A stretch of 64,000 nucleotides of DNA, from NCBI RefSeq assembly GCF_016411865.1, contig NZ_JAEKJA010000001.1, positions 558,001 through 622,000 of the forward strand. Reading direction: 5' to 3'. A model generated the notes under the pieces. The model worked only from the letters and a program-made list of their open reading frames with translations, searched no databases and had not been told where the DNA came from. The DNA is from Acuticoccus mangrovi (lineage in GTDB: Bacteria > Pseudomonadota > Alphaproteobacteria > Rhizobiales > Amorphaceae). This document shows positions 1 to 64,000 of the stretch, one piece after another. A program made the position numbers and the translations under genes. Position 1 is the stretch's first letter; the number at the start of each line of letters is the position of its first letter.

Positions 1-287
1 CCGGCGAGAAAGCGCTCCAGCGGATCGTCCGACATGCCGGCCGCCGCGGCGAACACCTCGTCGAGCAGCGCCTCTTCGGTGTCGAGGTAGCGCTGGAGGA
101 GGGCGCGGGCGAGGGCGTTCTTGTCGCGGAAGTGGTAGAAGAAGCCGCTCTTCGTCAGCTCCGCCTCGGCGATGATCTCCTCGATGGAGGTGGCGCCGAA
201 GCCTTTGGCGAGGACGCTCGCCTCGGCGATGTCGAGAATGCGCTCGCGCGTCGACTGCCCCCTGCGCTGCGTCGCCCTGACCGTCAT
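1..287 (-). CDS. TetR family transcriptional regulator, N-terminal part (cut by window edge)
   Basis: Transcription regulator of the TetR family. The visible 95 residues begin MTVRATQRRGQSTRERIL and carry the typical N-terminal helix-turn-helix: a TRERILDIA helix, the GFGATSIEEI turn and the recognition segment TKSGFFYHFRDKNAL. The C-terminal ligand-binding domain lies beyond the left edge of the window. It is divergent from the homocysteine S-methyltransferase-like gene at 388, with 100 bp between them, so that gene may be a target; this is inference from position. The ligand cannot be told. Confidence 0.9.
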   Translation of the reverse strand, partial: MTVRATQRRGQSTRERILDIAEASVLAKGFGATSIEEIIAEAELTKSGFFYHFRDKNALARALLQRYLDTEEALLDEVFAAAAGMSDDPLERFLA

Positions 288-387
288 GTCTCGCGTCTCC
301 TCCCTTGGGTGCCCGACCCTACCACGAGTCCACTTTTGTGCCGGCTCGCCCGCCCCACCTCGCACGACAGTTCAACGAGGTGTCTTC

Positions 388-1341
388 ATGACCAAGCATG
401 CCGACATTCCACCGCGCCGTCCGGGTCTCCTGTGGCTGACCGAAGGCGGCATCGAGACCGAGATCATGTACAAGTGGGGCTACGAGCTGCCGCACTTCGC
501 GATGTTTCCGCTGTTGGAGCGGGCTGCGCCGCGCGAGGCGATCCGCGGCATCTACCGCCGCTATCTCGACGTCGCCGCCCGGCATGGGATGGCCGCCCTC
601 GTCGGCGGCTTCGACTATCGGGCGAGCCCCGACTGGGGTGATCTGCTCGGCTACTCGGCGGCGGCGCTGGCGGATGCGAACATCGGCGCGATCCGGTTCC
701 TGCAGGAGATGGCGGCCGAGTATCGCGGCGATATCCCCGACGCCCGGATCGTCGGCTATGTTGGCCCTCGCGGCGACGCCTATCGCCTCAACCGCACCAT
801 AGGCGAGGACGAGGCGGCCGACTATCACGCGGTGCAGCTCGCCACCTTGCGCAAGGCGGGAGTGGATCTCGCCTGGGCGGTGACCTTCAACAACCCCGCC
901 GAGGCGAAGGGCGTGGTGCGGGCCGCCCAGACGGAGGGGGTGCCGCTGGCGCTCTCCTTCTCGCTCGCCTCGAACTCGCGGCTCGCGTCCGGACGCACCC
1001 TGTCGGAGGCGATCGCGGAGGTCGACGCGGCAAGCGGCGCCTACCCGGCGTTCTATGCGCTCAACTGCTCCCATCCGATGGAGTTCGAGCCCGCGCTCGC
1101 CCCCGGCCCGGCGATGGAGCGATTGCGCTCGATCCGTCCCAACGCGGCGAAGATGGACAAGATCGCCCTCTGTAAGCTCGGCCGTCTCGAAGAAGGCGAC
1201 CCCGTGGAGCTCGGCGAGCAGATGGCCGACGTCGCGCGGCGCTACCCGAATCTCGACATCTGGGGCGGCTGCTGCGGCACCTGCGAGACGCATCTGGAGG
1301 AGATCGCCCGGCGTCTCCAGCCGGCGCGCGAGGCGGCTTAG
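388..1341 (+). CDS. Homocysteine S-methyltransferase family protein
   Basis: Probable zinc-dependent methyltransferase of the homocysteine S-methyltransferase (Pfam S-methyl_trans) fold, 317 aa. The three zinc-ligand cysteines of the family are visible: Cys227 in NCSHP and the pair Cys295-Cys296 in GGCCGTCETH near the C-terminus. The N-terminal TEGGIETE motif replaces the usual DGG-TE segment. I chose the ATG at 388 because CGAGGTG lies 6 bases upstream; a longer reading frame back to 172 has no ribosome site and overlaps the divergent TetR gene. The methyl donor is unknown: homologues use S-methylmethionine, betaine-type donors or SAM. It lies upstream of a LacI-controlled operon but ahead of that promoter, so it is probably a separate unit. 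Confidence 0.85.
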   Translation: MTKHADIPPRRPGLLWLTEGGIETEIMYKWGYELPHFAMFPLLERAAPREAIRGIYRRYLDVAARHGMAALVGGFDYRASPDWGDLLGYSAAALADANIGAIRFLQEMAAEYRGDIPDARIVGYVGPRGDAYRLNRTIGEDEAADYHAVQLATLRKAGVDLAWAVTFNNPAEAKGVVRAAQTEGVPLALSFSLASNSRLASGRTLSEAIAEVDAASGAYPAFYALNCSHPMEFEPALAPGPAMERLRSIRPNAAKMDKIALCKLGRLEEGDPVELGEQMADVARRYPNLDIWGGCCGTCETHLEEIARRLQPAREAA

Positions 1342-1391
1342 GCGCGGGAGATCGCGGCGCGCGGCGGGCGCGACGATCGGGCCAACCGCCG

Positions 1392-1432
1392 TGAAACGTT
1401 ACATTGACAACGTTCAAGCCCCCACCTACCGT
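1392..1432 (+). promoter_or_regulatory. Sigma-70-like promoter with LacI-type operators, upstream of MmgE/PrpD gene
   Basis: TGAAACGTTACA (1392-1403) is a near-palindrome centred on AACGTT, directly followed by TTGACA (1404-1409), a 17-bp spacer and TACCGT (1427-1432). A second AACGTT lies at 1409-1414 inside the spacer. The same TGAAACGTTACATTGAC string occurs upstream of the CaiB gene (4308-4324). The AACGTT centre fits LacI/GalR family operators and a LacI regulator is encoded at 3117-4145. Confidence 0.75.
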
Positions 1433-1547
1433 ACCCGCGGGATAGGAAACGCCGTGACGAAAGCGCAGAAGCGGGACCGGAGTCACTCCTCAACCCGCCG
1501 CGCCCAACACGACGCGCCCGGCGCTCTCGCCGGGGTCACGCCGAAGG

Positions 1548-1578
1548 GGTTCGCCGCACGATCGGCGTGCGGCGAACC
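1548..1578 (+). promoter_or_regulatory. Perfect 13-bp hairpin in the long leader of the MmgE/PrpD gene
   Basis: Arms 1548-1560 and 1566-1578 are exact reverse complements (GGTTCGCCGCACG) with a 5-nt loop ATCGG. No T-run follows, so it is not a standard intrinsic terminator. It lies about 110 nt downstream of the predicted start of transcription and 184 nt before the start codon. Confidence 0.6.
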
Positions 1579-1761
1579 TTGAGAGAGGGCGCGTTTCCCC
1601 ATCGATGGAGCTTGCCGGGACCGGTGGGGGAGCACGGATCGACCGCCACGCGAGGGACGACTGAGGCGCTGCCGTGCTGCAGCGCCCGATCGCGACCGTC
1701 CTGCGATCCCCACACAGCGCCGGCGGGCCCCGACCGCGCCTTCACCCACTGAGGACCTGAT

Positions 1762-3120
1762 ATGGACGGATTGACCCGCCAGACCGCCGCGTTCGCCGTC
1801 TGCCGGCCACTCGGCGGCGTGCCCGAGGCGGCGCTTCAGGCGGCGCGGATCGGCATCACCGACTGCGTGGGCGTGATGATTGCCGGCGCCGACGAGCCGG
1901 CCGCCGCCATCGCCGCGCGCATGGTCGAGACGTCCACAAACAACAGCGGGGCGCCGGCGATCCCCTCGGGCCGCAACCTCACCGCCACCAACGCGGCCTT
2001 CGTCAACGGCGTCGCGGGCCACGCCCTCGACTATGACGACGTCGCGATGGACGGCCACCCCTCCACCGTCCTCGCGCCGGCGATCCTCGCCGAGGGGTGG
2101 GCGCTCGGCGCCTCCGGCCGCGAGGCGCTGGAGGCCTACGTGGTGGGCTACGAGATCTGGGCGCTTCTGCGGGAGCTGGAGCCGGGCCAGCTCCACGACC
2201 GCGGCTTTCATCCGACGGCTGCCTGGGGCGCCGTGGCGGCCGCCGCGGCGTGCGCGCGTCTCAACGGGCTCGGCGACGATCAGGCCGCGCATGCGATCGC
2301 CATCGCCGCCTCGCTGGCGGCGGGCCTCGTCGCGAATTTCGGCACCATGACGAAGCCGCTTCATGCGGGCCGCGCCGCCGAAGCGGGCGTGCTCGCCGCC
2401 CGTCTCGCCAAGGAGGGCTTCACCGGCGCCACCGACGCGCTGGAGCACCGCACCGGCTTCATGCGCGCCCACTCGCCCTCCGGCGCGCCCGATCTTTCCG
2501 ATCGCGACCACGCGCTCGGTGCCTCCTGGCGGCTGCCGGACCTCGGCGTCAGCGTGAAGCGGTATCCGCTCTGCTACTCGACCCATCGCGCCATCGACGC
2601 GATGCTCGACATCGTGCTCGAGAACGACCTCGGCCCCGACGAGGTGGAGGCGGTGCACGTCCACACCGGCGAGACGCAGATGGGGATGCTGCGCAACCAT
2701 CGCCCGACGACCGGGCTGGAAGCGAAGTTCTCGATGGAGTTCGCGATGGCCTCGGCGCTCGTCGCGCGGCGCGTCGGCCTGTCCGAGCTCACCGACCGAT
2801 TCGTGCGCCGGCCCGAGGTGCTCGCGGCGATGGAGAAGGTGAGCTTCTCGACGACGGCCGAGGTGGTTCCCGGCACCCCCTTCGCGCCGAGCGACCGGGT
2901 GAGCGTCACCGCGCGGGGCCGCCGGATCGACAGTCCGCCGGTGGAGTATGCCAAGGGCAGCTGGGAGCGCCGCCTCACCGACGACGAGCTGCGCGAGAAG
3001 TTTCTCGACTGCGCGCGCCGGCGGCTGGAGCCCGCGGCGGCGGGTGCCCTCTACGACGCGCTCCTCGGCCTCGGCGACCTCGCCTCGCTGCGCGATCTGC
3101 CGCTGACCCCGCCCAACTAG
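1762..3120 (+). CDS. MmgE/PrpD family protein (first copy)
   Basis: Member of the MmgE/PrpD family, which includes 2-methylcitrate dehydratase, cis-aconitate decarboxylase and iminodisuccinate epimerase; 452 aa, the usual length. Family landmarks are present: DYDDVAMDGHPST near residue 95, a GFHPTAAWGA segment, TKPLHAGRAAEAG with the conserved lysine, and VKRYPLCYSTHRAIDAM. ATG at 1762 has GAGGA 8 bases upstream. It converges with the LacI gene, the stops overlapping by 4 bp. The shared operator suggests that it works with the CaiB and enoyl-CoA hydratase genes on an unknown dicarboxylic or branched acid. The substrate cannot be read from the sequence. Confidence 0.88.
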   Translation: MDGLTRQTAAFAVCRPLGGVPEAALQAARIGITDCVGVMIAGADEPAAAIAARMVETSTNNSGAPAIPSGRNLTATNAAFVNGVAGHALDYDDVAMDGHPSTVLAPAILAEGWALGASGREALEAYVVGYEIWALLRELEPGQLHDRGFHPTAAWGAVAAAAACARLNGLGDDQAAHAIAIAASLAAGLVANFGTMTKPLHAGRAAEAGVLAARLAKEGFTGATDALEHRTGFMRAHSPSGAPDLSDRDHALGASWRLPDLGVSVKRYPLCYSTHRAIDAMLDIVLENDLGPDEVEAVHVHTGETQMGMLRNHRPTTGLEAKFSMEFAMASALVARRVGLSELTDRFVRRPEVLAAMEKVSFSTTAEVVPGTPFAPSDRVSVTARGRRIDSPPVEYAKGSWERRLTDDELREKFLDCARRRLEPAAAGALYDALLGLGDLASLRDLPLTPPN

Positions 3121-4145
3121 CTTTGGCGGGGTGGGGCGAGGGAGGCGCGCTCCACGAATTCGGCGGGCAGGAGGACGTGCTCCGGCGGCGTGTCACGCTC
3201 CCCGCCGATGCGGCGCAGTAGGAGGAGGGCGGCGGTGCGGCCGGTCTCGGCCATGTCCCACCGCTCCACCGAGATCGGCGGGGTGTGGAGCTCGGCGAGC
3301 TCCGAATCGCCGGAGCCGACCACGGAGATGTCGTCCGGGATCGACAGGCCGCGCACGCGGATCGCCCGCAGGACGCCGGGCAGCATGTCGATGCCGCCGG
3401 AGATGAGGGCGGTCGGCGGGGCGGCGCTCGCAAGGAGCGAGGAGGCGTTGCGGAACCCCTCGGCGGCGAGGAAGCCGGTGCCGCGCACGAGGCTCTCGTC
3501 CACCGCGAGGCCGGCCCTTTGAAACGCGCGCCGGTAGCCGCGGATGCGCTCGGCGGCCGGGAAGAGCAGCGGATTGCCGGTGAGGATCGCGATGCGGCGG
3601 TGGCCGAGGTCGAGGAGGCGGCTCGTCGCGCGGTCGATGGAGCCCGCATGGTCCGCCGCCACGGCGTCCGCCCACTCCGGCTCGTTGCGATCGAAGAGCA
3701 CGATGGGCGCGCCGAACCCTCTGAGGAGCTTTTCGTAGGCGGGGTCGACGGGGGTGTAGGGGCCGAGGAGCATGCCGTCGGACTGGAGGCGCCCGAAGCG
3801 GTGAATCAGCTCCTCCTCGCGGGCGCGGCGGCCCTCCGAGTTGGAGATCACCAGGGAGTAACCCGCCTGGTCGAGCTCGTCGTGGGCCGCGCGCACGAAG
3901 GCGGCGAGCGCGGGAATGTTGATCTCGCGGATGATGCAGCCGACGAGCTGGGTGGAGCGGCGGCGCATCGACTGGGCGACGGCGTTGGGCTGATAGTCGA
4001 GCCGGTCGATCGCCGAGAGCACCGCGCTGCGGATCTCGGGTCGCACCGTGGCCTTGTTGTTGATCACGCGCGAGGCGGTGCCGACCGAGACGCCGGCCGC
4101 TTCGGCGACGTCCTTGATCGTGATGCGTCCGACCGTCTTGCGCAT
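3117..4145 (-). CDS. LacI family transcriptional regulator
   Basis: Repressor of the LacI/GalR family, 342 aa. The N-terminal helix-turn-helix reads TIKDVAEAAGVSVGTASRVI, followed by the hinge helix region near residue 55 (LDYQPNAVAQSMR) and a periplasmic-binding-protein-like sugar or acid sensor domain (LVGCIIREINIPALAAF onward). It is encoded between the MmgE/PrpD gene and the CaiB-hydratase operon and reads away from the latter. Matching AACGTT operators sit upstream of both units and 66 bp upstream of its own start, so it probably controls all three, including itself (inference). Confidence 0.93.
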   Translation of the reverse strand: MRKTVGRITIKDVAEAAGVSVGTASRVINNKATVRPEIRSAVLSAIDRLDYQPNAVAQSMRRRSTQLVGCIIREINIPALAAFVRAAHDELDQAGYSLVISNSEGRRAREEELIHRFGRLQSDGMLLGPYTPVDPAYEKLLRGFGAPIVLFDRNEPEWADAVAADHAGSIDRATSRLLDLGHRRIAILTGNPLLFPAAERIRGYRRAFQRAGLAVDESLVRGTGFLAAEGFRNASSLLASAAPPTALISGGIDMLPGVLRAIRVRGLSIPDDISVVGSGDSELAELHTPPISVERWDMAETGRTAALLLLRRIGGERDTPPEHVLLPAEFVERASLAPPRQS

Positions 4146-4210
4146 TCCGTCTCCATCCGCTCCGAGGGCAGGCCTTCAATAGGGTGCGCCGGCCGCGGCG
4201 CAAGAGAATT

Positions 4211-4222
4211 CACAACGTTTCA
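4211..4222 (-). promoter_or_regulatory. LacI-type operator upstream of the LacI gene
   Basis: CACAACGTTTCA reads TGAAACGTTGTG on the minus strand and shares TGAAACGTT with the sites at 1392 and 4308. It lies 66 bp upstream of the LacI start and is a likely autoregulatory site. Confidence 0.6.
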
Positions 4223-4307
4223 TGATGCCTACATGCAAATTCGACGCCTGGTATCTCCTGGTTCTCGACAGTTTCGGCGAATGACTCGGAACGAGTTCGA
4301 CGAATGA

Positions 4308-4348
4308 TGAAACGTTACATTGACCCGGTCGCGGCAGCCACTCTAGGG
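4308..4348 (+). promoter_or_regulatory. LacI-type operator and promoter of the CaiB-hydratase operon
   Basis: TGAAACGTTACA (4308-4319) is identical to the operator at 1392 and is again followed by TTGAC (4320). A TTGACC box with a 17-bp spacer to CTAGGG (4343-4348) is a weak candidate promoter. The start codon at 4377 lies about 28 bp further on. Operator overlap with the -35 box predicts repression. Confidence 0.65.
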
Positions 4349-4376
4349 TCCGGCCAAGAATGAGAAGAGGACCGGG

Positions 4377-5501
4377 ATGGACGCCAACAAGCCGCTCGAC
4401 GGGATCACCGTCGTGGAACTCGGCCACAGCGTGGCCGCGCCCTACGCGGGGATGATCCTCGCCGATCTCGGGGCGCGGGTGATCAAGGTGGAGAACCCCG
4501 GCAAGGGGGACTATGCGCGCGGCTGGGGGCCGCCCTTCTGGGGCGAGACGGCGTCCGCCTTCGCCGCCCTCAACCGGGGCAAGGAGGGGATCACCATCAA
4601 CCTCGCGGACCCGGTCGACGCGGCACGCCTGCGCCGCCTGATCGCCGAGGAGGCGGACGGGGTCATCCAGAATTTGCGTCCGGGCACGCTGGAGCGGCAC
4701 GGTTTCGACGTCGCGGCGATGCTGCGCGACAAGCCCTCCCTCGTCTGGTGCGATCTCGGCGCGTTCGGCTCCGTCGGCCCGCTCGCGGCGAAGCCCGGCT
4801 ACGACCCGCTCGCCCAGGCGACCTCGGGCATCATGAGCGTGACCGGGGAGGCGGGGCGGCCGCCGGTGCGCGTCGGCGTCTCGCTGATCGACATGGGCTC
4901 GGGCATGTGGAGCGTCATCGGCATGCTCGCCGCCTTCTTCGCCCGCGAGCGATCGGGCGAGGGGGCGCGCGTCTCCACCTCGCTGTTCGAGACCGGGCTC
5001 GCCTGGATGACGCTGCCGCTCGCCGGCTACGAGGCCGATGGCGAGGTCCGCCGGCCCTATGGCTCCGGCGCCGCCGAGATCTGCCCCTATCAGGCGTTCC
5101 AGACGCGCGGCGGGTGGATGATGATCGCCGCCGGCAACGATGCCCTCTTCGCCAAGCTCTGCCGCGTCCTCGGGCTCGACCTCGCCGAGGATCCGCGCTT
5201 CCTCACCAACGCCGACCGGGTGCGCAACCGCGAGATCCTCGTCCCGCTCGTGGCGGAGGCCGTCGCGGCGCAGGAATTCGACGCGCTTGCCGGAGCGCTC
5301 GACGCGGTCGGCGTCCCCAACGCGCCGCTCTTGTCGGTCGACGCCGTGGCGCGCCACCAGCAGACCGAAGCACTGCAGATGGCCGTCGAGGCCGACGGGC
5401 TGCGCCTCATGGGCGTGCCGCTCACGATGGACGGGGCCCGCCCGCGCGCCACGAAGCCGGCGCCCGCCCTCGGCGAGCACGACGAAAGGATCAAGGCGTG
5501 A
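4377..5501 (+). CDS. CaiB/BaiF family (class III) CoA-transferase, first copy
   Basis: Moves CoA between carboxylic acids, activating an acid for catabolism. The 374-residue protein has the class III start pattern LDGITVVELGHSVAAPYAGMILADLGARVIKVE, here broken by position: ELGH near residue 12 and the GARVIKVE strand near 35. The catalytic aspartate of the family is expected in the SLIDMGSGMW segment around residue 173. A short N-lobe, the KPGYDPLAQATSG segment and the C-terminal domain are complete. It is the first gene after a LacI-type operator and overlaps the hydratase by four bases (GTGA), so the two are translationally coupled. Confidence 0.9.
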   Translation: MDANKPLDGITVVELGHSVAAPYAGMILADLGARVIKVENPGKGDYARGWGPPFWGETASAFAALNRGKEGITINLADPVDAARLRRLIAEEADGVIQNLRPGTLERHGFDVAAMLRDKPSLVWCDLGAFGSVGPLAAKPGYDPLAQATSGIMSVTGEAGRPPVRVGVSLIDMGSGMWSVIGMLAAFFARERSGEGARVSTSLFETGLAWMTLPLAGYEADGEVRRPYGSGAAEICPYQAFQTRGGWMMIAAGNDALFAKLCRVLGLDLAEDPRFLTNADRVRNREILVPLVAEAVAAQEFDALAGALDAVGVPNAPLLSVDAVARHQQTEALQMAVEADGLRLMGVPLTMDGARPRATKPAPALGEHDERIKA

Positions 5502-6313
5502 CGCTGCCCATCCCCGAGCCGGTGACGAGTTTCGCGACGCTGACCCTTCGGACCCCGGCGCCCCACGTTCTCCTCGTGACGCTCCATCGGCCGGAGGCGC
5601 GCAACGCGCTCAACACCCAGATGGGCCTCGATCTGATGACGCTCTTCGAGCGCTTCCAGATCGCCGCCGACGGGGTGCGGGCGATCGTCCTCACCGGGGA
5701 GGGCGACAAGGCCTTCTGCGCCGGCGGCGACCTCAAGGAGCGGCGCGGCATGAGCGACGAGACGTGGCAGCAGCAGCACGCGATCTTCGAGCGGATGATG
5801 CGTGCGCTCCTCGCCTGTCCGATCCCCAAGATCGGCGCCGTCAACGGGGCGGCCTTCGGCGGCGGCTGCGAGATCGCGGCGGCCTGCGACTTCATCTATG
5901 CCGCACAGACGGCCCGCTTCGCACTGACCGAGGTGACGCTCGGCATCATGCCCGGCGCGGGCGGAACTCAGAACCTCGCCCGTGCCCTCGGCGCGCGGCG
6001 GGCCAAGGAGATCACCCTCACGGGCCTGCCCTTCAGCGCCGAGGACGCGGAGCGGTGGGGTCTCGTCAACCGCGTCTGCGCCCCGGAGCGACTGGTGGAG
6101 GAGGCCGTCGCCACCGCCACGCGGATCGCCGAGAACGCGCCGATCTCGGTGCGGCAGATCAAGCAATCCATCGATCGAGGGCTCGACATGGCGATCGGCG
6201 ACGGCCTCGCCTTCGAGATCGAAGCCTACAACCGGATGGTCCCCACCGAGGACCGCCACGAGGGCGTCAACGCCTTCAACGAGAAGCGCAAGCCGAACTT
6301 CAGAGGACGCTGA
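5498..6313 (+). CDS. Enoyl-CoA hydratase/isomerase (crotonase) family protein, first copy
   Basis: Crotonase-fold enzyme, 271 aa, expected to hydrate or rearrange the CoA ester made by the preceding CoA-transferase. Both oxyanion-hole regions are visible: AFCAGGDLKE near residue 73 and GAAFGGGCEIAAACDF near residue 118. The motif GIMPGAGGTQNLARALG is the strongly conserved second-half segment; a glutamate and a Pro-Gly pair in catalytic positions suggest hydratase chemistry. I chose the GTG at 5498, which overlaps the upstream stop as GTGA, with GAAAGGA upstream. Substrate unknown. Confidence 0.9.
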   Translation: MTLPIPEPVTSFATLTLRTPAPHVLLVTLHRPEARNALNTQMGLDLMTLFERFQIAADGVRAIVLTGEGDKAFCAGGDLKERRGMSDETWQQQHAIFERMMRALLACPIPKIGAVNGAAFGGGCEIAAACDFIYAAQTARFALTEVTLGIMPGAGGTQNLARALGARRAKEITLTGLPFSAEDAERWGLVNRVCAPERLVEEAVATATRIAENAPISVRQIKQSIDRGLDMAIGDGLAFEIEAYNRMVPTEDRHEGVNAFNEKRKPNFRGR

Positions 6314-6523
6314 AGCCGCGCACCGATCTGGCGGCAAGGCTTGCGCGGGGCTTGCCGCGCGTTGCCGGAATGCATCGGGGTCGCGGGTCGGATGCGCATC
6401 CTGTGCGCGTATCTGGCCTAGCCGAGCCCCCTCGAGCGCCAGCGACCGGGCGGTTCGCGGCGCTCTCCGCCTGCCCGGTGGTCAATTGTGACAACCCACT
6501 TCATTTTGCGGCGAAGAGTTGTC

Positions 6524-6994
6524 ATGAAGGGGCGCATGAAAGCGTTCATCTCGGCTCTTCGCGACGATCTACTGCTGCCCCTGATCCGGCGGCCGCCGCT
6601 TCTGCAGGTGGCGGCCTTGTGCCTGCGCGAGGGGAAGGGGCGACCTGAGGTGCTGCTCGTGACGAGCCGCGGCACCGGACGCTGGATCCTGCCCAAAGGC
6701 TGGCCGATCAAGGGAACGGAAGGGCATGGCGCGGCGCTGCGCGAGGCGTGGGAGGAGGCGGGGGTGCTGCGCGCCCGGGCCGCTCCCGAGCCCGTGGGGC
6801 GCTACCGTGCCGTCAAGCGGCAAGACGCTGGCTACAGCATGCCGTGCGACGTCCTCGTCTACCGGGTGAGCGTGGAGGCGATGACGGACGACTTCCCCGA
6901 AAAGGGCGAACGGCGGCGGATCTGGGTCAGCCCGAAGAAGGCCGCGCAGATGGTCGTGGAAGCCGACCTCAAACGACTGCTCGCCTCGCTTTGA
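6524..6994 (+). CDS. NUDIX hydrolase
   Basis: Predicted pyrophosphohydrolase of the NUDIX family, 156 aa. The Nudix box is recognisable as GWPIKGTEGHGAALREAWEE followed by AGV; the REAWEEAGV core with its metal-binding glutamates is intact, while the first glutamate is offset by one position from the strict consensus. The preceding RWILPKGWP resembles alphaproteobacterial diphosphoinositol-phosphate-like NUDIX proteins. ATG 6524 follows GAAGAG at suitable distance; ATG 6536 and 6488 are alternatives. It stands alone ahead of the phosphate transporter. Substrate is not determined. Confidence 0.85.
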   Translation: MKGRMKAFISALRDDLLLPLIRRPPLLQVAALCLREGKGRPEVLLVTSRGTGRWILPKGWPIKGTEGHGAALREAWEEAGVLRARAAPEPVGRYRAVKRQDAGYSMPCDVLVYRVSVEAMTDDFPEKGERRRIWVSPKKAAQMVVEADLKRLLASL

Positions 6995-7078
6995 GAGCGG
7001 CGCGATCCGCCGCGAACCGGGCGCCGGCCGTGCCGCGCCCGGTCGCGACACCCTCACGACTGAGCGAAGGACCCCCGC

Positions 7079-8560
7079 GTGGCGATCGACGAGACCCGCA
7101 CTCCCTTTCGTAAGCTCGACAAGGATCTGAGGCGCATCGGCCATGTCGAGTATGCGACGCAGGCCGTCGGGCGCCCGCTGATCGCACCGGCTCTCGGTCT
7201 CGCCTTCATCGTGTTCGCGGCGATGCTGTCGGCCCTCTTCCTCGGGCTCGACGACACGCCCTTCGTGGTGATCTGCGCCGCCGCCTTCGGCGCCTACATG
7301 GCCCTCAACATCGGTGCCAACGACGTCGCCAACAACATGGGCCCGGCGGTCGGAGCGCGCGTGCTGACGATGGGTGGCGCGCTGCTCGTCGCCGCCGTGT
7401 TCGAGAGCGCTGGCGCCCTCGTCGCCGGCGGCGACGTGGTGGAGACGATCTCGAAGAGCATCGTCGATCCCGCCGGCATCGCCTCCACCAGCGTCTTCGT
7501 GGGGGCGATGCTCGCCGCCCTCGTATCGTCGGCGATGTGGGTGAACCTTGCCACGGCGATCGGGGCGCCGGTGTCGACGACCCACGCCGTGGTGGGCGGG
7601 GTGATGGGGGCGGGCATCGCCGCGGCCGGCCTGTCGGCGGTGAGCTGGGGCACGATCGGGACGATCGCCGCGAGCTGGGTGATCTCGCCGGTCCTCGGCG
7701 GCGCCATCGCGGCGGCGATCCTCGCCTTCATCAACTGGCGGATCGTCAACCGGCCCGACATCCTCGGCGCCGCCCGGCGCTGGGTGCCGGTGCTGGTGGC
7801 GCTGATGGCGGGCGCCTTCGCCGCCTATCTCACGCTGAAGGGGCTGAAGAAGCTCGTTGCCGTCGACCTCAGCGGGGCGCTCCTCATCGGCGTGGCCGCG
7901 GGCTTGGCGGGCTATTTGCTGAGCGTGCCGGTGGTCCGGCGGCGGGCGCGCGGGCTCGAGAACCGCAAGCGCTCGCTGAAGACCCTCTTCGCGCTCCCGC
8001 TCATCCTGTCGGCGGCGCTCCTCTCCTTCGCCCACGGCGCCAACGACGTCGCCAACGCCGTCGGCCCGCTCGCCGCCGTGGTGCACGTCGCAAGCTCCGG
8101 CGACGTCACCGCCCAGGTGGCGATCCCCAAGTGGGTCATGGTCATCGGTGCGTTCGGCATCTCGGTCGGCCTGTTTCTCTTCGGTCCGCGCCTCATTCGC
8201 ATGGTCGGCGACCAGATCACCAAGCTGAACCCCGTGCGGGCCTACTGCGTCGCCCTGTCGGCGGCGGTGACGGTGATCCTCGCCTCCACGCTGGGCTTGC
8301 CGGTGAGCTCCACCCACATCGCCGTCGGCGGCGTCTTCGGCGTGGGCTTCTACCGCGAGTGGGACGAGGGGCGGCGCGTGCGCCGTGCCGACGGCGGCCG
8401 CAAGGCGGGCAAGCGGCACGGGGTGGAAGAGCGCAAGCGTCGCAAGCTGGTGCGGCGGTCCCACTTCATGACCATCGTCGCGGCCTGGGTGGTGACGGTG
8501 CCCGCCTCGGCGCTTCTGTCCGCCCTCATTTACCTTGCAATTCGCCTCGCCCTGAGCTGA
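7079..8560 (+). CDS. pit: PiT family inorganic phosphate transporter
   Basis: Low-affinity inorganic phosphate permease of the inner membrane, 493 aa. The PiT family signature occurs twice, as expected for its internal duplication: GANDVANNMGPAVG near residue 80 and GANDVANAVGPLAAV near residue 320; GAPVSTTHAVVGGV and GLPVSSTHIAVGGVFGVG are the paired second motifs. About ten hydrophobic segments flank a charged cytoplasmic loop near residue 435. Start is GTG 7079. No PhoU-like partner gene is adjacent. Its last 35 bp overlap the convergent DedA gene. Confidence 0.93.
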   Translation: MAIDETRTPFRKLDKDLRRIGHVEYATQAVGRPLIAPALGLAFIVFAAMLSALFLGLDDTPFVVICAAAFGAYMALNIGANDVANNMGPAVGARVLTMGGALLVAAVFESAGALVAGGDVVETISKSIVDPAGIASTSVFVGAMLAALVSSAMWVNLATAIGAPVSTTHAVVGGVMGAGIAAAGLSAVSWGTIGTIAASWVISPVLGGAIAAAILAFINWRIVNRPDILGAARRWVPVLVALMAGAFAAYLTLKGLKKLVAVDLSGALLIGVAAGLAGYLLSVPVVRRRARGLENRKRSLKTLFALPLILSAALLSFAHGANDVANAVGPLAAVVHVASSGDVTAQVAIPKWVMVIGAFGISVGLFLFGPRLIRMVGDQITKLNPVRAYCVALSAAVTVILASTLGLPVSSTHIAVGGVFGVGFYREWDEGRRVRRADGGRKAGKRHGVEERKRRKLVRRSHFMTIVAAWVVTVPASALLSALIYLAIRLALS

Positions 8561-9164
8561 TGCGGCGGCCGCCGCGGCGGAAGGTGACGACGCGGTAGAG
8601 ATAGAGGGCGATGATGGCGGCGAGGAAGAGGTTCGTGCCGACATTCATCCACTCCGACACGAGCTTGTGCTGGGAGCCGAGCGCGTAGCCCGCGACGGCG
8701 AGTGCCGCGCAGAAGAGCACCGAGCCGACGGTGGTGAAGGCGAGAAAGCGTGGCGTTCCCATGTGGGCGATGCCGGCCGGGATCGAGATCAGCGTGCGGA
8801 TCGTCGGCACGAGACGGCCGATCAGCACGGCGCGCTCCTGGTTGCGCGCGAACCACGCGCTCGCCCGGTGGATGTCCTGCGGCTCGATGGTGAGCCAGCG
8901 GCCCCAGCGCGCGGTGGCCCGCTCCACGCGGGCGAGGCCGAGGCGTTTGCCGACGAGGTACCAGAAGTAGGCGCCGCCCACCGAGCCGGCCGAGCCCGCA
9001 ACGATGACGGCGACGAGGTTGAGCCCGCCGGAGCCGGCCGAGTAGCCCGCGACGGGCATGATCACCTCCGACGGGATCGGGGGAAAGACGTTTTCGACCA
9101 GCATCAGGATGGCGATGCCGAGATAGCCGGTTCGTTCCACCAGCGCCGTGATCCAGTCGAACAT
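8526..9164 (-). CDS. DedA family membrane protein
   Basis: Integral membrane protein of the DedA/VTT family, 212 aa, members of which are linked to lipid-carrier recycling and membrane homeostasis. Landmarks: ENVFPPIPSEVIMPVAGY near residue 24 and the conserved GRLVPTIRTLISIPAG near residue 135, with its essential arginines. Four to five hydrophobic segments are visible. I placed the start at ATG 9164; a longer frame to 9524 would run into the divergent PepSY gene. The 3-prime end overlaps the phosphate transporter by 35 bp tail to tail. Confidence 0.88.
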   Translation of the reverse strand: MFDWITALVERTGYLGIAILMLVENVFPPIPSEVIMPVAGYSAGSGGLNLVAVIVAGSAGSVGGAYFWYLVGKRLGLARVERATARWGRWLTIEPQDIHRASAWFARNQERAVLIGRLVPTIRTLISIPAGIAHMGTPRFLAFTTVGSVLFCAALAVAGYALGSQHKLVSEWMNVGTNLFLAAIIALYLYRVVTFRRGGRRISSGRGELQGK

Positions 9165-9308
9165 GACTCTCCTCGTCTCGTTGTCAGGGCATAACGCCGA
9201 GGCGAGGTCCGCGGTTGAAGTATGGCCAAAATCAAATGTTGCCGACATGACAGTGGCCGCGCGCCTCCATAGATCCTTCCCCGAAATCGTTGGATGGAGG
9301 GGACGACC

Positions 9309-9824
9309 ATGAGCATGAAGACAATCGCCGCAGCCGCCGTCCTCGCGGGGCTCGGCGCGCCGCTCGCGCTGGCGCAGGAGGCCTCGCCCTCGCGGATCGG
9401 CATGGGCGCGGCCGTCGCGGCGGCGCTCGCCGAGGTGCCCGGGGGCGTCCTCGAGGCGGAGCTCGAGCGGGAGCGCGGCGGGCTCGTCTACGAGATCGAG
9501 ATCGCCGGCACGGAGACGCTCCACGAGGTGGTGGTGGACGCTGCGACGGGCAAGGTGGTGTCGGCCGAAACGCGCGCCATCGAGGGGATGTGGCGGGGCT
9601 GGTTCGCCTCCGAGCGCTTCGAGGCGGCGCGCGGCGCGAGCGGTCGGCTGGCGCAGTTCATCGCTGCCGCCGAGGAGCGGGGCGGCGGCAGCGCGAAGGA
9701 GCTCTCCCTCGACGAGGAGAACGGTCGCCTCTACTACGAATTCGAGCTTCTCGCCCCGACCGGGGAGGTGGACGTCGCCGTCGATCTCGCGACCGGCGAG
9801 GTGCTCCTCGGCGACGTCGACTGA
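9309..9824 (+). CDS. Periplasmic PepSY domain protein
   Basis: Secreted 171-residue protein with a signal peptide ending near ALAQE and two PepSY repeats: one around residues 45-85 (ELERERGGLVYEIEIAG, HEVVVDAATGKVV) and one around residues 118-170 (LYYEFELLAP, VDVAVDLATGEVL). Such proteins are often encoded beside OmpR-type two-component systems that sense metals or envelope stress and may modulate the sensor. GGAGGGG lies upstream of ATG 9309. The response regulator follows after 41 bp. Confidence 0.85.
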   Translation: MSMKTIAAAAVLAGLGAPLALAQEASPSRIGMGAAVAAALAEVPGGVLEAELERERGGLVYEIEIAGTETLHEVVVDAATGKVVSAETRAIEGMWRGWFASERFEAARGASGRLAQFIAAAEERGGGSAKELSLDEENGRLYYEFELLAPTGEVDVAVDLATGEVLLGDVD

Positions 9825-9865
9825 GGCGGTCGCGTCGGCTCGCGAAGCGCACCTGGGAGAACCGC

Positions 9866-10543
9866 ATGCGCCTGCTCCTCGTGGAGGACGACCGCCGGGT
9901 CGCCGCCCACATCGCCAAGGGCCTCGGCGAGGCGGGTCACACCGTCGACGTCGTGGGGGACGGGCGCGAGGGTCTCTACCGCACGGCCGGGGAGAGCTAC
10001 GACGCGGTGATCCTCGACCGCATGCTGCCCGAGGTCGACGGGCTCACCATCCTGCGCACCATGCGGGCGGCGGGAAACACGACGCCGGTCGTGATCCTCA
10101 GCGCCCTCGGCGAGGTCGACGAGCGCGTGACCGGCCTCAAGGCGGGCGGCGACGACTATCTCGTCAAGCCGTTCGCGATGTCGGAGCTGATCGCCCGGCT
10201 CGAGGTACAGGTGCGCCGCACCGCGCCGGCGGGCGAACGGATGCGGCTCGAGTTCGCCGACCTCGCCCTCGACCTTGCGACGCGCGAGGCGCGGCGGGGT
10301 GGTCGGCGCATCGACCTCACGCCGCGCGAGTTCCTGATCCTCGAATATATGATGCGCCACGCCCGCCAGGTGGTGACGCGCTCGATGCTGCTGGAGAGGG
10401 TGTGGAACTACCAGTTCGACCCGCAGACGAACATCATCGACCAGCACATGAGCCGCCTGCGCCAGAAGGTGGATCACCTCGGCGAGAGGCAGCTCATCCA
10501 GACCGTGCGCGGCGCGGGCTACGCCTTGCGCGAGGAGGATTGA
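9866..10543 (+). CDS. OmpR/PhoB family response regulator
   Basis: DNA-binding response regulator, 225 aa. Receiver domain in residues 1-115: LLLVEDDRR with the acidic pair, VILDRMLPEVDGL with the phosphorylated Asp near position 51, and LVKPFAMSEL with the conserved lysine. Winged-helix effector domain in residues 130-225: DLALDLATREARR, LTPREFLILEYMM and the end motif VRGAGYALRE. GGGAGA precedes ATG 9866. It forms an operon with the PepSY gene and the histidine kinase. Confidence 0.95.
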   Translation: MRLLLVEDDRRVAAHIAKGLGEAGHTVDVVGDGREGLYRTAGESYDAVILDRMLPEVDGLTILRTMRAAGNTTPVVILSALGEVDERVTGLKAGGDDYLVKPFAMSELIARLEVQVRRTAPAGERMRLEFADLALDLATREARRGGRRIDLTPREFLILEYMMRHARQVVTRSMLLERVWNYQFDPQTNIIDQHMSRLRQKVDHLGERQLIQTVRGAGYALREED

Positions 10544-10547
10544 CCGC

Positions 10548-11918
10548 TTGCCGCGGATCCTCCGGAGCCTCACCTTCCGCCTGGCGCTGCTCTATCTGGC
10601 CCTCTTCACCCTGTCGATCGCGGGCCTTCTCGCCCTCGTCTGGTGGTTCGCGGTCTTGGAGCCGCTGCGCCTGGTGCGCGAGAGCGTGGCGGCCGAGGCG
10701 GTCGCCCTCGCCGCGTTCTACGACCCCGCCGATCCGGGGCCGCTGGTGGATCGCCTCGCCCTGCGCGGCGAGACGCCGGGTGAGCATCACGGTCTCCATG
10801 CGCTGGTGTCGGCCGACGGGCGCATCCTCGCCGCCAACATGACGCGCTGGCCGGCGCGCGGGAACGGCGATTGGCTGCAGTTCGAGCTCGACGAGTTCGA
10901 GATGCCCGACGGCCGGGAGCGCGAGGTGCTCGCCTACGATGTCGGTTTGCCGGACGGAGCGCGTCTCCTCGTGGGGCGCGACATCGAGGAGCTCGACGAT
11001 CGGGAGGAGCTGATCGCCAACGCCGTCGGCTGGGGCTCCGCGGCGGCGCTTCTCTTTGGTCTCCTCGGCGGCATCCTGATGAGCCTCGTCGTGGCGCGGC
11101 GCATCGAGGCGGTGAGCCGAACCGCCCGCCGGGTGATGTCGGGCGACCTTTCCGGGCGCGTCGCGGTGCGCGGCACGGGCGACGATTTCGACCGGCTCGG
11201 CGAGACGCTCAACGCGATGCTCGCCCGCATCGAGGAGCTGGTGGAGGCGGTGAGCCGCGTCTCCGACCAGATCGCCCACGAGCTGCGCACGCCGCTGACG
11301 CGGCTCCACGCCGATCTCGAGGATCTCGCCGCGGCGGCCGACACGCCGGAGCGGCGCCTCCTCGCCGAACAGGCGCTGCGCGAGGCGGTGGAGCTTCAGG
11401 CGACGTTCGACGCCCTTCTGCGCATCGCCCGCATCGAGACCGGCCGCCATGGCAACCAGAGCGAGCGGGTTGACCTCACCGTGCTGCTGTCCGACGCAGC
11501 CGACCTCTATGGGCCGGCCGCCGAGGCGCGGGCGCAGCGGATCACCTGCCACATCGAGACTGGCCTTGTCGTGCAGGGCGACCGCAACCTCCTCTTCCAG
11601 GCCGTGTCGAACCTCCTCGACAACGCCATCAAGTACGGCCCGGGCGGCGGCGTCGTGGAGCTCCACGGGCGGCGCTCCGGCGAAGCGGTCGAGGTCGGCG
11701 TGCGCGACCATGGGGCGGGCATTCCCGTCGCGGAGCGGGGGCGGGTGACGGAGCGCTTCTACCGCGTGCCGGGCGGTGGAGCCGACGGGGTGGGGCTCGG
11801 CCTCTCCCTCGTCGCCGCGGTCGCCAAGCGTCACGGCGCCCGCCTCGCGCTCGAGGACGCGGCCCCCGGCCTCAGAGCGAGCCTGCGCCTGCCGGCCGCC
11901 CGCACCGGCCGGAGCTAG
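10548..11918 (+). CDS. Membrane sensor histidine kinase (partner of the OmpR-type regulator)
   Basis: Two-component sensor kinase, 456 aa. Two membrane segments (residues about 8-32 and 165-188) enclose a periplasmic sensor loop; a HAMP region follows (ARRIEAVSRTARRVMSGDL), then the dimerisation helix with phosphorylated His in SDQIAHELRTPLTRL near residue 245, and the ATPase domain with N box NLLDNAIKYGPGGG, G1 box VRDHGAGIP and G2 box DGVGLGLSLVAAV. The start is TTG 10548, four bases after the regulator stop, with GAGGAGG ten bases upstream. The signal is unknown; the PepSY partner hints at metal or envelope sensing. Confidence 0.93.
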   Translation: MPRILRSLTFRLALLYLALFTLSIAGLLALVWWFAVLEPLRLVRESVAAEAVALAAFYDPADPGPLVDRLALRGETPGEHHGLHALVSADGRILAANMTRWPARGNGDWLQFELDEFEMPDGREREVLAYDVGLPDGARLLVGRDIEELDDREELIANAVGWGSAAALLFGLLGGILMSLVVARRIEAVSRTARRVMSGDLSGRVAVRGTGDDFDRLGETLNAMLARIEELVEAVSRVSDQIAHELRTPLTRLHADLEDLAAAADTPERRLLAEQALREAVELQATFDALLRIARIETGRHGNQSERVDLTVLLSDAADLYGPAAEARAQRITCHIETGLVVQGDRNLLFQAVSNLLDNAIKYGPGGGVVELHGRRSGEAVEVGVRDHGAGIPVAERGRVTERFYRVPGGGADGVGLGLSLVAAVAKRHGARLALEDAAPGLRASLRLPAARTGRS

Positions 11919-11963
11919 AGTGCGTTCGGAAAGAGTGGAGCCGGTTTTCCGCTCGGAACGCGC
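11915..11963. repeat. RIME-like interspersed palindromic repeat
   Basis: The stretch from CTAGAG through GCGTTCGGAAA, GAGTGGAGCCGG, TTTTCCG and GAACGC forms nested inverted arms: GCGTTC (11922-11927) with GAACGC (11956-11961) and CGGAAA (11927-11932) with TTTCCG (11946-11951). The order GTTCGGAAA-GTGG-CCGGTTTTCCG is the signature of short intergenic palindromes that are dispersed in rhizobial genomes. It begins at the histidine kinase stop. Confidence 0.6.
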
Positions 11964-12016
11964 GCAGAAGGGGACGCTGGAGCCGCTTCGGCGTGCGCGG
12001 GTTCATCGAGCCGGCT

Positions 12017-12439
12017 CTAGCCGCGCAGCTCCAGATTGTTGCCCTCGCTGTCCTTCAGATAGACCGACGTCGCCTCGCCGGTCGCGCCGTAGCGCACGCC
12101 GACGTCGCCCACCGGGACGCCGTGGGCCTTCAGATGGGCGATCACCCTATCGGCATCGAAGTCGGCGAGACGCAGGCAGAGGTGATCCATGTTGTGGCCC
12201 TCCGCGCCGGGGGCGGCACCACCCTTCCTGCCGAGCACGCCGTCCACCGCCACGAGGTCGATCAGCGCGTCGCCGGCCCGCAGGTGCATCATGCCGAGAT
12301 CGTCGCGCCGTCGCGCGAGCGGCAGGCCCAGGATCCCCGTGTAGAAGGCGAGGGCCCGGTCCATGTCGAGAACGCGCAGCACCACGTGGTCGATGCCCGC
12401 GACGCCGAGGCCCTTGTCGGTCGCTGCCGTCGTCATCAT
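12017..12439 (-). CDS. VOC family (glyoxalase/dioxygenase fold) protein
   Basis: Vicinal oxygen chelate domain protein, 140 aa. The opening IDHVVLRVLDMDRALAFYTG is the typical first beta-alpha unit with its metal-ligand histidine, and the end SVYLKDSEGNNLELRG holds the metal-ligand glutamate. HNMDHLCLRLADFDADRV supplies the second-half histidine. It is close in pattern to the small virulence-type/glyoxalase I-like proteins. GGGAGGAC precedes the tandem ATGs at 12439. No neighbour fixes its substrate. Confidence 0.88.
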   Translation of the reverse strand: MMTTAATDKGLGVAGIDHVVLRVLDMDRALAFYTGILGLPLARRRDDLGMMHLRAGDALIDLVAVDGVLGRKGGAAPGAEGHNMDHLCLRLADFDADRVIAHLKAHGVPVGDVGVRYGATGEATSVYLKDSEGNNLELRG

Positions 12440-12618
12440 CGTCCTCCCATGCCGTTGCCGCCTCGCTCTGATCTACCAGTCGATGGGGCCGGGGTGGTAG
12501 TCGCGCGTCACGGGGACGAGCGCAATTCGGCGGCGGAGCGTGGGGTCGGCGCCATTGACGGCCGCGGCCGGTGCGCGGCAGGGTCCGCCCGCATCCTGCC
12601 CGCCATGCCTGAGGACCG

Positions 12619-13344
12619 ATGGACGACATCCCGAGCGCTCCGAGCGACGACGACTTCGTGGCTCCGACCACCGACCGGTGGCAGACGATCCTGCCGGCCG
12701 ACCACCCGGCCGGCGCCGCCAAGCCGCCCTATCGCTACACCTATCCGGCTCGCCTTCTCGACGGGCGCGTTTTGGAATTGCCGTTGCGGCGGCTGCCGGA
12801 CGGGGAGCGCGCCGTCGCCTCGCTGATCGCGAACCACGCGAGCTTCACCGTGGCGGCCGCCCTCGCCGACACGATGGCGAGCCTCGCCGGCGACGCGGAG
12901 GTGGTGGTGGGAATGCCGACGCTGGGTCTGGTGTTCGCGCCGCTCGTCGCCGAGCGCCTCGGCCATCCGAACTACATCCCGCTCGGCTACTCGCAGAAAT
13001 TCTGGTACCGCGAGGCCCTGTCGGAACCCGTCCGCTCGGTGACGACGCCCGGCGCGGGCAAGCGCGTCTTCATCGATCCCAATCTGTTGCCGCGGCTCGA
13101 AGGCAGGCGCGTGGTGCTCGTCGACGACGCCGTGTCGAGCGGCACCACCATGGTGGCGGTGATGCGCCTTCTCGCCCGCCTCGGCGCCCGGCCGCAGAAG
13201 ATCGTCGTCGCGATGCGCCAGGGCGTCCTGTGGCGCGCGGCGCTGAAGGCGGACGCCGCGCTCGTCACCGGCGTCTTCGCCGGGCCGCTGTTTCGGCGCG
13301 TCCCCGGAGGCTGGGCGCCCATCGAGGGGACGATGGACGCCTGA
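12619..13344 (+). CDS. Phosphoribosyltransferase family protein
   Basis: Type I phosphoribosyltransferase fold protein, 241 aa. The PRPP-binding motif VVLVDDAVSSGTTM is near residue 170, and VVVGMPTLGLVFAPLVAERLG near 95 resembles the loop before it in purine-type members. A flexible-loop stretch (YSQKFWYREALSEPV) precedes the PRPP site, as in adenine or xanthine phosphoribosyltransferases. The ~50-residue N-terminal extension is unusual. It ends 3 bp before the convergent TcuB stop and is probably unrelated to that pathway. The nucleobase is not known. Confidence 0.8.
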   Translation: MDDIPSAPSDDDFVAPTTDRWQTILPADHPAGAAKPPYRYTYPARLLDGRVLELPLRRLPDGERAVASLIANHASFTVAAALADTMASLAGDAEVVVGMPTLGLVFAPLVAERLGHPNYIPLGYSQKFWYREALSEPVRSVTTPGAGKRVFIDPNLLPRLEGRRVVLVDDAVSSGTTMVAVMRLLARLGARPQKIVVAMRQGVLWRAALKADAALVTGVFAGPLFRRVPGGWAPIEGTMDA

Positions 13345-13347
13345 CCT

Positions 13348-14514
13348 TCAGGCGGCGCGCCGCTCGGCGGCGGGCGCCGGTGCCGCGGCCGGCGCGCCGT
13401 GCGCCACGCGCTGCTCGTGTGCATGCCGCACCAGCGCGGCGAAGCGGTAGATGCCGTGCACGAACTTCGAGTAGGGCAGGCTGACGAAGAGGGCGAACAC
13501 CACGCCGAGATGGAGCGCGAGGGTGATGCCCATGAGGGGCGTCGCGCGCAGGACGAGGAGGAGGAGCCCCGTCGCGCTCGTCGCCACCAGCATGATGATG
13601 AAGGCGGTGCCCATGTCGCGCGCGCTGCCGTCGGCGTTGGCGGAGGTGATGGCGGGATCGCGCTCGCGGCGCGTGGCGAGGAGGCCGAGCGGGCCGACGA
13701 TGAGGCCGATGCCGCCGAGAACACCGAGGATCACCACCGGGTGCCAATAAGGGTAGGGGGCCTCGACCCCGGCATAGTGGTAGAGCGTGCCCGCCCCCGT
13801 CGCCGCGAAGCAGAGCAGGAAGCCGTAGAAGGTGAAGTGATGGTAGAGGCGGCGCCGGTCGCTCGGCCGCTCGCTCTCGTGCATGCAGCCCATGCCGCCG
13901 CCGTCGAGATAGCGCAGCGTCGCCGCGTCGTGCATCGCCCGGGCGACGGAGATCGCCGACAGCCCCTCGATGGGCCCGGCGGCGCGCCAGAAGGTGACGA
14001 GGCTCATCACGCTCGCGACGATCGCATAGAGGAAGGCGGCGCCGAAGAGGCCCACCATGCCGTAGTGGGGCATGATCTTGTAGAAGGCGCCTTCGCCGAC
14101 GTGCACGCCGAACAGCACCTGCGGGTCCTTCCACGCCATGAAGCCGCCGATGAAGAGGGCGACGAAGAGCGCGGCCCCCACCGTCAGCCAGACGCCGTTG
14201 CGGGCGAACACGGGGGCGAGGGCGCGCGGCCAGGCGTAGCGGGCGTAGCTTTCCTCGCGCAGCTCGGCCATCGCCACCGGCACGTTGATGGCGATCTCGT
14301 GCGGCGGCGCGTACTGGCAGTCGTAGAAGCAGGCGCCGCAGTTGTGGCAGAGGTTGGAGAGATAATCGAGCTCGCCCGGGGTGAAGACGCGGCGCAGCTC
14401 CATCGCCGGAAACACCGCGCACAGCCCCTCGCAATAGCGACAGGCGTTGCAGAAATTCATCTGCCGGTCGACCTCGGCGAGGTTGGGCGAGGCGAAGGCG
14501 TCAGTTGCGGACAT
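13348..14514 (-). CDS. tcuB: Tricarballylate utilization protein B (Fe-S/heme electron transfer partner)
   Basis: Membrane electron-transfer protein that reoxidises the flavin of TcuA and passes electrons to the quinone pool (family knowledge from Salmonella TcuB). The 388-residue protein starts with two cysteine clusters, NFCNACRYCEGLCAVFP and NLCHNCGACFYDCQY, fitting iron-sulfur centres. It continues with five to six membrane segments after residue 100. Its start overlaps the end of tcuA by 14 bp, so the two are translationally coupled. The Ala/Pro-rich C-terminal tail is not conserved. Confidence 0.92.
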   Translation of the reverse strand: MSATDAFASPNLAEVDRQMNFCNACRYCEGLCAVFPAMELRRVFTPGELDYLSNLCHNCGACFYDCQYAPPHEIAINVPVAMAELREESYARYAWPRALAPVFARNGVWLTVGAALFVALFIGGFMAWKDPQVLFGVHVGEGAFYKIMPHYGMVGLFGAAFLYAIVASVMSLVTFWRAAGPIEGLSAISVARAMHDAATLRYLDGGGMGCMHESERPSDRRRLYHHFTFYGFLLCFAATGAGTLYHYAGVEAPYPYWHPVVILGVLGGIGLIVGPLGLLATRRERDPAITSANADGSARDMGTAFIIMLVATSATGLLLLVLRATPLMGITLALHLGVVFALFVSLPYSKFVHGIYRFAALVRHAHEQRVAHGAPAAAPAPAAERRAA

Positions 14515-15913
14515 AGGTCGAGACTCCCTGGCCTGCGATGCGGCCGAACACCGAGCCGATGGTCATGCCGATGCCCGCGAGGTAGCCCTCGCCGAGGATG
14601 TTGCCGGCCATGATCTCGCCGGCGGCGAACATGTTGGGTGAGACGGCACCGTCGGCGAAGAGCATGTGCCCTTCGCGGTCGACGCGGATGCCGAGGTAGG
14701 TGAAGGTGATGCCCGGCCGGAGCGAGTAGGCGTAGAAGGGCGGGGTGTCGATCGGGCGCGCCCAGTGGGTCTTGGGCGGCGTCAGCCCTTCGGTGTGGCA
14801 GTCGTCGTGCACGGTGTGGTCGAAGTGGGAGCCGCGGCAGGCCGCGTTGAAGGTGGCGACGGTCTCGGCGACCTTCGTCGGATCGATGCCGATCTTCTGG
14901 CACAGCTCTTCGAGCGTGTCGGCCCGCTCCGGCGGGTAGACGGAGGGCATGAAGAGGTTGATCGACTTGGAATCGATCAGCACGTGCCCGACCTGGTCCG
15001 GCTGTGCCGCGACGAGGCGCCCCCAGATGGCGTAGCGCTTCGGCCAGAAGTCTTCGCCCTCGTCATAGAAGCGCTCGCCCTCGGCGTTGAGGACGATGCC
15101 GAAGGGCACGCAGTCGAGGCGGGTCACGATGCCGCCGTCGAACTTCGGCGCACGGCCGTCGATGGCGACGCAGTGGCACTGCTGCGGGTCGCCGATCTGG
15201 TCGAAGCCCTTGTCGATGAGGAGGCGCAGCACCGAGCCGGTGTTGTAGGGGGTGCCGCGGACGAGGAAGTTCTTGGCGGGCGGCCCCCAGGCGTCGGCGA
15301 GCCAGTCGAGATCCGCCTCGAAGCCGCCGGACGCCGCGACGAAGCCGCGCGCCTCCACCCGGTGCGTGCCGTCGCCGTCACGGATGGTGGCGCCGGTGAA
15401 GAAGCCGTCCTCCACGTCGATGTCGATGAGCTCGGTGTCGTAGCGGATGTCGATGCCGAGATCCTCGGCGGTGCGGTAGAGGGCGTTCAGCATCGAGCGC
15501 CCGCCGCCGAGGAAGAAGGCGTTGGTGCGCCCGAGCGACAAGGTGCCGCCGAGGGAGGGCTGGAAGCGCACGCCCTGGGCCCACAGGAAGTCCCACAGTT
15601 CCTTGGAGCGCTCCAGGGTGAGGGTGGCGAGCTCCTCGTTGGTGTTGCCCTTGGTGACGCGCTGCAGGTCGTCCCAGAACTCCTCGAAAGGATAGGGGCC
15701 GGTGAGGATGCCGTTCCCCTCGTCGTGGGCGACGCGCATGTTGCGGGTGTGGCGCGTGTTGCCGCCACGCCAGGCTTTCGGCGCCTTTTCCACCACGAGG
15801 ACGCTGGCGCCGTTGCGGGCGGCGGTGATCGCGGCACACATCGCCGCGTTGCCGCCACCGGCGACCAGAACATCCACTTTAAGGGCCCCGGGCGGGGCAG
15901 TCGGGCGTTTCAT
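14501..15913 (-). CDS. tcuA: FAD-dependent tricarballylate dehydrogenase
   Basis: Oxidises tricarballylate to cis-aconitate using FAD (role of TcuA). The protein of about 470 aa has the N-terminal dinucleotide-binding motif DVLVAGGGNAAMCAAITAAR, the flavoprotein segment VASGGFEADLDWL, and the C-terminal ATG-like closing motif FAAGEIMAGNILGEGYLAG typical of fumarate-reductase-like flavoproteins. I favour ATG 15913 over ATG 15943, because the latter begins only 10 bp from a TGTATACA operator and has no ribosome site; neither site is strong. The gene precedes tcuB in one unit. Confidence 0.92.
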   Translation of the reverse strand: MKRPTAPPGALKVDVLVAGGGNAAMCAAITAARNGASVLVVEKAPKAWRGGNTRHTRNMRVAHDEGNGILTGPYPFEEFWDDLQRVTKGNTNEELATLTLERSKELWDFLWAQGVRFQPSLGGTLSLGRTNAFFLGGGRSMLNALYRTAEDLGIDIRYDTELIDIDVEDGFFTGATIRDGDGTHRVEARGFVAASGGFEADLDWLADAWGPPAKNFLVRGTPYNTGSVLRLLIDKGFDQIGDPQQCHCVAIDGRAPKFDGGIVTRLDCVPFGIVLNAEGERFYDEGEDFWPKRYAIWGRLVAAQPDQVGHVLIDSKSINLFMPSVYPPERADTLEELCQKIGIDPTKVAETVATFNAACRGSHFDHTVHDDCHTEGLTPPKTHWARPIDTPPFYAYSLRPGITFTYLGIRVDREGHMLFADGAVSPNMFAAGEIMAGNILGEGYLAGIGMTIGSVFGRIAGQGVSTYVRN

Positions 15914-15953
15914 GTCGGACACGTTCCGATCTTGTCGCTTCATAGGATACGAA

Positions 15954-15961
15954 TGTATACA
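15954..15961. promoter_or_regulatory. TGTATACA operator upstream of tcuAB
   Basis: ATGTATACAT (15953-15962) is a perfect palindrome 40 bp upstream of tcuA. Related octamers occur upstream of the MmgE/PrpD gene (17136), tctBA (20852) and tctC (21918). The pattern suits GntR-type operators. Confidence 0.55.
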
Positions 15962-16006
15962 TCGATGATCGACGCAAGGTCGAGCCCACTCGACAGCCTT
16001 AAGTCG

Positions 16007-17065
16007 TCAATCTTTGAGAGCGTTGGCGACGCGCTCGGCAAACACCATGGTTGTGGCCGTTCCGCCGAGATCGCGGGTGTGGGCCGCGGGGTCCGCGAGG
16101 GCGGCGTCGACGGCGCCTTCGATGGCTCCCGCCGCGTCCACCAGCGCGCTCGTGGCGTGCCGTTCTCCGAGCCAACGCAGAAGGAGGGCGGCCGATAGGA
16201 TCAGCGCCGCGGGGTTGGCGATGCCCTCTCCCGCGATGTCGGGGGCCGAGCCGTGCACGGCCTGCGCCACGGCGTGGTCGCTGCCGGCGTTGAGGGCGGG
16301 GGCGAGGCCGAGCCCGCCGGCGAGCTCTCCCGCCTCGTCGGAGAGGATGTCGCCGAACATGTTGGTCGTCACCACCACGTCGAAGCGCGCGGCGTCGCGC
16401 ACGAGGTGGGCGGCCATCGCGTCGACGATGACCTCTTCGAGCCGCACTTCGGGAAATTCGCTGGCGACGGCCCGGACCGCCTCGAGGAACAGCCCGTCGG
16501 ACCGCTTTAGGACGTTCGCCTTGTGGACGGCGGTGACGAGGCCGCGCCGCCGTGCCGCCGCGCGGAACGCCTCGCGGGCGATTCGCGTCGACGCCTCCCG
16601 GGTGATCTTGCGCACGGCGAGCGCGACGTCCTCGGTGGCGAGGAATTCGGCCGAGCCGTCGAACATGTTGCGGTCGGCGTAGAAGCCCTCAGTGTTCTCG
16701 CGGTACATCACGAGATCGATCTCGGCCCGGCGCCGGGCGGCCGGAAGGCGGGCGACGGCGGGGCGGATGTTGGCGAAGAGGTCGAGGCTCTTGCGCACGA
16801 TCGCGGATGGGTTCGGCTGACCCGCCGGGTAGGCGTAGGTGTCGACGGGCGCGAGAATCACCCCGTCCGCCGCCTTGATCGCCGCGGCGGTCTCGGCGGG
16901 GAAGGTGGAGCCGGTGGCGGCGAGCGCGGCGACGCCGACCGGGTGCTCGCTCAGCCGGAGGCCGAGGCCGAAGCGACGCTCCGCCGCAGCGACGACGTGC
17001 AGCGTAGCCGCGGTGATCTCCGGTCCGATGCCATCGCCAGAAAGCACCGCAAGACTGAGATCCAT
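16007..17065 (-). CDS. Isocitrate/isopropylmalate dehydrogenase family protein
   Basis: NAD(P)-dependent beta-decarboxylating dehydrogenase, 352 aa. Family motifs are clear: LSGDGIGPEI at the start, YRENTEGFYADRN near residue 125, TAVHKANVLKRSDG with the catalytic lysine, and DVVVTTNMFGDILSDEAG with metal-binding aspartates. The ENTEG form is shared with tartrate and homoisocitrate dehydrogenases, so a hydroxy-di- or tricarboxylate substrate is likely. GGAGGAG precedes ATG 17065. It diverges from the MmgE/PrpD gene and reads toward tcuAB, suggesting a role in the same carboxylate pathway. Confidence 0.88.
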   Translation of the reverse strand: MDLSLAVLSGDGIGPEITAATLHVVAAAERRFGLGLRLSEHPVGVAALAATGSTFPAETAAAIKAADGVILAPVDTYAYPAGQPNPSAIVRKSLDLFANIRPAVARLPAARRRAEIDLVMYRENTEGFYADRNMFDGSAEFLATEDVALAVRKITREASTRIAREAFRAAARRRGLVTAVHKANVLKRSDGLFLEAVRAVASEFPEVRLEEVIVDAMAAHLVRDAARFDVVVTTNMFGDILSDEAGELAGGLGLAPALNAGSDHAVAQAVHGSAPDIAGEGIANPAALILSAALLLRWLGERHATSALVDAAGAIEGAVDAALADPAAHTRDLGGTATTMVFAERVANALKD

Positions 17066-17106
17066 CGTCCGACTCCTCCGAAATATCGCCCTTTCACGTT
17101 GTCCGA

Positions 17107-17143
17107 TTGACCGACCAACGTGTTCTGAGTTCAATTGCATACA
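17107..17143 (+). promoter_or_regulatory. Promoter with TGCATACA operator, upstream of the second MmgE/PrpD gene
   Basis: TTGACC (17107-17112), a 17-bp spacer and TTCAAT (17130-17135) form a good sigma-70-like promoter. TGCATACA (17136-17143) follows directly at the expected start of transcription, matching the TGTATACA sites elsewhere in this module. Confidence 0.55.
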
Positions 17144-17224
17144 GAGAAGGCGCCCACAAGCCGATCCCGACCGACGGTGTCGCGATCGCCGCGCCATCGG
17201 CCCAGAATCCATGAGGAAACACCC

Positions 17225-18592
17225 ATGCTTCTCACCCAGATGTCCGAGTACGTCGCCAACGAGCGAACGCATGCGCTGTCCGACAAGACGATGCATCATG
17301 CCAAGCGTGCGGTGATCGACTGGTTCGCCGCGATGTATCCGGGCTCGATCCAGAACCCGACGCCGATGCTGCGGCGGGCGTTGAAGGACGAGCTCGGTCG
17401 CGGCCGCGCCGTGGTGTTCCCCGACGGCGAGATGGCGACGCCGCGCACCGCCGCCTTCATCAACGGGACGGCGTCGCACACCGCCGAGTTCGACGACATC
17501 CATCGCGATTCGGCCGTCCATCCCGGCTGTGCCACGGTGGCGGCGGCGCTGGTCTCCGCCCAGCACGCCGGCGTCGACGGCGACACCTTCCTGCGCGGCG
17601 TGATCGCGGGCTACGAGGTGTCGACCCGCATCGGTCTCGCCATGGGCCGCGAGCACTACGCGCTGTGGCACGCGACGGCGACCATCTCCACCTTCGGTGC
17701 CGCCGCCGCCTCCGCCCTCATCCTGGGTCTAACGGCGGAGCAGACGGCGCACGCCATCGCCACCTCCGCGACCATGGCGGCGGGGCTGCAGCAGGCGTTC
17801 CGCTCCGACGCGATGAGCAAGCCCATCCACGCTGGCCACGCGGCCGAAGCCGGCATCACCAGCGCCCTCGTCGCCCGCGAGGGGGTGACGGGCGCGCTCG
17901 ACGTGCTCGACGGCCCCGTCGGCATGGGCGTCGCGATGAGCGGCAACGCGCACTGGGAGAAGGCCACCGCGGGGCTCGGCAGCGACTACATCATCGAGCG
18001 GATGACGTTCAAGAATCACGGCTGCTGCGGCCACACCTTCGCCGCCATCGACGGGGTGATGGTGCTGACGGCCAAGCACGGGCTGACCGCCGACAAGATC
18101 AAGAGCATCCACGTCGGCGGCTATAAGCCGACCTTCGACATCTGCAATCGGCCGGACCCGCAGACGCCCGTCGACCGCCGCTTCAGCGTCCAATACGTGG
18201 TGGCACACGGCGTCGTCTATGGCGGGGCGCGCCTCGCCGCCTTCACCCCGGAGCGGATGGCCGACCCGGTGCTGCGCTCGCTCGCCTCGCGGGTGACGGT
18301 GTCGCTCGATCCGGAGCTCGACGCCTTGTTCCCCGCCCAGCGCGCCGCCCGCGTCACCGTCGAGACGGTCGATGGGGAGACGTTCGAGTATCTCCAGCCG
18401 ACGCGCAAGGGTGACCCGGACATGCCGCTCACCGACGAGGAGCTGTCGGAGAAGTATCGCGAGCTCGCCGGCTCGGTGCTCGGCGAGGAGCCGGCCGAGG
18501 TGCTGCTCGCCGCCCTCTGGGGGCTCGAGAAGCGCAAGAACATGGACCTGCCCGCCGCGGTGCGGGGCGAGGAGCGCCGCATCAGCGCCTGA
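17225..18592 (+). CDS. MmgE/PrpD family protein (second copy; candidate cis-aconitate decarboxylase)
   Basis: MmgE/PrpD family protein, 455 aa. Conserved positions of the family are visible: EFDDIHRDSAVHPG near residue 85, ALWHATATISTFGAAAASAL near 143, SKPIHAGHAAEAG with a lysine near 200, and TFKNHGCCGHTFAAIDG with a lysine and histidines near 265. These correspond to the active-site histidines and lysines described for cis-aconitate decarboxylase, but the same residues also occur in dehydratases and epimerases of the family. GAGGAA precedes ATG 17225. The setting with tcuAB makes cis-aconitate a plausible substrate (inference). Confidence 0.88.
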   Translation: MLLTQMSEYVANERTHALSDKTMHHAKRAVIDWFAAMYPGSIQNPTPMLRRALKDELGRGRAVVFPDGEMATPRTAAFINGTASHTAEFDDIHRDSAVHPGCATVAAALVSAQHAGVDGDTFLRGVIAGYEVSTRIGLAMGREHYALWHATATISTFGAAAASALILGLTAEQTAHAIATSATMAAGLQQAFRSDAMSKPIHAGHAAEAGITSALVAREGVTGALDVLDGPVGMGVAMSGNAHWEKATAGLGSDYIIERMTFKNHGCCGHTFAAIDGVMVLTAKHGLTADKIKSIHVGGYKPTFDICNRPDPQTPVDRRFSVQYVVAHGVVYGGARLAAFTPERMADPVLRSLASRVTVSLDPELDALFPAQRAARVTVETVDGETFEYLQPTRKGDPDMPLTDEELSEKYRELAGSVLGEEPAEVLLAALWGLEKRKNMDLPAAVRGEERRISA

Positions 18593-18612
18593 GGCGGCCG
18601 CCGTCAAAAGAG

Positions 18613-18646
18613 AAGGCCCGGCGTGCGTGGCACGCCGGGCCTTTTT
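18613..18646. terminator. Bidirectional intrinsic terminator between convergent genes
   Basis: AAGGCCCGGCGTGC (18613-18626) pairs perfectly with 18630-18643 across a 3-nt loop, followed by TTTTT on the plus strand; an A-rich stretch before it (18606-18609) serves the minus strand. It separates the MmgE/PrpD gene from tctA. Confidence 0.9.
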
Positions 18647-18666
18647 CGTGCGCGGGAGGTGCGCTC

Positions 18667-20172
18667 TCAGGCGGAGGCGCGCGCCGCTTTTCGCTTGTCG
18701 AAGAAGCCGCGGATCACGGGGAAGAGCAGCACCAGAACCGTCAGAGTCGCGATGATCAGCGAGATCGGGCGGGTGATGAAGACCGACCAGTCGTTCTGCG
18801 AGATCAGGATGGCGAGGCGCATGTTCTCCTCCGCCATCGGCCCCAGGATGAGGCCGAGCACGGCCGGGGCGAGGGGGAAGTCGAGCCGCTCCATGGCGTA
18901 GCCGAGCATGCCGAAGGCCAGCATCATGTAGAGGTCGAACATCGAGTTGTTGATCGAGTAGACGCCGACCGCCGTCAGCGCCGTGATGAGCGGCACCAGG
19001 AGCACGCGCGGCAGGCGCAGCACGTGGGCGAACACGCGCGTCCCGATCATTCCGCCGATGAAGATCAGGAGAAGCGAGGTCAGGAACATCTGGATCATGA
19101 AGCCGTAGACGACGTCCGGATGGTCGCGGAAGAGGCCGGGCCCCGGGCGCAGCCCGTGGATGAGGAGGCCGCCGAGGATCACCGCGGCGACCGAGCTTCC
19201 CGGAACGCCGAGGGTCAGCGCCGGCACCATCGCTGCCGAGTTGTCGGCGTTGTTGCCGCACTCGCCGGCGGCGACGCCCTCGGGCGAGCCCTCGCCGAAC
19301 TCTTCCGGCGTGCGGGAGGCGCGCTTCGCCTCGTTGTAGCTGAGGAAGGCGGCGATGTTGCCGCCCGCGCCCGGCAGGAGGCCGACGAGGACGCCGATGA
19401 AGGACGAGCGCGCCCACGTCTTCCACAAGAGTCGCCAGTCGTCGAACATGCCGTGCTCGCTCTTCACCCGCAGCTTGGCGCGGCTGATGCCGGTCTTGAC
19501 CGCTTCCTCGGCCATCGCGATCGCCGGCGGCACGGCATAGAGGCCGGTGAGGAGGACGACGATGTGGAAGCCGTCATAGAGCCCGGTCATGCCGAAGGTG
19601 AAGCGTTCGACGCCCGAGATCGTGTCGATGCCGACCGTGCCGACGAGGAGGCCGATACAGGCCGACAGGATGCCCTTGATGGGGTTCTTGCCGACGAACA
19701 CGGCGATGGCGGAGAGGCCGAACACGCCGACCCAGAAATATTCCGCCGGACCGAACGCCAGCGTGACCCTTGCGAGCGGCGGGGCGAGGGTGATGAGCAC
19801 GATGGCGCTCACCATGCCGCCGATGGCCGAGGAGACCACGGCGATCTGGAGCGCCCGTCCGGCCTGCCCCTTCTGGGCCATCGGATAGCCGTCGAAGGTG
19901 GTGACGATGGAGGCGGGGGTACCTGGAATGCGCAGCAGGACCGCCGGGATGGCGCCGCCGTACATGGCGCCGTTGTAGATGCCGGCCATCATGCCGAGAC
20001 CCACCATGGGGTCGAGGCCGAAGGTGAGGGGGATGAGCACGGCGATGCCCATGGTGGCCGACAGGCCGGGCAGCGCGCCGATGGCGATCCCGAGTGCCGT
20101 GCCGCCGACCATCGCGAGGAGGTTCATCGGCGAGAAGACGTACGGCAGGGCGTGAAGCAGTTGGTCGATCAC
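18667..20172 (-). CDS. tctA: Tripartite tricarboxylate transporter, large permease TctA
   Basis: Large membrane subunit of a tripartite tricarboxylate (TTT) transporter, 501 aa, with about eleven hydrophobic segments. The TctA signatures are present: GTALGIAIGALPGLSATMGI near residue 27, GMMAGIYNGAMYGGAIPAVL near 60 and GLLPGAGGNIAAFLSY near 270, plus the GVPGSSVAAVILGG segment. The start is GTG 20172 with GGAG upstream, 39 bp after the tctB stop. With TctB and the TctC protein it imports tricarboxylates such as tricarballylate or citrate, driven by the ion gradient. Confidence 0.95.
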   Translation of the reverse strand: MIDQLLHALPYVFSPMNLLAMVGGTALGIAIGALPGLSATMGIAVLIPLTFGLDPMVGLGMMAGIYNGAMYGGAIPAVLLRIPGTPASIVTTFDGYPMAQKGQAGRALQIAVVSSAIGGMVSAIVLITLAPPLARVTLAFGPAEYFWVGVFGLSAIAVFVGKNPIKGILSACIGLLVGTVGIDTISGVERFTFGMTGLYDGFHIVVLLTGLYAVPPAIAMAEEAVKTGISRAKLRVKSEHGMFDDWRLLWKTWARSSFIGVLVGLLPGAGGNIAAFLSYNEAKRASRTPEEFGEGSPEGVAAGECGNNADNSAAMVPALTLGVPGSSVAAVILGGLLIHGLRPGPGLFRDHPDVVYGFMIQMFLTSLLLIFIGGMIGTRVFAHVLRLPRVLLVPLITALTAVGVYSINNSMFDLYMMLAFGMLGYAMERLDFPLAPAVLGLILGPMAEENMRLAILISQNDWSVFITRPISLIIATLTVLVLLFPVIRGFFDKRKAARASA

Positions 20173-20211
20173 GACAGTCTCCGTGAGGAGCGGCCCGAGG
20201 GGCCGTCCCCG

Positions 20212-20667
20212 TCAGTAGATGAGGCCCTGCGGAAGCGGCCGATCGAAGATGAGGATGAAGATCACGTAGACGAGCGCGAGGAAGGCGATCGTCGTCAGCC
20301 CCAGCGTGCGGTAGTCGCGGAAGCCGAGGGCGAGCGACAGGAGCACGATCACGAGCAGCGTTGCGGTGAAGTAGCCGAGCTGGGAGATGGTGAAGAGGTA
20401 GAGCAGCATCGCCGCGACGGTGATCACGAAGTTCAGCGGATTGCGGAAGAAGGGCTGATGCAGCTTCGGATCGTCGGCGGCCTGCGGCGTGCGGCCGGCG
20501 ATGGAGACGGTGCGCAGGAACATCATCACCGCGCCGATCGCCATCACCGCGGTGATCATGCGCGGGAAGATCATCGACTTGAAGGGGAGGGTGCCGGCGT
20601 AGAGGAACACGCCCGCGGCCACCGCGAATAGAATGACGGCGGCGATCCTGTCCTTGCCGTAGGTCAT
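20212..20667 (-). CDS. tctB: Tripartite tricarboxylate transporter, small permease TctB
   Basis: Small membrane subunit of the TTT transporter, 151 aa, with four hydrophobic segments near residues 8-25, 35-52, 78-115 and 122-140; this topology and position next to tctA identify it, as the family has little sequence conservation. It pairs with TctA in the inner membrane. The ribosome site GTGAGG lies inside a hairpin arm (20673-20691), so translation of tctB, and by coupling tctA, may be limited. Confidence 0.9.
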   Translation of the reverse strand: MTYGKDRIAAVILFAVAAGVFLYAGTLPFKSMIFPRMITAVMAIGAVMMFLRTVSIAGRTPQAADDPKLHQPFFRNPLNFVITVAAMLLYLFTISQLGYFTATLLVIVLLSLALGFRDYRTLGLTTIAFLALVYVIFILIFDRPLPQGLIY

Positions 20668-20672
20668 CGGAT

Positions 20673-20691
20673 GGCCTCACGATGTGAGGCC
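20673..20691 (-). promoter_or_regulatory. Hairpin enclosing the tctB ribosome binding site
   Basis: GGCCTCAC pairs with GTGAGGCC (8 bp) around a 3-nt loop. On the transcribed strand the 3-prime arm GTGAGGCC contains the likely ribosome site seven bases before the tctB ATG. Confidence 0.5.
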
Positions 20692-20851
20692 GCGGCGACC
20701 GGATAGGCCTTGGCCGGGCTTGCCGGAAAGCAACTGTTGCGGCGCGGTGCCGCCATCGTCTGCGTCACGAGCGTTCGTCCTCCCTGTGAAAGCGCCGCAC
20801 GTGCCGATCTTATCGTCGGCTCCAAGCCGTGCAGGCCTCGGACACTAGCTA

Positions 20852-20859
20852 TGTATACT
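20852..20859. promoter_or_regulatory. TGTATACT operator upstream of tctBA
   Basis: ATGTATAC (20851-20858) matches the core of the 15954 site. On the minus strand it lies between a TTGTAG box and a TAGTGT box spaced by 17 bp, a plausible tctBA promoter about 170 bp upstream of tctB. Confidence 0.45.
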
Positions 20860-20890
20860 CTAGTCTACAAGGGGATCAGTCGCGGCATCC

Positions 20891-21802
20891 TCATGTGGAG
20901 GATCGCGACAATATCTCGAGGATGATCTCGGCCACGCGGTCGGCCGCTTCATACATCACCCAGTGGCCGGCCTCGGCGATGACGTACTGCTCGGCCTCCG
21001 GATGCACGCCCTTGAGGAGGGCCTCGCGCTCGGCATGCTGCGGGGCGACCACGTCGAGATCACCGTAGATCGCGGTCACCGGGGCGCTCACCTTGGGCAG
21101 CGTGGAGATGAGGGCCTCGGTGCGCGAGACCGGACGGCTCGGGGTGCGGGCGCGCGGCACGTTGAGGGTCTGCATCTTGACGGCGAGCGCGTCGATGTTC
21201 GCCGGATCGGCGAGCATCATCGCCGCGAGATTGGCCCGGTGGACCTCGGCGAGCTCGTCGGCGCTGGTGACGTCGCGCACGCGGCGCAGCGGCGGGCGCT
21301 CCATCACCGGCAACCCCCACCCCGGTGCGCCGAGCAGGAAGAGGCGCTCGCAGCGCTCGCCGAGGGCGGCGGCGAGGTAGGTCGAGATCACGCCGCCGAA
21401 GGAGAAGCCGGCGACCGCGACGGGCGCGTCGGTGCCGGTGATGATGTCGACGCCGGCCTTGACGGGGGCCGCGACGGCCGCGGCCGCCTCGCCGCCGCGC
21501 GTCGGGGTGCCGTCGGGAAGGGCGGCGGATTCGCCGAAGCCCGGGAGATCGGCGACGAGCAGCCTCCGGTGCCGCGCGAGCGTTGGAATCGGCAGGATCC
21601 AATGCAGCCACGAGCCGTGCCCGCCATGGAGGAGCACGAGGGGCGGCCCGTCGCCGAACACGCGCCAGACCATGCTCCCGTCGCCGCACGGGGTCTCCAC
21701 CCGCTCCGATGCCGCCTCGACCACGGCGAGAACTTCGCTCGGATCGTGCGAGTCCCGCTGCTTCAGGATGGTTTCGGCGACGCTCAGCGGGTCAGTCAGC
21801 AT
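20891..21802 (-). CDS. Alpha/beta hydrolase
   Basis: Alpha/beta hydrolase fold protein, 303 aa. The oxyanion segment PLVLLHGGHGSWLHW is near residue 52, the nucleophile elbow GFSFGG (Ser) near residue 125, an acid in the YGDLDVVAPQ strand, and the catalytic histidine in IAEAGHWVMYE near residue 285. GAGGA lies 8 bases upstream of ATG 21802; the frame extends to 21853 without a better site. It stands between tctC (divergent) and tctBA (same strand, 223 bp further). It may hydrolyse an ester precursor or a CoA ester in the pathway; the substrate is unknown. Confidence 0.87.
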   Translation of the reverse strand: MLTDPLSVAETILKQRDSHDPSEVLAVVEAASERVETPCGDGSMVWRVFGDGPPLVLLHGGHGSWLHWILPIPTLARHRRLLVADLPGFGESAALPDGTPTRGGEAAAAVAAPVKAGVDIITGTDAPVAVAGFSFGGVISTYLAAALGERCERLFLLGAPGWGLPVMERPPLRRVRDVTSADELAEVHRANLAAMMLADPANIDALAVKMQTLNVPRARTPSRPVSRTEALISTLPKVSAPVTAIYGDLDVVAPQHAEREALLKGVHPEAEQYVIAEAGHWVMYEAADRVAEIILEILSRSST

Positions 21803-21917
21803 CAAGGGGTCCTCGTGGTGGTGTGCGGCGGTCCGCGGGTCGTGAACGTACACCCGGTCCGGCTAGCGCGTCGGAGGGTGCAACGGAAGCTATGAGCCGA
21901 CAATAGCGGCGCGCGAA

Positions 21918-21925
21918 TGTATGCT
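21918..21925. promoter_or_regulatory. TGTATGCT operator in the hydrolase-tctC divergent region
   Basis: AATGTATGCT shares seven of eight core positions with the site upstream of tcuA (preceded by the same GAA). It lies 136 bp upstream of tctC and 116 bp upstream of the hydrolase start. Confidence 0.4.
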
Positions 21926-22053
21926 GTTGTATTTGAGAGCGCCTCAAGGCTACTCTCCCGCCAAGCGGTCGCGAGGCCGTTGGCCAGATGGCCGGCCTGA
22001 CGGCCGGCGCAAAGACGCGACACCACAACCGCGCTCATAGGGAGAGAGGCTCA

Positions 22054-23025
22054 ATGAGATTCAAGTTCAAGACATCCGTCGCCGTCCTCGCGGCGTCCTT
22101 CGCTCTCGCGGCGGGCCCGGCGCTCGCCGAGTATCCGGAACGGGGCATCACGATGATCGTCGGCTACTCCGCCGGCGGCGGGACCGACGTGATGGCGCGC
22201 ACCCTCGCGCCGTTCCTGGAGAAATATCTCGGCGGCAACGTCTCGGTGACGGTGGAGAACAAGCCCGGCGCCGGCGGCGAGCTGGGCTTCACCGCGATCG
22301 CCGAAGCCAAGCCCGACGGCTACACCATCGGGATGCTCAACATCCCGTCCTTCATCAACCCGATGATCCAGCGCGATCCCGACTACGACATCGACAGCTT
22401 CGCCCCCATCGGCAACATCGTGTCGGATGCGACGTCGCTCGTGGTGCGTACCGATTCGGAGTTCGAGACGCTCGAAGACTTCATCACCTACATCAAGGAG
22501 CATCCGGGCGCGGTGCCGGTCGGCAACTCCTCGCTCGGCGGCGCGACGCACACGAGCTTCCTGCGCTTCCTGAACCCCAATGATCTCGAAGTGACGCACG
22601 TGCCCTTCCCGGGCGCCGCGCCGAGCCGCACGGCGCTGCTCGGCGGCCACGTCGCCGCGAGCGTGATGGGCATCGGCGAGGCGGCGCCGCTCGCCGCCGA
22701 AGGGCAGCTGCGCATCCTCGCCACCATGCGCAAGGATCGCTGGTCCGAGGCGCCGGACGTGCCGACCTTCACCGAGCTCGGCTATCCGATCGTCGCCGGT
22801 TCCGACCGCGGCCTCGCCGCCCCGGCCGGCATCCCGGACGAGGCGCGCGACAAGCTCGCGGAAGCCGTGGCGAAGATCATGGACGATCCGGAGTTCCAGG
22901 AGGCGGCCCGCAAGCAGTCTCTGCCGCTGAACTATCTCGCCCCCGACGACTACGCCGCGCACATGAACGACACCTACACCCAAATGAAGGCGATCTGGGA
23001 CAAGAACCCCTGGATCGAGCACTGA
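22054..23025 (+). CDS. tctC: Tripartite tricarboxylate transporter substrate-binding protein (TctC/Bug family)
   Basis: Periplasmic solute receptor of the TTT transporter, 323 aa, with a signal peptide of about 26 residues ending PALAEYPE. Bug-family landmarks: GYSAGGGTDVMARTLAPFLE near residue 40, VENKPGAGGELGF near 75, VGNSSLGGATHTSFL near 158 and the AAPAGIPDEARDKLAEAV segment near 265. GGAGAG lies upstream of ATG 22054. It is transcribed away from tctBA, together with the hydratase and CoA-transferase genes downstream, so capture of the acid and its activation are probably co-expressed. Confidence 0.95.
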   Translation: MRFKFKTSVAVLAASFALAAGPALAEYPERGITMIVGYSAGGGTDVMARTLAPFLEKYLGGNVSVTVENKPGAGGELGFTAIAEAKPDGYTIGMLNIPSFINPMIQRDPDYDIDSFAPIGNIVSDATSLVVRTDSEFETLEDFITYIKEHPGAVPVGNSSLGGATHTSFLRFLNPNDLEVTHVPFPGAAPSRTALLGGHVAASVMGIGEAAPLAAEGQLRILATMRKDRWSEAPDVPTFTELGYPIVAGSDRGLAAPAGIPDEARDKLAEAVAKIMDDPEFQEAARKQSLPLNYLAPDDYAAHMNDTYTQMKAIWDKNPWIEH

Positions 23026-23089
23026 TCGGTGTCTACCCGACCGGCGCGGATCGACCGCGCCGGTCACCCTTGTCCACGCGAGGCCATCC

Positions 23090-23881
23090 ATGAACGACCG
23101 CCCTGACGCCGTGCTCCTCGACATCGCGGAGGGCGTCGCGACCGTGACGCTCAATCGCCCGGAGCGGCGCAACGCCATCGATGACGCCACCCGCCTCACG
23201 CTGATCGACACCTTGGAGCACATCAACGCCGACGAGAGCGTGCGCGCGGTGGTGCTGACCGGAGCGGGCAGCGCCTTTTGCGCCGGCGGCGACATCAAGG
23301 GCATGAAGGAGCGCATGGAGGCGCCCGTCGGCCGCGTCGGCTTCAACGGGTGGAAGCGGCAGAAGTCCACCCACCGCCTCATCATGACGGTTCACACCCT
23401 CGACAAGCCCACTATCGCCGCCGTCAACGGCGCGTCGTCGGGCCTCGGCTCCGATCTCGCCTTCGCCTGCGACTTCGTCATGGTGTCGGAGGCGGCGACC
23501 TTCGCCATGGCCTACCGCAAGCGCGGCCTCATTCCGGACGGGGGCGGCCTCTATTTCCTGCCGCGCCGGGTCGGCCTGCCGCGGGCCAAGGAGCTGATCT
23601 ATTCCGCCCGCACCGTCGGGGCCGACGAGGCGCTGGCGATCGGCCTCGCCGACCGGCGCGCCGACGGGGACGTCGTCACCGCGGCCCGCGCCTGGGCCGG
23701 CGAGCTCGCCGAGGGCTCGATGATTGCCCTCGCGCTCGCCAAATCCATTCTCAACCGCGGGCCGGACCTGCCGGTGGAGCAGGTGCTGGCGCTGAGCTCG
23801 GAGGCGCAGGCGGTGTGCTACGCCACCGACGACCATCGCGACTCGGTGCGCGCCTTCCTCGACAAGAGCGCCCGCCGATGA
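23090..23881 (+). CDS. Enoyl-CoA hydratase/isomerase family protein, second copy
   Basis: Crotonase-fold enzyme, 263 aa. The oxyanion-hole segments AFCAGGDIKGMKE near residue 63 and GASSGLGSDLAFACDFVM near 118 are intact, and IPDGGGLYFLPRRVG is the second-half motif. The usual hydratase glutamate of the first position is replaced in the SSGLGSDLAF region by a form seen in isomerase-like members, so hydration is not certain. It is 64 bp after tctC and overlaps the CoA-transferase by four bases (ATGA). It is clearly a different sequence from the copy at 5498. Confidence 0.9.
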   Translation: MNDRPDAVLLDIAEGVATVTLNRPERRNAIDDATRLTLIDTLEHINADESVRAVVLTGAGSAFCAGGDIKGMKERMEAPVGRVGFNGWKRQKSTHRLIMTVHTLDKPTIAAVNGASSGLGSDLAFACDFVMVSEAATFAMAYRKRGLIPDGGGLYFLPRRVGLPRAKELIYSARTVGADEALAIGLADRRADGDVVTAARAWAGELAEGSMIALALAKSILNRGPDLPVEQVLALSSEAQAVCYATDDHRDSVRAFLDKSARR

Positions 23882-25065
23882 CCGCCTCGCCCGCCTTCGA
23901 GGGGCTGACGGTGGTCGAGCTCGCCCAGGGCGTCGCCGCTCCCTATTGCGGCATGATGCTCGCCCAGAACGGCGCCGACGTGATCAAGATCGAGCCCATC
24001 GGCTACGGCGACTGGAGCCGCGGCCTCGGCCGGCGCGAGGGTGATTTTTCCGCCGAATCGATCGTTCTCAACCGCGGCAAGCGCAGCCTGGCGCTCAACC
24101 TCAAGTCCGAGGAGGGCCAGCGCGCCGCGCTCGCTATCCTGGAGCGGGCCGACGTCGTCATCGAGAATTATAGGCCGGGTGTCACCACGCGGCTCGGCCT
24201 CGACTACGAGAGGGTGAAGGCGGTCAATCCGAGCGTCGTCTATGCCACCGTGACGGGCTTCGGCGAGAGCGGGCCGAACCGCGATCTCCCCGCCACCGAC
24301 ACGGTGATGCAGGGCTATACCGGCTTCATGTCGATCAACCGCGACGCGGCCGGCGTGCCGCGGCGGCTCAACATGCTCGCGATCGACGTGTCGACCGGCC
24401 TCTATCTGGCGCAAGCCGTCGCCACCGCCCTCTACCGTCGCGCGGTGAAGGGGGAGGGGGTGCACATCCGTACCAGCCTCCTCGAGTGCGCGATGGCCTT
24501 CCAGGAGTCGCGTATCGTCGCCGAGGTGTTCGACGGCGCGGCGGTGAAGCCGGTGGGCGCGCCCGTCGGCACCTTCCGCACCGCCGACGGTTATCTGAGC
24601 CTCAACGCACGCCGCGACAACCACTTCCGCGCCCTCACCGACATGCTCGGCCATCCCGAATGGCGGGAGGACGCGCGCTTTGCCTCCGAGCAGCAGCGCA
24701 TCGTCAACGCGGCGGCGCTCAACGCGTTGGTCAAGCCCTTCATCGCCGCCGAGCCCACCCGTTATTGGCAGGAGAAGCTCGCCGACGCCGACATTCTCCA
24801 CGCCAAGGTGCATGACTATCGCGAGCTGATGGAGGACCCGCAGGTCTGCCACATGGAGGCGATCGGCTGGGCGGAGATTCCGGGGATCGGCAAGCTGCCG
24901 GCGACGCGGCTGCCGGGTCTGCCGCGACCCTCGGAGCGGGCCGCGGCGGCCGCGACGCCGCCGCGCGTCGGCGAGGGAGGGCGCGCCGCTCTCGCCGATC
25001 TCGGCTTCACCCCCGAGAGGGTTGCAGCGCTCGAAGCGTGCGGCGCGGTCCGCTTCTGCGACTGA
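23878..25065 (+). CDS. CaiB/BaiF family (class III) CoA-transferase, second copy
   Basis: Class III CoA-transferase, 395 aa, expected to convert the imported acid or its product into a CoA thioester. The start FEGLTVVELAQGVAAPYCGM and NGADVIKIEPIGYGDWSR are canonical. The catalytic aspartate is expected in the MLAIDVSTGLYLAQ segment near residue 170. ATG 23878 overlaps the hydratase stop. Gene order tctC-hydratase-CoA-transferase ties it to tricarboxylate uptake; family members include succinyl-CoA dependent itaconate, mesaconate and citramalate transferases. Confidence 0.9.
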   Translation: MTASPAFEGLTVVELAQGVAAPYCGMMLAQNGADVIKIEPIGYGDWSRGLGRREGDFSAESIVLNRGKRSLALNLKSEEGQRAALAILERADVVIENYRPGVTTRLGLDYERVKAVNPSVVYATVTGFGESGPNRDLPATDTVMQGYTGFMSINRDAAGVPRRLNMLAIDVSTGLYLAQAVATALYRRAVKGEGVHIRTSLLECAMAFQESRIVAEVFDGAAVKPVGAPVGTFRTADGYLSLNARRDNHFRALTDMLGHPEWREDARFASEQQRIVNAAALNALVKPFIAAEPTRYWQEKLADADILHAKVHDYRELMEDPQVCHMEAIGWAEIPGIGKLPATRLPGLPRPSERAAAAATPPRVGEGGRAALADLGFTPERVAALEACGAVRFCD

Positions 25066-25076
25066 GCGGGATGTCG

Positions 25077-26042
25077 TCAGCTCTTCGTCGGCGTCGGCGG
25101 GCTGTGGCCCGGATCCTCGATCGGGGCGACCGGCGGCCGCCGGCGCAGCCGCAGGATCGCCACCGTGGAGCCGAAGATGATGAGCGAGCCGAGGAAGGTC
25201 CACACGTCCGGCAGCTCGGCGAACAGCAGGAAGCCGATGAACGCCGCGGCGGGAACGCGGACGAAGTCGATGGGCGTCACCACCGTCATGTCGCCGTGCT
25301 TGACGGCGAGGGAGGACATCAGCTGGCCCGCCGAGCCGGTGATCGCGATGGCGATGAGCCAGCCGAGCTGGATGAGGGTGGGCGTCTGCCAGGTGAGATA
25401 GGCCGGCAGCGCCAGCACGATGGTGCCGGTGAGGGCGAAATAGAGCAGGATGCGCTGCACCGGCTCGGTGGTGGTGAGGCGCTTGATGCAGACGAGGGCG
25501 AGGCTGGAGGAGGCCGCCGCCAGCACCGCGATGATCATCCCCGGGTGGATGCCGGATTGCGGCTGGGCGATGACGAGGACGCCGCCGAAGCCGGAGAAGG
25601 TGGCGATGCCGCCGATCCAGCCCACCACCTCGCCGAAGGCGAGGTAGGAGGTGAGCATCGACCACAGCGGCCGCGTGAAGGAGAGGGCGGTCGCGTCGGC
25701 GAGCGGCAGCACGGTGACGGCGTAGAAGCTGCCGGCCATCATGCCGAGGCCGAACACGGCGCGCATCAGATGGCCGAGGGGGCGGCGCGTCGCGAGCGCC
25801 CGCAGGCCGCCGCGCCAGATCAGCATCGGCCCGACCATCAGGCTGATCATCAGAACGCGCAGGAAGAGGATGACCGCGATGGGCAGCTCCTGGCCGAGGT
25901 GTTTGACCACCGCGGCCTGCAAGGTGAGCACGATGGCGCTCGCGAACATCCACAGCGCGCCCACCACGTTGGGGCCGAGCCGTTCGGCAAGGCCGCCTGT
26001 CGACGTCGCGGTCGCGCCCGCCGATTGGGGAATGGCAACCAA
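25077..26042 (-). CDS. EamA/DMT family membrane transporter
   Basis: Inner-membrane permease of the drug/metabolite transporter superfamily with two EamA repeats, about 321 aa and ten hydrophobic segments. Landmarks: NVVGALWMFASAIVLTLQA at the first helix, LADATALSFTRPLWSML near residue 95 and VTPIDFVRVPAAAFIGFLLF in the second half. I prefer the TTG at 26042 with GGGAG six bases upstream; the longer GTG start at 26111 would lie beyond the TTGTCCGGACAA palindrome that probably belongs to the promoter. Substrate unknown; it may export or import a metabolite of the neighbouring acid pathways. Confidence 0.85.
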   Translation of the reverse strand: MVAIPQSAGATATSTGGLAERLGPNVVGALWMFASAIVLTLQAAVVKHLGQELPIAVILFLRVLMISLMVGPMLIWRGGLRALATRRPLGHLMRAVFGLGMMAGSFYAVTVLPLADATALSFTRPLWSMLTSYLAFGEVVGWIGGIATFSGFGGVLVIAQPQSGIHPGMIIAVLAAASSSLALVCIKRLTTTEPVQRILLYFALTGTIVLALPAYLTWQTPTLIQLGWLIAIAITGSAGQLMSSLAVKHGDMTVVTPIDFVRVPAAAFIGFLLFAELPDVWTFLGSLIIFGSTVAILRLRRRPPVAPIEDPGHSPPTPTKS

Positions 26043-26074
26043 AGGGGACTCCCATGGGGCGACGTTCGCCCCTA

Positions 26075-26086
26075 TTGTCCGGACAA
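26075..26086. promoter_or_regulatory. TTGTCCGGACAA palindromic operator
   Basis: A perfect 12-bp palindrome between the divergent EamA and 2-hydroxyacid dehydrogenase genes. The GT-N4-AC form is that of GntR family operators (FadR subfamily style). Confidence 0.5.
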
Positions 26087-26125
26087 CATGATGAAAGAAG
26101 CAAATTCCCACTCACCTGTCCAGCC

Positions 26126-27127
26126 ATGGGCCTTGCCGCAATGACCCTTTCGCCTCCCCTCGATCTCGGCGCGCCAGAGCGCTCGCTGGACGTCCCGACG
26201 CTGGTCGTCGCCCCCCTCGTCGACGCCGCCTACGCCTACGTGGAGCGCGGCTGTCGGGCGATCGACCATCGTAGCGGACGCGACGGCCTCGCCGCGCTCG
26301 ACGCGGCGACGCGCGCCGAGGTGGAAGCGGTGATCACCAGCGGCATCGTCGGCTTTTCCGCCGCCGACATGGACCTTTTTCCACGGCTGAAGGTCGTCGC
26401 CTCGTTCAGCGTCGGTCACGAGAATATCGACCTCGAAGCGGCGGCGGAGCGGGGGATCCCCGTCACCAACGCCCCCGCGACCAACGGCGAGACGGTGGCC
26501 GACCACACAATCATGCTGATGCTGGCGGCGGCGCGGGCGCTGCCGGAAATGGACGCCGCGGTGCGCGCCGGGCGCTGGATGGACGCGCGCAAGCGCTACC
26601 GCCCCACCTTGTCCGGCGCCAACGTGGGGATTGCCGGGCTGGGGGCGATCGGCGGGGCGATCGCCTCGCGCGCCGCGGCCTTCGGCACGACGATCCGCTA
26701 CACCGGGCGGACCGCGCGAGCCGAATCGCCCTACGACTTCGTGCCGGACCTCCTCTCCCTCGCCGAGGTGAGCGACTTTCTTGTCATGGCCGTGCCGGGG
26801 GGACCGGCGACGCGCCACATGGTGAGCGCCGCCGTGCTCGACGCGCTGGGGCCGTCGGGCGTCCTCGTCAATATCGGGCGCGGATCGGTGGTGGACAGCG
26901 CGGCGCTGGCCGTCGCCCTCGGCGAAGGCCGGATCGCCGCTGCCGGCCTCGACGTGGTCGATGGCGAGCCCGAGGTCCCCGACGTGCTTCTCGGCGCGCC
27001 CAACCTCGTCATGACGCCGCACATGGCGGGACGCTCGCCGATGGGGCTGCGGCTCCAGTGCGAGCGCGCCCTCGGCAGCATCGCCGCGGCGACGGAGGGG
27101 ACGCCGCTCACCTACCGCGTCGGCTGA
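26126..27127 (+). CDS. D-2-hydroxyacid dehydrogenase family protein
   Basis: NAD(P)-dependent 2-hydroxyacid dehydrogenase, about 333 aa. The nucleotide-binding motif GIAGLGAIGGAIASR is near residue 172; the catalytic triad of the family is visible as the arginine in NIGRGSVVD, the glutamate in DGEPEVPD and the histidine in TPHMAG. It resembles glyoxylate/hydroxypyruvate reductases. Both ATG 26126 and ATG 26141 are possible and neither has a strong ribosome site. The GntR gene follows after 80 bp on the same strand, so the two may form one unit. Confidence 0.88.
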   Translation: MGLAAMTLSPPLDLGAPERSLDVPTLVVAPLVDAAYAYVERGCRAIDHRSGRDGLAALDAATRAEVEAVITSGIVGFSAADMDLFPRLKVVASFSVGHENIDLEAAAERGIPVTNAPATNGETVADHTIMLMLAAARALPEMDAAVRAGRWMDARKRYRPTLSGANVGIAGLGAIGGAIASRAAAFGTTIRYTGRTARAESPYDFVPDLLSLAEVSDFLVMAVPGGPATRHMVSAAVLDALGPSGVLVNIGRGSVVDSAALAVALGEGRIAAAGLDVVDGEPEVPDVLLGAPNLVMTPHMAGRSPMGLRLQCERALGSIAAATEGTPLTYRVG

Positions 27128-27207
27128 GGTTTGACAGCGCGGCCCGCGCACAGCAGCCTCGGCCCGGCCGCACCCGCGGACGGCCGGTGGAGATGGAGGG
27201 GCGGCGC

Positions 27208-27975
27208 GTGACGGATGTGTTCGGCGTGACGGGGCAGCAGCCGCGCTATTTGCGTATCGCGCAGGCGTTGGCGGCCGACATCGCGGACGGCCGCTATCCC
27301 GTCGGCGGCATGCTGCCCACCGAGGCCGAACTCTGCACCCAGTTCGGCGTCAGCCGCTCCACGGTGCGCGAGGCGCTGCGGCGCCTGCAGGAGCTCGGCC
27401 TCGTCTCGCGCACCCAAGGGATCGGCACCCGCGTGGAGGAGCGGCACGCGAAGTCCACCTACATCATGTCGGCGCAGTCGGCGGAACGGGTGATGCAGTA
27501 TGCCGCCGAGACCGAGCTGACCCTCATCGAGATGGAAGAGGTGGTGGCCGACGAGGCGCTCGTGGGCATCATCGGCGGCGAGACCGGGCGACGATGGGTG
27601 CATTTCGGCGGCACGCGGGCCGTGCCCGGCGACCCCGACGGGCCGTTCTGCTTCACGAGTGCCTACGTCGCCGGCCGCTTCGCCGCCGTGCAGCGGATGG
27701 TGAGCCGCGACGCGCCCTTGCGCGAGCCGATCCACCAGATCCTGCGCGAGGCCTTTGGAGTACAGATCTCGGAGATCCGCCAGTCGATGCAGGCGATCGC
27801 CGCCGACGAGGCCGATGCCACACGCCTCAACATTCCCCTCGGCGCGCCGGCGCTCAAGATCGTGCGCCAGTATCTGATGGCGGACGGCGACGTCATGGAG
27901 GCGTCCGTCAACACCTATCCGGCGGGCCGGTTCGAGTATTCGATGCGGCTGAAGCTGTCGCCGGGCACGGGCTGA
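27208..27975 (+). CDS. GntR family regulator with UTRA domain (HutC subfamily)
   Basis: Transcription regulator, 255 aa. The N-terminal winged helix reads RYLRIAQALAADIADGRYP, LPTEAELCTQFGVSRSTVRE and GTRVEE, typical of GntR; the C-terminal part (residues 95-250) fits the UTRA ligand domain, ending with SVNTYPAGRFEYSMRL. I chose GTG 27208 because GGAGGGG lies five bases upstream; ATG 27193 is in frame. HutC-type regulators bind TGTATACA-like sites, which occur in the nearby tricarboxylate module, so it may control that module (inference). Its end overlaps the LysR gene by 61 bp. Confidence 0.9.
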   Translation: MTDVFGVTGQQPRYLRIAQALAADIADGRYPVGGMLPTEAELCTQFGVSRSTVREALRRLQELGLVSRTQGIGTRVEERHAKSTYIMSAQSAERVMQYAAETELTLIEMEEVVADEALVGIIGGETGRRWVHFGGTRAVPGDPDGPFCFTSAYVAGRFAAVQRMVSRDAPLREPIHQILREAFGVQISEIRQSMQAIAADEADATRLNIPLGAPALKIVRQYLMADGDVMEASVNTYPAGRFEYSMRLKLSPGTG

Positions 27976-28865
27976 GGCGCGAGGTCCATCAGGAGAGCGG
28001 CGAAACGGGCGGCGACGGGGGGCAGCTCGCGCCGCCGGGTGAGCATCGCGAAGCGGCGGACGAGGCGCGCCTCGGCGACGTCGAGCGCCACCAGGGGGCC
28101 GAGCGAATCACGCCCGACGAAGGTGAGGAGGCCGGTGTCGGCGACGAGGGCGGGGAGCGGCGCGAGCGAGCTCGCTTCTACCTTCGCCCGCGGCACCGGC
28201 AGGCCGTGCGAGGCGAAGAGATCGTCGAGCCAGGCCCGCGTCGCGACCGAGCGGGAGGGGAGCACCCACTCCTCGGCGGAGAGGTCGGCGAGCTGCGGCG
28301 ACGCGCGCCCGTCGGGCGCGGGTCCCGCGAGGCGATGATCGGGTCCCGCGGCGACCACCATCTCGTCGACGAACACCACGTGGGCGTTGAACTCCGGATC
28401 CTCCGACGGCGCGCCCGGCGAGAGGGGGGCGATGACGAGATCGCATTCGCCGGCCCGCAGCAGGGCGCGCAGCACGTCGCTCATGCCGATCTGAAGCGCG
28501 ATCGCGACGTCGGGCGCGGCCGCCTTCAGCCGCGCGCACGCCTCCGGCAACAGATGCTCGGCGACGGTGGTGCCGGCGCCGAGCCGCAGCACGCCTGCCT
28601 CGCCGCGGGCGAGGGCGCCGACGTCGCGCTCGGCGGCTTCGGTGTCGCGGCGCAGCCGGCGGGCCCGTTCCAAGAGCGCCTCGCCCACCTCCGTCAGCCG
28701 CTTGCCGCGCCCCTCGCGATGGAAGAGACGCGCGCCGAGCGAATCCTCGAGCCGCCGCACCGCCTTGGTGAGCGCGGGCTTGGTGCGGCCGACCCGCTCC
28801 GCCGCCTCTTCATAGGAGGCGCACTGGGCGACGGCTTCGAAATAGGCGAGGTCGCGAAGGTCCAT
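27915..28865 (-). CDS. LysR family transcriptional regulator
   Basis: LysR-type regulator, 316 aa. The N-terminal winged helix-turn-helix reads LRDLAYFEAVAQCASYEEAA, KPALTKAVRRLEDSLGARLF and HREGRGKRLTEVGEALLE. The C-terminal inducer domain starts near residue 90 (VLRLGAGTTVAEHLLPEACA). It is divergent from the class II aldolase gene with a 111-bp AT-richer gap, the classical LysR target layout. Its 3-prime end overlaps the convergent GntR gene by 61 bp. Confidence 0.93.
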   Translation of the reverse strand: MDLRDLAYFEAVAQCASYEEAAERVGRTKPALTKAVRRLEDSLGARLFHREGRGKRLTEVGEALLERARRLRRDTEAAERDVGALARGEAGVLRLGAGTTVAEHLLPEACARLKAAAPDVAIALQIGMSDVLRALLRAGECDLVIAPLSPGAPSEDPEFNAHVVFVDEMVVAAGPDHRLAGPAPDGRASPQLADLSAEEWVLPSRSVATRAWLDDLFASHGLPVPRAKVEASSLAPLPALVADTGLLTFVGRDSLGPLVALDVAEARLVRRFAMLTRRRELPPVAARFAALLMDLAPQPVPGDSFSRIEYSNRPAG

Positions 28866-28976
28866 TGGTTCCTGTCGGGAAACGATCGAGGCTGATTAGT
28901 GAATAGATGTTTGCCGTTTAGCCGTCTAGGTTCGCGCCGATCGGGCGAATGGTACGCCCCAACAGGAGGATGCCCC

Positions 28977-29807
28977 GTGACCAAGCATGAGCGTGGCCTG
29001 ACCCCTGAGGATCCGATGGCGGTCCTCAAGACCAAGAATTACACCACCGACATCCCCTCGATGCGCGACAAGGTGAGCGAGGCGGAGTGGGACGCGCGGG
29101 TGAACCTTGCCGCGGCCTACCGTCTCGTCGCCATGTGGGGCATGGACGAGATGATCGCGAACCACATCTCGGTGGCCGTGCCGGGCGAGGAGGGCACCTT
29201 CCTCATCAACCCCTACGGCTATTTCTACGAGGAGATCACGGCGTCGAGCCTGATCAAGATCGACCTCGACGGCAACGTGATCCTGAAGCCCGACTTCGAC
29301 TATGAGCCGAACCGGGCCGGCTTCGTGATCCACAGCGCCATCCACCGGGCGCGCCCCGACGCGTTCTGCGTGATCCACACCCACACCCCGGCCGGCATGG
29401 CGGTGTCGACGATGGATTGCGGCCTGCTGCCGCTCACCCAGACGGCGATGCGCTTCGCCAAGATCGGCTATCACGACTACCAGTCGGTGGCCGTCGATCT
29501 CGCCGAGCAGGAATCGATCGTGGCCGACCTCGGCGACGCCGATCTCCTCATTCTGCGCAACCACGGCCTCCTGGTGGTCGGGCCGAGCGTCGCCCAGGCG
29601 TTCAGCAACATCTACCGGGCCGAGCTCGCCTGCCGTACGCAGGTGATGGCGATGTCGGCGAACACGGCGATCAGCACGCCGCCGCAGGAGATCATCGACA
29701 AGACCAACCACCTCTACCGTCCGGAGGTCCGTCGTCCCTTCGGCGTGCTCGAGTGGCCGGCGCTTCTGCGCAAGCTCGATCGGCACGATCCGTCCTACCG
29801 CGACTGA
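28977..29807 (+). CDS. Class II aldolase/adducin family protein
   Basis: Zinc-dependent class II aldolase/adducin fold protein, 276 aa. Metal-ligand histidines are in VIHTHTPAG near residue 138 and in LRNHGLLVVG near 195; ANHISVAVPGEEGTFLINPYG near 62 is the substrate-phosphate or carboxylate loop. Start GTG 28977 follows AGGAGG by seven bases; a later ATG at 29016 is possible. It is divergent from the LysR gene, its likely regulator. Related proteins act on hydroxy or keto acids and some are aldolases; the substrate here is unknown. Confidence 0.9.
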   Translation: MTKHERGLTPEDPMAVLKTKNYTTDIPSMRDKVSEAEWDARVNLAAAYRLVAMWGMDEMIANHISVAVPGEEGTFLINPYGYFYEEITASSLIKIDLDGNVILKPDFDYEPNRAGFVIHSAIHRARPDAFCVIHTHTPAGMAVSTMDCGLLPLTQTAMRFAKIGYHDYQSVAVDLAEQESIVADLGDADLLILRNHGLLVVGPSVAQAFSNIYRAELACRTQVMAMSANTAISTPPQEIIDKTNHLYRPEVRRPFGVLEWPALLRKLDRHDPSYRD

Positions 29808-29913
29808 GCGGGTCGGCGGCGCGACGGTCGGCTTGTCGCGCCGCACAATGGCAAGACGCGGGTGCAGAATATGGTAGGACGAGTGGAGTAGCCCGTCCGA
29901 CCGGAAGATCTCC

Positions 29914-31092
29914 ATGGCCCATCGACAGACTGCACACCATGCTAAGCCGCCTGAATTTGAACGCGTCGCGCTGCTGCTTCAGGGCGGTGGCGCGCTCGGG
30001 TCCTACCAGGCGGGCGTCTACCAGGCGCTCGCCGACGCCGATCTCCACCCGAACTGCGTCGCCGGCATCTCGATCGGCGGCATCAACGCGGCGCTGATTG
30101 CGGGCAACGCGCCATCGGAGCGGGTGGCGGCGCTGCGCGCCTTCTGGGAGCAGGTCACCTCGCCCTCCTTCAGCATTCAGTCGCTGACGGCCCCGTTCTT
30201 CGACAGCTTGCCCTTCAAGGGCGACGACTTCCACCGCTGGCTCAATCAGTCCCGGGCCTTCACCACCGCGCTCGGCGGTGCACCGGGCTTCTTCAAGCCG
30301 CGCCCGATTCCACCCTATCTCGCCCCTCCGGGAAGCGCCGAGGCGGAGAGCTTCTACGACGTCTCGCCGCTCAAGGAGACGCTGGAGCGGCTCGTCGACT
30401 TTGAGCGCATCAACAGCCGCGAAACCCGCTTCTGCGTCGGCGCGGTGAACGTGCGGACCGGCAACTTCGCCTATTTCGACAGCGAGACCCACACCATCCG
30501 CCCCGAGCACGTGATGGCGAGCGGTGCGCTGCCGCCGGGCTTCCCGGCCGCCAAGGTCGACGGCGAATATTATTGGGACGGCGGCCTCGTCTCCAACACG
30601 CCGCTTCAGTGGGTGCTCAACACGCGGCCACGCCTCGACACACTGGCCTTTCAGGTCGACCTGTGGAGCGCGCGCGGCGAGTTCCCCCGCGATCTCGTCG
30701 AGCAGGAGCTTCGCCAGAAGGATATCCGCTTCTCGAGCCGCACCCGCGCCGCGACCGATCAGTTCACGCGGATGCAGCGGATGCGGCGGGCGCTCGGCAA
30801 GCTCGTCAAGGCGCTGCCCGAGGAGGCGCTCGCCGAGCTCGACGACGACGTGAAGGAGCTCATTTCCGAGGCCGACGAGAAGGTCTACAACATCGTCCAC
30901 CTGATCTATCGCGCGAAGAGATACGAAGGATCGTCGAAGGACTACGAGTTCTCGCGCGCGACGATGGAGGAGCACTGGACGGCCGGCTACAACGACGTGG
31001 TGCGCACGCTGCGCTTTCCGAAGGTGCTCGAGCGAACGGCCGCCGCGGAAGGCGTCGCCACATTCGACATGACGGAGCGGGAGGGGGAGTAG
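29914..31092 (+). CDS. Patatin-like phospholipase
   Basis: Patatin-type lipid acyl hydrolase, 392 aa. The catalytic parts are intact: the glycine-rich oxyanion stretch [19 protein letters not shown] near residue 22, the nucleophile GISIGG near 50 and the catalytic aspartate in [13 protein letters not shown] near 227. The C-terminal 130 residues form the extra domain found with this subfamily (DUF3734-like), with a helical [20 protein letters not shown] segment. An acetoacetate decarboxylase family gene follows after 47 bp, a pairing that suggests a polyhydroxybutyrate or acyl-chain related function (inference). Confidence 0.9.
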
Positions 31093-31139
31093 CCCCGTCC
31101 GATCCGACCTTCGCCAGCCCCCAACCGACGAGAGCTCCC

Positions 31140-31898
31140 ATGAAGATTGCCGACGTGCGCGCCAACGCATTCGCCATGCCGCTGACGAACCCCGCCTATC
31201 CGCGCCCACCCTATAAGTTCTACAATCGCGAGTTCGTGGTGATCACCTACCGCACCGATCCGGAGCGGCTGCAGGCGGTTGTGCCGGAGCCGCTCGAGGT
31301 GGTGGGGGACACGGTCGCCTACGAGTTCATCCGGATGCCCGACTCCACCGGCTTCGGTGACTATACCGAGACGGGGCAGGTCATCCCGGTGCGCTTCACC
31401 ACCCCCTCCGGCGAGGTGCAGGAGGGCGGCTTCGTCCACGCCATGTATCTCGACGACAACTCGCCGATCGCGGGCGGGCGCGAGATCTGGGGATTTCCGA
31501 AGAAGCTCGCGACGCCCAAGATCAGCCACCAGGCGGAGACGCTGGTGGGGACGCTGCACTACGGCTCGATCCCCTGCGTGGTCGCCACCATGGGCTACAA
31601 GCACCGCGAGCTCGACCTCGAGCCGGTGCGCGCGGGCATGGCGAAGCCGGCCTTCATGATCAAGATCATCCCGCACGTCGACGGGACGGCCCGGGTCTGC
31701 GAGCTCGTGCGCTACTACATGGAGGACGTCACGCTGAAGGGGGCCTGGACGGGTCCGGCGGCGCTGCAGTTCTTCGAGCACGCGATGTGCGACGTCGCCA
31801 AGCTCCCGGTGCGCGAGATAGTCTCGGCGAGCCACTACATCGCCGACCTCACCCTCGGCCTCGGCGAGGTGGTCTACGACTATCTGAAGGACGACTGA
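31140..31898 (+). CDS. Acetoacetate decarboxylase family protein
   Basis: Acetoacetate decarboxylase fold protein, 252 aa. The Schiff-base lysine region is conserved as [13 protein letters not shown] near residue 118, and the N-terminal strand [20 protein letters not shown] matches the family. It would convert acetoacetate to acetone and CO2 if it is a true decarboxylase; several family members have other activities. It follows the patatin gene by 47 bp and is probably co-transcribed with it. A GC-rich 8-bp hairpin without T-run lies at 31906-31926. Confidence 0.88.
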
Positions 31899-32151
31899 GG
31901 CGCCGGCGGCCGGCGTCCCCGGCCGCTACCCTCGTCCATCGGCATCCACCGGGGATTGATCGGCACGGGCTTTACAGTTCGAGATTTTATCGCGATGATG
32001 AATGCAATTTAAGGGTGCGTTTTCGTCACGAAGTCGGCTGGGCGCAACCTTCCGTTCCTATGGTGGGTGTGGGCGTTGCGTCGGCGGCTGCGTCGGCGCG
32101 ACCCGCAGGACTGCGCCGGCGTGTGTGCGTCGGCGCCGACGGGGTGAGGCT

Positions 32152-32589
32152 ATGACCGCGCTGCCGCTATTCGACATCACTCGGACACCGGGCGATTCCG
32201 CAATGAGTCCCAGAGGCGAGACCATCCTCTCGGCGAGGCGCGTCCGCGTCGTGGACGACAATCCGCAGGTCGCCCGGCTCGTTGCCATGGTGCTGACGGA
32301 CGCGGGGTGCTCGGTCACTGTGTGCGACGGCGGTCCCGCGGCGCTCGCTCTCCTCGGCGAGGAGGCGGCGGTGTGGGACATCGCGGTGATCGACTACGAG
32401 ATGCCGGGCGTCGGGGGCGACGGCGTCGCGGCGGCGATCCGCGCCGGGCGGCCGCGCACCGGGCTGGTGCTCCTCACCGGCGCGCCCGACCGCGCTGCCC
32501 CCGTGCACCACCTTTTCGACCTGGTCCTTGCCAAGCCGGTCCGCCCGGAGCGCTTGGTGGAAGCCCTCGCGACCCTCCTCGAGGACTGA
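32152..32589 (+). CDS. Single-domain response regulator (receiver only)
   Basis: Stand-alone receiver protein, 145 aa. The first acidic cluster is RVVDDNPQVARL near residue 37, the phosphorylated aspartate is in IAVIDYEMPGVGGDG near 80, LLTGAP provides the threonine and LAKPVRPERL the lysine. No output domain follows. ATG 32152 has GGGGTGAGG upstream; a later ATG at 32203 is possible. The LuxR-type regulator starts 4 bp after its stop, so the two are co-expressed. No kinase gene is adjacent. Confidence 0.87.
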   Translation: MTALPLFDITRTPGDSAMSPRGETILSARRVRVVDDNPQVARLVAMVLTDAGCSVTVCDGGPAALALLGEEAAVWDIAVIDYEMPGVGGDGVAAAIRAGRPRTGLVLLTGAPDRAAPVHHLFDLVLAKPVRPERLVEALATLLED

Positions 32590-32593
32590 GACG

Positions 32594-33214
32594 ATGGCCA
32601 TCTCCGTCCTCATCGCCGACGATCACGACCTCGTGCGCGACATGCTCGTCGCCTTCTTGGAGCGCGAGGGCGACTTCGACATCGTCAGCGTTCCGGACTA
32701 TCCGGCGGCGACCGAAGCGGTCGGTCGCCACGGCCCGTTCGACCTGATCCTCCTCGACTACCAGATGCCCGGGATGAGCGGCCTCGCGGGCCTTTCGGAG
32801 GCGATCGCCCTCAACGCGCCGCAGCCCGTGGCGCTGATGTCGGGGATCGCCGACCGCCGTGTGGCGCAGGAGGCGCTGGACGCGGGCGCCGCCGGCTTCG
32901 TGCCGAAGACGATGCCGGGGAAGTCGCTCGTCCACGCCGTGCGCATCATGCTGGCGGGGGAGCAGTACGCGCCGATCACCTTCATGAACACCGCGGCGGA
33001 CGACCCGGCGAACGCCATCGCCGAGCGCCTCTCTCAGCGCGAGCGCGATGTGCTCGACCGCCTCTGCCGCGGCTTCGCCAACAAGGAGATCGCCCGCGAG
33101 CTCGGCCTCGCCGAGGTCACGGTGAAGCTTCACGTGCGCACTCTCTGCCGCAAGCTCGACGCTAAGAACCGCACGCACGCGGCGATGATCGCCAAGCAGC
33201 AAAATCTCTTTTGA
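32594..33214 (+). CDS. NarL/LuxR family response regulator
   Basis: DNA-binding response regulator, 206 aa. Receiver in residues 1-120 (VLIADDHDLVRDML, LILLDYQMPGMSGL, VPKTMPGKSL) and a LuxR-type helix-turn-helix in residues 145-206 (LSQRERDVLDRLCRGFANKE, LGLAEVTVKLHVRTLCRKL). ATG 32594 follows GAGGAC. It is coupled to the preceding receiver protein; the partner kinase must be elsewhere. It converges with the GMC oxidoreductase gene. Confidence 0.93.
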   Translation: MAISVLIADDHDLVRDMLVAFLEREGDFDIVSVPDYPAATEAVGRHGPFDLILLDYQMPGMSGLAGLSEAIALNAPQPVALMSGIADRRVAQEALDAGAAGFVPKTMPGKSLVHAVRIMLAGEQYAPITFMNTAADDPANAIAERLSQRERDVLDRLCRGFANKEIARELGLAEVTVKLHVRTLCRKLDAKNRTHAAMIAKQQNLF

Positions 33215-33242
33215 CGGCGATCCTGACAGCGACCCGTGGCGC

Positions 33243-34865
33243 CTACGTGGGCGCCGCCAGACCGTAGGCTGTGGCGAGGATCTCCGACGCGCGCTCGCCG
33301 ATGACCACCGTCGGAGCCATGGTGTTGCCGGTGGAGATCTCCGGCATGATGGAGGCGTCGGCGATTCTGAGGCCGTCGATGCCGTAGACGCGGAGGTTCG
33401 CGTCGACCACGGACATCTCGTCCCGCCCCATCTTCGCCGTGCAGCTCTCGTGGAAATAGGTGCCGGCGGCGTTGCGGATGAAGTCTTCCATCGCCGCGCC
33501 TTTGAGCGGTCCCGGCATCAGCTCGCGCTTGACGAACGGGGCGACCGGCGCGGAGTTGCCGATGTCGCGGCAGAGCTCCACGCAGCGCAGCATCGCGGCC
33601 ATGTCGGTGTCGGTGCCGAGGAAGTTCGCCTCGATGCGGGGGGCGGCGAAGGGATCCGCGCTCGCAAGGCGTACCCGGCCGCGGCTGTCCGGCCGGGCGA
33701 GCCCCGGAGCGAGTGTCCAGGCGACGTCGACGGCGGTGGGCAGGTCGTAGGCGGTGGCCGTCACCTCGCTGCCGAACGGGATCTCCTCGAGCACCGGCAT
33801 CAGGTCGGGCGTCGCGATGTCGCTGCGGCTCTTGGCGTAGAACACGAACTCGGCGGCGTTGTTGCGCGGAGCCTCCGGCGTCACGTACTCGAAGCAGCAG
33901 CCGGCGAGCAGGATGTGGTCCTGAAAGTTGGCGCCGACCCCCGGCAGGTGCTGCACGACGTCGATGCCGTGCGCCTTGAGCTCGGCCTCGTCGCCGATGC
34001 CGGAGAGCATCAACAGCTTCGGCGTGTTGATGGCGCCTTGCGACAGGATGACCTCGCGTGTCGCCTCCACCTCGTAGCGCCGCCCGCGGTGGACGAACGA
34101 GACGCCGCGCGCCCGCCCGCCCGCAATGGCGATCCGCGTCACCTCCGAACAGAGCAGGATGTGGAGATTGGGCCGGCCCATCACCGGGTGGAGATAGGTC
34201 GCCGCCATCGAGACGCGGCGATTGCCGTCCTGCACGAGCACGCTCGGCAGGCCGCAGCCGCCGTCGCCCTCCATCGCCGCGCCGTTGATGTCGTCGACGC
34301 GGGGGATGCCGAGGGCGTCGGCCGCCTCGATCAGGGCGGGCACCAGCGGCACCGGATCGTTGGGCTGGAGGATGTTGAGGAGGCCGCCGGTGCCGCGGCG
34401 ATACGGATCGGACGGCCCGTGCCAGTCCTCGATGCGACGATAGATCGCGAGCACCGACTCGTAGTTCCAGGCCGGATCGCCCGCCGCCTCCGCCCACATC
34501 TCGAAGTCGTTCTTGTGGCCGCGCGCCCAGACCGAGCCGTTGATGCTGGAGCCGCCGCCGAGCACCTTGCCCATCGGCAGCGGCGGGGTGCGCCCGTTGA
34601 GGGTGGGGGAGGGCTCGGCGTGATAGCCCCAGTCCCGCTCGCTGCCGATATTCTGCATCCAGAGGGTGGAATCGATCACCGTCGGCACGCGGTCGCTGCC
34701 GCCCGCCTCGATCACCAGCACGCTGACTTCGGGATTGTCGGACAGACGCCGCGCCACCACGCTGCCGGCGCATCCGCCACCGCAGATGATGAAGTCGTAG
34801 GCAGAGCGGATGGTGTCTTGGGTGATTTCGCGGTCCGGCGTCAGGCCGCCGAGCGAGGTGGTCAT
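33243..34865 (-). CDS. GMC family FAD oxidoreductase (choline/alcohol dehydrogenase type)
   Basis: FAD-dependent alcohol oxidising enzyme of the glucose-methanol-choline family, 540 aa. The FAD motif DFIICGGGCAGSVVARRLSD is near residue 26, the second signature MGKVLGGGSSINGSVWARG near 90, the active-site histidine in YFHESCTAKMG near 470 and the closing STGNTMAPTVVIGERASEIL near 510. ATG 34865 has GGAG seven bases upstream. It is not part of a bet operon here, so the alcohol substrate cannot be named. Confidence 0.93.
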   Translation of the reverse strand: MTTSLGGLTPDREITQDTIRSAYDFIICGGGCAGSVVARRLSDNPEVSVLVIEAGGSDRVPTVIDSTLWMQNIGSERDWGYHAEPSPTLNGRTPPLPMGKVLGGGSSINGSVWARGHKNDFEMWAEAAGDPAWNYESVLAIYRRIEDWHGPSDPYRRGTGGLLNILQPNDPVPLVPALIEAADALGIPRVDDINGAAMEGDGGCGLPSVLVQDGNRRVSMAATYLHPVMGRPNLHILLCSEVTRIAIAGGRARGVSFVHRGRRYEVEATREVILSQGAINTPKLLMLSGIGDEAELKAHGIDVVQHLPGVGANFQDHILLAGCCFEYVTPEAPRNNAAEFVFYAKSRSDIATPDLMPVLEEIPFGSEVTATAYDLPTAVDVAWTLAPGLARPDSRGRVRLASADPFAAPRIEANFLGTDTDMAAMLRCVELCRDIGNSAPVAPFVKRELMPGPLKGAAMEDFIRNAAGTYFHESCTAKMGRDEMSVVDANLRVYGIDGLRIADASIMPEISTGNTMAPTVVIGERASEILATAYGLAAPT

Positions 34866-34963
34866 CGTGGTCTCCGTCGGTATCGTGTCGGCATCGCGTC
34901 GCCGCCGGCCGCCGTGCACGATCCGTGCCCCCGGCCCGGCGCCCGGCCGCCGCGTCGCGCAAC

Positions 34964-34988
34964 AAAAAAGGCGGCTCGGTGAGCCGCC
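34964..34988 (-). terminator. Intrinsic terminator of glnA
   Basis: On the minus strand GGCGGCTC pairs with GAGCCGCC across a 3-nt loop, followed by TTTTTT (complement of 34964-34969). It lies 26 bp after the glnA stop. Confidence 0.9.
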
Positions 34989-35013
34989 CTTTCCGGTCGT
35001 CCGATCGGATCGA

Positions 35014-36423
35014 TCAGACCGAGTAGTAGAGGTCGAACTCCACGGGATGCGGCATCATCTCGTAGCGCATGTTCTCTTCCATCTTCAGCTCGATGTAGGC
35101 ATCGATCTGATCGTCGTCGAACACGCCACCCGCCTTCAGGAAGTCGCGGTCCGCATCGACGGCGGAGAGGGCCTCGCGGAGCGAGCCGCACACGGTCGGG
35201 ATGTCCTTCAGCTCTTCCGGCGGCAGATCGTAGAGGTCCTTGTCCATCGGCTCGCCCGGATGGATGCGGTTCTTGATGCCGTCGAGGCCGGCCATGCACA
35301 TGGCGGCGTAGGCGAGGTAGGGGTTCGCGGACGGATCCGGGAAACGGACCTCGAGGCGCTTGCCCTTCGGCGAGGACGAGATCGGGATACGGCAGGAGGC
35401 CGAACGGTTGCGTGCCGAGTAGGCGAGGAGCACCGGCGCCTCATAGCCCGGGACGAGACGCTTGTAGGAGTTCGTCGACGGGTTGGTGAAGGCGTTGAGC
35501 GCCTTAGCGTGCTTCAGGATGCCGCCGATGTAGAAGAGGCACGACTCCGACAGATCGGCGTAGAGATCGCCGGCGAAGGTCGGCTTGCCGTCGGTCCAGA
35601 TCGACTGGTGCACGTGCATGCCGGTGCCGTTGTCGCCGAACACGGGCTTCGGCATGAACGTCGCCGTCTTGCCGTAGGCGTTCGCCACCTGATGCACGAC
35701 GTACTTGTAGATCTGCATCTTGTCGGCGATGAGGGTCAGCGTGTCGAACTTGAGGCCGAGCTCGTGCTGGGCCGCGGCCACCTCGTGGTGGTGCTTTTCG
35801 ACGGTGACGCCCATCTCGGTCATGACCGAGAGCATCTCGGAGCGCATGTCCTGGGCCGAATCGATCGGCGGCACCGGGAAGTAGCCGCCCTTGGTGCGCG
35901 GACGGTGGCCGAGGTTGCCGGTCTCGTACTCCGTCGGCATGTTCGACGGCAGCTCGATGGAATCGAGCTGGAAGCCGGTGTTGTACGGCTCGGTGGAGAA
36001 GCGGACGTCGTCGAACACGAAGAACTCGGCTTCCGGGCCCATCGTGATGGTGTCGCCGAAACCGCCGGACTTCACGTACGCCTCGGCCTTCTTGGCCGTG
36101 GTGCGCGGGTCGCGGTTGTAGGCCTCACCCGACGAGGGCTCCAGAATGTCGCAGAAGACCGCCATCGTGGTCTGCGCGAAGAACGGATCGATGTGCGCCG
36201 TCTCCGGATCCGGCATGAGGATCATGTCGGACTCGTTGATCGCTTTCCAACCGGCGATCGACGAGCCGTCGAACATCGTGCCGTCGGCGAAGATTTCTTC
36301 GTCGATAACGCCGACGTCCATCGTGACGTGCTGCATCTTCCCACGCGGGTCGGTGAAACGCAGATCGACGAATTTCACGTCCTTGTCTTTGATGTCCTTC
36401 AGGATGTCTTGCGCTGTGCTCAT
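35014..36423 (-). CDS. glnA: Glutamine synthetase type I
   Basis: Makes glutamine from glutamate, ammonia and ATP, the main entry of ammonium. The 469-residue protein is the standard GS I-beta length. Signatures: [13 protein letters not shown] and [13 protein letters not shown] near residue 50, the metal-binding [11 protein letters not shown] near 128, [12 protein letters not shown] near 265, the ATP-region [13 protein letters not shown] and the adenylylation tyrosine in DLYDLPPEE near residue 397. It follows glnB by 52 bp on the minus strand, so both depend on the upstream sigma-54-like promoter and possibly internal ones. Activity is probably controlled by GlnE and GlnB. Confidence 0.98.
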
Positions 36424-36475
36424 TCGCCTTCGCTTTCTTTGGCGCTTCTGGAGTGTGGTGCGGGGAACGGGGTGG

Positions 36476-36892
<417 letters not shown>

Positions 36893-37009
36893 TCAGCCCG
36901 CTTGTGCGAAAGAGCGGCATTTGCCGACCGCATGGGCACTATGACTGCCGAAAATCGCATCATCGTGCTCGATGTGTAGTCAATCAATCAACGTAGGGAT
37001 GTCCGTGGC

Positions 37010-38500
37010 ATGATCGAGTTGCCGACGCCGAGCGAGATGGCGGTCGCGGATCGGCGAACAGCGGAGGCGGGCACGTCGATGTCCCGTCTCATGGAGCGGG
37101 CCGGCACGGCGGTGGCCGATGCCGTCGCGGCATTGGGTCACGGGGTGAGCGCGCTGGTCCTCGCCGGACCCGGCAACAACGGCGGCGACGCCTTCGTGGC
37201 GGCGCGCGTGCTGCGCCAGCGGGGCTATCGGGTCGCTGTGCTCGATCTCGCCGGGGAGGGGGGCTCGGAGGAGGCGGTCACCGCCCGATCCGCCTATCGC
37301 GGGCCGCGCGTGGCGGCCGACGATGGCGCCATCGACGCGGCCGTCGAGGCCGCCACCGTGATCGTCGACGGTCTCTTCGGCGGCGGTTTGTCGCGCGATC
37401 TCGAAGGTGCGATGGCGGCGCTGGTGACGCGGGTGAACCGCGCGCGGGTGCGCAGCCGCGCCGCGCCCCACGTCGTCGCCATCGACCTGCCGAGCGGGAT
37501 CGACGGGGCGACCGGGATGGTGCGCGGCGTCGCGATCCGCGCCGACCGGACGGTGACTTTCGAGTGCCGCAAGCCCGGCCATCTCCTGGTGCCCGGCCGG
37601 CACTATTGCGGCAAGGTCACGGTGGCCGAGATCGGCATCGCCGCGGCGACGCTGAAGGGGCTCGCCGTCACGACCTTCGCCAACGAGCCGGACCTCTGGC
37701 GTGCGCATCGCCCCAAGCTTGCCCGGGGCGGGCACAAGTACGACCGCGGCCACGCCGTCGCCGTCTCCGGGCCGATGACGGCGACCGGGGCGGCGCGGCT
37801 CGCGATCACCGCGGCGCTGCGGACCGGTGCGGGGCTTGCGACGCTGCTCTCGCCGGGCGATGCGCTGCTCGTCAACGCCGCCCACCTCACGACGGTGATG
37901 CTCGCGCGGGTGGACGACGCGACGGGTCTGACCGAGGCGCTCACCGATCGGCGCCGCAACGCCGTGCTCCTCGGGCCGGGGATGCCGCCCGACGCGGCGA
38001 CGCGGGCGATGGCCGAGGCCGCTCTCGCCGCGCCGGCGGCCGCCGTGCTCGACGCGGGCGCGGTCGTCGCCTTCGCCGGCGACGTTGCCGGGCTGAAGCG
38101 GGCGGTGGGCGAGGGGGCGGCCGTCCTCACCCCCCATGCCGGCGAGTTCTCCCGCCTCTTCGGCGGCGAGGGGGGCGACAAGCTCGCCCGGGCCCGCGCC
38201 GCCGCCGCGGCGTCGGGTGCGGTGGTGGTGTTCAAGGGCGAGGACACGGTGATCGCCGCCCCCGACGGCCGCGCCGCCATCAACGCCAACGCCCCGCCCT
38301 TCCTCGCCACCGCGGGAGCGGGGGACGTGCTCGGCGGCATCATCACCGGCTTCCTCGCCCAGGGCGTGCCCGCCTTCGAGGCCGCGGCGATGGGGGTGTT
38401 CCTGCACGGCCTCGTTGCGACGCGCATTGGCCCGGGCCTCATCGCCGACGACCTCATCGACGGTCTGCGCGCTGCCCGTGCCGCTTTCGACATGCTCTGA
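37010..38500 (+). CDS. nnr: Bifunctional NAD(P)HX epimerase / ADP-dependent NAD(P)HX dehydratase
   Basis: Repairs hydrated NADH and NADPH. The 496-residue fusion has an N-terminal YjeF_N epimerase (residues 1-210: MSRLMERAGTAVADAV, LAGPGNNGGDAFVAARVL, VDGLFGGGLSRDL) and a C-terminal ribokinase-like dehydratase (residues 225-496: HKYDRGHAVAVSG, TPHAGEFSRLFG, ATAGAGDVLGGIITGFLAQG). Both halves are complete. It is divergent from glnB and is followed by tRNA-Leu. Confidence 0.95.
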   Translation: MIELPTPSEMAVADRRTAEAGTSMSRLMERAGTAVADAVAALGHGVSALVLAGPGNNGGDAFVAARVLRQRGYRVAVLDLAGEGGSEEAVTARSAYRGPRVAADDGAIDAAVEAATVIVDGLFGGGLSRDLEGAMAALVTRVNRARVRSRAAPHVVAIDLPSGIDGATGMVRGVAIRADRTVTFECRKPGHLLVPGRHYCGKVTVAEIGIAAATLKGLAVTTFANEPDLWRAHRPKLARGGHKYDRGHAVAVSGPMTATGAARLAITAALRTGAGLATLLSPGDALLVNAAHLTTVMLARVDDATGLTEALTDRRRNAVLLGPGMPPDAATRAMAEAALAAPAAAVLDAGAVVAFAGDVAGLKRAVGEGAAVLTPHAGEFSRLFGGEGGDKLARARAAAAASGAVVVFKGEDTVIAAPDGRAAINANAPPFLATAGAGDVLGGIITGFLAQGVPAFEAAAMGVFLHGLVATRIGPGLIADDLIDGLRAARAAFDML

Positions 38501-38549
38501 GGCGGGGGTCCTTCCCTCGGCCGGCTCCTCGCTCTAGAGGTTGGGCGAA

Positions 38550-38634
38550 GCGGGTGTGGCGGAACTGGTAGACGCACTTGGTTTAGGTCCAAGCGCCGCA
38601 AGGTTTGGGGGTTCGAGTCCCTCCACCCGCACCA
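38550..38634 (+). tRNA. tRNA-Leu (anticodon TAG)
   Basis: An 85-nt tRNA with acceptor stem GCGGGTG (38550-38556) pairing with CACCCGC (38624-38630), discriminator A and encoded CCA (38632-38634). The anticodon arm CTTGG-TTTAGGT-CCAAG gives TAG at 38584-38586, reading CUA/CUN leucine codons. The variable arm is long as in class II tRNAs, and GGGTTCGAGTCC forms the T-arm. Confidence 0.97.
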
Positions 38635-38996
38635 TTTTCGTGGCGCTACCGGCCTCCGGCCTGCTTGAGCGCGTGGGGGCGCTACCGGCCTCCGGCCTGC
38701 TTGAGCGCGTGGGGGTGCTACTGGCCTCCGCCTGCTTGAGAGTGTGGCGCTACCGCCCCTCGGGCTACTTGGGCGCGGGGTGGGGCTGTTCGGACTTGAT
38801 CTGCCTCGGCGTCGCCTCGCGGGGGGAGCGGCGTGCGGCCGTCGCCTCGGCTCGGCGGGGCAATCCTCGTGCGAAAACGCTTTCGCGTCTCAATATCGCG
38901 CGGGGAGGGCATGCCCGCCATTGACTTCATCGGGCCAGAGGGCGACATGAGCGCCATTCCCCGACAACCCGGATAGACTCTGCGGAAAGTGAGCCC
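38635..38996. other. 362-bp gap between tRNA-Leu and tig
   Basis: Holds the 36-bp tandem repeat just after the tRNA and then about 200 bp without a clear gene. Open frames here are short and low-complexity. GGAAAGTGAG directly before 38997 is the tig ribosome site. I see no convincing promoter boxes. Confidence 0.6.
38643..38780. repeat. 36-bp tandem repeat, about four decaying copies, downstream of tRNA-Leu
   Basis: Units at 38643-38678 and 38679-38714 are identical (GCGCTACCGGCCTCCGGCCT then GCTTGAGCGCGTGGGG). The third (38715-38746) has lost four bases and carries substitutions, and the fourth (from 38747) is more diverged. It starts 9 bp after the tRNA CCA end. Confidence 0.85.
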
Positions 38997-40403
38997 ATGG
39001 AAGTGACCGAGACCCGCGCGGACGGCCTGCAGCGGGAGCTGAAAGTGGTGGTTCCCGCAGCGACCCTCGACGAGCGTCTCACGGCGTACCTCGACGATAT
39101 GCGTACGAAAGTGAAGCTGAAGGGATTCCGCCCCGGCAAGGTCCCGCTCGCCCACCTGCGTCGCATGTACGGTCGCTCGGCGATGGCCGAGGTCATCAAC
39201 GAAGTGATGTCCGAGACCGTGAAGGACGCGGTCGAAAAGCGTGACGAGAAGCCGGCGCTGCAGCCCGACATCGACCTCGATCAGGGGTCGATGGAGGACG
39301 TGATGGAAGGCAAGAGCGATCTCGCCTTCGCCGTAAAATACGAGATTCTGCCCGTCATCGAGGTGACCGGCCTTGAGGCGATCAGCATCGAGCGACCGGT
39401 GGCCCAGGTTTCCGACGAGGAGCTCGAGACCGAGCTCGGCAAGCTCGCCGCCGCCAATCGCGACTACGAGGCCGTGGAGCGCGCCGCCGAGAATGGCGAC
39501 CGGCTGAAGATCGACTTCGTCGGCCGCGTCGACGGCGTTCCGTTCGACGGCGGGTCGGCCGAGGACATCGACATCGTGGTGGGCGAGGGCCGCTTCATCC
39601 CCGGCTTCGAGGAGCAGCTCGAAGGCGCCACCGTCGGCGAGGAGCGCAAGGTGACCGTGCGCTTCCCGAAGGGCTATCCGGCCGAGACTCTCGCCGACAA
39701 GGAAGCCGAGTTCGACGTGACGGTGAAGGAGGTCGCGGCCCCGAAGGAGCCCAACCTCGACGACGCCTTCGCCGAGAAGCTGGGGCTCGAGAATCTCGAC
39801 GCGCTGAAGACCGCGGTGCGCCAGCAGATGCAGCAGGGCTACGACGGCGCCACGCGCAACAGGGTGAAGCGGGCGCTGCTCGACGCGCTCGACGAGCGCT
39901 TCACCTTCACGCTTCCCCAGAAGCTGGTGGAGACCGAGTTCAACTCCATCTGGCGTCAGGTGGAAGAGGATATTCGGCGCCAGCGTGAGGGCGGCGAGGA
40001 GGTCGACGAGGACAAGCTCCGCACCGACTATCAGGCGATCGCGGAGCGTCGCGTGCGTCTCGGCCTGCTCCTGTCGGAGATCGGTACCAAGGCCGAGGTC
40101 GAGGTCACCGACGACGAGGTCCAGCGGGCGCTCGCCGAGAAGATGCGGCAGTTCCCGGGGCAGGAGCGCGAGGTGATCGAGTTCTATCGCTCCAACCCGC
40201 AGGCCATCGCCGGGCTGCGCGCGCCGATCTTCGAGGACAAGGTGGTGGACTACCTCCTGGAGCTCGTGAGCGTGACCGACAAGCCGGTACCGAGCGACGA
40301 GCTCCTTGCGGATGCCGAGGAGGATGACCACGATCATGCTCACCATGATCATGATCACGACCATCACCACGATCACGACCATCACCACCACCACGATCAT
40401 TAG
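38997..40403 (+). CDS. tig: Trigger factor with histidine/aspartate-rich C-terminal tail
   Basis: Ribosome-bound chaperone and prolyl isomerase, 468 aa. The ribosome-binding signature is present near residue 43 ([17 protein letters not shown]), the FKBP-type domain spans about 150-235 ([37 protein letters not shown]) and the helical chaperone domain 235-440. Residues 443-468 form an extreme tail of 16 His, 9 Asp and one Ala, such as [20 protein letters not shown]. Such a tail is not part of the core family and looks like a metal-binding extension comparable to that of SlyD. tig is followed by clpP after 8 bp. Confidence 0.97.
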
Positions 40404-40411
40404 GGCGCGCG

Positions 40412-41038
40412 ATGAAAGATCCTGTTGAGTATGCGATGTCGACGCTCGTGCCGATGGTCGTCGAGCAGACGAACCGCGGCGAGCGGGCGTACGACATATT
40501 TTCGCGCCTGTTGTCGGAGCGCATCATCTTCATCACCGGTCCCATCGAGGACACGGTGGCGACCCTGGTGTGCGCCCAGCTCCTCTATCTGGAGGCCGAC
40601 AATCCCAACAAGGAAATCTCGCTCTACATCAACTCGCCGGGCGGCATCGTGACCTCGGGTCTCGCGATCTACGACACGATGCAGTTCGTGCGGCCGACGA
40701 TCTCGACGTTGTGCATCGGCCAGTCGGCGTCCATGGGCTCGCTGCTTTTGGCGGCGGGGGAGAAGGGGATGCGCTTCTCGCTCCCCAACTCGCGCATCAT
40801 GGTGCACCAGCCGTCCGGCGGGTTCCGCGGCACGGCGGCCGACATTCAGCTTCAGGCCCAGGAAATCCTGGCGTTGAAGCGTCGGCTGAACGAGATCTAC
40901 CGCAAGCACACCGGCCAGGAGCTCGATGTGATCGAGAAGGCCCTGGAGCGGGACAACTACATGACGCCGGACAAGGCGCTGGAGTTCGGCATCATCGATC
41001 AGGTGATCGAGAGCCGCGCGGCGCTGGACGCGGCGTAA
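40412..41038 (+). CDS. clpP: ATP-dependent Clp protease proteolytic subunit
   Basis: Serine peptidase that forms the chamber degraded into by ClpX and ClpA, 208 aa. The catalytic triad is Ser107 in [11 protein letters not shown], His132 in [10 protein letters not shown] and Asp181 in [11 protein letters not shown]. The N-terminal pore segment [20 protein letters not shown] is typical. It sits 8 bp after tig and 269 bp before clpX, the classical tig-clpP-clpX order. Confidence 0.98.
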
Positions 41039-41117
41039 GGACAACTATAGGGTGCTTTCTGTCGGGAATGGAGCCTCTGGCTGCTATGCCGGGGGCGACA
41101 CTCGCGGAACGCGGCGC

Positions 41118-41145
41118 TTGCGGATAACCGAGACAGGTCGATAAA
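41118..41145 (+). promoter_or_regulatory. Possible clpX promoter
   Basis: TTGCGG (41118-41123) and GATAAA (41140-41145) with a 16-bp spacer in the otherwise GC-rich clpP-clpX gap. A heat-shock type reading (CTTG at 41117) is also possible. Weak, offered only because the gap is 269 bp. Confidence 0.3.
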
Positions 41146-41307
41146 TTTTGTGTTTGGTAACGGCATCATCCGTTGACTGTCGGGTGAGTCGGTTTGCATC
41201 GGGCCGACGCGCTGCCCAATATATCGATGTAGGGGACGTCGAGCCGGGTCGTTCCGGCCGCGAGGCGCCTGCCGGGCGCGAGAGTTGGCGGAAGCAGAGG
41301 TGAGTAT

Positions 41308-42576
41308 ATGAGCAAGGCGACCACGGGTGATGGCAAGAACACGCTCTATTGCTCGTTCTGCGGCAAGAGCCAGCACGAGGTGCGCAAGCTCATTGCGGGT
41401 CCAACCGTGTTCATCTGCGACGAATGTGTCGAGCTGTGCATGGATATCATCCGCGAGGAGAACAAGTCCTCGTTGGTGAAGTCGCGGGATGGCATTCCGA
41501 CCCCGTTGGAAATCCGCAAGGTGTTGGACGATTACGTGATCGGCCAGCAGGATGCGAAAAAGATCCTGTCCGTCGCGGTGCACAACCACTACAAGCGGCT
41601 GAGCCACGCCTCGAAGTCGAACGATGTGGAGCTGGCGAAGTCGAACATCCTGCTGATCGGCCCCACGGGCTGCGGCAAGACGCTGCTGGCGCAGACTCTC
41701 GCCCGCATTCTCGATGTGCCCTTCACCATGGCGGACGCCACCACGCTGACCGAGGCCGGCTATGTGGGCGAGGATGTGGAGAACATCATCCTCAAGCTGC
41801 TCCAGTCCGCCGACTACAATGTCGAGCGGGCCCAGCGCGGCATCGTCTACATCGACGAGGTCGACAAGATCTCCCGCAAGTCCGACAACCCCTCCATCAC
41901 GCGGGACGTGTCGGGCGAGGGGGTGCAGCAGGCCCTTCTGAAGATTATGGAAGGCACTGTGGCTTCCGTGCCACCCCAGGGTGGCCGCAAGCACCCGCAG
42001 CAAGAGTTCCTCCAGGTCGACACGACCAACATCCTCTTCATATGCGGTGGCGCTTTCGCGGGGCTTGAGAAGATCATCTCCGACCGCGGTCGGGGCACCT
42101 CCATCGGCTTCAAGGCCCAGGTGTTCGCACCCGAGGATCGGCGGACGGGCGAGCTCTTCCGCGAAGTGGAGCCGGAGGACCTCCTGAAGTTCGGCCTGAT
42201 CCCCGAGTTCGTCGGGCGCCTGCCGGTGCTCGCGACGCTCGAGGACCTCGACGAGGCGGCGCTGGTGCAGATCCTCGCCGAGCCGAAGAACGCGCTGGTC
42301 AAGCAGTATCAGCGCCTCTTCGAGATGGAGGGCGTGGAGCTGACCTTCCACTCCGACGCGCTGCGCGCCATCGCCCGCAAGGCGATCGAGCGCAAGACCG
42401 GAGCAAGAGGCTTGCGGTCTATCCTGGAGGCGATCCTCCTCGACACCATGTACGAGCTACCGGGGCTGGACGGGGTGCGTGAGGTGGTGATCTCCGAAGA
42501 GGTGGTCGGCGGTACAGCCCGACCGCTCTACATCTACGACGATCGGGCCGCCGAGCCCTCGCGGACCTCCGCGTGA
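41308..42576 (+). CDS. clpX: ATP-dependent Clp protease ATP-binding subunit
   Basis: AAA+ unfoldase that feeds ClpP, 422 aa. The N-terminal zinc domain has four cysteines (CSFCGKS and [10 protein letters not shown]). Walker A GPTGCGKT is near residue 118, the pore loop GYVG near 150, Walker [10 protein letters not shown] near 180, the RKH loop in GGRKHPQQ and the ClpP-docking IGF loop in GTSIGFKAQ. Complete and standard. Confidence 0.98.
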
Positions 42577-43059
42577 TCCTGCGGGACCGCTGCCCCGAGG
42601 TGGCGGTCCCGAGCCGGACCGGCGGCGCCCCTTCCGCCGGGCCGATGTCATGTATGTGCGCTGCGGCACTCGCGTTCGCCGCCGCTGCGCCGAAGGGGCG
42701 AAGGTGCCGCTCGAGCATGCGACCATTCGCGCGCCGCTCGCCGCAGGCTGGATCGGCGAGGCCCAGGCCAGCCAGCGGACGAGACGCCTCGATGAGCGAG
42801 GGGCAGGGTACCGGAATCAGGACTCTAGAGCTGCGGCGGGTATCGAGCCGCCCTATCCTCAGGTTGCTGACCTGAGGCTTGAAGTGAGCTTCGCACGACG
42901 CCACTTCGCAATAACAGGATGCGATGACGCATCCCTAGAAAGCACCGCAACTCCGCTCGACTTTCAGTGGGCGGTTCGGGTTGCCGGCGAAAGTTGCGGT
43001 GTAGGGTGGCTCGACTCGTGCATGATTGGCGAGCAGGGCCAAGCTGAAAGGACAGTTCC
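42577..43059. other. 483-bp gap between clpX and lon with three perfect hairpins
   Basis: No convincing gene. It contains three perfect inverted repeats: CGGGACCGC (42582-42590) with 42603-42611, probably ending clpX; CCTCAGGT (42857-42864) with ACCTGAGG (42870-42877); and GGATGCG (42917-42923) with CGCATCC (42928-42934). None is followed by a T-run. Open frames across it have unlikely compositions. The lon promoter must lie in the second half, but I cannot assign boxes with confidence. Confidence 0.6.
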
Positions 43060-45501
<2,442 letters not shown>

Positions 45502-45536
45502 GGCCGCGCGAATCAGCCGAAAGCGCTAAGCGGAGA

Positions 45537-45559
45537 GGGCGGGGAAACCCGCCCTTTTT
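45537..45559 (+). terminator. Intrinsic terminator of lon
   Basis: GGGCGGG (45537-45543) pairs with CCCGCCC (45548-45554) across a GAAA tetraloop, followed by TTTTT. It lies 36 bp after the lon stop. Confidence 0.92.
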
Positions 45560-45778
45560 CGTGCCTTTTTCCTCAGCCTGCCTGCTTTGTGAGCGACTTC
45601 GCCCCCTTCCCGGCTATCAATTGTCGCGTTTTGCCGAGCTCCGTCGAATTTTTGTCGTTTTGAAAGGATTGCTCCCCAATTTTCCAGGGGAACCGGGGCT
45701 CTTTGCGCAAATCTCGCTTTTCAAGCAAGCCGCGCTGGTGAGAGTGTGACCCGGTCATCCGTGAGAAGGAGAGACGGG

Positions 45779-46054
45779 ATGAAAAAAGCAGAACTTGCCG
45801 CCCAGGTGGCGGAGACCACCGATCTCAGCGCCAAGGATGCGGCCAAGGCCGTGGATGCCACCTTCGCCGCCATCGTGAAGGCGATGCAGGATGGCGACGA
45901 GGTCCGCATCACCAACTTCGGCGTGTTCGCCGTGAGCGAACGCCCCGAGTCCCAGGGCCGTGATCCGCGCTCGGGCGCGGCGATCACCATCAAGGCCGCC
46001 AAGGTGCCGAAGTTTCGCCCCGGCAAGCCGCTCAAGGACGCCCTCAACGCCTGA
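45779..46054 (+). CDS. hup: HU family DNA-binding protein
   Basis: Histone-like nucleoid protein, 91 aa. It begins MKKAELAAQVAETTDLSAKD and ends with the conserved beta-arm and helix (GRDPRSGAAITIKAAK, VPKFRPGKPLKDAL). The GRDPRTG-type signature is present with Ser in place of Thr. AGGAG precedes ATG 45779. The lon-hup order is common in alphaproteobacteria. A 7-bp hairpin without T-run follows at 46066-46081. Confidence 0.96.
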   Translation: MKKAELAAQVAETTDLSAKDAAKAVDATFAAIVKAMQDGDEVRITNFGVFAVSERPESQGRDPRSGAAITIKAAKVPKFRPGKPLKDALNA

Positions 46055-46303
46055 TCCGGCGCGGCGGCGTCCTCGGACGCCTGCCCTTCGAAGCGGCCTG
46101 GCCCGAGGCCATGCCGACGACAATCGCACGGGCGTGATCGTCTCTTATGCCCGTGGGACGAATGGCTTCCGACAGCCTGCCTCGAGAGTGCCGGCTGTCG
46201 GCCATTCCGGGTCCGTGGACCGCTGCGAGGCGGTCCGACACGCCGGCCCCATCCTCGCCCGGGCGAGCGCCATCCGCGCCCGTGGCGAGTGAGCGCCGCT
46301 CCC

Positions 46304-47443
46304 TCAGGCGATGGGCTCCTCGTTCGCCTGCTCCGCCGCCGTTGCCCCCGACAGGAACTCCCCGAACGCCGCGAGCGCCGGGATGTTGTCGCACATCACC
46401 TTGATGATGATGAGGAGCGGCACGGCGATGATGATGCCGGCGACACCCCAGATGAACCCCCAGAGGGCGATGGAGATGAGGATCGCGACGGGATTCAGCT
46501 CCAGCCGATGACCGAGGATCGAGGGCGTGATGAAGTTGCCCTCGATGGTGGTGAGGGTGAAATAGGCGAGGGCGGGGGCGATCGCCCACTCCGGCTGATT
46601 GTAGGTGAGGAGGCCCACCAGCGCGCCCGACGCCGTCCCGGTGAGCGAGCCGACGAAGGGCAGGTAGTTGAGCAGGAAACCCGCGAGCCCCCACAGCACC
46701 GGGCTCGGCATGCCCAGAAGCCACATGATGAGGCCGATGGTGAGCCCGAAGCAGGCGTTGATGACGGTGATCGTCAGCAGATATTTCGACACCACCGTCA
46801 CGATGTTGTTGACGATGGTGAGCGATCGCTTCTTGTCCGACAGCTTCGGCGCGGCCTGAACGATCTTCTCGTAGATCAGCCGATTGGTAGCGAGAAGGAA
46901 GTAGGAGAGGGCGATCGCCACCACGAGGGTGGACGCGATGCTGCCGATGTTGGTGGCGGCACGGTTCATCAGCCCGGGCTGACGCAGCACCACCTCGCGC
47001 ACCTCCGGATCGGACGTGGCGCTCGCGATGTCCTCCACCTCCTTGCTCGCCCGCGTCACCGCCTCCACCGGCTCCCGCAGCTCGGCGAGCCGCATGCGCA
47101 GCTTCATGCCGATGCTCGGCGCGTTGTCGATCCAGGCGCCGATCGGCTGGCTCAGCGTCAGCGCGCCGATGGCCAACACCCCGGTGACCGCGGCAACGAG
47201 CAGGAAGGCGGAGATGCCGGGGTAGATCCGCTTTTGCAGCCACAGATTGATCGGCGTGAGCGTCAGCGACATGATGAAGGCGAGCACGATCGGTAGGATC
47301 AGGCTTTGGGCGTAGTCGAGCGCGCCGAACAGGGCGACGAGGGAGATGATGAGGAGGGGGATCTTCACCCCCGCACCGACGTGGACCTTCACTTTTTCGG
47401 GTTGCGGCTCTTGGTTGGATGTCGAGTCGGTCGCGAGGCTCAA
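46304..47443 (-). CDS. AI-2E family (PerM/TqsA-like) transporter
   Basis: Polytopic membrane protein of the AI-2E transporter family, about 379 aa, with seven to eight hydrophobic segments. Landmarks: PLLIISLVALFGALDYAQSL near residue 35, LLGMPSPVLWGLAGFLLNYL near 235 and the family signature IEGNFITPSILGHRLELNPV near 300. The start is most likely TTG 47443, because GAAGGAG lies eight bases upstream and no ATG or GTG is suitably placed. It is divergent from the YihY gene. The transported compound is unknown; the family includes exporters of autoinducer-2 and ion antiporters. Confidence 0.88.
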   Translation of the reverse strand: MSLATDSTSNQEPQPEKVKVHVGAGVKIPLLIISLVALFGALDYAQSLILPIVLAFIMSLTLTPINLWLQKRIYPGISAFLLVAAVTGVLAIGALTLSQPIGAWIDNAPSIGMKLRMRLAELREPVEAVTRASKEVEDIASATSDPEVREVVLRQPGLMNRAATNIGSIASTLVVAIALSYFLLATNRLIYEKIVQAAPKLSDKKRSLTIVNNIVTVVSKYLLTITVINACFGLTIGLIMWLLGMPSPVLWGLAGFLLNYLPFVGSLTGTASGALVGLLTYNQPEWAIAPALAYFTLTTIEGNFITPSILGHRLELNPVAILISIALWGFIWGVAGIIIAVPLLIIIKVMCDNIPALAAFGEFLSGATAAEQANEEPIA

Positions 47444-47563
47444 GGCCGTGGCTCCTTCGAAGGGGTAGACGAATGCACCATTGAGGCCTAACGCGGCGAC
47501 AGGCCCGAGCGTTCGCTTTGTCGTCGGCGGAGACGGTCCGGACAATTTTGGAGGCGGGCGCGG

Positions 47564-48571
47564 TTGAGTGCTCAAAGAGAGAAGCCGCGCGACCATCGCC
47601 ACACCGCGCGGCCGGAAAAGCTGCCCTATCACGAACGACTGCGGGGCCGGGCGGCGCGCAACCCGTTCCAGATCGGCTGGCGCGGCTGGCTCGACATCAC
47701 GGTGCGGCTCGTGGAGCGCGTCTCCATCGACAATCTTGGGCTGATCACCGCGGGGGTGACGTTCTACGTCTTTCTGGCGCTGCTTCCGGCAATGGTCGCC
47801 GTGGTGTCTTTCTACGGTCTCATCACCGATGCGCTGACGCTCGAATCGCACGTCAGCTTCCTGCGCGGCTATCTCCCTGAGCAGGCCATCAACTGGATGG
47901 GCACCGAGATCGGCCGGGTGTCGCACCTGCGCGAAAACGGGCTGACCGTCGCCTTCGCCCTCTCCATCGCGCTGTCGCTGTGGTCGATGAACAACGCCAT
48001 GGTCGCCCTCTTCGGCGCCATGAACATCGCCTACGGCGAGATCGAGAAGCGCGGTATCATCGCCCTCTATGTGCGCACCTTCGCCGTCACCATCACCTCG
48101 CTGGTGCTGGGGCTCCTGGTGGTCGGCGTCATCGTGCTGCTGCCGCTCCTTTTCGGCGGCGACGGTCCCGCCTACGGTGGGCGCCGCTTCACCGCACCGG
48201 CTCTCTTCATCGTGGTGACGCTCGGATCGGCCGCGATCTATCGCCTCGGCCCGAGCCGAAAGGCGGCCCGCTGGCGGTGGATCTCCGTCGGCGCGGTCAC
48301 CGTGGCGGTCGGCTGGCTCGCCGCCTCGACGCTCCTCTCCTGGTACCTCTCCAACATCGCCAACTACGCCATCATCTACGGCTCTCTCGGCACCATCATC
48401 GCGCTGATGTTCTGGTTCTACATCTCCATCTACATCCTCCTCCTCGGCGCCCAGCTCGCCGCCGAGGTGGAGCATCAGACGATGGTCGACACCACCATCG
48501 GGCCCGATCAGCCGATGGGACGGCGCGGCGCCTACGTGGCCGACACGGTCGGAAAGGCGTTCGGCAGCTGA
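47564..48571 (+). CDS. YihY/BrkB family membrane protein
   Basis: Inner-membrane protein of the YihY/virulence factor BrkB family, 335 aa, with six hydrophobic segments after residue 60. Typical stretches are ITAGVTFYVFLALLPAMVAV near 62, the LWSMNNAMVALFGAMNIAYG segment near 138 and YGSLGTIIALMFWFYISIYI near 270. The start is TTG 47564 with GGAGG nine bases upstream. Function in the family is unsettled. CsbD follows 116 bp downstream. Confidence 0.9.
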   Translation: MSAQREKPRDHRHTARPEKLPYHERLRGRAARNPFQIGWRGWLDITVRLVERVSIDNLGLITAGVTFYVFLALLPAMVAVVSFYGLITDALTLESHVSFLRGYLPEQAINWMGTEIGRVSHLRENGLTVAFALSIALSLWSMNNAMVALFGAMNIAYGEIEKRGIIALYVRTFAVTITSLVLGLLVVGVIVLLPLLFGGDGPAYGGRRFTAPALFIVVTLGSAAIYRLGPSRKAARWRWISVGAVTVAVGWLAASTLLSWYLSNIANYAIIYGSLGTIIALMFWFYISIYILLLGAQLAAEVEHQTMVDTTIGPDQPMGRRGAYVADTVGKAFGS

Positions 48572-48630
48572 GAGCGAGGCCGGCGCGGGCCTTGCCGCGC
48601 GGGGTGCGCTGATCTCGCCGCAAGGCCGAT

Positions 48631-48656
48631 GCAACGCAACGGCGGGCTTTGCCGTT
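48631..48656 (+). promoter_or_regulatory. Candidate EcfG-dependent promoter of csbD
   Basis: GCAAC (48631-48635), a 17-bp spacer and CGTT (48653-48656) match the general stress consensus GGAAC-N16/17-CGTT except for one base. The csbD start lies 32 bp downstream. Confidence 0.45.
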
Positions 48657-48687
48657 GGTAGGGGCATCCACTGAAGGAGGATTTCAG

Positions 48688-48885
48688 ATGAACTGGGATC
48701 AGATCGAAGGCAACTGGAAGCAGATGGTCGGCCAGGCGCAGTCCGAATGGGGCCAGCTCACCGGCGACGACCTGCAGGAGGTCAAGGGCGACCGCACCCG
48801 CCTCGAGGGCAAGATCCAGGAACGGTACGGCAAAAGTAAAGAAGAAGCGCGCGAGGCGGTCGACGCCTGGCTGTCGCGGCTCTAG
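48688..48885 (+). CDS. CsbD family stress protein
   Basis: Small acidic protein of the CsbD/YjbJ family, 65 aa: MNWDQIEGNWKQMVGQAQ and the repeated W-GQLTGDD and LEGKIQERYGKSKEEA units are characteristic. GGAGG precedes the ATG by about 8 bases. CsbD-like proteins are standard members of general stress regulons in alphaproteobacteria; their molecular role is unknown. A near-consensus EcfG promoter lies upstream. Confidence 0.93.
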   Translation: MNWDQIEGNWKQMVGQAQSEWGQLTGDDLQEVKGDRTRLEGKIQERYGKSKEEAREAVDAWLSRL

Positions 48886-49017
48886 GTCTCTTAAAGGACT
48901 TTAACGCCGGAGGCTTGCGGCCTTGTCGATCAACGCTCAAGCGATGCAGGAAAGACGGTCGCGACCGGACGTCGGTTGCGGCCGTAGGTTGTTCCCGCGC
49001 GCCATCACCAGTCTGCG

Positions 49018-50775
49018 ATGAACGGGGCTGCGGCGTGGTTTCCGACCCTGATGCCGTGGGCGATCGCGTTCATTTTGATCGCCGTCGGCATCGTCGCGAC
49101 AGCCAACAAGATGCGGCTGGTTTGCCTACTCGGTGCGCTGGTCCTCGTGATCGACGCGCTGCCCCAGCTCGCGGGACAGGGATCGCTTGCGACGGCGGCG
49201 CAGAGCGTCGCCGTCGTCTGCGTCATCCTGGCCGTGCTCGTCACCGGGGTGATGCTCGCCGAGCGCTTCTTCGCGCCCGCCTTGCCGGCACGGCGGGCGG
49301 CGGCGCGGGCGAAGGCGCGCGAGCTGCGCGTCTCCGAGGTCAAGCGGCGACGGCTGAGCGGCCTCCTGCGCCGTGAGCATCGGCGGCTCGAGACGGTGAA
49401 TGAGATGCACCGCTATTTCGAGCTCGCCACCCGCAACTCGCAGATCACCGTGTTCTACCAGAACGCCGATCTGCGCTACGAATGGATCGTCAACCCGCGC
49501 TCCGCACTGACGCCGAGCCACGCCATCGGCCGGACCGACGACGTGCTGCCGGAAGCGATCCGCCCCATGGTGATCGGCCACAAGCGACGCGCCCTCACCA
49601 CCTCCAGCACCCAGACCTTCGAGATCGAGGTGCCGGGCGAGGAGGAGCGGAGCTGGTTCCGCATCGACGTGGTGCCGATCAGCCACAACGGCGACGAGCC
49701 GGTGGGACTCGTGTGCACCGCCATCGACATCACCCGCTCCAAGCGCCTCGACATGATGCGCACCGACCTCTCGCGCCGCCTCGCCGAGACGCTGCAGCGC
49801 TTCAATCTGGCGCTGCGCAGCGAGCGCATCACCGTATTCTCGCAGGACCTCTCGCTGCGCTACACCTGGGCCAACTCCGACGAGACGCAGGTCGGCTCGA
49901 TCATCGGGCGCACCGACGAGGAGATCCTGTCGCCGCAGGACCTCGACCCCATCGTGAGCCTGAAGCGGGGAGTGATCGAGACCAAGCGCCCCGCCTCAGC
50001 CGAGATCGGCATCGGGGAGGGGGTCGAGCGGCGCTGGTACGATCTCCACGTCGAGCCCAACCTGAAGCCGGACGGCTCGGTGTCGGGCATCACCTGCGCC
50101 TCCATCGACATTACCCATCGTCGCCGCAACGAGGAGCAGATGCGCCTCGTGATGCGCGAGCTCACCCACCGCACGAAGAACCTTCTCACGGTGGTGATCG
50201 CCATCGCCCGCCAGACATCCAACCAGGCGACGACGGTGGAGGCGTTCGTTCCCGCCCTCATCGCCCGCTTGAGGGCGCTCTCGGCGGCGCAGGACCTCAT
50301 CGTCGCCGACGATTGGGCGGGCGTGAACATCGGCGACCTCATCCGCGTGCTGGTGGGTCAGTTCGTGCCGCCGATGTCGGACCGCGTGACCATCGACGGG
50401 CCGCGGCTCATCCTGTCGCCGGAGGCCTCGCAGAATCTCGGCCTCGCGATCCACGAGCTCGCGGCCAACGCCATGCAGTATGGCGCGTTCGCCAACGGGA
50501 CGGGCACGCTCGCCGTCTCCTGGGAGCTCGAGGGTGAGGACGAGGGCGGACGCCTGTCGCTCACCTGGGTGGAGGAGGGCGGGCCGGCTGTGGTGGAGCC
50601 GACCACCCGCGGCTTCGGCATGACGGTGATCGAGCGCAACCTCTCACGCGCTCTCGGCGCCAAGGTCGACCTCTCCTTCGAGGCGAGCGGGCTCACCGCA
50701 CGCATGACGCTGCCCCTGCAAAGCGTGGTGCCGATCCCCTCGCCCGACCGGATCGCTCTCGCCCAGGCGTCCTAG
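49018..50775 (+). CDS. PAS-containing HWE/HisKA_2 family sensor histidine kinase
   Basis: Membrane-anchored sensor kinase, 585 aa. Two to three N-terminal membrane segments lie in residues 5-85, followed by a coiled stretch and two PAS-like domains (about 120-245 and 255-375, each ending in a CTAIDITRSK or CASIDITHRR type motif). The dimerisation helix carries the phosphorylated His in RELTHRTKNLLTVVIAIARQ near residue 385, and the ATPase part has HELAANAMQYGAF and GRLSLTWVEEGGP with RGFGMTVIERNL. HWE/HisKA_2 kinases are the usual phosphate donors for PhyR, encoded 1.7 kb downstream, so this is a candidate activator of the stress response. Confidence 0.92.
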   Translation: MNGAAAWFPTLMPWAIAFILIAVGIVATANKMRLVCLLGALVLVIDALPQLAGQGSLATAAQSVAVVCVILAVLVTGVMLAERFFAPALPARRAAARAKARELRVSEVKRRRLSGLLRREHRRLETVNEMHRYFELATRNSQITVFYQNADLRYEWIVNPRSALTPSHAIGRTDDVLPEAIRPMVIGHKRRALTTSSTQTFEIEVPGEEERSWFRIDVVPISHNGDEPVGLVCTAIDITRSKRLDMMRTDLSRRLAETLQRFNLALRSERITVFSQDLSLRYTWANSDETQVGSIIGRTDEEILSPQDLDPIVSLKRGVIETKRPASAEIGIGEGVERRWYDLHVEPNLKPDGSVSGITCASIDITHRRRNEEQMRLVMRELTHRTKNLLTVVIAIARQTSNQATTVEAFVPALIARLRALSAAQDLIVADDWAGVNIGDLIRVLVGQFVPPMSDRVTIDGPRLILSPEASQNLGLAIHELAANAMQYGAFANGTGTLAVSWELEGEDEGGRLSLTWVEEGGPAVVEPTTRGFGMTVIERNLSRALGAKVDLSFEASGLTARMTLPLQSVVPIPSPDRIALAQAS

Positions 50776-50844
50776 CTCCGCGGCGCGTCCCGCTCTCTCG
50801 GCCCGTGCGACCGGTGCGTCGCCGTGTGGATCGTGGGACGAATG

Positions 50845-50870
50845 GGAACACTTTCATCGGCCATCTTGTT
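50845..50870 (+). promoter_or_regulatory. Candidate EcfG-dependent promoter of the PNPOx-fold stress protein
   Basis: GGAAC (50845-50849), a 17-bp spacer and TGTT (50867-50870); only one base differs from the consensus -10 CGTT. It lies 67 bp upstream of the start at 50937. Confidence 0.6.
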
Positions 50871-50936
50871 GATAAGTCAGATGTGCAACAAGGCGACGCA
50901 GGTCATGCAAGCGCCCCTCGCGGACGAGGCGAGGTG

Positions 50937-51431
50937 ATGTTTGGAGCGATGATGACAACCGAGGATCTTGAACTCGTGTGGCAGGAGATCAGCCGCATCG
51001 AAACCTGCATGATGATCACGCACGACTCCGGCGCCATTCGGGCGCGCCCGATGGTGGGGACCCCGGATCGGCAGGCGAACATGATCTGGTTCGTGGCGTC
51101 CCGCGAAAACCACAAGGACGAGGAGGTCGCGGCCGATCCGAGGATCTGCCTCACCTACGCCGACCCCGGCAGCAACACCTACGTGTCGGTGTCGGGCCGC
51201 GGGGCGGTGGTGACCGACCGCTCGAAGCTCGAGGCGCTGTGGACGCCGTCCATCGACGCCTGGTTCGAGGGCGGCCCGGAGGACCCCGACGCGATCCTGA
51301 TCGGCGTGCGACCGGAGATGGCCGAATATTGGGACAACCCCAATTCCGACCTCATCGTGGCCCTCAAGATGCTGACGACGACCTCCGACGAGGCGCCGGC
51401 GATCGGCGACAACCGCAAGGTCGTGATGTAG
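50937..51431 (+). CDS. Pyridoxamine 5-phosphate oxidase-fold general stress protein
   Basis: Small FMN-binding split-barrel protein of the general stress protein 26 type, 164 aa. Typical parts are IETCMMITHDSGAIRARPM near residue 22, MIWFVASRENHKDEEVAADP near 45 and the YVSVSGRGAVVTDRSKLEAL segment, followed by the LWTPSIDAWFEGG motif of this subfamily. ATG 50937 and ATG 50949 are both possible. An EcfG-type promoter precedes it, and a strong terminator follows. Probably a stress-induced flavin protein of unknown reaction. Confidence 0.9.
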   Translation: MFGAMMTTEDLELVWQEISRIETCMMITHDSGAIRARPMVGTPDRQANMIWFVASRENHKDEEVAADPRICLTYADPGSNTYVSVSGRGAVVTDRSKLEALWTPSIDAWFEGGPEDPDAILIGVRPEMAEYWDNPNSDLIVALKMLTTTSDEAPAIGDNRKVVM

Positions 51432-51454
51432 CGCCCGCAAAGCGCTGGAACGGG

Positions 51455-51485
51455 AAAGGGGGCGCCGGCCGGGCGCCCCCTTTTT
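51455..51485. terminator. Intrinsic terminator between the stress protein gene and ecfG
   Basis: GGGGGCGCC (51458-51466) pairs perfectly with 51472-51480 across a 5-nt loop, followed by TTTTT and preceded by AAA. It serves converging transcripts. Confidence 0.9.
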
Positions 51486-51528
51486 CGTGCTCGCGTGATC
51501 GGCGGCTCGGTCCGCCCGTCCGGGTTGG

Positions 51529-52065
51529 TCAGAAGCGGCGCGCCTCGACGACGGAGCGGCTTTGGTGGTCCGGTCCGTATTCGCCGCCCGACTGGACGGA
51601 GAGGAGCTCGGCAAGGCGGGTCCGGGCGCGGTTTACGCGGCTCTTCACCGTGCCGACGGCGCAACCGCAGATCTCCGCCGCCTCGTCGTAGGAGAAGCCG
51701 GAGGCGCCCACCAGAACCAGCGCCTCGCGCTGATCGGGGGCGAGCTTGGCCAGCGCGCTGCGGAAGTCCACCATGTCGAGATGGCCGTGCTGCTCGGGAT
51801 GGCTCGCGAGGTTGGCGGCCAGTTTGCCGTCGGCGTCCTCCACCTCGCGGCGCTTCTTGCGGAAGTCGGAATAATAGACGTTGCGCAAGATGGTGAAGAG
51901 CCAGGCCCGCATGTTGGTGCCCGCCTCGAACATGTCGATGCTCGCCCAGGCCTTCATCAAGGCCTCCTGCACGAGATCGTCCGCCCGCTCGGCATTGCCG
52001 CAGAGCGAGACAGCGAAGGCGCGCAGGTTGGGAATTTGGCGGATCAGCTCGTCACGAACGCTCAT
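51529..52065 (-). CDS. ecfG: General stress ECF sigma factor EcfG
   Basis: Extracytoplasmic-function sigma factor, 178 aa, of the EcfG group. Region 2 is seen in residues 10-80 (DLVQEALMKAWASIDMFEAG, NMRAWLFTILRNVYYSDFRK) and region 4 in residues 105-160 (LAPDQREALVLVGASGFSYD, CAVGTVKSRVNRARTRLAEL). It overlaps nepR by four bases (ATGA), so it is translationally coupled to its anti-sigma factor. Under stress, phosphorylated PhyR titrates NepR and frees EcfG (established for the family). Confidence 0.95.
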   Translation of the reverse strand: MSVRDELIRQIPNLRAFAVSLCGNAERADDLVQEALMKAWASIDMFEAGTNMRAWLFTILRNVYYSDFRKKRREVEDADGKLAANLASHPEQHGHLDMVDFRSALAKLAPDQREALVLVGASGFSYDEAAEICGCAVGTVKSRVNRARTRLAELLSVQSGGEYGPDHQSRSVVEARRF

Positions 52066-52271
52066 TGGCGGTCCGAATCTGCACTGCTACTGCCACTGCT
52101 ATCCTGGTTGTCGTCGTCACCGGTCAGGTCGTCGAGCTTGGTGAGAAGCTCCACGATCTTGTCCGGCAGGGGCTCAACGAGGACGGAGTCGTAGAGATCG
52201 CGCAGTTGCTTCCCGATCAGCGTCTGCATGGCGTCATCTCCACGGTAGTGATCCTCATTCTCCTCAGCCAT
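52062..52271 (-). CDS. nepR: Anti-sigma factor NepR
   Basis: Small anti-sigma factor of EcfG, 69 aa. The conserved NepR core is IGKQLRDLYDSVLVEPLPDK followed by IVELLTKLDDL; the acidic Ser/Asp-rich tail is variable. GAGGG lies nine bases before the ATG. It is transcribed with ecfG and is divergent from phyR, the standard locus layout. Confidence 0.95.
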   Translation of the reverse strand: MAEENEDHYRGDDAMQTLIGKQLRDLYDSVLVEPLPDKIVELLTKLDDLTGDDDNQDSSGSSSADSDRQ

Positions 52272-52297
52272 CGGCCAAGACCCTCGTCGTCATAGTC

Positions 52298-52323
52298 AAC
52301 TCAATTCCATCTTGCCGCGTTCC
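52298..52323 (-). promoter_or_regulatory. Candidate EcfG-dependent promoter of nepR-ecfG
   Basis: On the minus strand GGAAC (complement of 52319-52323), a 17-bp spacer and AGTT (complement of 52298-52301) match the consensus with one change. Predicted transcription starts about 20 nt before nepR, giving autoregulation. Confidence 0.6.
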
Positions 52324-52378
52324 AGGTGGGGGCGAATTTGCTGAAATAGCGTTGCCGCAAATTCCGTCCGACACATGG

Positions 52379-52403
52379 GAACGTTTCGCCCGCTCATTCG
52401 TTC
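52379..52403 (+). promoter_or_regulatory. EcfG-dependent promoter of phyR
   Basis: GGAAC (52379-52383), a 16-bp spacer and CGTT (52400-52403): an exact match to the general stress consensus. The start codon lies 110 bp downstream, after a long hairpin. Confidence 0.8.
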
Positions 52404-52420
52404 CAAGAGACCAGCGAATA

Positions 52421-52468
52421 TCATCCCACCCTGTGTCGAACCCAGCGCCGGCACAGGGTGGGATGATT
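52421..52468 (+). promoter_or_regulatory. Perfect 16-bp hairpin in the phyR leader
   Basis: ATCATCCCACCCTGTG (52421-52436) is the exact reverse complement of 52453-52468, with a 16-nt loop. It lies 18 bp after the EcfG -10 box, so it would form almost at the 5-prime end of the mRNA, and 45 nt before the start codon. No T-run follows. Confidence 0.75.
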
Positions 52469-52513
52469 AAAGCGTTGGCAAAATTCACGGTTCGTCGCTG
52501 TCAAGGACTCCCC

Positions 52514-53296
52514 ATGTCGCTCGCCAAGATCATTGCGCCGCAGATCCCCTACCTTCGTCGCTTCGCGCGCTCCCTGACCGGCAGTCAGCCGAGCGGCGAT
52601 GCCTACGTGGAAGCGGTGCTCCAGGCGCTCTTGGCCGATCCTGCGATGTTCGCCAAGGATCTCGCGCCGCGCGTCGCCCTCTACCGGATCCTCATCAAGG
52701 TGTGGGACTCGGTGGACCTCAATCACGAAGTCGTCTCCCGTTCCGCGGCCTACGAAAAGCGGCTCGACGCCATGGTGCCGCGCGCGCGGCAGGCCTTCCT
52801 CCTCACCACCGTGGAAGGCTTCACGGTCGAGGAGGCGGCCGCAATCCTCGCCACCTCCTCGGACGAGGTGCGCACGCTGATCGACGAGGCGGGTCGCTCC
52901 ATCGCCGAGCAGGTCGCGACGAGCGTCCTCATCATCGAGGACGAGCCGATGATCGCGATGGACCTCGAAGCGCTCGTCGAAGGGCTCGGCCACGAGGTGG
53001 CGGGCATGGCGCGGACCCACACCGAGGCCGTCGCCGCCGTGAAGTCCCGCCGCCCGGGCCTGGTGCTCGCCGACATCCAGCTCGCCGACGGCAGCTCCGG
53101 TCTCGATGCGGTCAACGAGATCCTGCACTCGATCACGGTGCCGGTGATCTTCATCACCGCCTATCCGGAGCGTCTTCTCACCGGCGAGCGGCCGGAGCCC
53201 GCCTTCCTCATCACCAAGCCGTTCGAGACCGACACGGTGAAGGCGGTGATCAGCCAGGCGCTGTTCTTCAACACCGCCGAGAACGCCGCCGCCTGA
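52514..53296 (+). CDS. phyR: General stress response regulator PhyR
   Basis: Anti-anti-sigma response regulator, 260 aa. Residues 1-130 form the sigma-like domain (LAKIIAPQIPYLRRFARSL, EGFTVEEAAAILATSSDEVR) that captures NepR; residues 135-255 form the receiver (VLIIEDEPMIAMDLEALVEG, the phosphorylated Asp187 in LVLADIQLADGSSG, FITAYPERL and ITKPFE with Lys235). An upstream frame to 52352 runs through the hairpin and has no ribosome site, so ATG 52514 is preferred. It is under its own EcfG promoter. Confidence 0.96.
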   Translation: MSLAKIIAPQIPYLRRFARSLTGSQPSGDAYVEAVLQALLADPAMFAKDLAPRVALYRILIKVWDSVDLNHEVVSRSAAYEKRLDAMVPRARQAFLLTTVEGFTVEEAAAILATSSDEVRTLIDEAGRSIAEQVATSVLIIEDEPMIAMDLEALVEGLGHEVAGMARTHTEAVAAVKSRRPGLVLADIQLADGSSGLDAVNEILHSITVPVIFITAYPERLLTGERPEPAFLITKPFETDTVKAVISQALFFNTAENAAA

Positions 53297-53344
53297 CGGA
53301 CGGCCAAGCCTCCCGCGCCGGGCGATGCTCGGCGGGGCGAGGCC

Positions 53345-54697
53345 TCAGAGCGCTTCGGCCCAGGCGACGTAGGCGTCGACGTCGAACTTACGCTCCAGCC
53401 CGCCAGGCGTCATGGTGCGGACCTTGCCGTAGACCGGGCGCTCCGGCCAGCCGCGATCGTGCAGCCCGAAGATCCAGCCGACGTTGGCGTAGGAGTTCAT
53501 GTCCCGCCCGTCGAGTAGGTACTTGTTGTTGAGATAGAGCGTCGTCTCGAAGGCGTAGCGGGGCGTGTTGGTCCATCCGAGGATCCGCTTTCCCCAGTAC
53601 ATGCGCATGTGGTTGTGGAGATAGCCGGTCACGCGCATCTCGCGCATGGCGGCGTTCCAGTAGCGGTCGCCGGTCGCCCCGGCCTCCAGCTCGCGGCGGG
53701 TGTAGACGGCCTCGCGCCGATCGTCCTTGTGGGCATCGAGCGTCTCGCGCGCCCAGGCGGGGAGGGCGCTCCACGCATCGTAGTCCTCGGCGTGGCAGAC
53801 GAAGTTGGCGGCGAGCTCGCGCCGCACCAGCATCTCCTCGACATAGCGGTCGGCGCTCTCGGGCGTGACGGCGGCGTCGCGAACCCGCTGATGGATCTCC
53901 ACCGGCGAGATGTGCCCATAGTGCAGATAGGGGCTCATCATCGACACGTGACGGTCGACGATGTCGGCGCGCCCCTCGCCATAGTGGGCGAGGTCGCTCT
54001 TCAGGAAGGCCGTGAGGCGGCGACGGGCTTCGGTCTGTCCGCCCCTGACGGCGACCGGAGGGACGCTGTCGTCGACACCGAGGCGCTTCACGAAGGCGGC
54101 GACGTCGTCGAGCGCGACATCGTCCTTTTGGGCGAGATCGGCCGCGGGCACCTTCAGCGTGTGCGTTGTGGGGAGGGTGAGAAAGCGGCTCACGCATTTG
54201 TGAAGCTTGGGCCGAATCGTTCTCGCCGCGCTCTCGAGCTTGGTGGACGCCTCCCCGACGGGGACGATCACGTCGCCCTCGACCTCCTCCACCAGAGCGT
54301 CGCATCCCTCGGCGAGCTCGCGCCGCCAGGCCACGAGGTGGCGCAGATAGGCGCGATCGGTCACGACCACGGCCGCGGCCTGCGCAAGCCTTGCCGCAAT
54401 CTTCGGTGGTGCGCCGATCTGGAGGGAAAAATGGGCGCCGCGCCTGGCGATTCGCGTCATCGCGTCCTTCACGCCTTCGAGCATGAAGGTGAAATGGCGA
54501 GCGTTTGCCTCAGGATAGGACGGATCGACGACGAAGAGGACGAGGAGAGGGCGCCCGAGCTCGTTGGCCCATTCGACGGCACGCTCCAACGCGGGGTTCG
54601 CATCGGCCCGTTGGCTGTGGCTCATCCAGTAGAGAACGTAGGGCCGTTCACTTCGGGGTCGCGCGATGTTGAGGGCGCGCGTGCGCTCGTTGGCCAT
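53345..54697 (-). CDS. phr: Deoxyribodipyrimidine photolyase, class II
   Basis: Light-dependent enzyme that splits UV-induced pyrimidine dimers, 450 aa. The start VLYWMSHSQRADANPALERA is the class II form of the photolyase domain, and the C-terminal FAD-binding part ends with the highly conserved LNNKYLLDGRDMNSYANVGW and HDRGWPERPVYGKVR. The length fits class II enzymes. It is convergent with phyR (48 bp between stops). Stress-regulated photolyase genes are common, but no EcfG consensus is seen ahead of it. It is divergent from the secreted protein at 54978. Confidence 0.93.
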   Translation of the reverse strand: MANERTRALNIARPRSERPYVLYWMSHSQRADANPALERAVEWANELGRPLLVLFVVDPSYPEANARHFTFMLEGVKDAMTRIARRGAHFSLQIGAPPKIAARLAQAAAVVVTDRAYLRHLVAWRRELAEGCDALVEEVEGDVIVPVGEASTKLESAARTIRPKLHKCVSRFLTLPTTHTLKVPAADLAQKDDVALDDVAAFVKRLGVDDSVPPVAVRGGQTEARRRLTAFLKSDLAHYGEGRADIVDRHVSMMSPYLHYGHISPVEIHQRVRDAAVTPESADRYVEEMLVRRELAANFVCHAEDYDAWSALPAWARETLDAHKDDRREAVYTRRELEAGATGDRYWNAAMREMRVTGYLHNHMRMYWGKRILGWTNTPRYAFETTLYLNNKYLLDGRDMNSYANVGWIFGLHDRGWPERPVYGKVRTMTPGGLERKFDVDAYVAWAEAL

Positions 54698-54977
54698 CCG
54701 CCAGCTTGCTCGGATCTCTACCGAAGGGTATAAAAAATCGAACGGATTGTGAAACCGAATGGCGACGTTATCCGTTATCGGAACGACGACAAAGCGGAAA
54801 CTCGCTCATTTTTTTAGTGAACGATTTTTCATCCACAGTCTTGTGGCTTTGAAGCCACAGCACCATCTGACGACGGTAAGTTTAGGGCGCTAGCGTTTCG
54901 ACACAGTTAATCAAGCGCCGACAATTTGACGTAGACCAACGGATTTGGGGCGGGAGCCCACGGAAGGAGAAGCGCGG
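54698..54977. other. 280-bp AT-richer divergent promoter region
   Basis: Less GC-rich than its surroundings, with a T-run near 54808 and a perfect 8-bp hairpin TGTGGCTT-TG-AAGCCACA (54842-54859). It must hold promoters for the photolyase (TATAAAAAATCG near 54730) and the secreted protein; no consensus boxes can be fixed. Confidence 0.5.
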
Positions 54978-55496
54978 ATGTCAGTGTTCAGTCGATACGC
55001 GGTCGCGGCGCTAGTGTTCACTGGTTCAGTTGCTGCGGCAGCATACGCTGCCAATCATGAAGACTTCTATAACAAGGTCACCGGATCGGTCGCCGGGATG
55101 ACCGAGAACTTCATGTTGGCCGGGTCCATGGTGTCCGGCGACCGGCACCTCGCGGACTACTCGGATGACGGGGTGGGTGTCAAGCGGGATACCGATCGCA
55201 TCGAGTCGGCCTCGGTGGTGACCCACGTGGAGGTGATCGGCGGCGGCTCCAAGCAGCGCATTGTGCTGCTCGATCCGGATGGACGTGAGGTCTACACCCA
55301 CGATCCGCTGTCGAACACCACGATCATCGCGAAGGATGCGATCATCCCCTCGATCACCGTGCGGGACGATCCGGACGCCATCGCCGAGCTGCGCGTGGTG
55401 ACGGCGGCGCCGGCCGTCGAGGCCCCGGCCGAGCTCCGGCAGGCGCTCGCCTCCGGCGCGGACCAGCCGGAGCTGTTCTACCGCGAGGACCTCTAG
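54978..55496 (+). CDS. Secreted hypothetical protein
   Basis: Unrecognised protein of 172 aa. The N-terminal MSVFSRYAVAALVFTGSVAA followed by AAYAANHED is a typical signal peptide with cleavage near residue 25, so the mature part is probably periplasmic. The middle contains VVTHVEVIGGGSKQRIVLLD and the phrase PDGREVYTHDPLSNTT, a beta-rich pattern. The C-terminal 40 residues are Ala/Glu/Pro-rich. GGAGAAG precedes the ATG. It is a single-gene unit closed by two hairpins and a terminator. I do not assign a function. Confidence 0.8.
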   Translation: MSVFSRYAVAALVFTGSVAAAAYAANHEDFYNKVTGSVAGMTENFMLAGSMVSGDRHLADYSDDGVGVKRDTDRIESASVVTHVEVIGGGSKQRIVLLDPDGREVYTHDPLSNTTIIAKDAIIPSITVRDDPDAIAELRVVTAAPAVEAPAELRQALASGADQPELFYREDL

Positions 55497-55548
55497 GGTC
55501 CCTGCGACCAAGGCGCGCCGCGGATAGGGGATCCGCGGCGTGGAGGGG

Positions 55549-55574
55549 AGCGCGTCCGTGCGGCGCGCTTTTTT
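55549..55574 (+). terminator. Intrinsic terminator of the secreted protein gene
   Basis: AGCGCG-T-CCG-TG-CGG-CGCGCT with TTTTTT at the end. A separate 10-bp hairpin (CGCCGCGGAT, 55516-55525, with 55531-55540) precedes it. Confidence 0.85.
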
Positions 55575-55633
55575 CGTATCGGCCGTTTCCTCCCTCCGCC
55601 CACTCGGGTAGCTACGAGTGGACTCCAACGAGG

Positions 55634-56383
55634 ATGGCGGACACGATGACCGGCAAGAGGCTGACGGATTTCAAGGCGCTGACGTTCGACTGCTACGGCA
55701 CGTTGATCGACTGGGAATCGGGCATGGTGGCCGGCCTCTCGCCGCTCGTCTCCCGCCTGCCGCAGGCGCCGACGCGTAATGTGATCCTGGAGACCCACGC
55801 GCGTCACGAATCCGCGCAGCAGCGCCAGACGCCCGGCAAGCCCTACAAGGAGCTCCTGGCGGTGGTCTACAAGCGGATCGCCGAGGAGTGGGGGCTGACG
55901 GTCGACTGGTCCGAATGCCTCGCCTACGGCCGCTCCGTGCCGCAGTGGCCCGCTTTTCCCGATTCGGCCGCTGCGCTGAAGGTGCTCAAGACGCACTTCA
56001 AGCTCGTCATCCTGTCGAACGTCGACAATGAAAGCTTTGCCGGCAGCAACGCGCGCCTCCAGGTGCCGTTCGATGCGATCTATACGGCCGAAGACGTCGG
56101 CGCCTACAAGCCCTCCGACGCGAACTTCATCTACATGCTCGACAAGCTCGCCGCGCTCGGGATCGAGAAGGGCGACATCCTGCACACGGCGGAAAGCCTG
56201 TTCCACGACCATGTTCCGGGCGTGCGCCATGGGCTCGCGACGTGCTGGATCTATCGCCGCCATGCCGACGAAGGCTTCGGCGCGACCATGGACCCCGGCG
56301 AGCGGCCGACCACTGATTTCCGTTTCAACAGCATGGCCGAGCTGGCGGCGGCGGTGGAGGCCGAAGCGGGCGCGACAGGCTGA
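55634..56383 (+). CDS. Haloacid dehalogenase type II (HAD superfamily)
   Basis: HAD superfamily hydrolase of the L-2-haloacid dehalogenase type, 249 aa. Motif I with the nucleophile aspartate is LTFDCYGTLIDWESG near residue 20, motif II is LVILSNVDNESF near 125, and motif III with the lysine is DVGAYKPSDANF near 157; HTAESLFHDHVPGVRHGLAT is motif IV with an unusual His-Asp-His instead of the usual Asp pair, as in haloacid-type members. ATG 55646 is an alternative start. The substrate may be a 2-haloacid or a phosphate ester. Confidence 0.87.
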   Translation: MADTMTGKRLTDFKALTFDCYGTLIDWESGMVAGLSPLVSRLPQAPTRNVILETHARHESAQQRQTPGKPYKELLAVVYKRIAEEWGLTVDWSECLAYGRSVPQWPAFPDSAAALKVLKTHFKLVILSNVDNESFAGSNARLQVPFDAIYTAEDVGAYKPSDANFIYMLDKLAALGIEKGDILHTAESLFHDHVPGVRHGLATCWIYRRHADEGFGATMDPGERPTTDFRFNSMAELAAAVEAEAGATG

Positions 56384-56407
56384 CGCACGCGGCAGCGCGC
56401 ACGACGG

Positions 56408-56443
56408 CAGAAACGGCGTCCTTCGGGGCGCCGTTTCTGTTTT
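56408..56443 (+). terminator. Intrinsic terminator of the dehalogenase gene
   Basis: CAGAAACGGCG (56408-56418) pairs perfectly with 56429-56439 across a 10-nt loop, followed by TTTT. Confidence 0.9.
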
Positions 56444-56514
56444 CGGCAGGCGCGGGGCGGTGGCAGGGCGGTGTCGACGGCCCTTCACATTAGAACCAGT
56501 ATAAATCGAATTTC

Positions 56515-56538
56515 GAATTCTTCTAGACTGAATTCTTC
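56515..56538. promoter_or_regulatory. Direct repeat GAATTCTTC upstream of the iron operon
   Basis: GAATTCTTC occurs at 56515-56523 and 56530-56538 (period 15 bp), with TTCTAGA between. It lies in the most AT-rich part of the region, 150 bp upstream of the imelysin gene, and may bind an iron regulator (Irr, RirA or Fur type); the regulator is not identifiable. Confidence 0.35.
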
Positions 56539-56690
56539 GTCGGTAATCTAGAGTCGTTCAATCGAATCTTCGTATTGACTTGTGGCTTGTTTCCCAGCAC
56601 CAAGCAAGTCAGAACGAATATTGGCAGCGGGTGTCGCGGGGCGGAACGCCTCGCCGCGGCCAGTCAGAAACTGAGCGATTGGAGGCCTGC

Positions 56691-57953
56691 ATGAAGACCG
56701 TCGCCTGGGCAGCGACCGTGGTGCTGGGAATCACCGGTGGTGCGGCGGCCGACGAGGTCGACCCGTCCGCGGTGTTGGCCACCTATGCCGACATCGCACA
56801 CGCCGGCTACGAGGATTCCCTCCTCGCCGCGAAAGCGCTCGACTATGCCATCGACGGCCTCATCGACAGCGCAACCGAGGAAAGCCTTCTCGCCGCCAAG
56901 GCGTCGTGGCTCGCCGCGCGTGTGCCCTATCAGCAGACCGAGGCCTACCGCTTCGGCAACGCGATGGTGGACGACTGGGAAGGCCGGGTGAACGCCTGGC
57001 CGCTCGACGAGGGCCTGATCGACTACGTGGCGCCGAGCTACGGCACCGAGTCCGATGCCAACGCTCTCTACACCATCAACGTGATCGCGAACCCCGAGAT
57101 CACGGTGAACGGCGAGACGGTCGACGCCTCGGTGATCGACCCCGCGTTGCTTGCCGACACGCTGCACGAGGCCGAGGAGGTGGAGGCGAACGTCTCCATC
57201 GGCTACCACGCCATCGAGTTCCTGCTGTGGGGTCAGGACCTCAACGGCACCGAGGCGGGTGCCGGCAGCCGTCCCGCCAGCGACTACGACACCGAGAACT
57301 GCACCAACGGCAACTGCGACCGGCGGGCGGAATATCTGAAGGCCGCGTCCACGCTGCTCATCGCCGACCTCGAGGAGATGGTGGCGAACTGGGCCGAAGG
57401 CGGCGCCGCCCGCGAGGCGGTGATGGCGGACGAGGCGACGGGTCTCGCCACCATCCTCACCGGGATGGGCTCGCTCTCCTACGGCGAGCTCGCCGGCGAG
57501 CGCATGAAGCTCGGCCTGCTGCTGCACGACCCGGAAGAGGAGCACGACTGCTTCTCCGACAACACCCACAATTCGCACTATTTCGACGCGATCGGCATCC
57601 GCAACGTCTACACCGGCCACTATCGGCGCATCGACGGCAGCATCGTCTCCGGTCCCTCGATCGCCGACATGATGGCGGCCAAGGACCCGGCCCTCAACGA
57701 AGAGCTTCTCCAGAAGCTCGATGCGACCGTCGACGCCATGGCGGTGATGAAGGCCCGCGCCGAGAGCATCGAGGCCTACGATCAGATGATCGGCGAGGGC
57801 AATGAGGAGGGCAACGCCATCGTTCAGGCGGCCATCGACGCGCTGATCGCGCAGACTCCCTTCATCGAGCGGGTCGTCGCGGCGATGGATCTCGGTGCCA
57901 TCGAAATCGAGGGCTCCGACAGCCTCGACGATCCGAACGCCGTCTTTCAGTAG
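56691..57953 (+). CDS. Imelysin family periplasmic iron/heme-associated protein (IrpA-like)
   Basis: Imelysin (peptidase M75) family protein, 420 aa, with a signal peptide cleaved near residue 20 (GGAAADEVD). The family GxHxxE motif is present as IGYHAIEFLLWGQD near residue 177, and the second-half segment HDCFSDNTHNSHYFDAIGIR is typical of IrpA-like proteins. Members bind iron or heme in the periplasm; despite the name, peptidase activity is doubtful. It is the first gene of a six-gene operon (9 bp to bfd). Confidence 0.93.
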   Translation: MKTVAWAATVVLGITGGAAADEVDPSAVLATYADIAHAGYEDSLLAAKALDYAIDGLIDSATEESLLAAKASWLAARVPYQQTEAYRFGNAMVDDWEGRVNAWPLDEGLIDYVAPSYGTESDANALYTINVIANPEITVNGETVDASVIDPALLADTLHEAEEVEANVSIGYHAIEFLLWGQDLNGTEAGAGSRPASDYDTENCTNGNCDRRAEYLKAASTLLIADLEEMVANWAEGGAAREAVMADEATGLATILTGMGSLSYGELAGERMKLGLLLHDPEEEHDCFSDNTHNSHYFDAIGIRNVYTGHYRRIDGSIVSGPSIADMMAAKDPALNEELLQKLDATVDAMAVMKARAESIEAYDQMIGEGNEEGNAIVQAAIDALIAQTPFIERVVAAMDLGAIEIEGSDSLDDPNAVFQ

Positions 57954-57962
57954 GGTCCACGT

Positions 57963-58220
57963 ATGATCGTTTGCCACTGCAACGTCATCGTGAAAGCTGA
58001 GATCGAGGATGCGGTGCGCCGCATTCTCGCCGAGGATCCAGCAGGCAGGCTGGAACCTCAGTACGTCTACCGCGAGCTGCAAAAGCGCGGTCGCTGCTGC
58101 GGATGTTTCCCGTCCGTGAACAGGATCGTGGACGAACTTCTCGCCGAGGCGATGAAAGAGGTGGACGGAACGACCTTCGGTAGGGTTTCTATGGGGGGAC
58201 ACCTGCTGCCGAAGGACTAA
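57963..58220 (+). CDS. bfd: Bacterioferritin-associated ferredoxin (BFD-like [2Fe-2S] protein)
   Basis: Small [2Fe-2S] protein, 85 aa. The cysteines Cys4 and Cys6 in MIVCHCNVIV and the later pair in GRCCGCFPSVNRIVDELL match the BFD fold. In other bacteria Bfd docks on bacterioferritin and reduces its iron for release. It lies 9 bp after the imelysin gene and 3 bp before bfr. It is longer than E. coli Bfd (64 aa) by an insertion between the cysteine pairs and a C-terminal extension. Confidence 0.92.
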   Translation: MIVCHCNVIVKAEIEDAVRRILAEDPAGRLEPQYVYRELQKRGRCCGCFPSVNRIVDELLAEAMKEVDGTTFGRVSMGGHLLPKD

Positions 58221-58223
58221 CCA

Positions 58224-58709
58224 ATGAAGGGCGATCCCCTGGTGATTGAGCGCCTCAACGAGGCGCTCTTTCTGGAGCTTTCTGCCATCAACCAGTACTG
58301 GCTCCACTACCGCCTGCTCGAGGATTGGGGGCTCACGAAGCTCGCCAAGAAGGAGCGTAAGGAATCCATCGAGGAGATGCAGCACGCGGACAAGCTGACC
58401 GCGCGCATCATTTTTCTCGAAGGGCACCCGAACCTGCAGACCCTCGCGCCCCTGCGAATCGGCCAGAACGTGCGTGAAGTGCTGGAGTCGGACCTCGCCG
58501 GCGAGTACGACGCGCGCACGTCATACGCCCAGTCGCGCGACGTTTGCCGCGACAAGCGGGACTATGTGACGATGCAGCTGTTCGAAGAGCTGCTGCAGGA
58601 CGAGGAAGGCCATATTGACTTTCTGGAGACGCAGCTTGCGCTCTTCGACAAGATCGGCGCGGAGCGGTATGCGCTGCTCCAAGCCGATTCGGCCGACGAC
58701 GTCGACTGA
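58224..58709 (+). CDS. bfr: Bacterioferritin
   Basis: Heme-containing ferritin that stores iron in the cytoplasm, 161 aa. All E. coli Bfr ferroxidase ligands are kept in register: Glu18, Tyr25, Glu51, His54, Glu94, Glu127 and His130, and the heme-ligand Met52 is present in EEMQHADK. The protein starts [15 protein letters not shown]. It follows bfd by 3 bp, a classical pair, here embedded between periplasmic iron genes. Confidence 0.97.
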
Positions 58710-58728
58710 CGATCTCACTGCGCGACCC

Positions 58729-60306
58729 TTGTCCCACCATCGCGAGGCGCTTCGCCGTGCGCGGTGGGGTGCCCGCGTCGCCGTCGGCGCCGGCCTCTTC
58801 GTCCTGGCCGCGCCGATCGCGCTCGCGGTGGCCGACCGGGCCGGACCGACCCTCGACCTGCCCACCCGGCGAACTGATCTCTCCACCAAGGATCGGGCGC
58901 GCGTGCGCGCCGTCACCCGGCAGACGGACGACTTCGCCGCCGCGGAGCGCTTCGAGGCGATGCCGGGCGGCGGCGCCACCTCGACCGCCAGCATCACCCG
59001 CGACGCCTTTTCCCACCCCTCCGCCAACCTCGACTTCGAGGAGCGGCAGACCTTCTTCGTCGGCAACGGCATCTTCAAGAAGCTGTGGGTGGCGGCGCCG
59101 TCGTCCACCGCCGCGTCGGACGGGCTGGGGCCGCTCTACAACGCCCGCGCCTGCCAGCGCTGCCATCTGAAGGACGGTCGGGGCCACCCGCCCGACGGGC
59201 CCGACGACGTCGCGAGCTCGATGTTCCTGCGCCTCTCCGTCCCGCCGCGGACGGTGGAGGAGCACGACGCGCTCGCCGCCTTCGAGACCCTGCGGATCCC
59301 GGAGCCGACCTACGGCGGTCAATTGCAGAATTTCGCGGTGACGGGCCTCTCCGCCGAGGGGCAGATGACCATCGACTACGAGGAGATCCCCGTGACCCTC
59401 GCCGATGGCGAGGTCGTTCATCTGCGCAAGCCGACCTACGGCATCGCCGACCTCGGCTACGGGCCCATCGATCCCGCCGTGCAGCTCTCCCCGCGCGTCG
59501 CCAACCCGATGATCGGGCTCGGTCTTTTGGAAGCGATCCACCCCGCCGATCTGATGGCGAACGCCGATCCGGACGACGCCGACGGCGACGGCATCTCCGG
59601 CAAGATCTCCGTCACCCGCGATCCCGTGACCGGCGATCTCACCATCGGTCGCTTCGGCTGGAAGGCGTCGACCCCGTCGGTGATGGTCCAGTCGGCCGAG
59701 GCCTTTTCGGGAGACATCGGCATTTCCACCCCGATCGTGACCGACGCTTTCGGAGAGTGCTCCATCGCCCAGTCGATCTGCCGCGATCAGCCGACCGGCG
59801 TCCAGCGCCGCCTCGGCGACGTGGAGGCGCCCGATCCGCTCCTCGGCCTCGTCACCTTCTACGCGCAGAACCTCGCCGTGCCGGCGCGCCGCGACGTCGA
59901 GGATCCCAAGGTATTGGAGGGCAAGAAGCTCTTCTACGAAGCGGGCTGCGTCGATTGCCACACCCCGAAATACGTGACGAGCCGCAAGGCGGAGGGGAAG
60001 GCGCAACGCTTTCAGCTGATCTGGCCCTACACCGATCTGCTCCTCCACGACATGGGCGAGGGGCTCGCCGACGGCCGACCGGTGGGCAATGCGTCGGGCA
60101 GCGAGTGGCGCACGGCCCCGTTGTGGGGGATCGGCCTGACCGAGACCGTCAACGGCCACACCTATTTCCTGCACGACGGCCGGGCGCGCAGTCTGCTCGA
60201 GGCGATCCTGTGGCATGGTGGCGAGGCGGAGGCCGCGGCCTCCCGCGTGCGTGACATGTCCCGCGGCGAGCGCGAGGCGCTGCTCGCATTCCTGGAGTCC
60301 CTATGA
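58729..60306 (+). CDS. Di-heme c-type oxidoreductase (DHOR family)
   Basis: Periplasmic di-heme cytochrome c protein of the DHOR/thiol oxidoreductase-like family, about 525 aa. Two heme c sites are visible: CQRCHLKDG near residue 142 and CVDCHTPKYV near 410. The N-terminal hydrophobic stretch GARVAVGAGLFVLAAPIAL is a signal anchor. The likely start is TTG 58729, 20 bp after bfr, with no good ribosome site, so translation may depend on coupling. It overlaps the second imelysin gene by four bases. It may accept electrons or change iron redox state together with the imelysins (inference). Confidence 0.87.
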   Translation: MSHHREALRRARWGARVAVGAGLFVLAAPIALAVADRAGPTLDLPTRRTDLSTKDRARVRAVTRQTDDFAAAERFEAMPGGGATSTASITRDAFSHPSANLDFEERQTFFVGNGIFKKLWVAAPSSTAASDGLGPLYNARACQRCHLKDGRGHPPDGPDDVASSMFLRLSVPPRTVEEHDALAAFETLRIPEPTYGGQLQNFAVTGLSAEGQMTIDYEEIPVTLADGEVVHLRKPTYGIADLGYGPIDPAVQLSPRVANPMIGLGLLEAIHPADLMANADPDDADGDGISGKISVTRDPVTGDLTIGRFGWKASTPSVMVQSAEAFSGDIGISTPIVTDAFGECSIAQSICRDQPTGVQRRLGDVEAPDPLLGLVTFYAQNLAVPARRDVEDPKVLEGKKLFYEAGCVDCHTPKYVTSRKAEGKAQRFQLIWPYTDLLLHDMGEGLADGRPVGNASGSEWRTAPLWGIGLTETVNGHTYFLHDGRARSLLEAILWHGGEAEAAASRVRDMSRGEREALLAFLESL

Positions 60307-61391
60307 CGCTTCGCTCGCTCAGTCTGATCGGGGCAGCCGTCCTCGCCTCCGTCGTGGCCGGGCCGGCCCGTGCGGAAGGGCCGACGGGCTTTGCCTTTCG
60401 CCCCACCGTGGAGGCGATCATCAGGACCGTGATCGTGCCGGCGCACGAGGCGTTCACGGCGGCGGCGGAGATGAACCGCGTCGCGCTCGATTCGCTCTGC
60501 GCGGAGCCGGCGGAAACGACGCTCGAGACCGCACGCGAGGCGTTCGGCACCCTCGTCGTCCGCTTCTCGCGCATCGAGCTCTACCGGTTCGGGCCGGCGC
60601 GGGAGGACAACAATTTCGAGCGCCTGTTCTTCTGGCCCGATCGGCGCAGCCGCGGTCTACGGCAGGTGACGGAGGTGATCCGCACCGAGGACGAGAGCGC
60701 CACCGAGCTTGCGACGCTGAAGGCGAAGAGCGTCGCCGTGCAGGGCCTGCCGGCGCTCGAATATGTGCTCTTCGGCAACGACGCGGAGGAGCTGGCGACC
60801 GGCGCGCCCTTCCGGTGCCGCTATGGAGCCACCATCGCCGCCGCGATCCTCGACGTCGCCGAGAGCATCGAAGCGGGATGGCGGGGCGATTTCGCCCACC
60901 TCATGGAAACGGCCGGACCGGAAAACCGGCTCTACCGCTCGCACGGCGAGGCGCTGCAGGACATCCTGCAGGCCGGCGCCGAGGAGCTTCAGCTCGTCGA
61001 CGAGCTGAAGCTCGGCGCGGTGATCGGCGATGCGCCCGAGGATGCCCACCCCAAGCGCGCCCCCTTCTGGCGCTCCAATCTCACGCTCCCCTCGATCCTT
61101 GCCAACACCGAGGGGGTCGCGGCGATCGCCGGCGAGCCGCTCCAGGCGCTGCTGGCGGAGGAGGGCAACCTCGCCGCGAGCGTGCGCTTCGAGCTGGCGC
61201 AGGTCGCCCGCGCCCTCGATCCGCTGATCGCGAGCGGCACGCCCTTCGAGACGCTCGCCGCGGAGGCGGAGCCGCACCGCCGCCTGACCTACGCCCGAAG
61301 CCCGATCGCCGCCGCGAACCGTCTCCTCGCCACACGCATCCCCGGCGCATTCGGCTTCGTCGCCGGTTTCAACTCGATGGATGGGGATTGA
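60303..61391 (+). CDS. Second imelysin family protein
   Basis: Imelysin family protein, 362 aa, with a signal peptide cleaved after about 25 residues (PARAEGP). The first helix pair FRPTVEAIIRTVIVPAHEAF and the motif GLPALEYVLFGND near residue 155, where the canonical histidine is replaced, fit the family but differ from the first copy (GYHAIEF). The four-base ATGA overlap with the di-heme gene and the one-base overlap with the DUF1513 gene show a tightly coupled operon. Confidence 0.9.
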   Translation: MTLRSLSLIGAAVLASVVAGPARAEGPTGFAFRPTVEAIIRTVIVPAHEAFTAAAEMNRVALDSLCAEPAETTLETAREAFGTLVVRFSRIELYRFGPAREDNNFERLFFWPDRRSRGLRQVTEVIRTEDESATELATLKAKSVAVQGLPALEYVLFGNDAEELATGAPFRCRYGATIAAAILDVAESIEAGWRGDFAHLMETAGPENRLYRSHGEALQDILQAGAEELQLVDELKLGAVIGDAPEDAHPKRAPFWRSNLTLPSILANTEGVAAIAGEPLQALLAEEGNLAASVRFELAQVARALDPLIASGTPFETLAAEAEPHRRLTYARSPIAAANRLLATRIPGAFGFVAGFNSMDGD

Positions 61392-62479
61392 TGATGCTCA
61401 GCCGACGTCAAATGCTCGCCGCCACCGGTGCAGGGGTTCTCGCGGGCTGGGCCCGCATGCCGCTCGCCGCCGCCGACGGAGCGCCCGCCTTCGTCTCGTG
61501 CTGCCGCAAGCCCGACGGAGCCTTCGCCGCGGTGGTGCTCGACGGCGACGGCCGCATCCTCTTCACCGAGGAGCTCGACGCCCGCGGGCACGGCGCCGCC
61601 GTCTCCCCCGACGCCGGCAAGGCGGTGGTGTTCGCCCGCCGGCCGGGCCGCTTCGCCGTGGTGCTCGACCTTGCACGGCGCGAGCGGGTCGCCGCCTTCG
61701 CTCCGCCGGAGGACCGCCGCTTCGCCGGCCACGGCTTCTTCCAACCCGACGGCAAGGTGCTCTACGCCACCGAGAACGACTTCGACGGCGAGCGTGGCAT
61801 GATCGGCGTCTACGACGCGACCGACGGCTTCCGCCGCATCGGCGAGTTTCCGACCCACGGCATCGGCCCCCACGAGGCGCTGCTGCTGTCGGACGGACGC
61901 ACCGCGGCGGTGGCGAACGGCGGCATCCTCACCCACCCCGACTTCCCCCGCCTCGACCTCAACATTCCGACGATGGAGCCTTCGCTCGCTCTCATCGACA
62001 TCGCGACCGGCGATCTCCTCGAGAACGCGGTGCTCGATCCTCGGCTCCATCAGCTCTCCATCCGTCACATCGCCGAGGCGGGCGACGGGTCGGTGTGGTT
62101 CGGCGGCCAATATGAGGGGCCGAAGACCGACCGCGTGCCGCTCGTCGGCAGCCTCCATCGCGACCGCGGCCTCACCCTCGTGGAGGCCGACGACGACATC
62201 TATGCCGGGATGAACCAGTATGTCGGTTCGGTGGCGGTGAGCCGGGACGGGGCGACCGTCGCCACCACGAGCCCGCGGGGCGGCTGCGTCGTGGAGTGGG
62301 ACGTCGCGAGCCTCGCGCCGGTGCGGGTGCGCCGGGAGGCGGACGCATGCGGCGTCGCTCCGCGCTCGGTCGACTTCCTGGTCTCCACCGGATCGGGCCA
62401 CATCCTCGCCGGCGAGGAGGAGCGCGCCGTGGCGCTCGCCTTCGACAATCACCTGATGCGGATCGTCGCCGAGGGGTAG
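61391..62479 (+). CDS. DUF1513 family protein (predicted Tat-exported beta-propeller)
   Basis: DUF1513 family protein, 362 aa, last gene of the iron operon. The start MMLSRRQMLAATGAGVLAGW contains a twin-arginine followed by a hydrophobic stretch, a Tat-type signal. The remainder shows repeated beta-strand blades (FVSCCRKPDGAFAAVVLDGD, VLYATENDFDGERGMIGVYD, GSVAVSRDGATVATTSPRGG) as in seven-bladed propellers. DUF1513 genes are commonly found with imelysin and di-heme genes. Molecular role unknown. Confidence 0.9.
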   Translation: MMLSRRQMLAATGAGVLAGWARMPLAAADGAPAFVSCCRKPDGAFAAVVLDGDGRILFTEELDARGHGAAVSPDAGKAVVFARRPGRFAVVLDLARRERVAAFAPPEDRRFAGHGFFQPDGKVLYATENDFDGERGMIGVYDATDGFRRIGEFPTHGIGPHEALLLSDGRTAAVANGGILTHPDFPRLDLNIPTMEPSLALIDIATGDLLENAVLDPRLHQLSIRHIAEAGDGSVWFGGQYEGPKTDRVPLVGSLHRDRGLTLVEADDDIYAGMNQYVGSVAVSRDGATVATTSPRGGCVVEWDVASLAPVRVRREADACGVAPRSVDFLVSTGSGHILAGEEERAVALAFDNHLMRIVAEG

Positions 62480-62482
62480 GCC

Positions 62483-63778
62483 TCAGCGCATCATCTGCGG
62501 TCGGAGGGTGAAGCTGAGGCCCACCGCGACGACGCCGCACACGAGCATCGGCATCAGCACCGGCCAGGCCGAGTCGGGCCAGATTCCGGCGTCGGAGAGG
62601 AGGCCCACGAGCACGCTCGCCACGGCGCCGCCACCCACCTGCAGGGCCCCGGCAAAGCCCGACGCGGTGCCCGCGAGCCGCGGCTCCACGCTGACCGAGC
62701 CGGCGAGCGCGTTGGGCAGCGACAGGCCATTGCCCACCGCCACCAGGAGCATCGGCGCGAAGAGGGCGGCGGGGTGGTGGATGAGAAGCAGCGCCCCGAC
62801 GGCGGAGACGATGGTGCCGAGCAGCGACAGGATGTTGCCGACCACGATCAGCGGGATGATGCCGAAGCGTTGTCCGAAGCGGCCGGTCACGAAGTTGCCG
62901 ATGATGTAGCCCACCGGCAGGAACATGAAGTAGAGCCCATAGCCTGCCGGCGACAGCCCGTAGACCGACTGCGAGACGAACACCGCCCCCGCCACGAAGG
63001 CGAAGAAGGAGACGCTGAGGAAGCAGAGGGTGAGGGCGAAGAGCCAGAAGGCCGGCACGTGGGCGAGCTCGCCCACCTCGCGCACGAAGCGGGCGAAGGC
63101 GTGCGTCGTGCCGGTGGCCGGGTGGGTCTCCTTGAGGCGGATCGCCGTCAGCACGAGCCCCGCGAGGCCGAGAAGGCCCATCGCGGCAAAGACGAGGCGC
63201 CACGAGGTCGCCTCCGAGATCACCCCGCCGAGGGCCGGCGTCATCATCGGCGCGATGGCCATGCCCATCGTCACGTAGCCGATCATCGAGGCGGCGCTCG
63301 CCGAGCCGTGCGTGTCGCGCACGATGGCGCGCGACAGGACGAGGCCGGTGCACCCGCCGAACGCCTGGACGATGCGCCCGGCGACGAGCACGTCCACCGT
63401 GGGTGCGAGGGCGCAGATGAGGGTGCCGATCAGAAACACCATCAGCCCGGCGAGGAGCACCGGACGGCGGCCGTAGATGTCGGAGACCGGGCCGACGACG
63501 ATCTGCCCGACAGCCGTCGCCGCGAGGTAGGCCGACAGGGTGAGCTGGATCGCCGAGGTGGAGGTGGCGAGATCCTCCTGCATCCGGGCGAGCGCCGGCA
63601 TGTGCATGTTGAGCGCCGTCGGCTGCACGGTGGAGACGAGCACCAAGAGCCCGATGGGAGCCGCCACCGGGACGGGGCGCTCGCGATCGAGGGCCGGGGC
63701 CCGCTCGTCGATCGTCACCGAAAGAACGGGATCGGCGGAGACGTCGGCAGACGCGGGCCGGCTGTGGTCCTCTGACAT
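62483..63778 (-). CDS. Bcr/CflA family drug efflux MFS transporter
   Basis: Major facilitator superfamily exporter with twelve predicted membrane segments, about 431 aa. Typical Bcr/CflA motifs are STVQPTALNMHMPALARMQE near residue 50, GQIVVGPVSDIYGRRPVLLA near 87 (MFS motif A) and GRIVQAFGGCTGLVLSRAIV near 130. ATG 63778 follows AGAGGA; a frame extension to 63811 is less likely. It stands alone on the minus strand and faces the iron operon end, with 3 bp between stops. Confidence 0.92.
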   Translation of the reverse strand: MSEDHSRPASADVSADPVLSVTIDERAPALDRERPVPVAAPIGLLVLVSTVQPTALNMHMPALARMQEDLATSTSAIQLTLSAYLAATAVGQIVVGPVSDIYGRRPVLLAGLMVFLIGTLICALAPTVDVLVAGRIVQAFGGCTGLVLSRAIVRDTHGSASAASMIGYVTMGMAIAPMMTPALGGVISEATSWRLVFAAMGLLGLAGLVLTAIRLKETHPATGTTHAFARFVREVGELAHVPAFWLFALTLCFLSVSFFAFVAGAVFVSQSVYGLSPAGYGLYFMFLPVGYIIGNFVTGRFGQRFGIIPLIVVGNILSLLGTIVSAVGALLLIHHPAALFAPMLLVAVGNGLSLPNALAGSVSVEPRLAGTASGFAGALQVGGGAVASVLVGLLSDAGIWPDSAWPVLMPMLVCGVVAVGLSFTLRPQMMR

Positions 63779-63929
63779 TCTTGGTCCTCTGCGGCCTTGC
63801 CGCCGTCTCATTGGCCCTTCCGCTCGTTGGGGGACGAGGCGGCCGAAGGGCAGGCTCGCGCCGCGGTGGGCGGCGGTCGCAGACTCACGTTCCGCTCGAA
63901 TGAACGCACTCGAGCGAATAAGACATGCT

Positions 63930-63947
63930 CCTATTCAACGAAATAGG
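63930..63947. promoter_or_regulatory. CCTATT-N6-AATAGG inverted repeat upstream of the efflux gene
   Basis: Perfect 6-bp arms (63930-63935 and 63942-63947) in the 222-bp region upstream of the MFS gene, a pattern suitable for a TetR- or MarR-type operator. The regulator gene would be beyond the window edge. Confidence 0.35.
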
Positions 63948-64000
63948 GCATCCCGCGCGCGATCGGACGCAGGGCGCTCTATCCCCCCGTCGTCGACATG

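Follow-up and report, generated by a model that had tools for sequence, protein, structure and literature searches.

The window analysed here is a stretch of 64,000 nucleotides, and the itaconate proposal that an earlier note had made for it concerns positions 13348–25065. Every gene named for this segment was found as an intact open frame in the given range, matching the given family in profile searches. The minus strand carries the genes of TcuB (13348–14514), the 4Fe-4S membrane electron-transfer partner of TcuA, of TcuA (14501–15943), a member of the FAD-dependent tricarballylate dehydrogenase family, and of an isocitrate/isopropylmalate dehydrogenase-like (IDH-like) enzyme (16007–17065; PF00180 (Iso_dh), 307.6 bits). 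A MmgE/PrpD protein with an isomerase-type active site follows on the plus strand (17225–18592; Pfam MmgE_PrpD N and C domains). The tripartite tricarboxylate transporter is complete, with the large and small membrane subunits on the minus strand (TctA, 18667–20172, PF01970; TctB, 20212–20667, PF07331) and the periplasmic binding protein TctC on the plus strand (22054–23025; PF03401). A crotonase (ECH, 23090–23881; PF00378 (ECH_1)) and a class III (CaiB/BaiF) CoA-transferase (23878–25065; PF02515, 326 bits) close the segment on the plus strand, the CoA_transf_3 domain of the latter spanning residues 8–366, i.e., the full length. The starts of the IDH-like gene (17065) and TctC (22054) are the likely ones, picked by eye among the frames. 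Where the MmgE and TctA genes converge, a 14-pair stem with a subsequent T-rich tail (18613–18643, minus strand) resembles a terminator, but counts as weak because shuffled sequences gave a mean of 3.5 such sites against the 3 found in the region.

While the earlier gene list held for all genes it named, it had omitted an alpha/beta hydrolase (20891–21802, minus strand; PF00561), and the conserved island runs past 25065, at least to the end of a class II aldolase at 29807. This extension comprises an EamA transporter (25077–26042, minus strand; PF00892), a D-2-hydroxyacid dehydrogenase (26141–27127, plus strand; NCBIfam models of the family matched, all below cut-off), a GntR/UTRA regulator (27208–27975, plus strand), a LysR regulator (27915–28865, minus strand) and the class II aldolase/adducin family protein (29016–29807, plus strand; PF00596). 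A second MmgE, CaiB and crotonase are located at 1762–6298 of the window.

TcuA passed the curated equivalog cut-offs of NF006130 (675.6 bits, cut-off 369) and TIGR02485, and TcuB that of TIGR02484 (435.6 bits, cut-off 246.6), which supports the identities assigned to both. TcuB scored below the cut-off of the subfamily model NF011607 (420.8 vs. 524) and gave no Pfam match, and the IDH-like enzyme remained below every NCBIfam cut-off in its match table.

In a genome of the same genus (G200), the window genes from TcuB to the aldolase recur with order and strands kept and with 63–90% protein identity, e.g., 74% for TcuB, 83% for TcuA, 76% for the IDH-like enzyme, 64% for TctB, 81% for CaiB, 67% for both the EamA transporter and the GntR/UTRA regulator, 66% for the D-2-hydroxyacid dehydrogenase, 63% for the LysR regulator and 90% for the aldolase. 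Its cluster (TcuB-TcuA-ACD-ACAD-IDH-like-MmgE-TctA-TctB-TctC-TctC-ECH-CaiB) additionally contains genes for a CoA ligase (ACD), an acyl-CoA dehydrogenase (ACAD) and a second TctC; no alpha/beta hydrolase was detected there. Aurantimonas coralicida shares the block of IDH-like enzyme (72%), MmgE, TctA (89%), TctB (62%), hydrolase (56%), TctC, ECH and CaiB (83%) at 56–89% identity, has TcuA (76%) and TcuB (66%) 12–13 kb away from MmgE, and carries the aldolase at 90%. Since G200 retains gene order and strands, the gathering is not by chance; in this lineage they form a genuine module, as the earlier note had supposed for TcuAB, the IDH-like enzyme, MmgE, TctABC, crotonase and CaiB, which recur together in both relatives.

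A shared location could nevertheless reflect separate acid-degradation genes with differing substrates, gathered by transfer and kept together since such islands co-move. The place and strand of TcuAB change between G200 and Aurantimonas, and the partners of MmgE vary by lineage: among 80 loci of its clade (80 fetched of 263 found, with plasmid copies in addition), an aldolase homolog directly adjoins MmgE in four and an IDH-like gene lies within 10 kb in two. The second MmgE, CaiB and crotonase of the window would also fit such a gathering. However, MmgE, ECH and CaiB orthologues occur together in 6 of the 80 loci (one Aurantimonas, five of SAR116 type; CaiB is 63% identical in the SAR116 locus L024), and the gene order common to G200 and the window likewise speaks against unrelated functions. 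We therefore regard the absence of any joint pathway as unlikely, though with an appreciable residual chance.

The MmgE/PrpD protein is central to the interpretation. Most of the many MmgE/PrpD proteins are uncharacterised (PMC12290011), and this genome alone gave 14 matches. For the (S)-(R)-methylsuccinate isomerase (Msi) described in 2025, the residues H88, E91, H102, Y148, H152, K202 and K266 were reported (PMC12290011). By alignment, all seven are matched in the window protein at a constant offset of 3 (H85, E88, H99, Y145, H149, K199, K263). They are invariant in all 89 rows of its clade in two alignment modes, with Tyr145 as the second catalytic base. In the columns of H85, E88, Y145 and H149, E. 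coli PrpD has Arg, Asp, Phe and Leu; human ACOD1 has Asp in the E88 column and Met in that of Y145. The ACOD1 residues His277 and Tyr318 (human numbering) have been named as important (PMC7347537); in the His277 column, the window protein and 89/89 clade rows have Cys, while the Tyr318 column holds Tyr324 in the window, Tyr (65) or Phe (24) in the clade and Thr in 4/4 methylsuccinate-isomerase-type rows. The catalytic His103 of ACOD1 corresponds to His99, a residue present in all rows compared, also in E. coli PrpD. Tyr145 also occurs in 5/6 and Cys268 in 6/6 of the own-genome paralogs compared, and both in 11/11 same-order relatives. As the two are thus common in the family, the residue pattern is better evidence against ACOD1 and PrpD than for any one substrate. 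Identity as a 2-methylcitrate dehydratase (PrpD) was rejected, the curated PrpD models scoring far too low (42.4, 36.6 and 30.6 bits; cut-offs 575, 458 and 950, respectively) and E. coli PrpD deviating at four of the seven residues.

Tree and fold point in the same direction. The clade, together with a group holding the four methylsuccinate-isomerase-type rows, was split from iminodisuccinate epimerase, Bacillus subtilis IRG1 and ACOD1 (support 99/97) and thus groups nearer to the methylsuccinate isomerases than to ACOD1, in a tree that held a single decarboxylase sequence on a long branch. Owing to long branches, ACOD1, IRG1 and the epimerase are not firmly placed in it. The window protein is 33% identical to the P. 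aeruginosa isomerase (PA0881-type) and falls into a separate clade beside the group with the Msi-type rows, so that identity and tree do not indicate orthology to PA0881-type proteins. Its AlphaFold model (pLDDT 90.6) had iminodisuccinate epimerase as best PDB match in Foldseek, with TM-scores of 0.88–0.90 against 0.78–0.82 for ACOD1; the TM-scores alone differ, the E-values being near equal (epimerase 1.9e-26, mouse IRG1 2.1e-26). The same best match was reported for PA0881 (PMC9875883).

These results bear directly on the itaconate-making route of the earlier note, which appears unlikely because the MmgE protein has what looks like the active site of a stereoisomer-inverting enzyme. In that route, TcuAB would deliver cis-aconitate, the MmgE/PrpD protein would decarboxylate it to itaconate, CaiB would activate the product, the crotonase would hydrate itaconyl-CoA, and a lyase encoded elsewhere would release acetyl-CoA and pyruvate. 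TcuA and TcuB are well assigned, cis-aconitate decarboxylase is itself a MmgE/PrpD protein, the P. aeruginosa itaconate cluster has a CaiB-type transferase, and the Tyr318 column is still aromatic (Tyr or Phe) in the clade. Yet the loss of His277 and the retention of Tyr145 throughout the clade, the tree position and the closest fold all speak against a decarboxylase at the level of sequence and model; even the MmgE of the itaconate cluster is described as lacking detectable activity on cis-aconitate or itaconate (PMC12290011).

The second enzymatic claim, i.e., the crotonase as itaconyl-CoA hydratase, likewise found no support. Compared with the hydratase 5z7r, the columns of the catalytic Glu pair (Glu144/Glu164 in rat enzyme numbering) read Asp and Tyr, a PaaG-like pattern suggestive of an isomerase-like active site, and a similar stretch was seen in SAR116, Cupriavidus and Variovorax relatives. 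A role as enoyl-CoA hydratase was rejected on the same grounds. In the known set for itaconate, the hydratase is of the MaoC family and the lyase is a CoA ester lyase, going by the annotation of the locus L148 (equated with the PA0878–PA0883 cluster by gene order rather than by accession). Neither a MaoC-family itaconyl-CoA hydratase nor a citramalyl-CoA lyase is among the window cluster genes, in agreement with the earlier note as to the lyase; their best homologs in this genome (47% each, for the lyase to the P. aeruginosa CoA ester lyase) lie on contigs C15 and C16, and the genome also holds an HMG-CoA-lyase-like protein 53% identical to that of G200, the two lyase-type proteins counting in favour of the route. 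With TcuA within 10 kb of a clade MmgE in none of the 80 loci, the itaconate route as a whole seems very improbable to us.

An alternative option could be a bypass from tricarballylate to 2-oxoglutarate, in which TcuAB form cis-aconitate, the MmgE/PrpD protein adds water to give isocitrate, and 2-oxoglutarate is then produced by the IDH-like enzyme, with ECH and CaiB serving something else. TcuB-TcuA-ACD-ACAD-IDH-like indeed form one strand-run adjoining MmgE in G200, and the weak 42.4-bit match belongs to a model named bifunctional 2-methylcitrate dehydratase/aconitate hydratase. A further genome (G100) has TcuA-TcuB-IDH-like as well (IDH-like 58%); however, no MmgE match was found in the 18 kb read there, so that TcuAB and the IDH-like enzyme can do without MmgE. 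Moreover, E. coli PrpD lacks Tyr145 and three further residues of the window protein, an IDH-like gene is rarely near clade members, and the TCA-cycle aconitase and IDH could carry out these conversions. This bypass is consequently rather improbable.

With slightly better than even confidence, we instead read the locus as a reduced version of a conserved catabolic island that acts on branched di- and tricarboxylic acids and would combine a tricarballylate arm (TcuAB, IDH-like) with a methylsuccinate-like arm (isomerase, CoA-transferase, crotonase). The acid would be imported by the tripartite transporter. In the first arm, the oxidation of tricarballylate, or of a close analogue, by TcuA/TcuB would give cis-aconitate, and a downstream 2-hydroxy acid is probably taken by the IDH-like enzyme for oxidative decarboxylation. 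In the second, the MmgE/PrpD protein would act as a two-base (His99/Tyr145) isomerase instead of a decarboxylase and, like methylsuccinate isomerase, invert a 2-substituted succinate in its free form at the stereocentre; CaiB would then make the CoA ester, and the crotonase might shift a double bond, or otherwise rearrange the ester, after an acyl-CoA dehydrogenase step. In line with a methylsuccinate-like arm, 33 of the 80 loci have an ACAD orthologue no more than 10 kb from MmgE. ACAD and ACD, found inside the sister cluster of G200, are absent from the window cluster, and homologs lie on contig C65 of the same genome (67% and 54% to the Aurantimonas proteins). A single substrate for both arms is not expected, because tricarballylate has no stereocentre. 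Gene content, synteny, residues and tree position were observed, whereas we infer every reaction and every substrate.

More tentatively, and at somewhat less than an even chance, the window MmgE clade could represent an undescribed isomerase family whose substrate is a chiral 2-substituted succinate, though not methylsuccinate. It would open a CoA-dependent pathway (isomerase, CoA ligase or class III transferase, acyl-CoA dehydrogenase, PaaG-like crotonase, HMG-CoA-lyase-like lyase) parallel to the itaconate/methylsuccinate pathway but of different proteins, joined in this lineage to a tricarballylate-oxidising arm. A MmgE/PrpD protein is readily taken for a dehydratase or an itaconate producer, and the residue test separates this recurring clade from both ACOD1 and PrpD. 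It also directs attention to a coherent group of genes that occurs in Alpha- and Betaproteobacteria and, as one plasmid copy, in a gammaproteobacterium. On a plasmid of Cupriavidus necator, the hydrolase adjoining the MmgE of the clade is 37% identical to that of the window.

Among known systems, ACOD1/IRG1 shares with the window protein the MmgE/PrpD fold and the columns of H85, H99, H149, K199 and K263, but the window protein has Ile for Thr97 and Cys for His277, and Tyr145/Glu88 in place of Met/Asp. Iminodisuccinate epimerase (2HP0/2HP3) is the closest solved structure by sequence and Foldseek and keeps both catalytic bases, with Asp for Glu88 and 25–26% identity in the fold alignment. The Salmonella tricarballylate utilisation operon is tcuABC (PMC10468695); TcuA and TcuB are common to both, whereas TcuC was not among the ten genes of 13348–25065 scanned by Pfam, and TctABC and the IDH-like gene adjoin TcuAB instead. 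TcuAB, used as a marker of tricarballylate use, occur in differing acid-degradation neighbourhoods. In the ich-mcd-mmgE-ict-ccl cluster of P. aeruginosa and C. necator (PMC12290011, PMC9875883), the isomerase gene adjoins an acyl-CoA dehydrogenase gene (PMC12290011), a feature missing from the window cluster. Both clusters have the seven MmgE residues and a class III CoA-transferase (CaiB 33% identical to the P. aeruginosa enzyme), and the relatives of the window also have an acyl-CoA dehydrogenase (30–34% to P. aeruginosa methylsuccinyl-CoA dehydrogenase) and a CoA lyase nearby. They differ in that the window MmgE belongs to a separate clade, a crotonase replaces the MaoC-family hydratase, the relatives carry an ADP-forming-type CoA ligase, two of them have an HMG-CoA-lyase-like protein for the CoA ester lyase, and TcuAB, the IDH-like enzyme and TctAB are added.

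The cluster at 13348–25065 of the Acuticoccus mangrovi window is a real module in this lineage, and its gene combination recurs in another genome of the genus (G200) and in Aurantimonas. In this respect the earlier note holds, but its reading of the module as a route from tricarballylate through itaconate to acyl-CoA is unlikely, since the MmgE/PrpD protein (17225–18592, plus strand; here MmgE) and the crotonase (23090–23881) both appear to be of isomerase type. All genes named earlier are intact frames at the places and of the families given, with TcuA scoring 675.6 bits against a cut-off of 369 (NF006130) and TcuB 435.6 bits against 246.6 (TIGR02484); TcuB stays below the cut-off of another TcuB model (NF011607). 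An alpha/beta hydrolase gene (20891–21802, minus strand) was absent from that list. Strand and spacing predict about five transcription units: TcuA-TcuB behind the isocitrate/isopropylmalate dehydrogenase-like enzyme (IDH-like, 16007–17065; minus), MmgE (plus), TctB-TctA (minus), the hydrolase (minus) and TctC-crotonase-CaiB (plus), CaiB being the class III CoA-transferase at 23878–25065. The gap between MmgE and TctA carries a terminator-like stem of 14 pairs, although such sites are no commoner in the region than in shuffled versions. For the IDH-like enzyme, family-model scores point to no particular substrate.

In a family sample of 10 genomes, including that of A. mangrovi, TcuA is present in five (E up to 1e-80) and a CaiB orthologue in two (E up to 1e-100), the second carrier being G200. 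Here, a single run comprises TcuB, TcuA, an ADP-forming-type CoA ligase (ACD), an acyl-CoA dehydrogenase (ACAD), IDH-like, MmgE, TctA, TctB, two TctC, crotonase and CaiB, followed by EamA, D-2-hydroxyacid dehydrogenase, GntR, LysR and class II aldolase genes; the alpha/beta hydrolase was not found in this run. Aurantimonas coralicida has the block from IDH-like to CaiB including the hydrolase, with ACD and ACAD adjoining it; on that contig TcuAB lies 12–13 kb upstream of MmgE, close to an HMG-CoA-lyase-like gene. The window cluster is without the ACD-ACAD pair, which in G200 sits between TcuA and IDH-like. These gene sets and the missing pair indicate that the island is larger than the earlier note says and that the window copy is trimmed. 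Elsewhere in the A. mangrovi genome, contig C65 encodes an ACAD and an ACD (67 and 54% identical to the Aurantimonas proteins) and an HMG-CoA-lyase-like protein (53% to its G200 counterpart). The Aurantimonas aldolase is 90% identical to that at 29016–29807 of the window.

The proposed conversion of cis-aconitate to itaconate by MmgE is rejected on active-site residues, tree and fold, all of which are read from sequence and a predicted model. According to one study, the itaconate clusters of P. aeruginosa and C. necator encode an MmgE/PrpD protein that acts as an (S)-(R)-methylsuccinate isomerase and has undetectable activity on cis-aconitate and itaconate, and for which a two-base mechanism with His and Tyr was proposed; the residues listed there are His88, Glu91, His102, Tyr148, His152, Lys202 and Lys266 (PMC12290011). 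MmgE has H85, E88, H99, Y145, H149, K199 and K263, offset by three throughout. These seven residues and Cys268 are invariant, in two alignment modes, across 89 rows (88 distinct) of close relatives, i.e., 80 loci, one further locus from the same Phreatobacter genome as locus L101, G200 and seven plasmid loci. By comparison, cis-aconitate decarboxylase (ACOD1) has Met at Tyr145, Asp at Glu88 and His at Cys268, and E. coli PrpD shows Arg, Asp, Phe, Leu and Glu at the H85, E88, Y145, H149 and C268 columns. In human ACOD1, His277, which aligns with Cys268, and Tyr318 are described as important, the Tyr as not conserved in mammals (PMC7347537). At the Tyr318 column, the window protein keeps Tyr, its clade has 65 Tyr and 24 Phe among the 89 rows, and methylsuccinate-isomerase-type rows have Thr (4/4). 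Among six own-genome paralogs, Tyr145 occurs in five, Cys268 in all and Glu88 in one; 11 more distant relatives of the same order all have Tyr145 and Cys268, and 10 have Glu88. As Tyr145 and Cys268 are thus common in the family, the pattern distinguishes the clade from both ACOD1 and PrpD without pointing to methylsuccinate in particular.

In a tree of 46 rows, drawn with a midpoint root for display only and subject to a long-branch warning, the MmgE clade (23 rows, support 100/99) stands beside a 15-row group (95/94) including four methylsuccinate-isomerase-type proteins. These 38 rows split (99/97) from ACOD1, B. subtilis IRG1, iminodisuccinate epimerase and five own paralogs. The AlphaFold model (pLDDT 90.6) matches iminodisuccinate epimerase best (TM 0.88–0.90), followed by B. 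subtilis IRG1 (0.82–0.85) and ACOD1 (0.78–0.82); this ranking is weak by itself, because all matches share one fold and E-values nearly tie (1.9e-26 for the epimerase, 2.1e-26 for mouse IRG1). A likeness to B. subtilis 2-methylcitrate dehydratase was dropped, since the match concerned, 7bra, is the so-called IRG1, whose reaction is given as undetermined in PMC12290011, and the actual dehydratase, 5MUX, has poorer E-values (4e-21 at best; TM 0.77–0.81, about that of ACOD1). E. coli PrpD, which differs at four of the seven residues, also argues against this identity. At 33% identity to the P. aeruginosa isomerase, the substrate of MmgE is not fixed by sequence.

The crotonase, proposed as hydratase of the itaconate route, has Asp and Tyr at the two catalytic Glu columns of hydratase 5z7r, and this role was rejected as the Glu pair is absent. 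Around GLIPD it matches PaaG well, an enzyme described in a review as having a single catalytic glutamate, as in isomerases (PMC4498308), and thus looks like an isomerase-type protein. The corresponding stretch is alike in SAR116, Cupriavidus and Variovorax relatives. A second set of such genes lies at 1762–6298 of the window, with an MmgE/PrpD gene (1762–3120; Asp at the isomerase Tyr column), a class III CoA-transferase (4377–5501) and a crotonase (5498–6298; by eye, Glu in both hydratase columns), and a LacI-type gene, also by eye, in between. The 5.46-Mb genome holds 14 MmgE/PrpD matches.

The neighbours of MmgE were compared in the best 80 of 263 loci with relatives in genome contigs, a gene being counted if its protein matched at ≥45% identity over at least half the length and lay no more than 10 kb away. 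Both flanks extend to 5 kb in only 46 of the 80, so counts are lower bounds: ACAD adjoins MmgE in at least 33, crotonase and CaiB lie nearby in at least six each, class II aldolase in at least four, IDH-like in at least two and ACD in at least seven, while TcuA and TcuB met this threshold in none. When proteins from the 80 loci and the window stretch (81 sources in all) are clustered at 33% identity, 37 sources have an ACD-type gene and 31 have ACAD. Annotated plasmid records give MmgE similar partners: alpha/beta hydrolase, acetate-CoA ligase family protein, TctC-type protein and acyl-CoA dehydrogenase in Comamonas endophytica; two acyl-CoA dehydrogenases, MFS and ligase in Acinetobacter; TctC-type protein, enoyl-CoA hydratase and ligase in Variovorax boronicumulans. 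In L024, a Candidatus Puniceispirillum (SAR116-type) locus, MmgE occurs with two CaiB, crotonase, ACAD, ACD, a citryl-CoA lyase (above its NCBIfam cut-off), a UbiD-family protein and a TauE-family exporter, and four loci (L025, L026, L031, L032) are similar. Four others (L047, L055, L061, L084) have a class II aldolase, 55–70% identical to the window aldolase, 13–30 bases from MmgE. On Comamonadaceae plasmid CP099607.1 (L152), a methylsuccinate-isomerase-type cluster adjoins an amidohydrolase and an IDH-like gene (53% to that of the window), which extends the pairing of IDH-like with isomerase-type MmgE to another lineage.

From the lack of TcuA in the 80 loci, TcuAB had seemed to have no link with the module, an idea revised once a stretch wider than the 10-kb flank was examined in G200 and Aurantimonas; TcuA occurs somewhere in 10 of 16 genomes searched among the 80. 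The cluster is best read as a mosaic island, joining a tricarballylate arm to a methylsuccinate-like isomerase/CoA arm. Tricarballylate has no stereocentre, and no single substrate accounts for both arms. Two loci of the same genus (L128 in G100, L129 in G183) carry TcuA homologs (about 60%) near amidohydrolase and PrpF-family genes, the latter assigned by Pfam in L129 and by eye in L128; as these neighbours recall 4-oxalomesaconate-type aromatic-acid pathways, TcuA may not always signify tricarballylate. In the relatives, the named families closest to ACAD and amidohydrolase hint at a sulfonate substrate, as does the SAR116 TauE gene; this is kept as a lead, because both named-family scores are far below cut-off. 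Among the titles and abstract openings searched, none described a tricarballylate-itaconate or an MmgE/TctC/CaiB/tripartite-transporter pathway; subscription journals were mostly uncovered, so one may be published.

Compared with the known itaconate pathway, neither its MaoC-family hydratase nor its CoA ester lyase is among the genes of the window cluster, as had been noted for the lyase, and homologs of both (47%) were found on contigs C15 and C16 of the same genome. The P. aeruginosa CoA-transferase shares 33% identity with CaiB, and that of SAR116 shares 63%. On C15 (L158, 13000–31000), a single run at about 7217–12294 combines the MaoC-family hydratase homolog (47% to P. aeruginosa) with an MmgE, an acyl-CoA dehydrogenase and a fumarase-family protein. 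This run may be a C5-dicarboxylate cluster, and a better candidate than the window for C5-dicarboxylate use in this organism.
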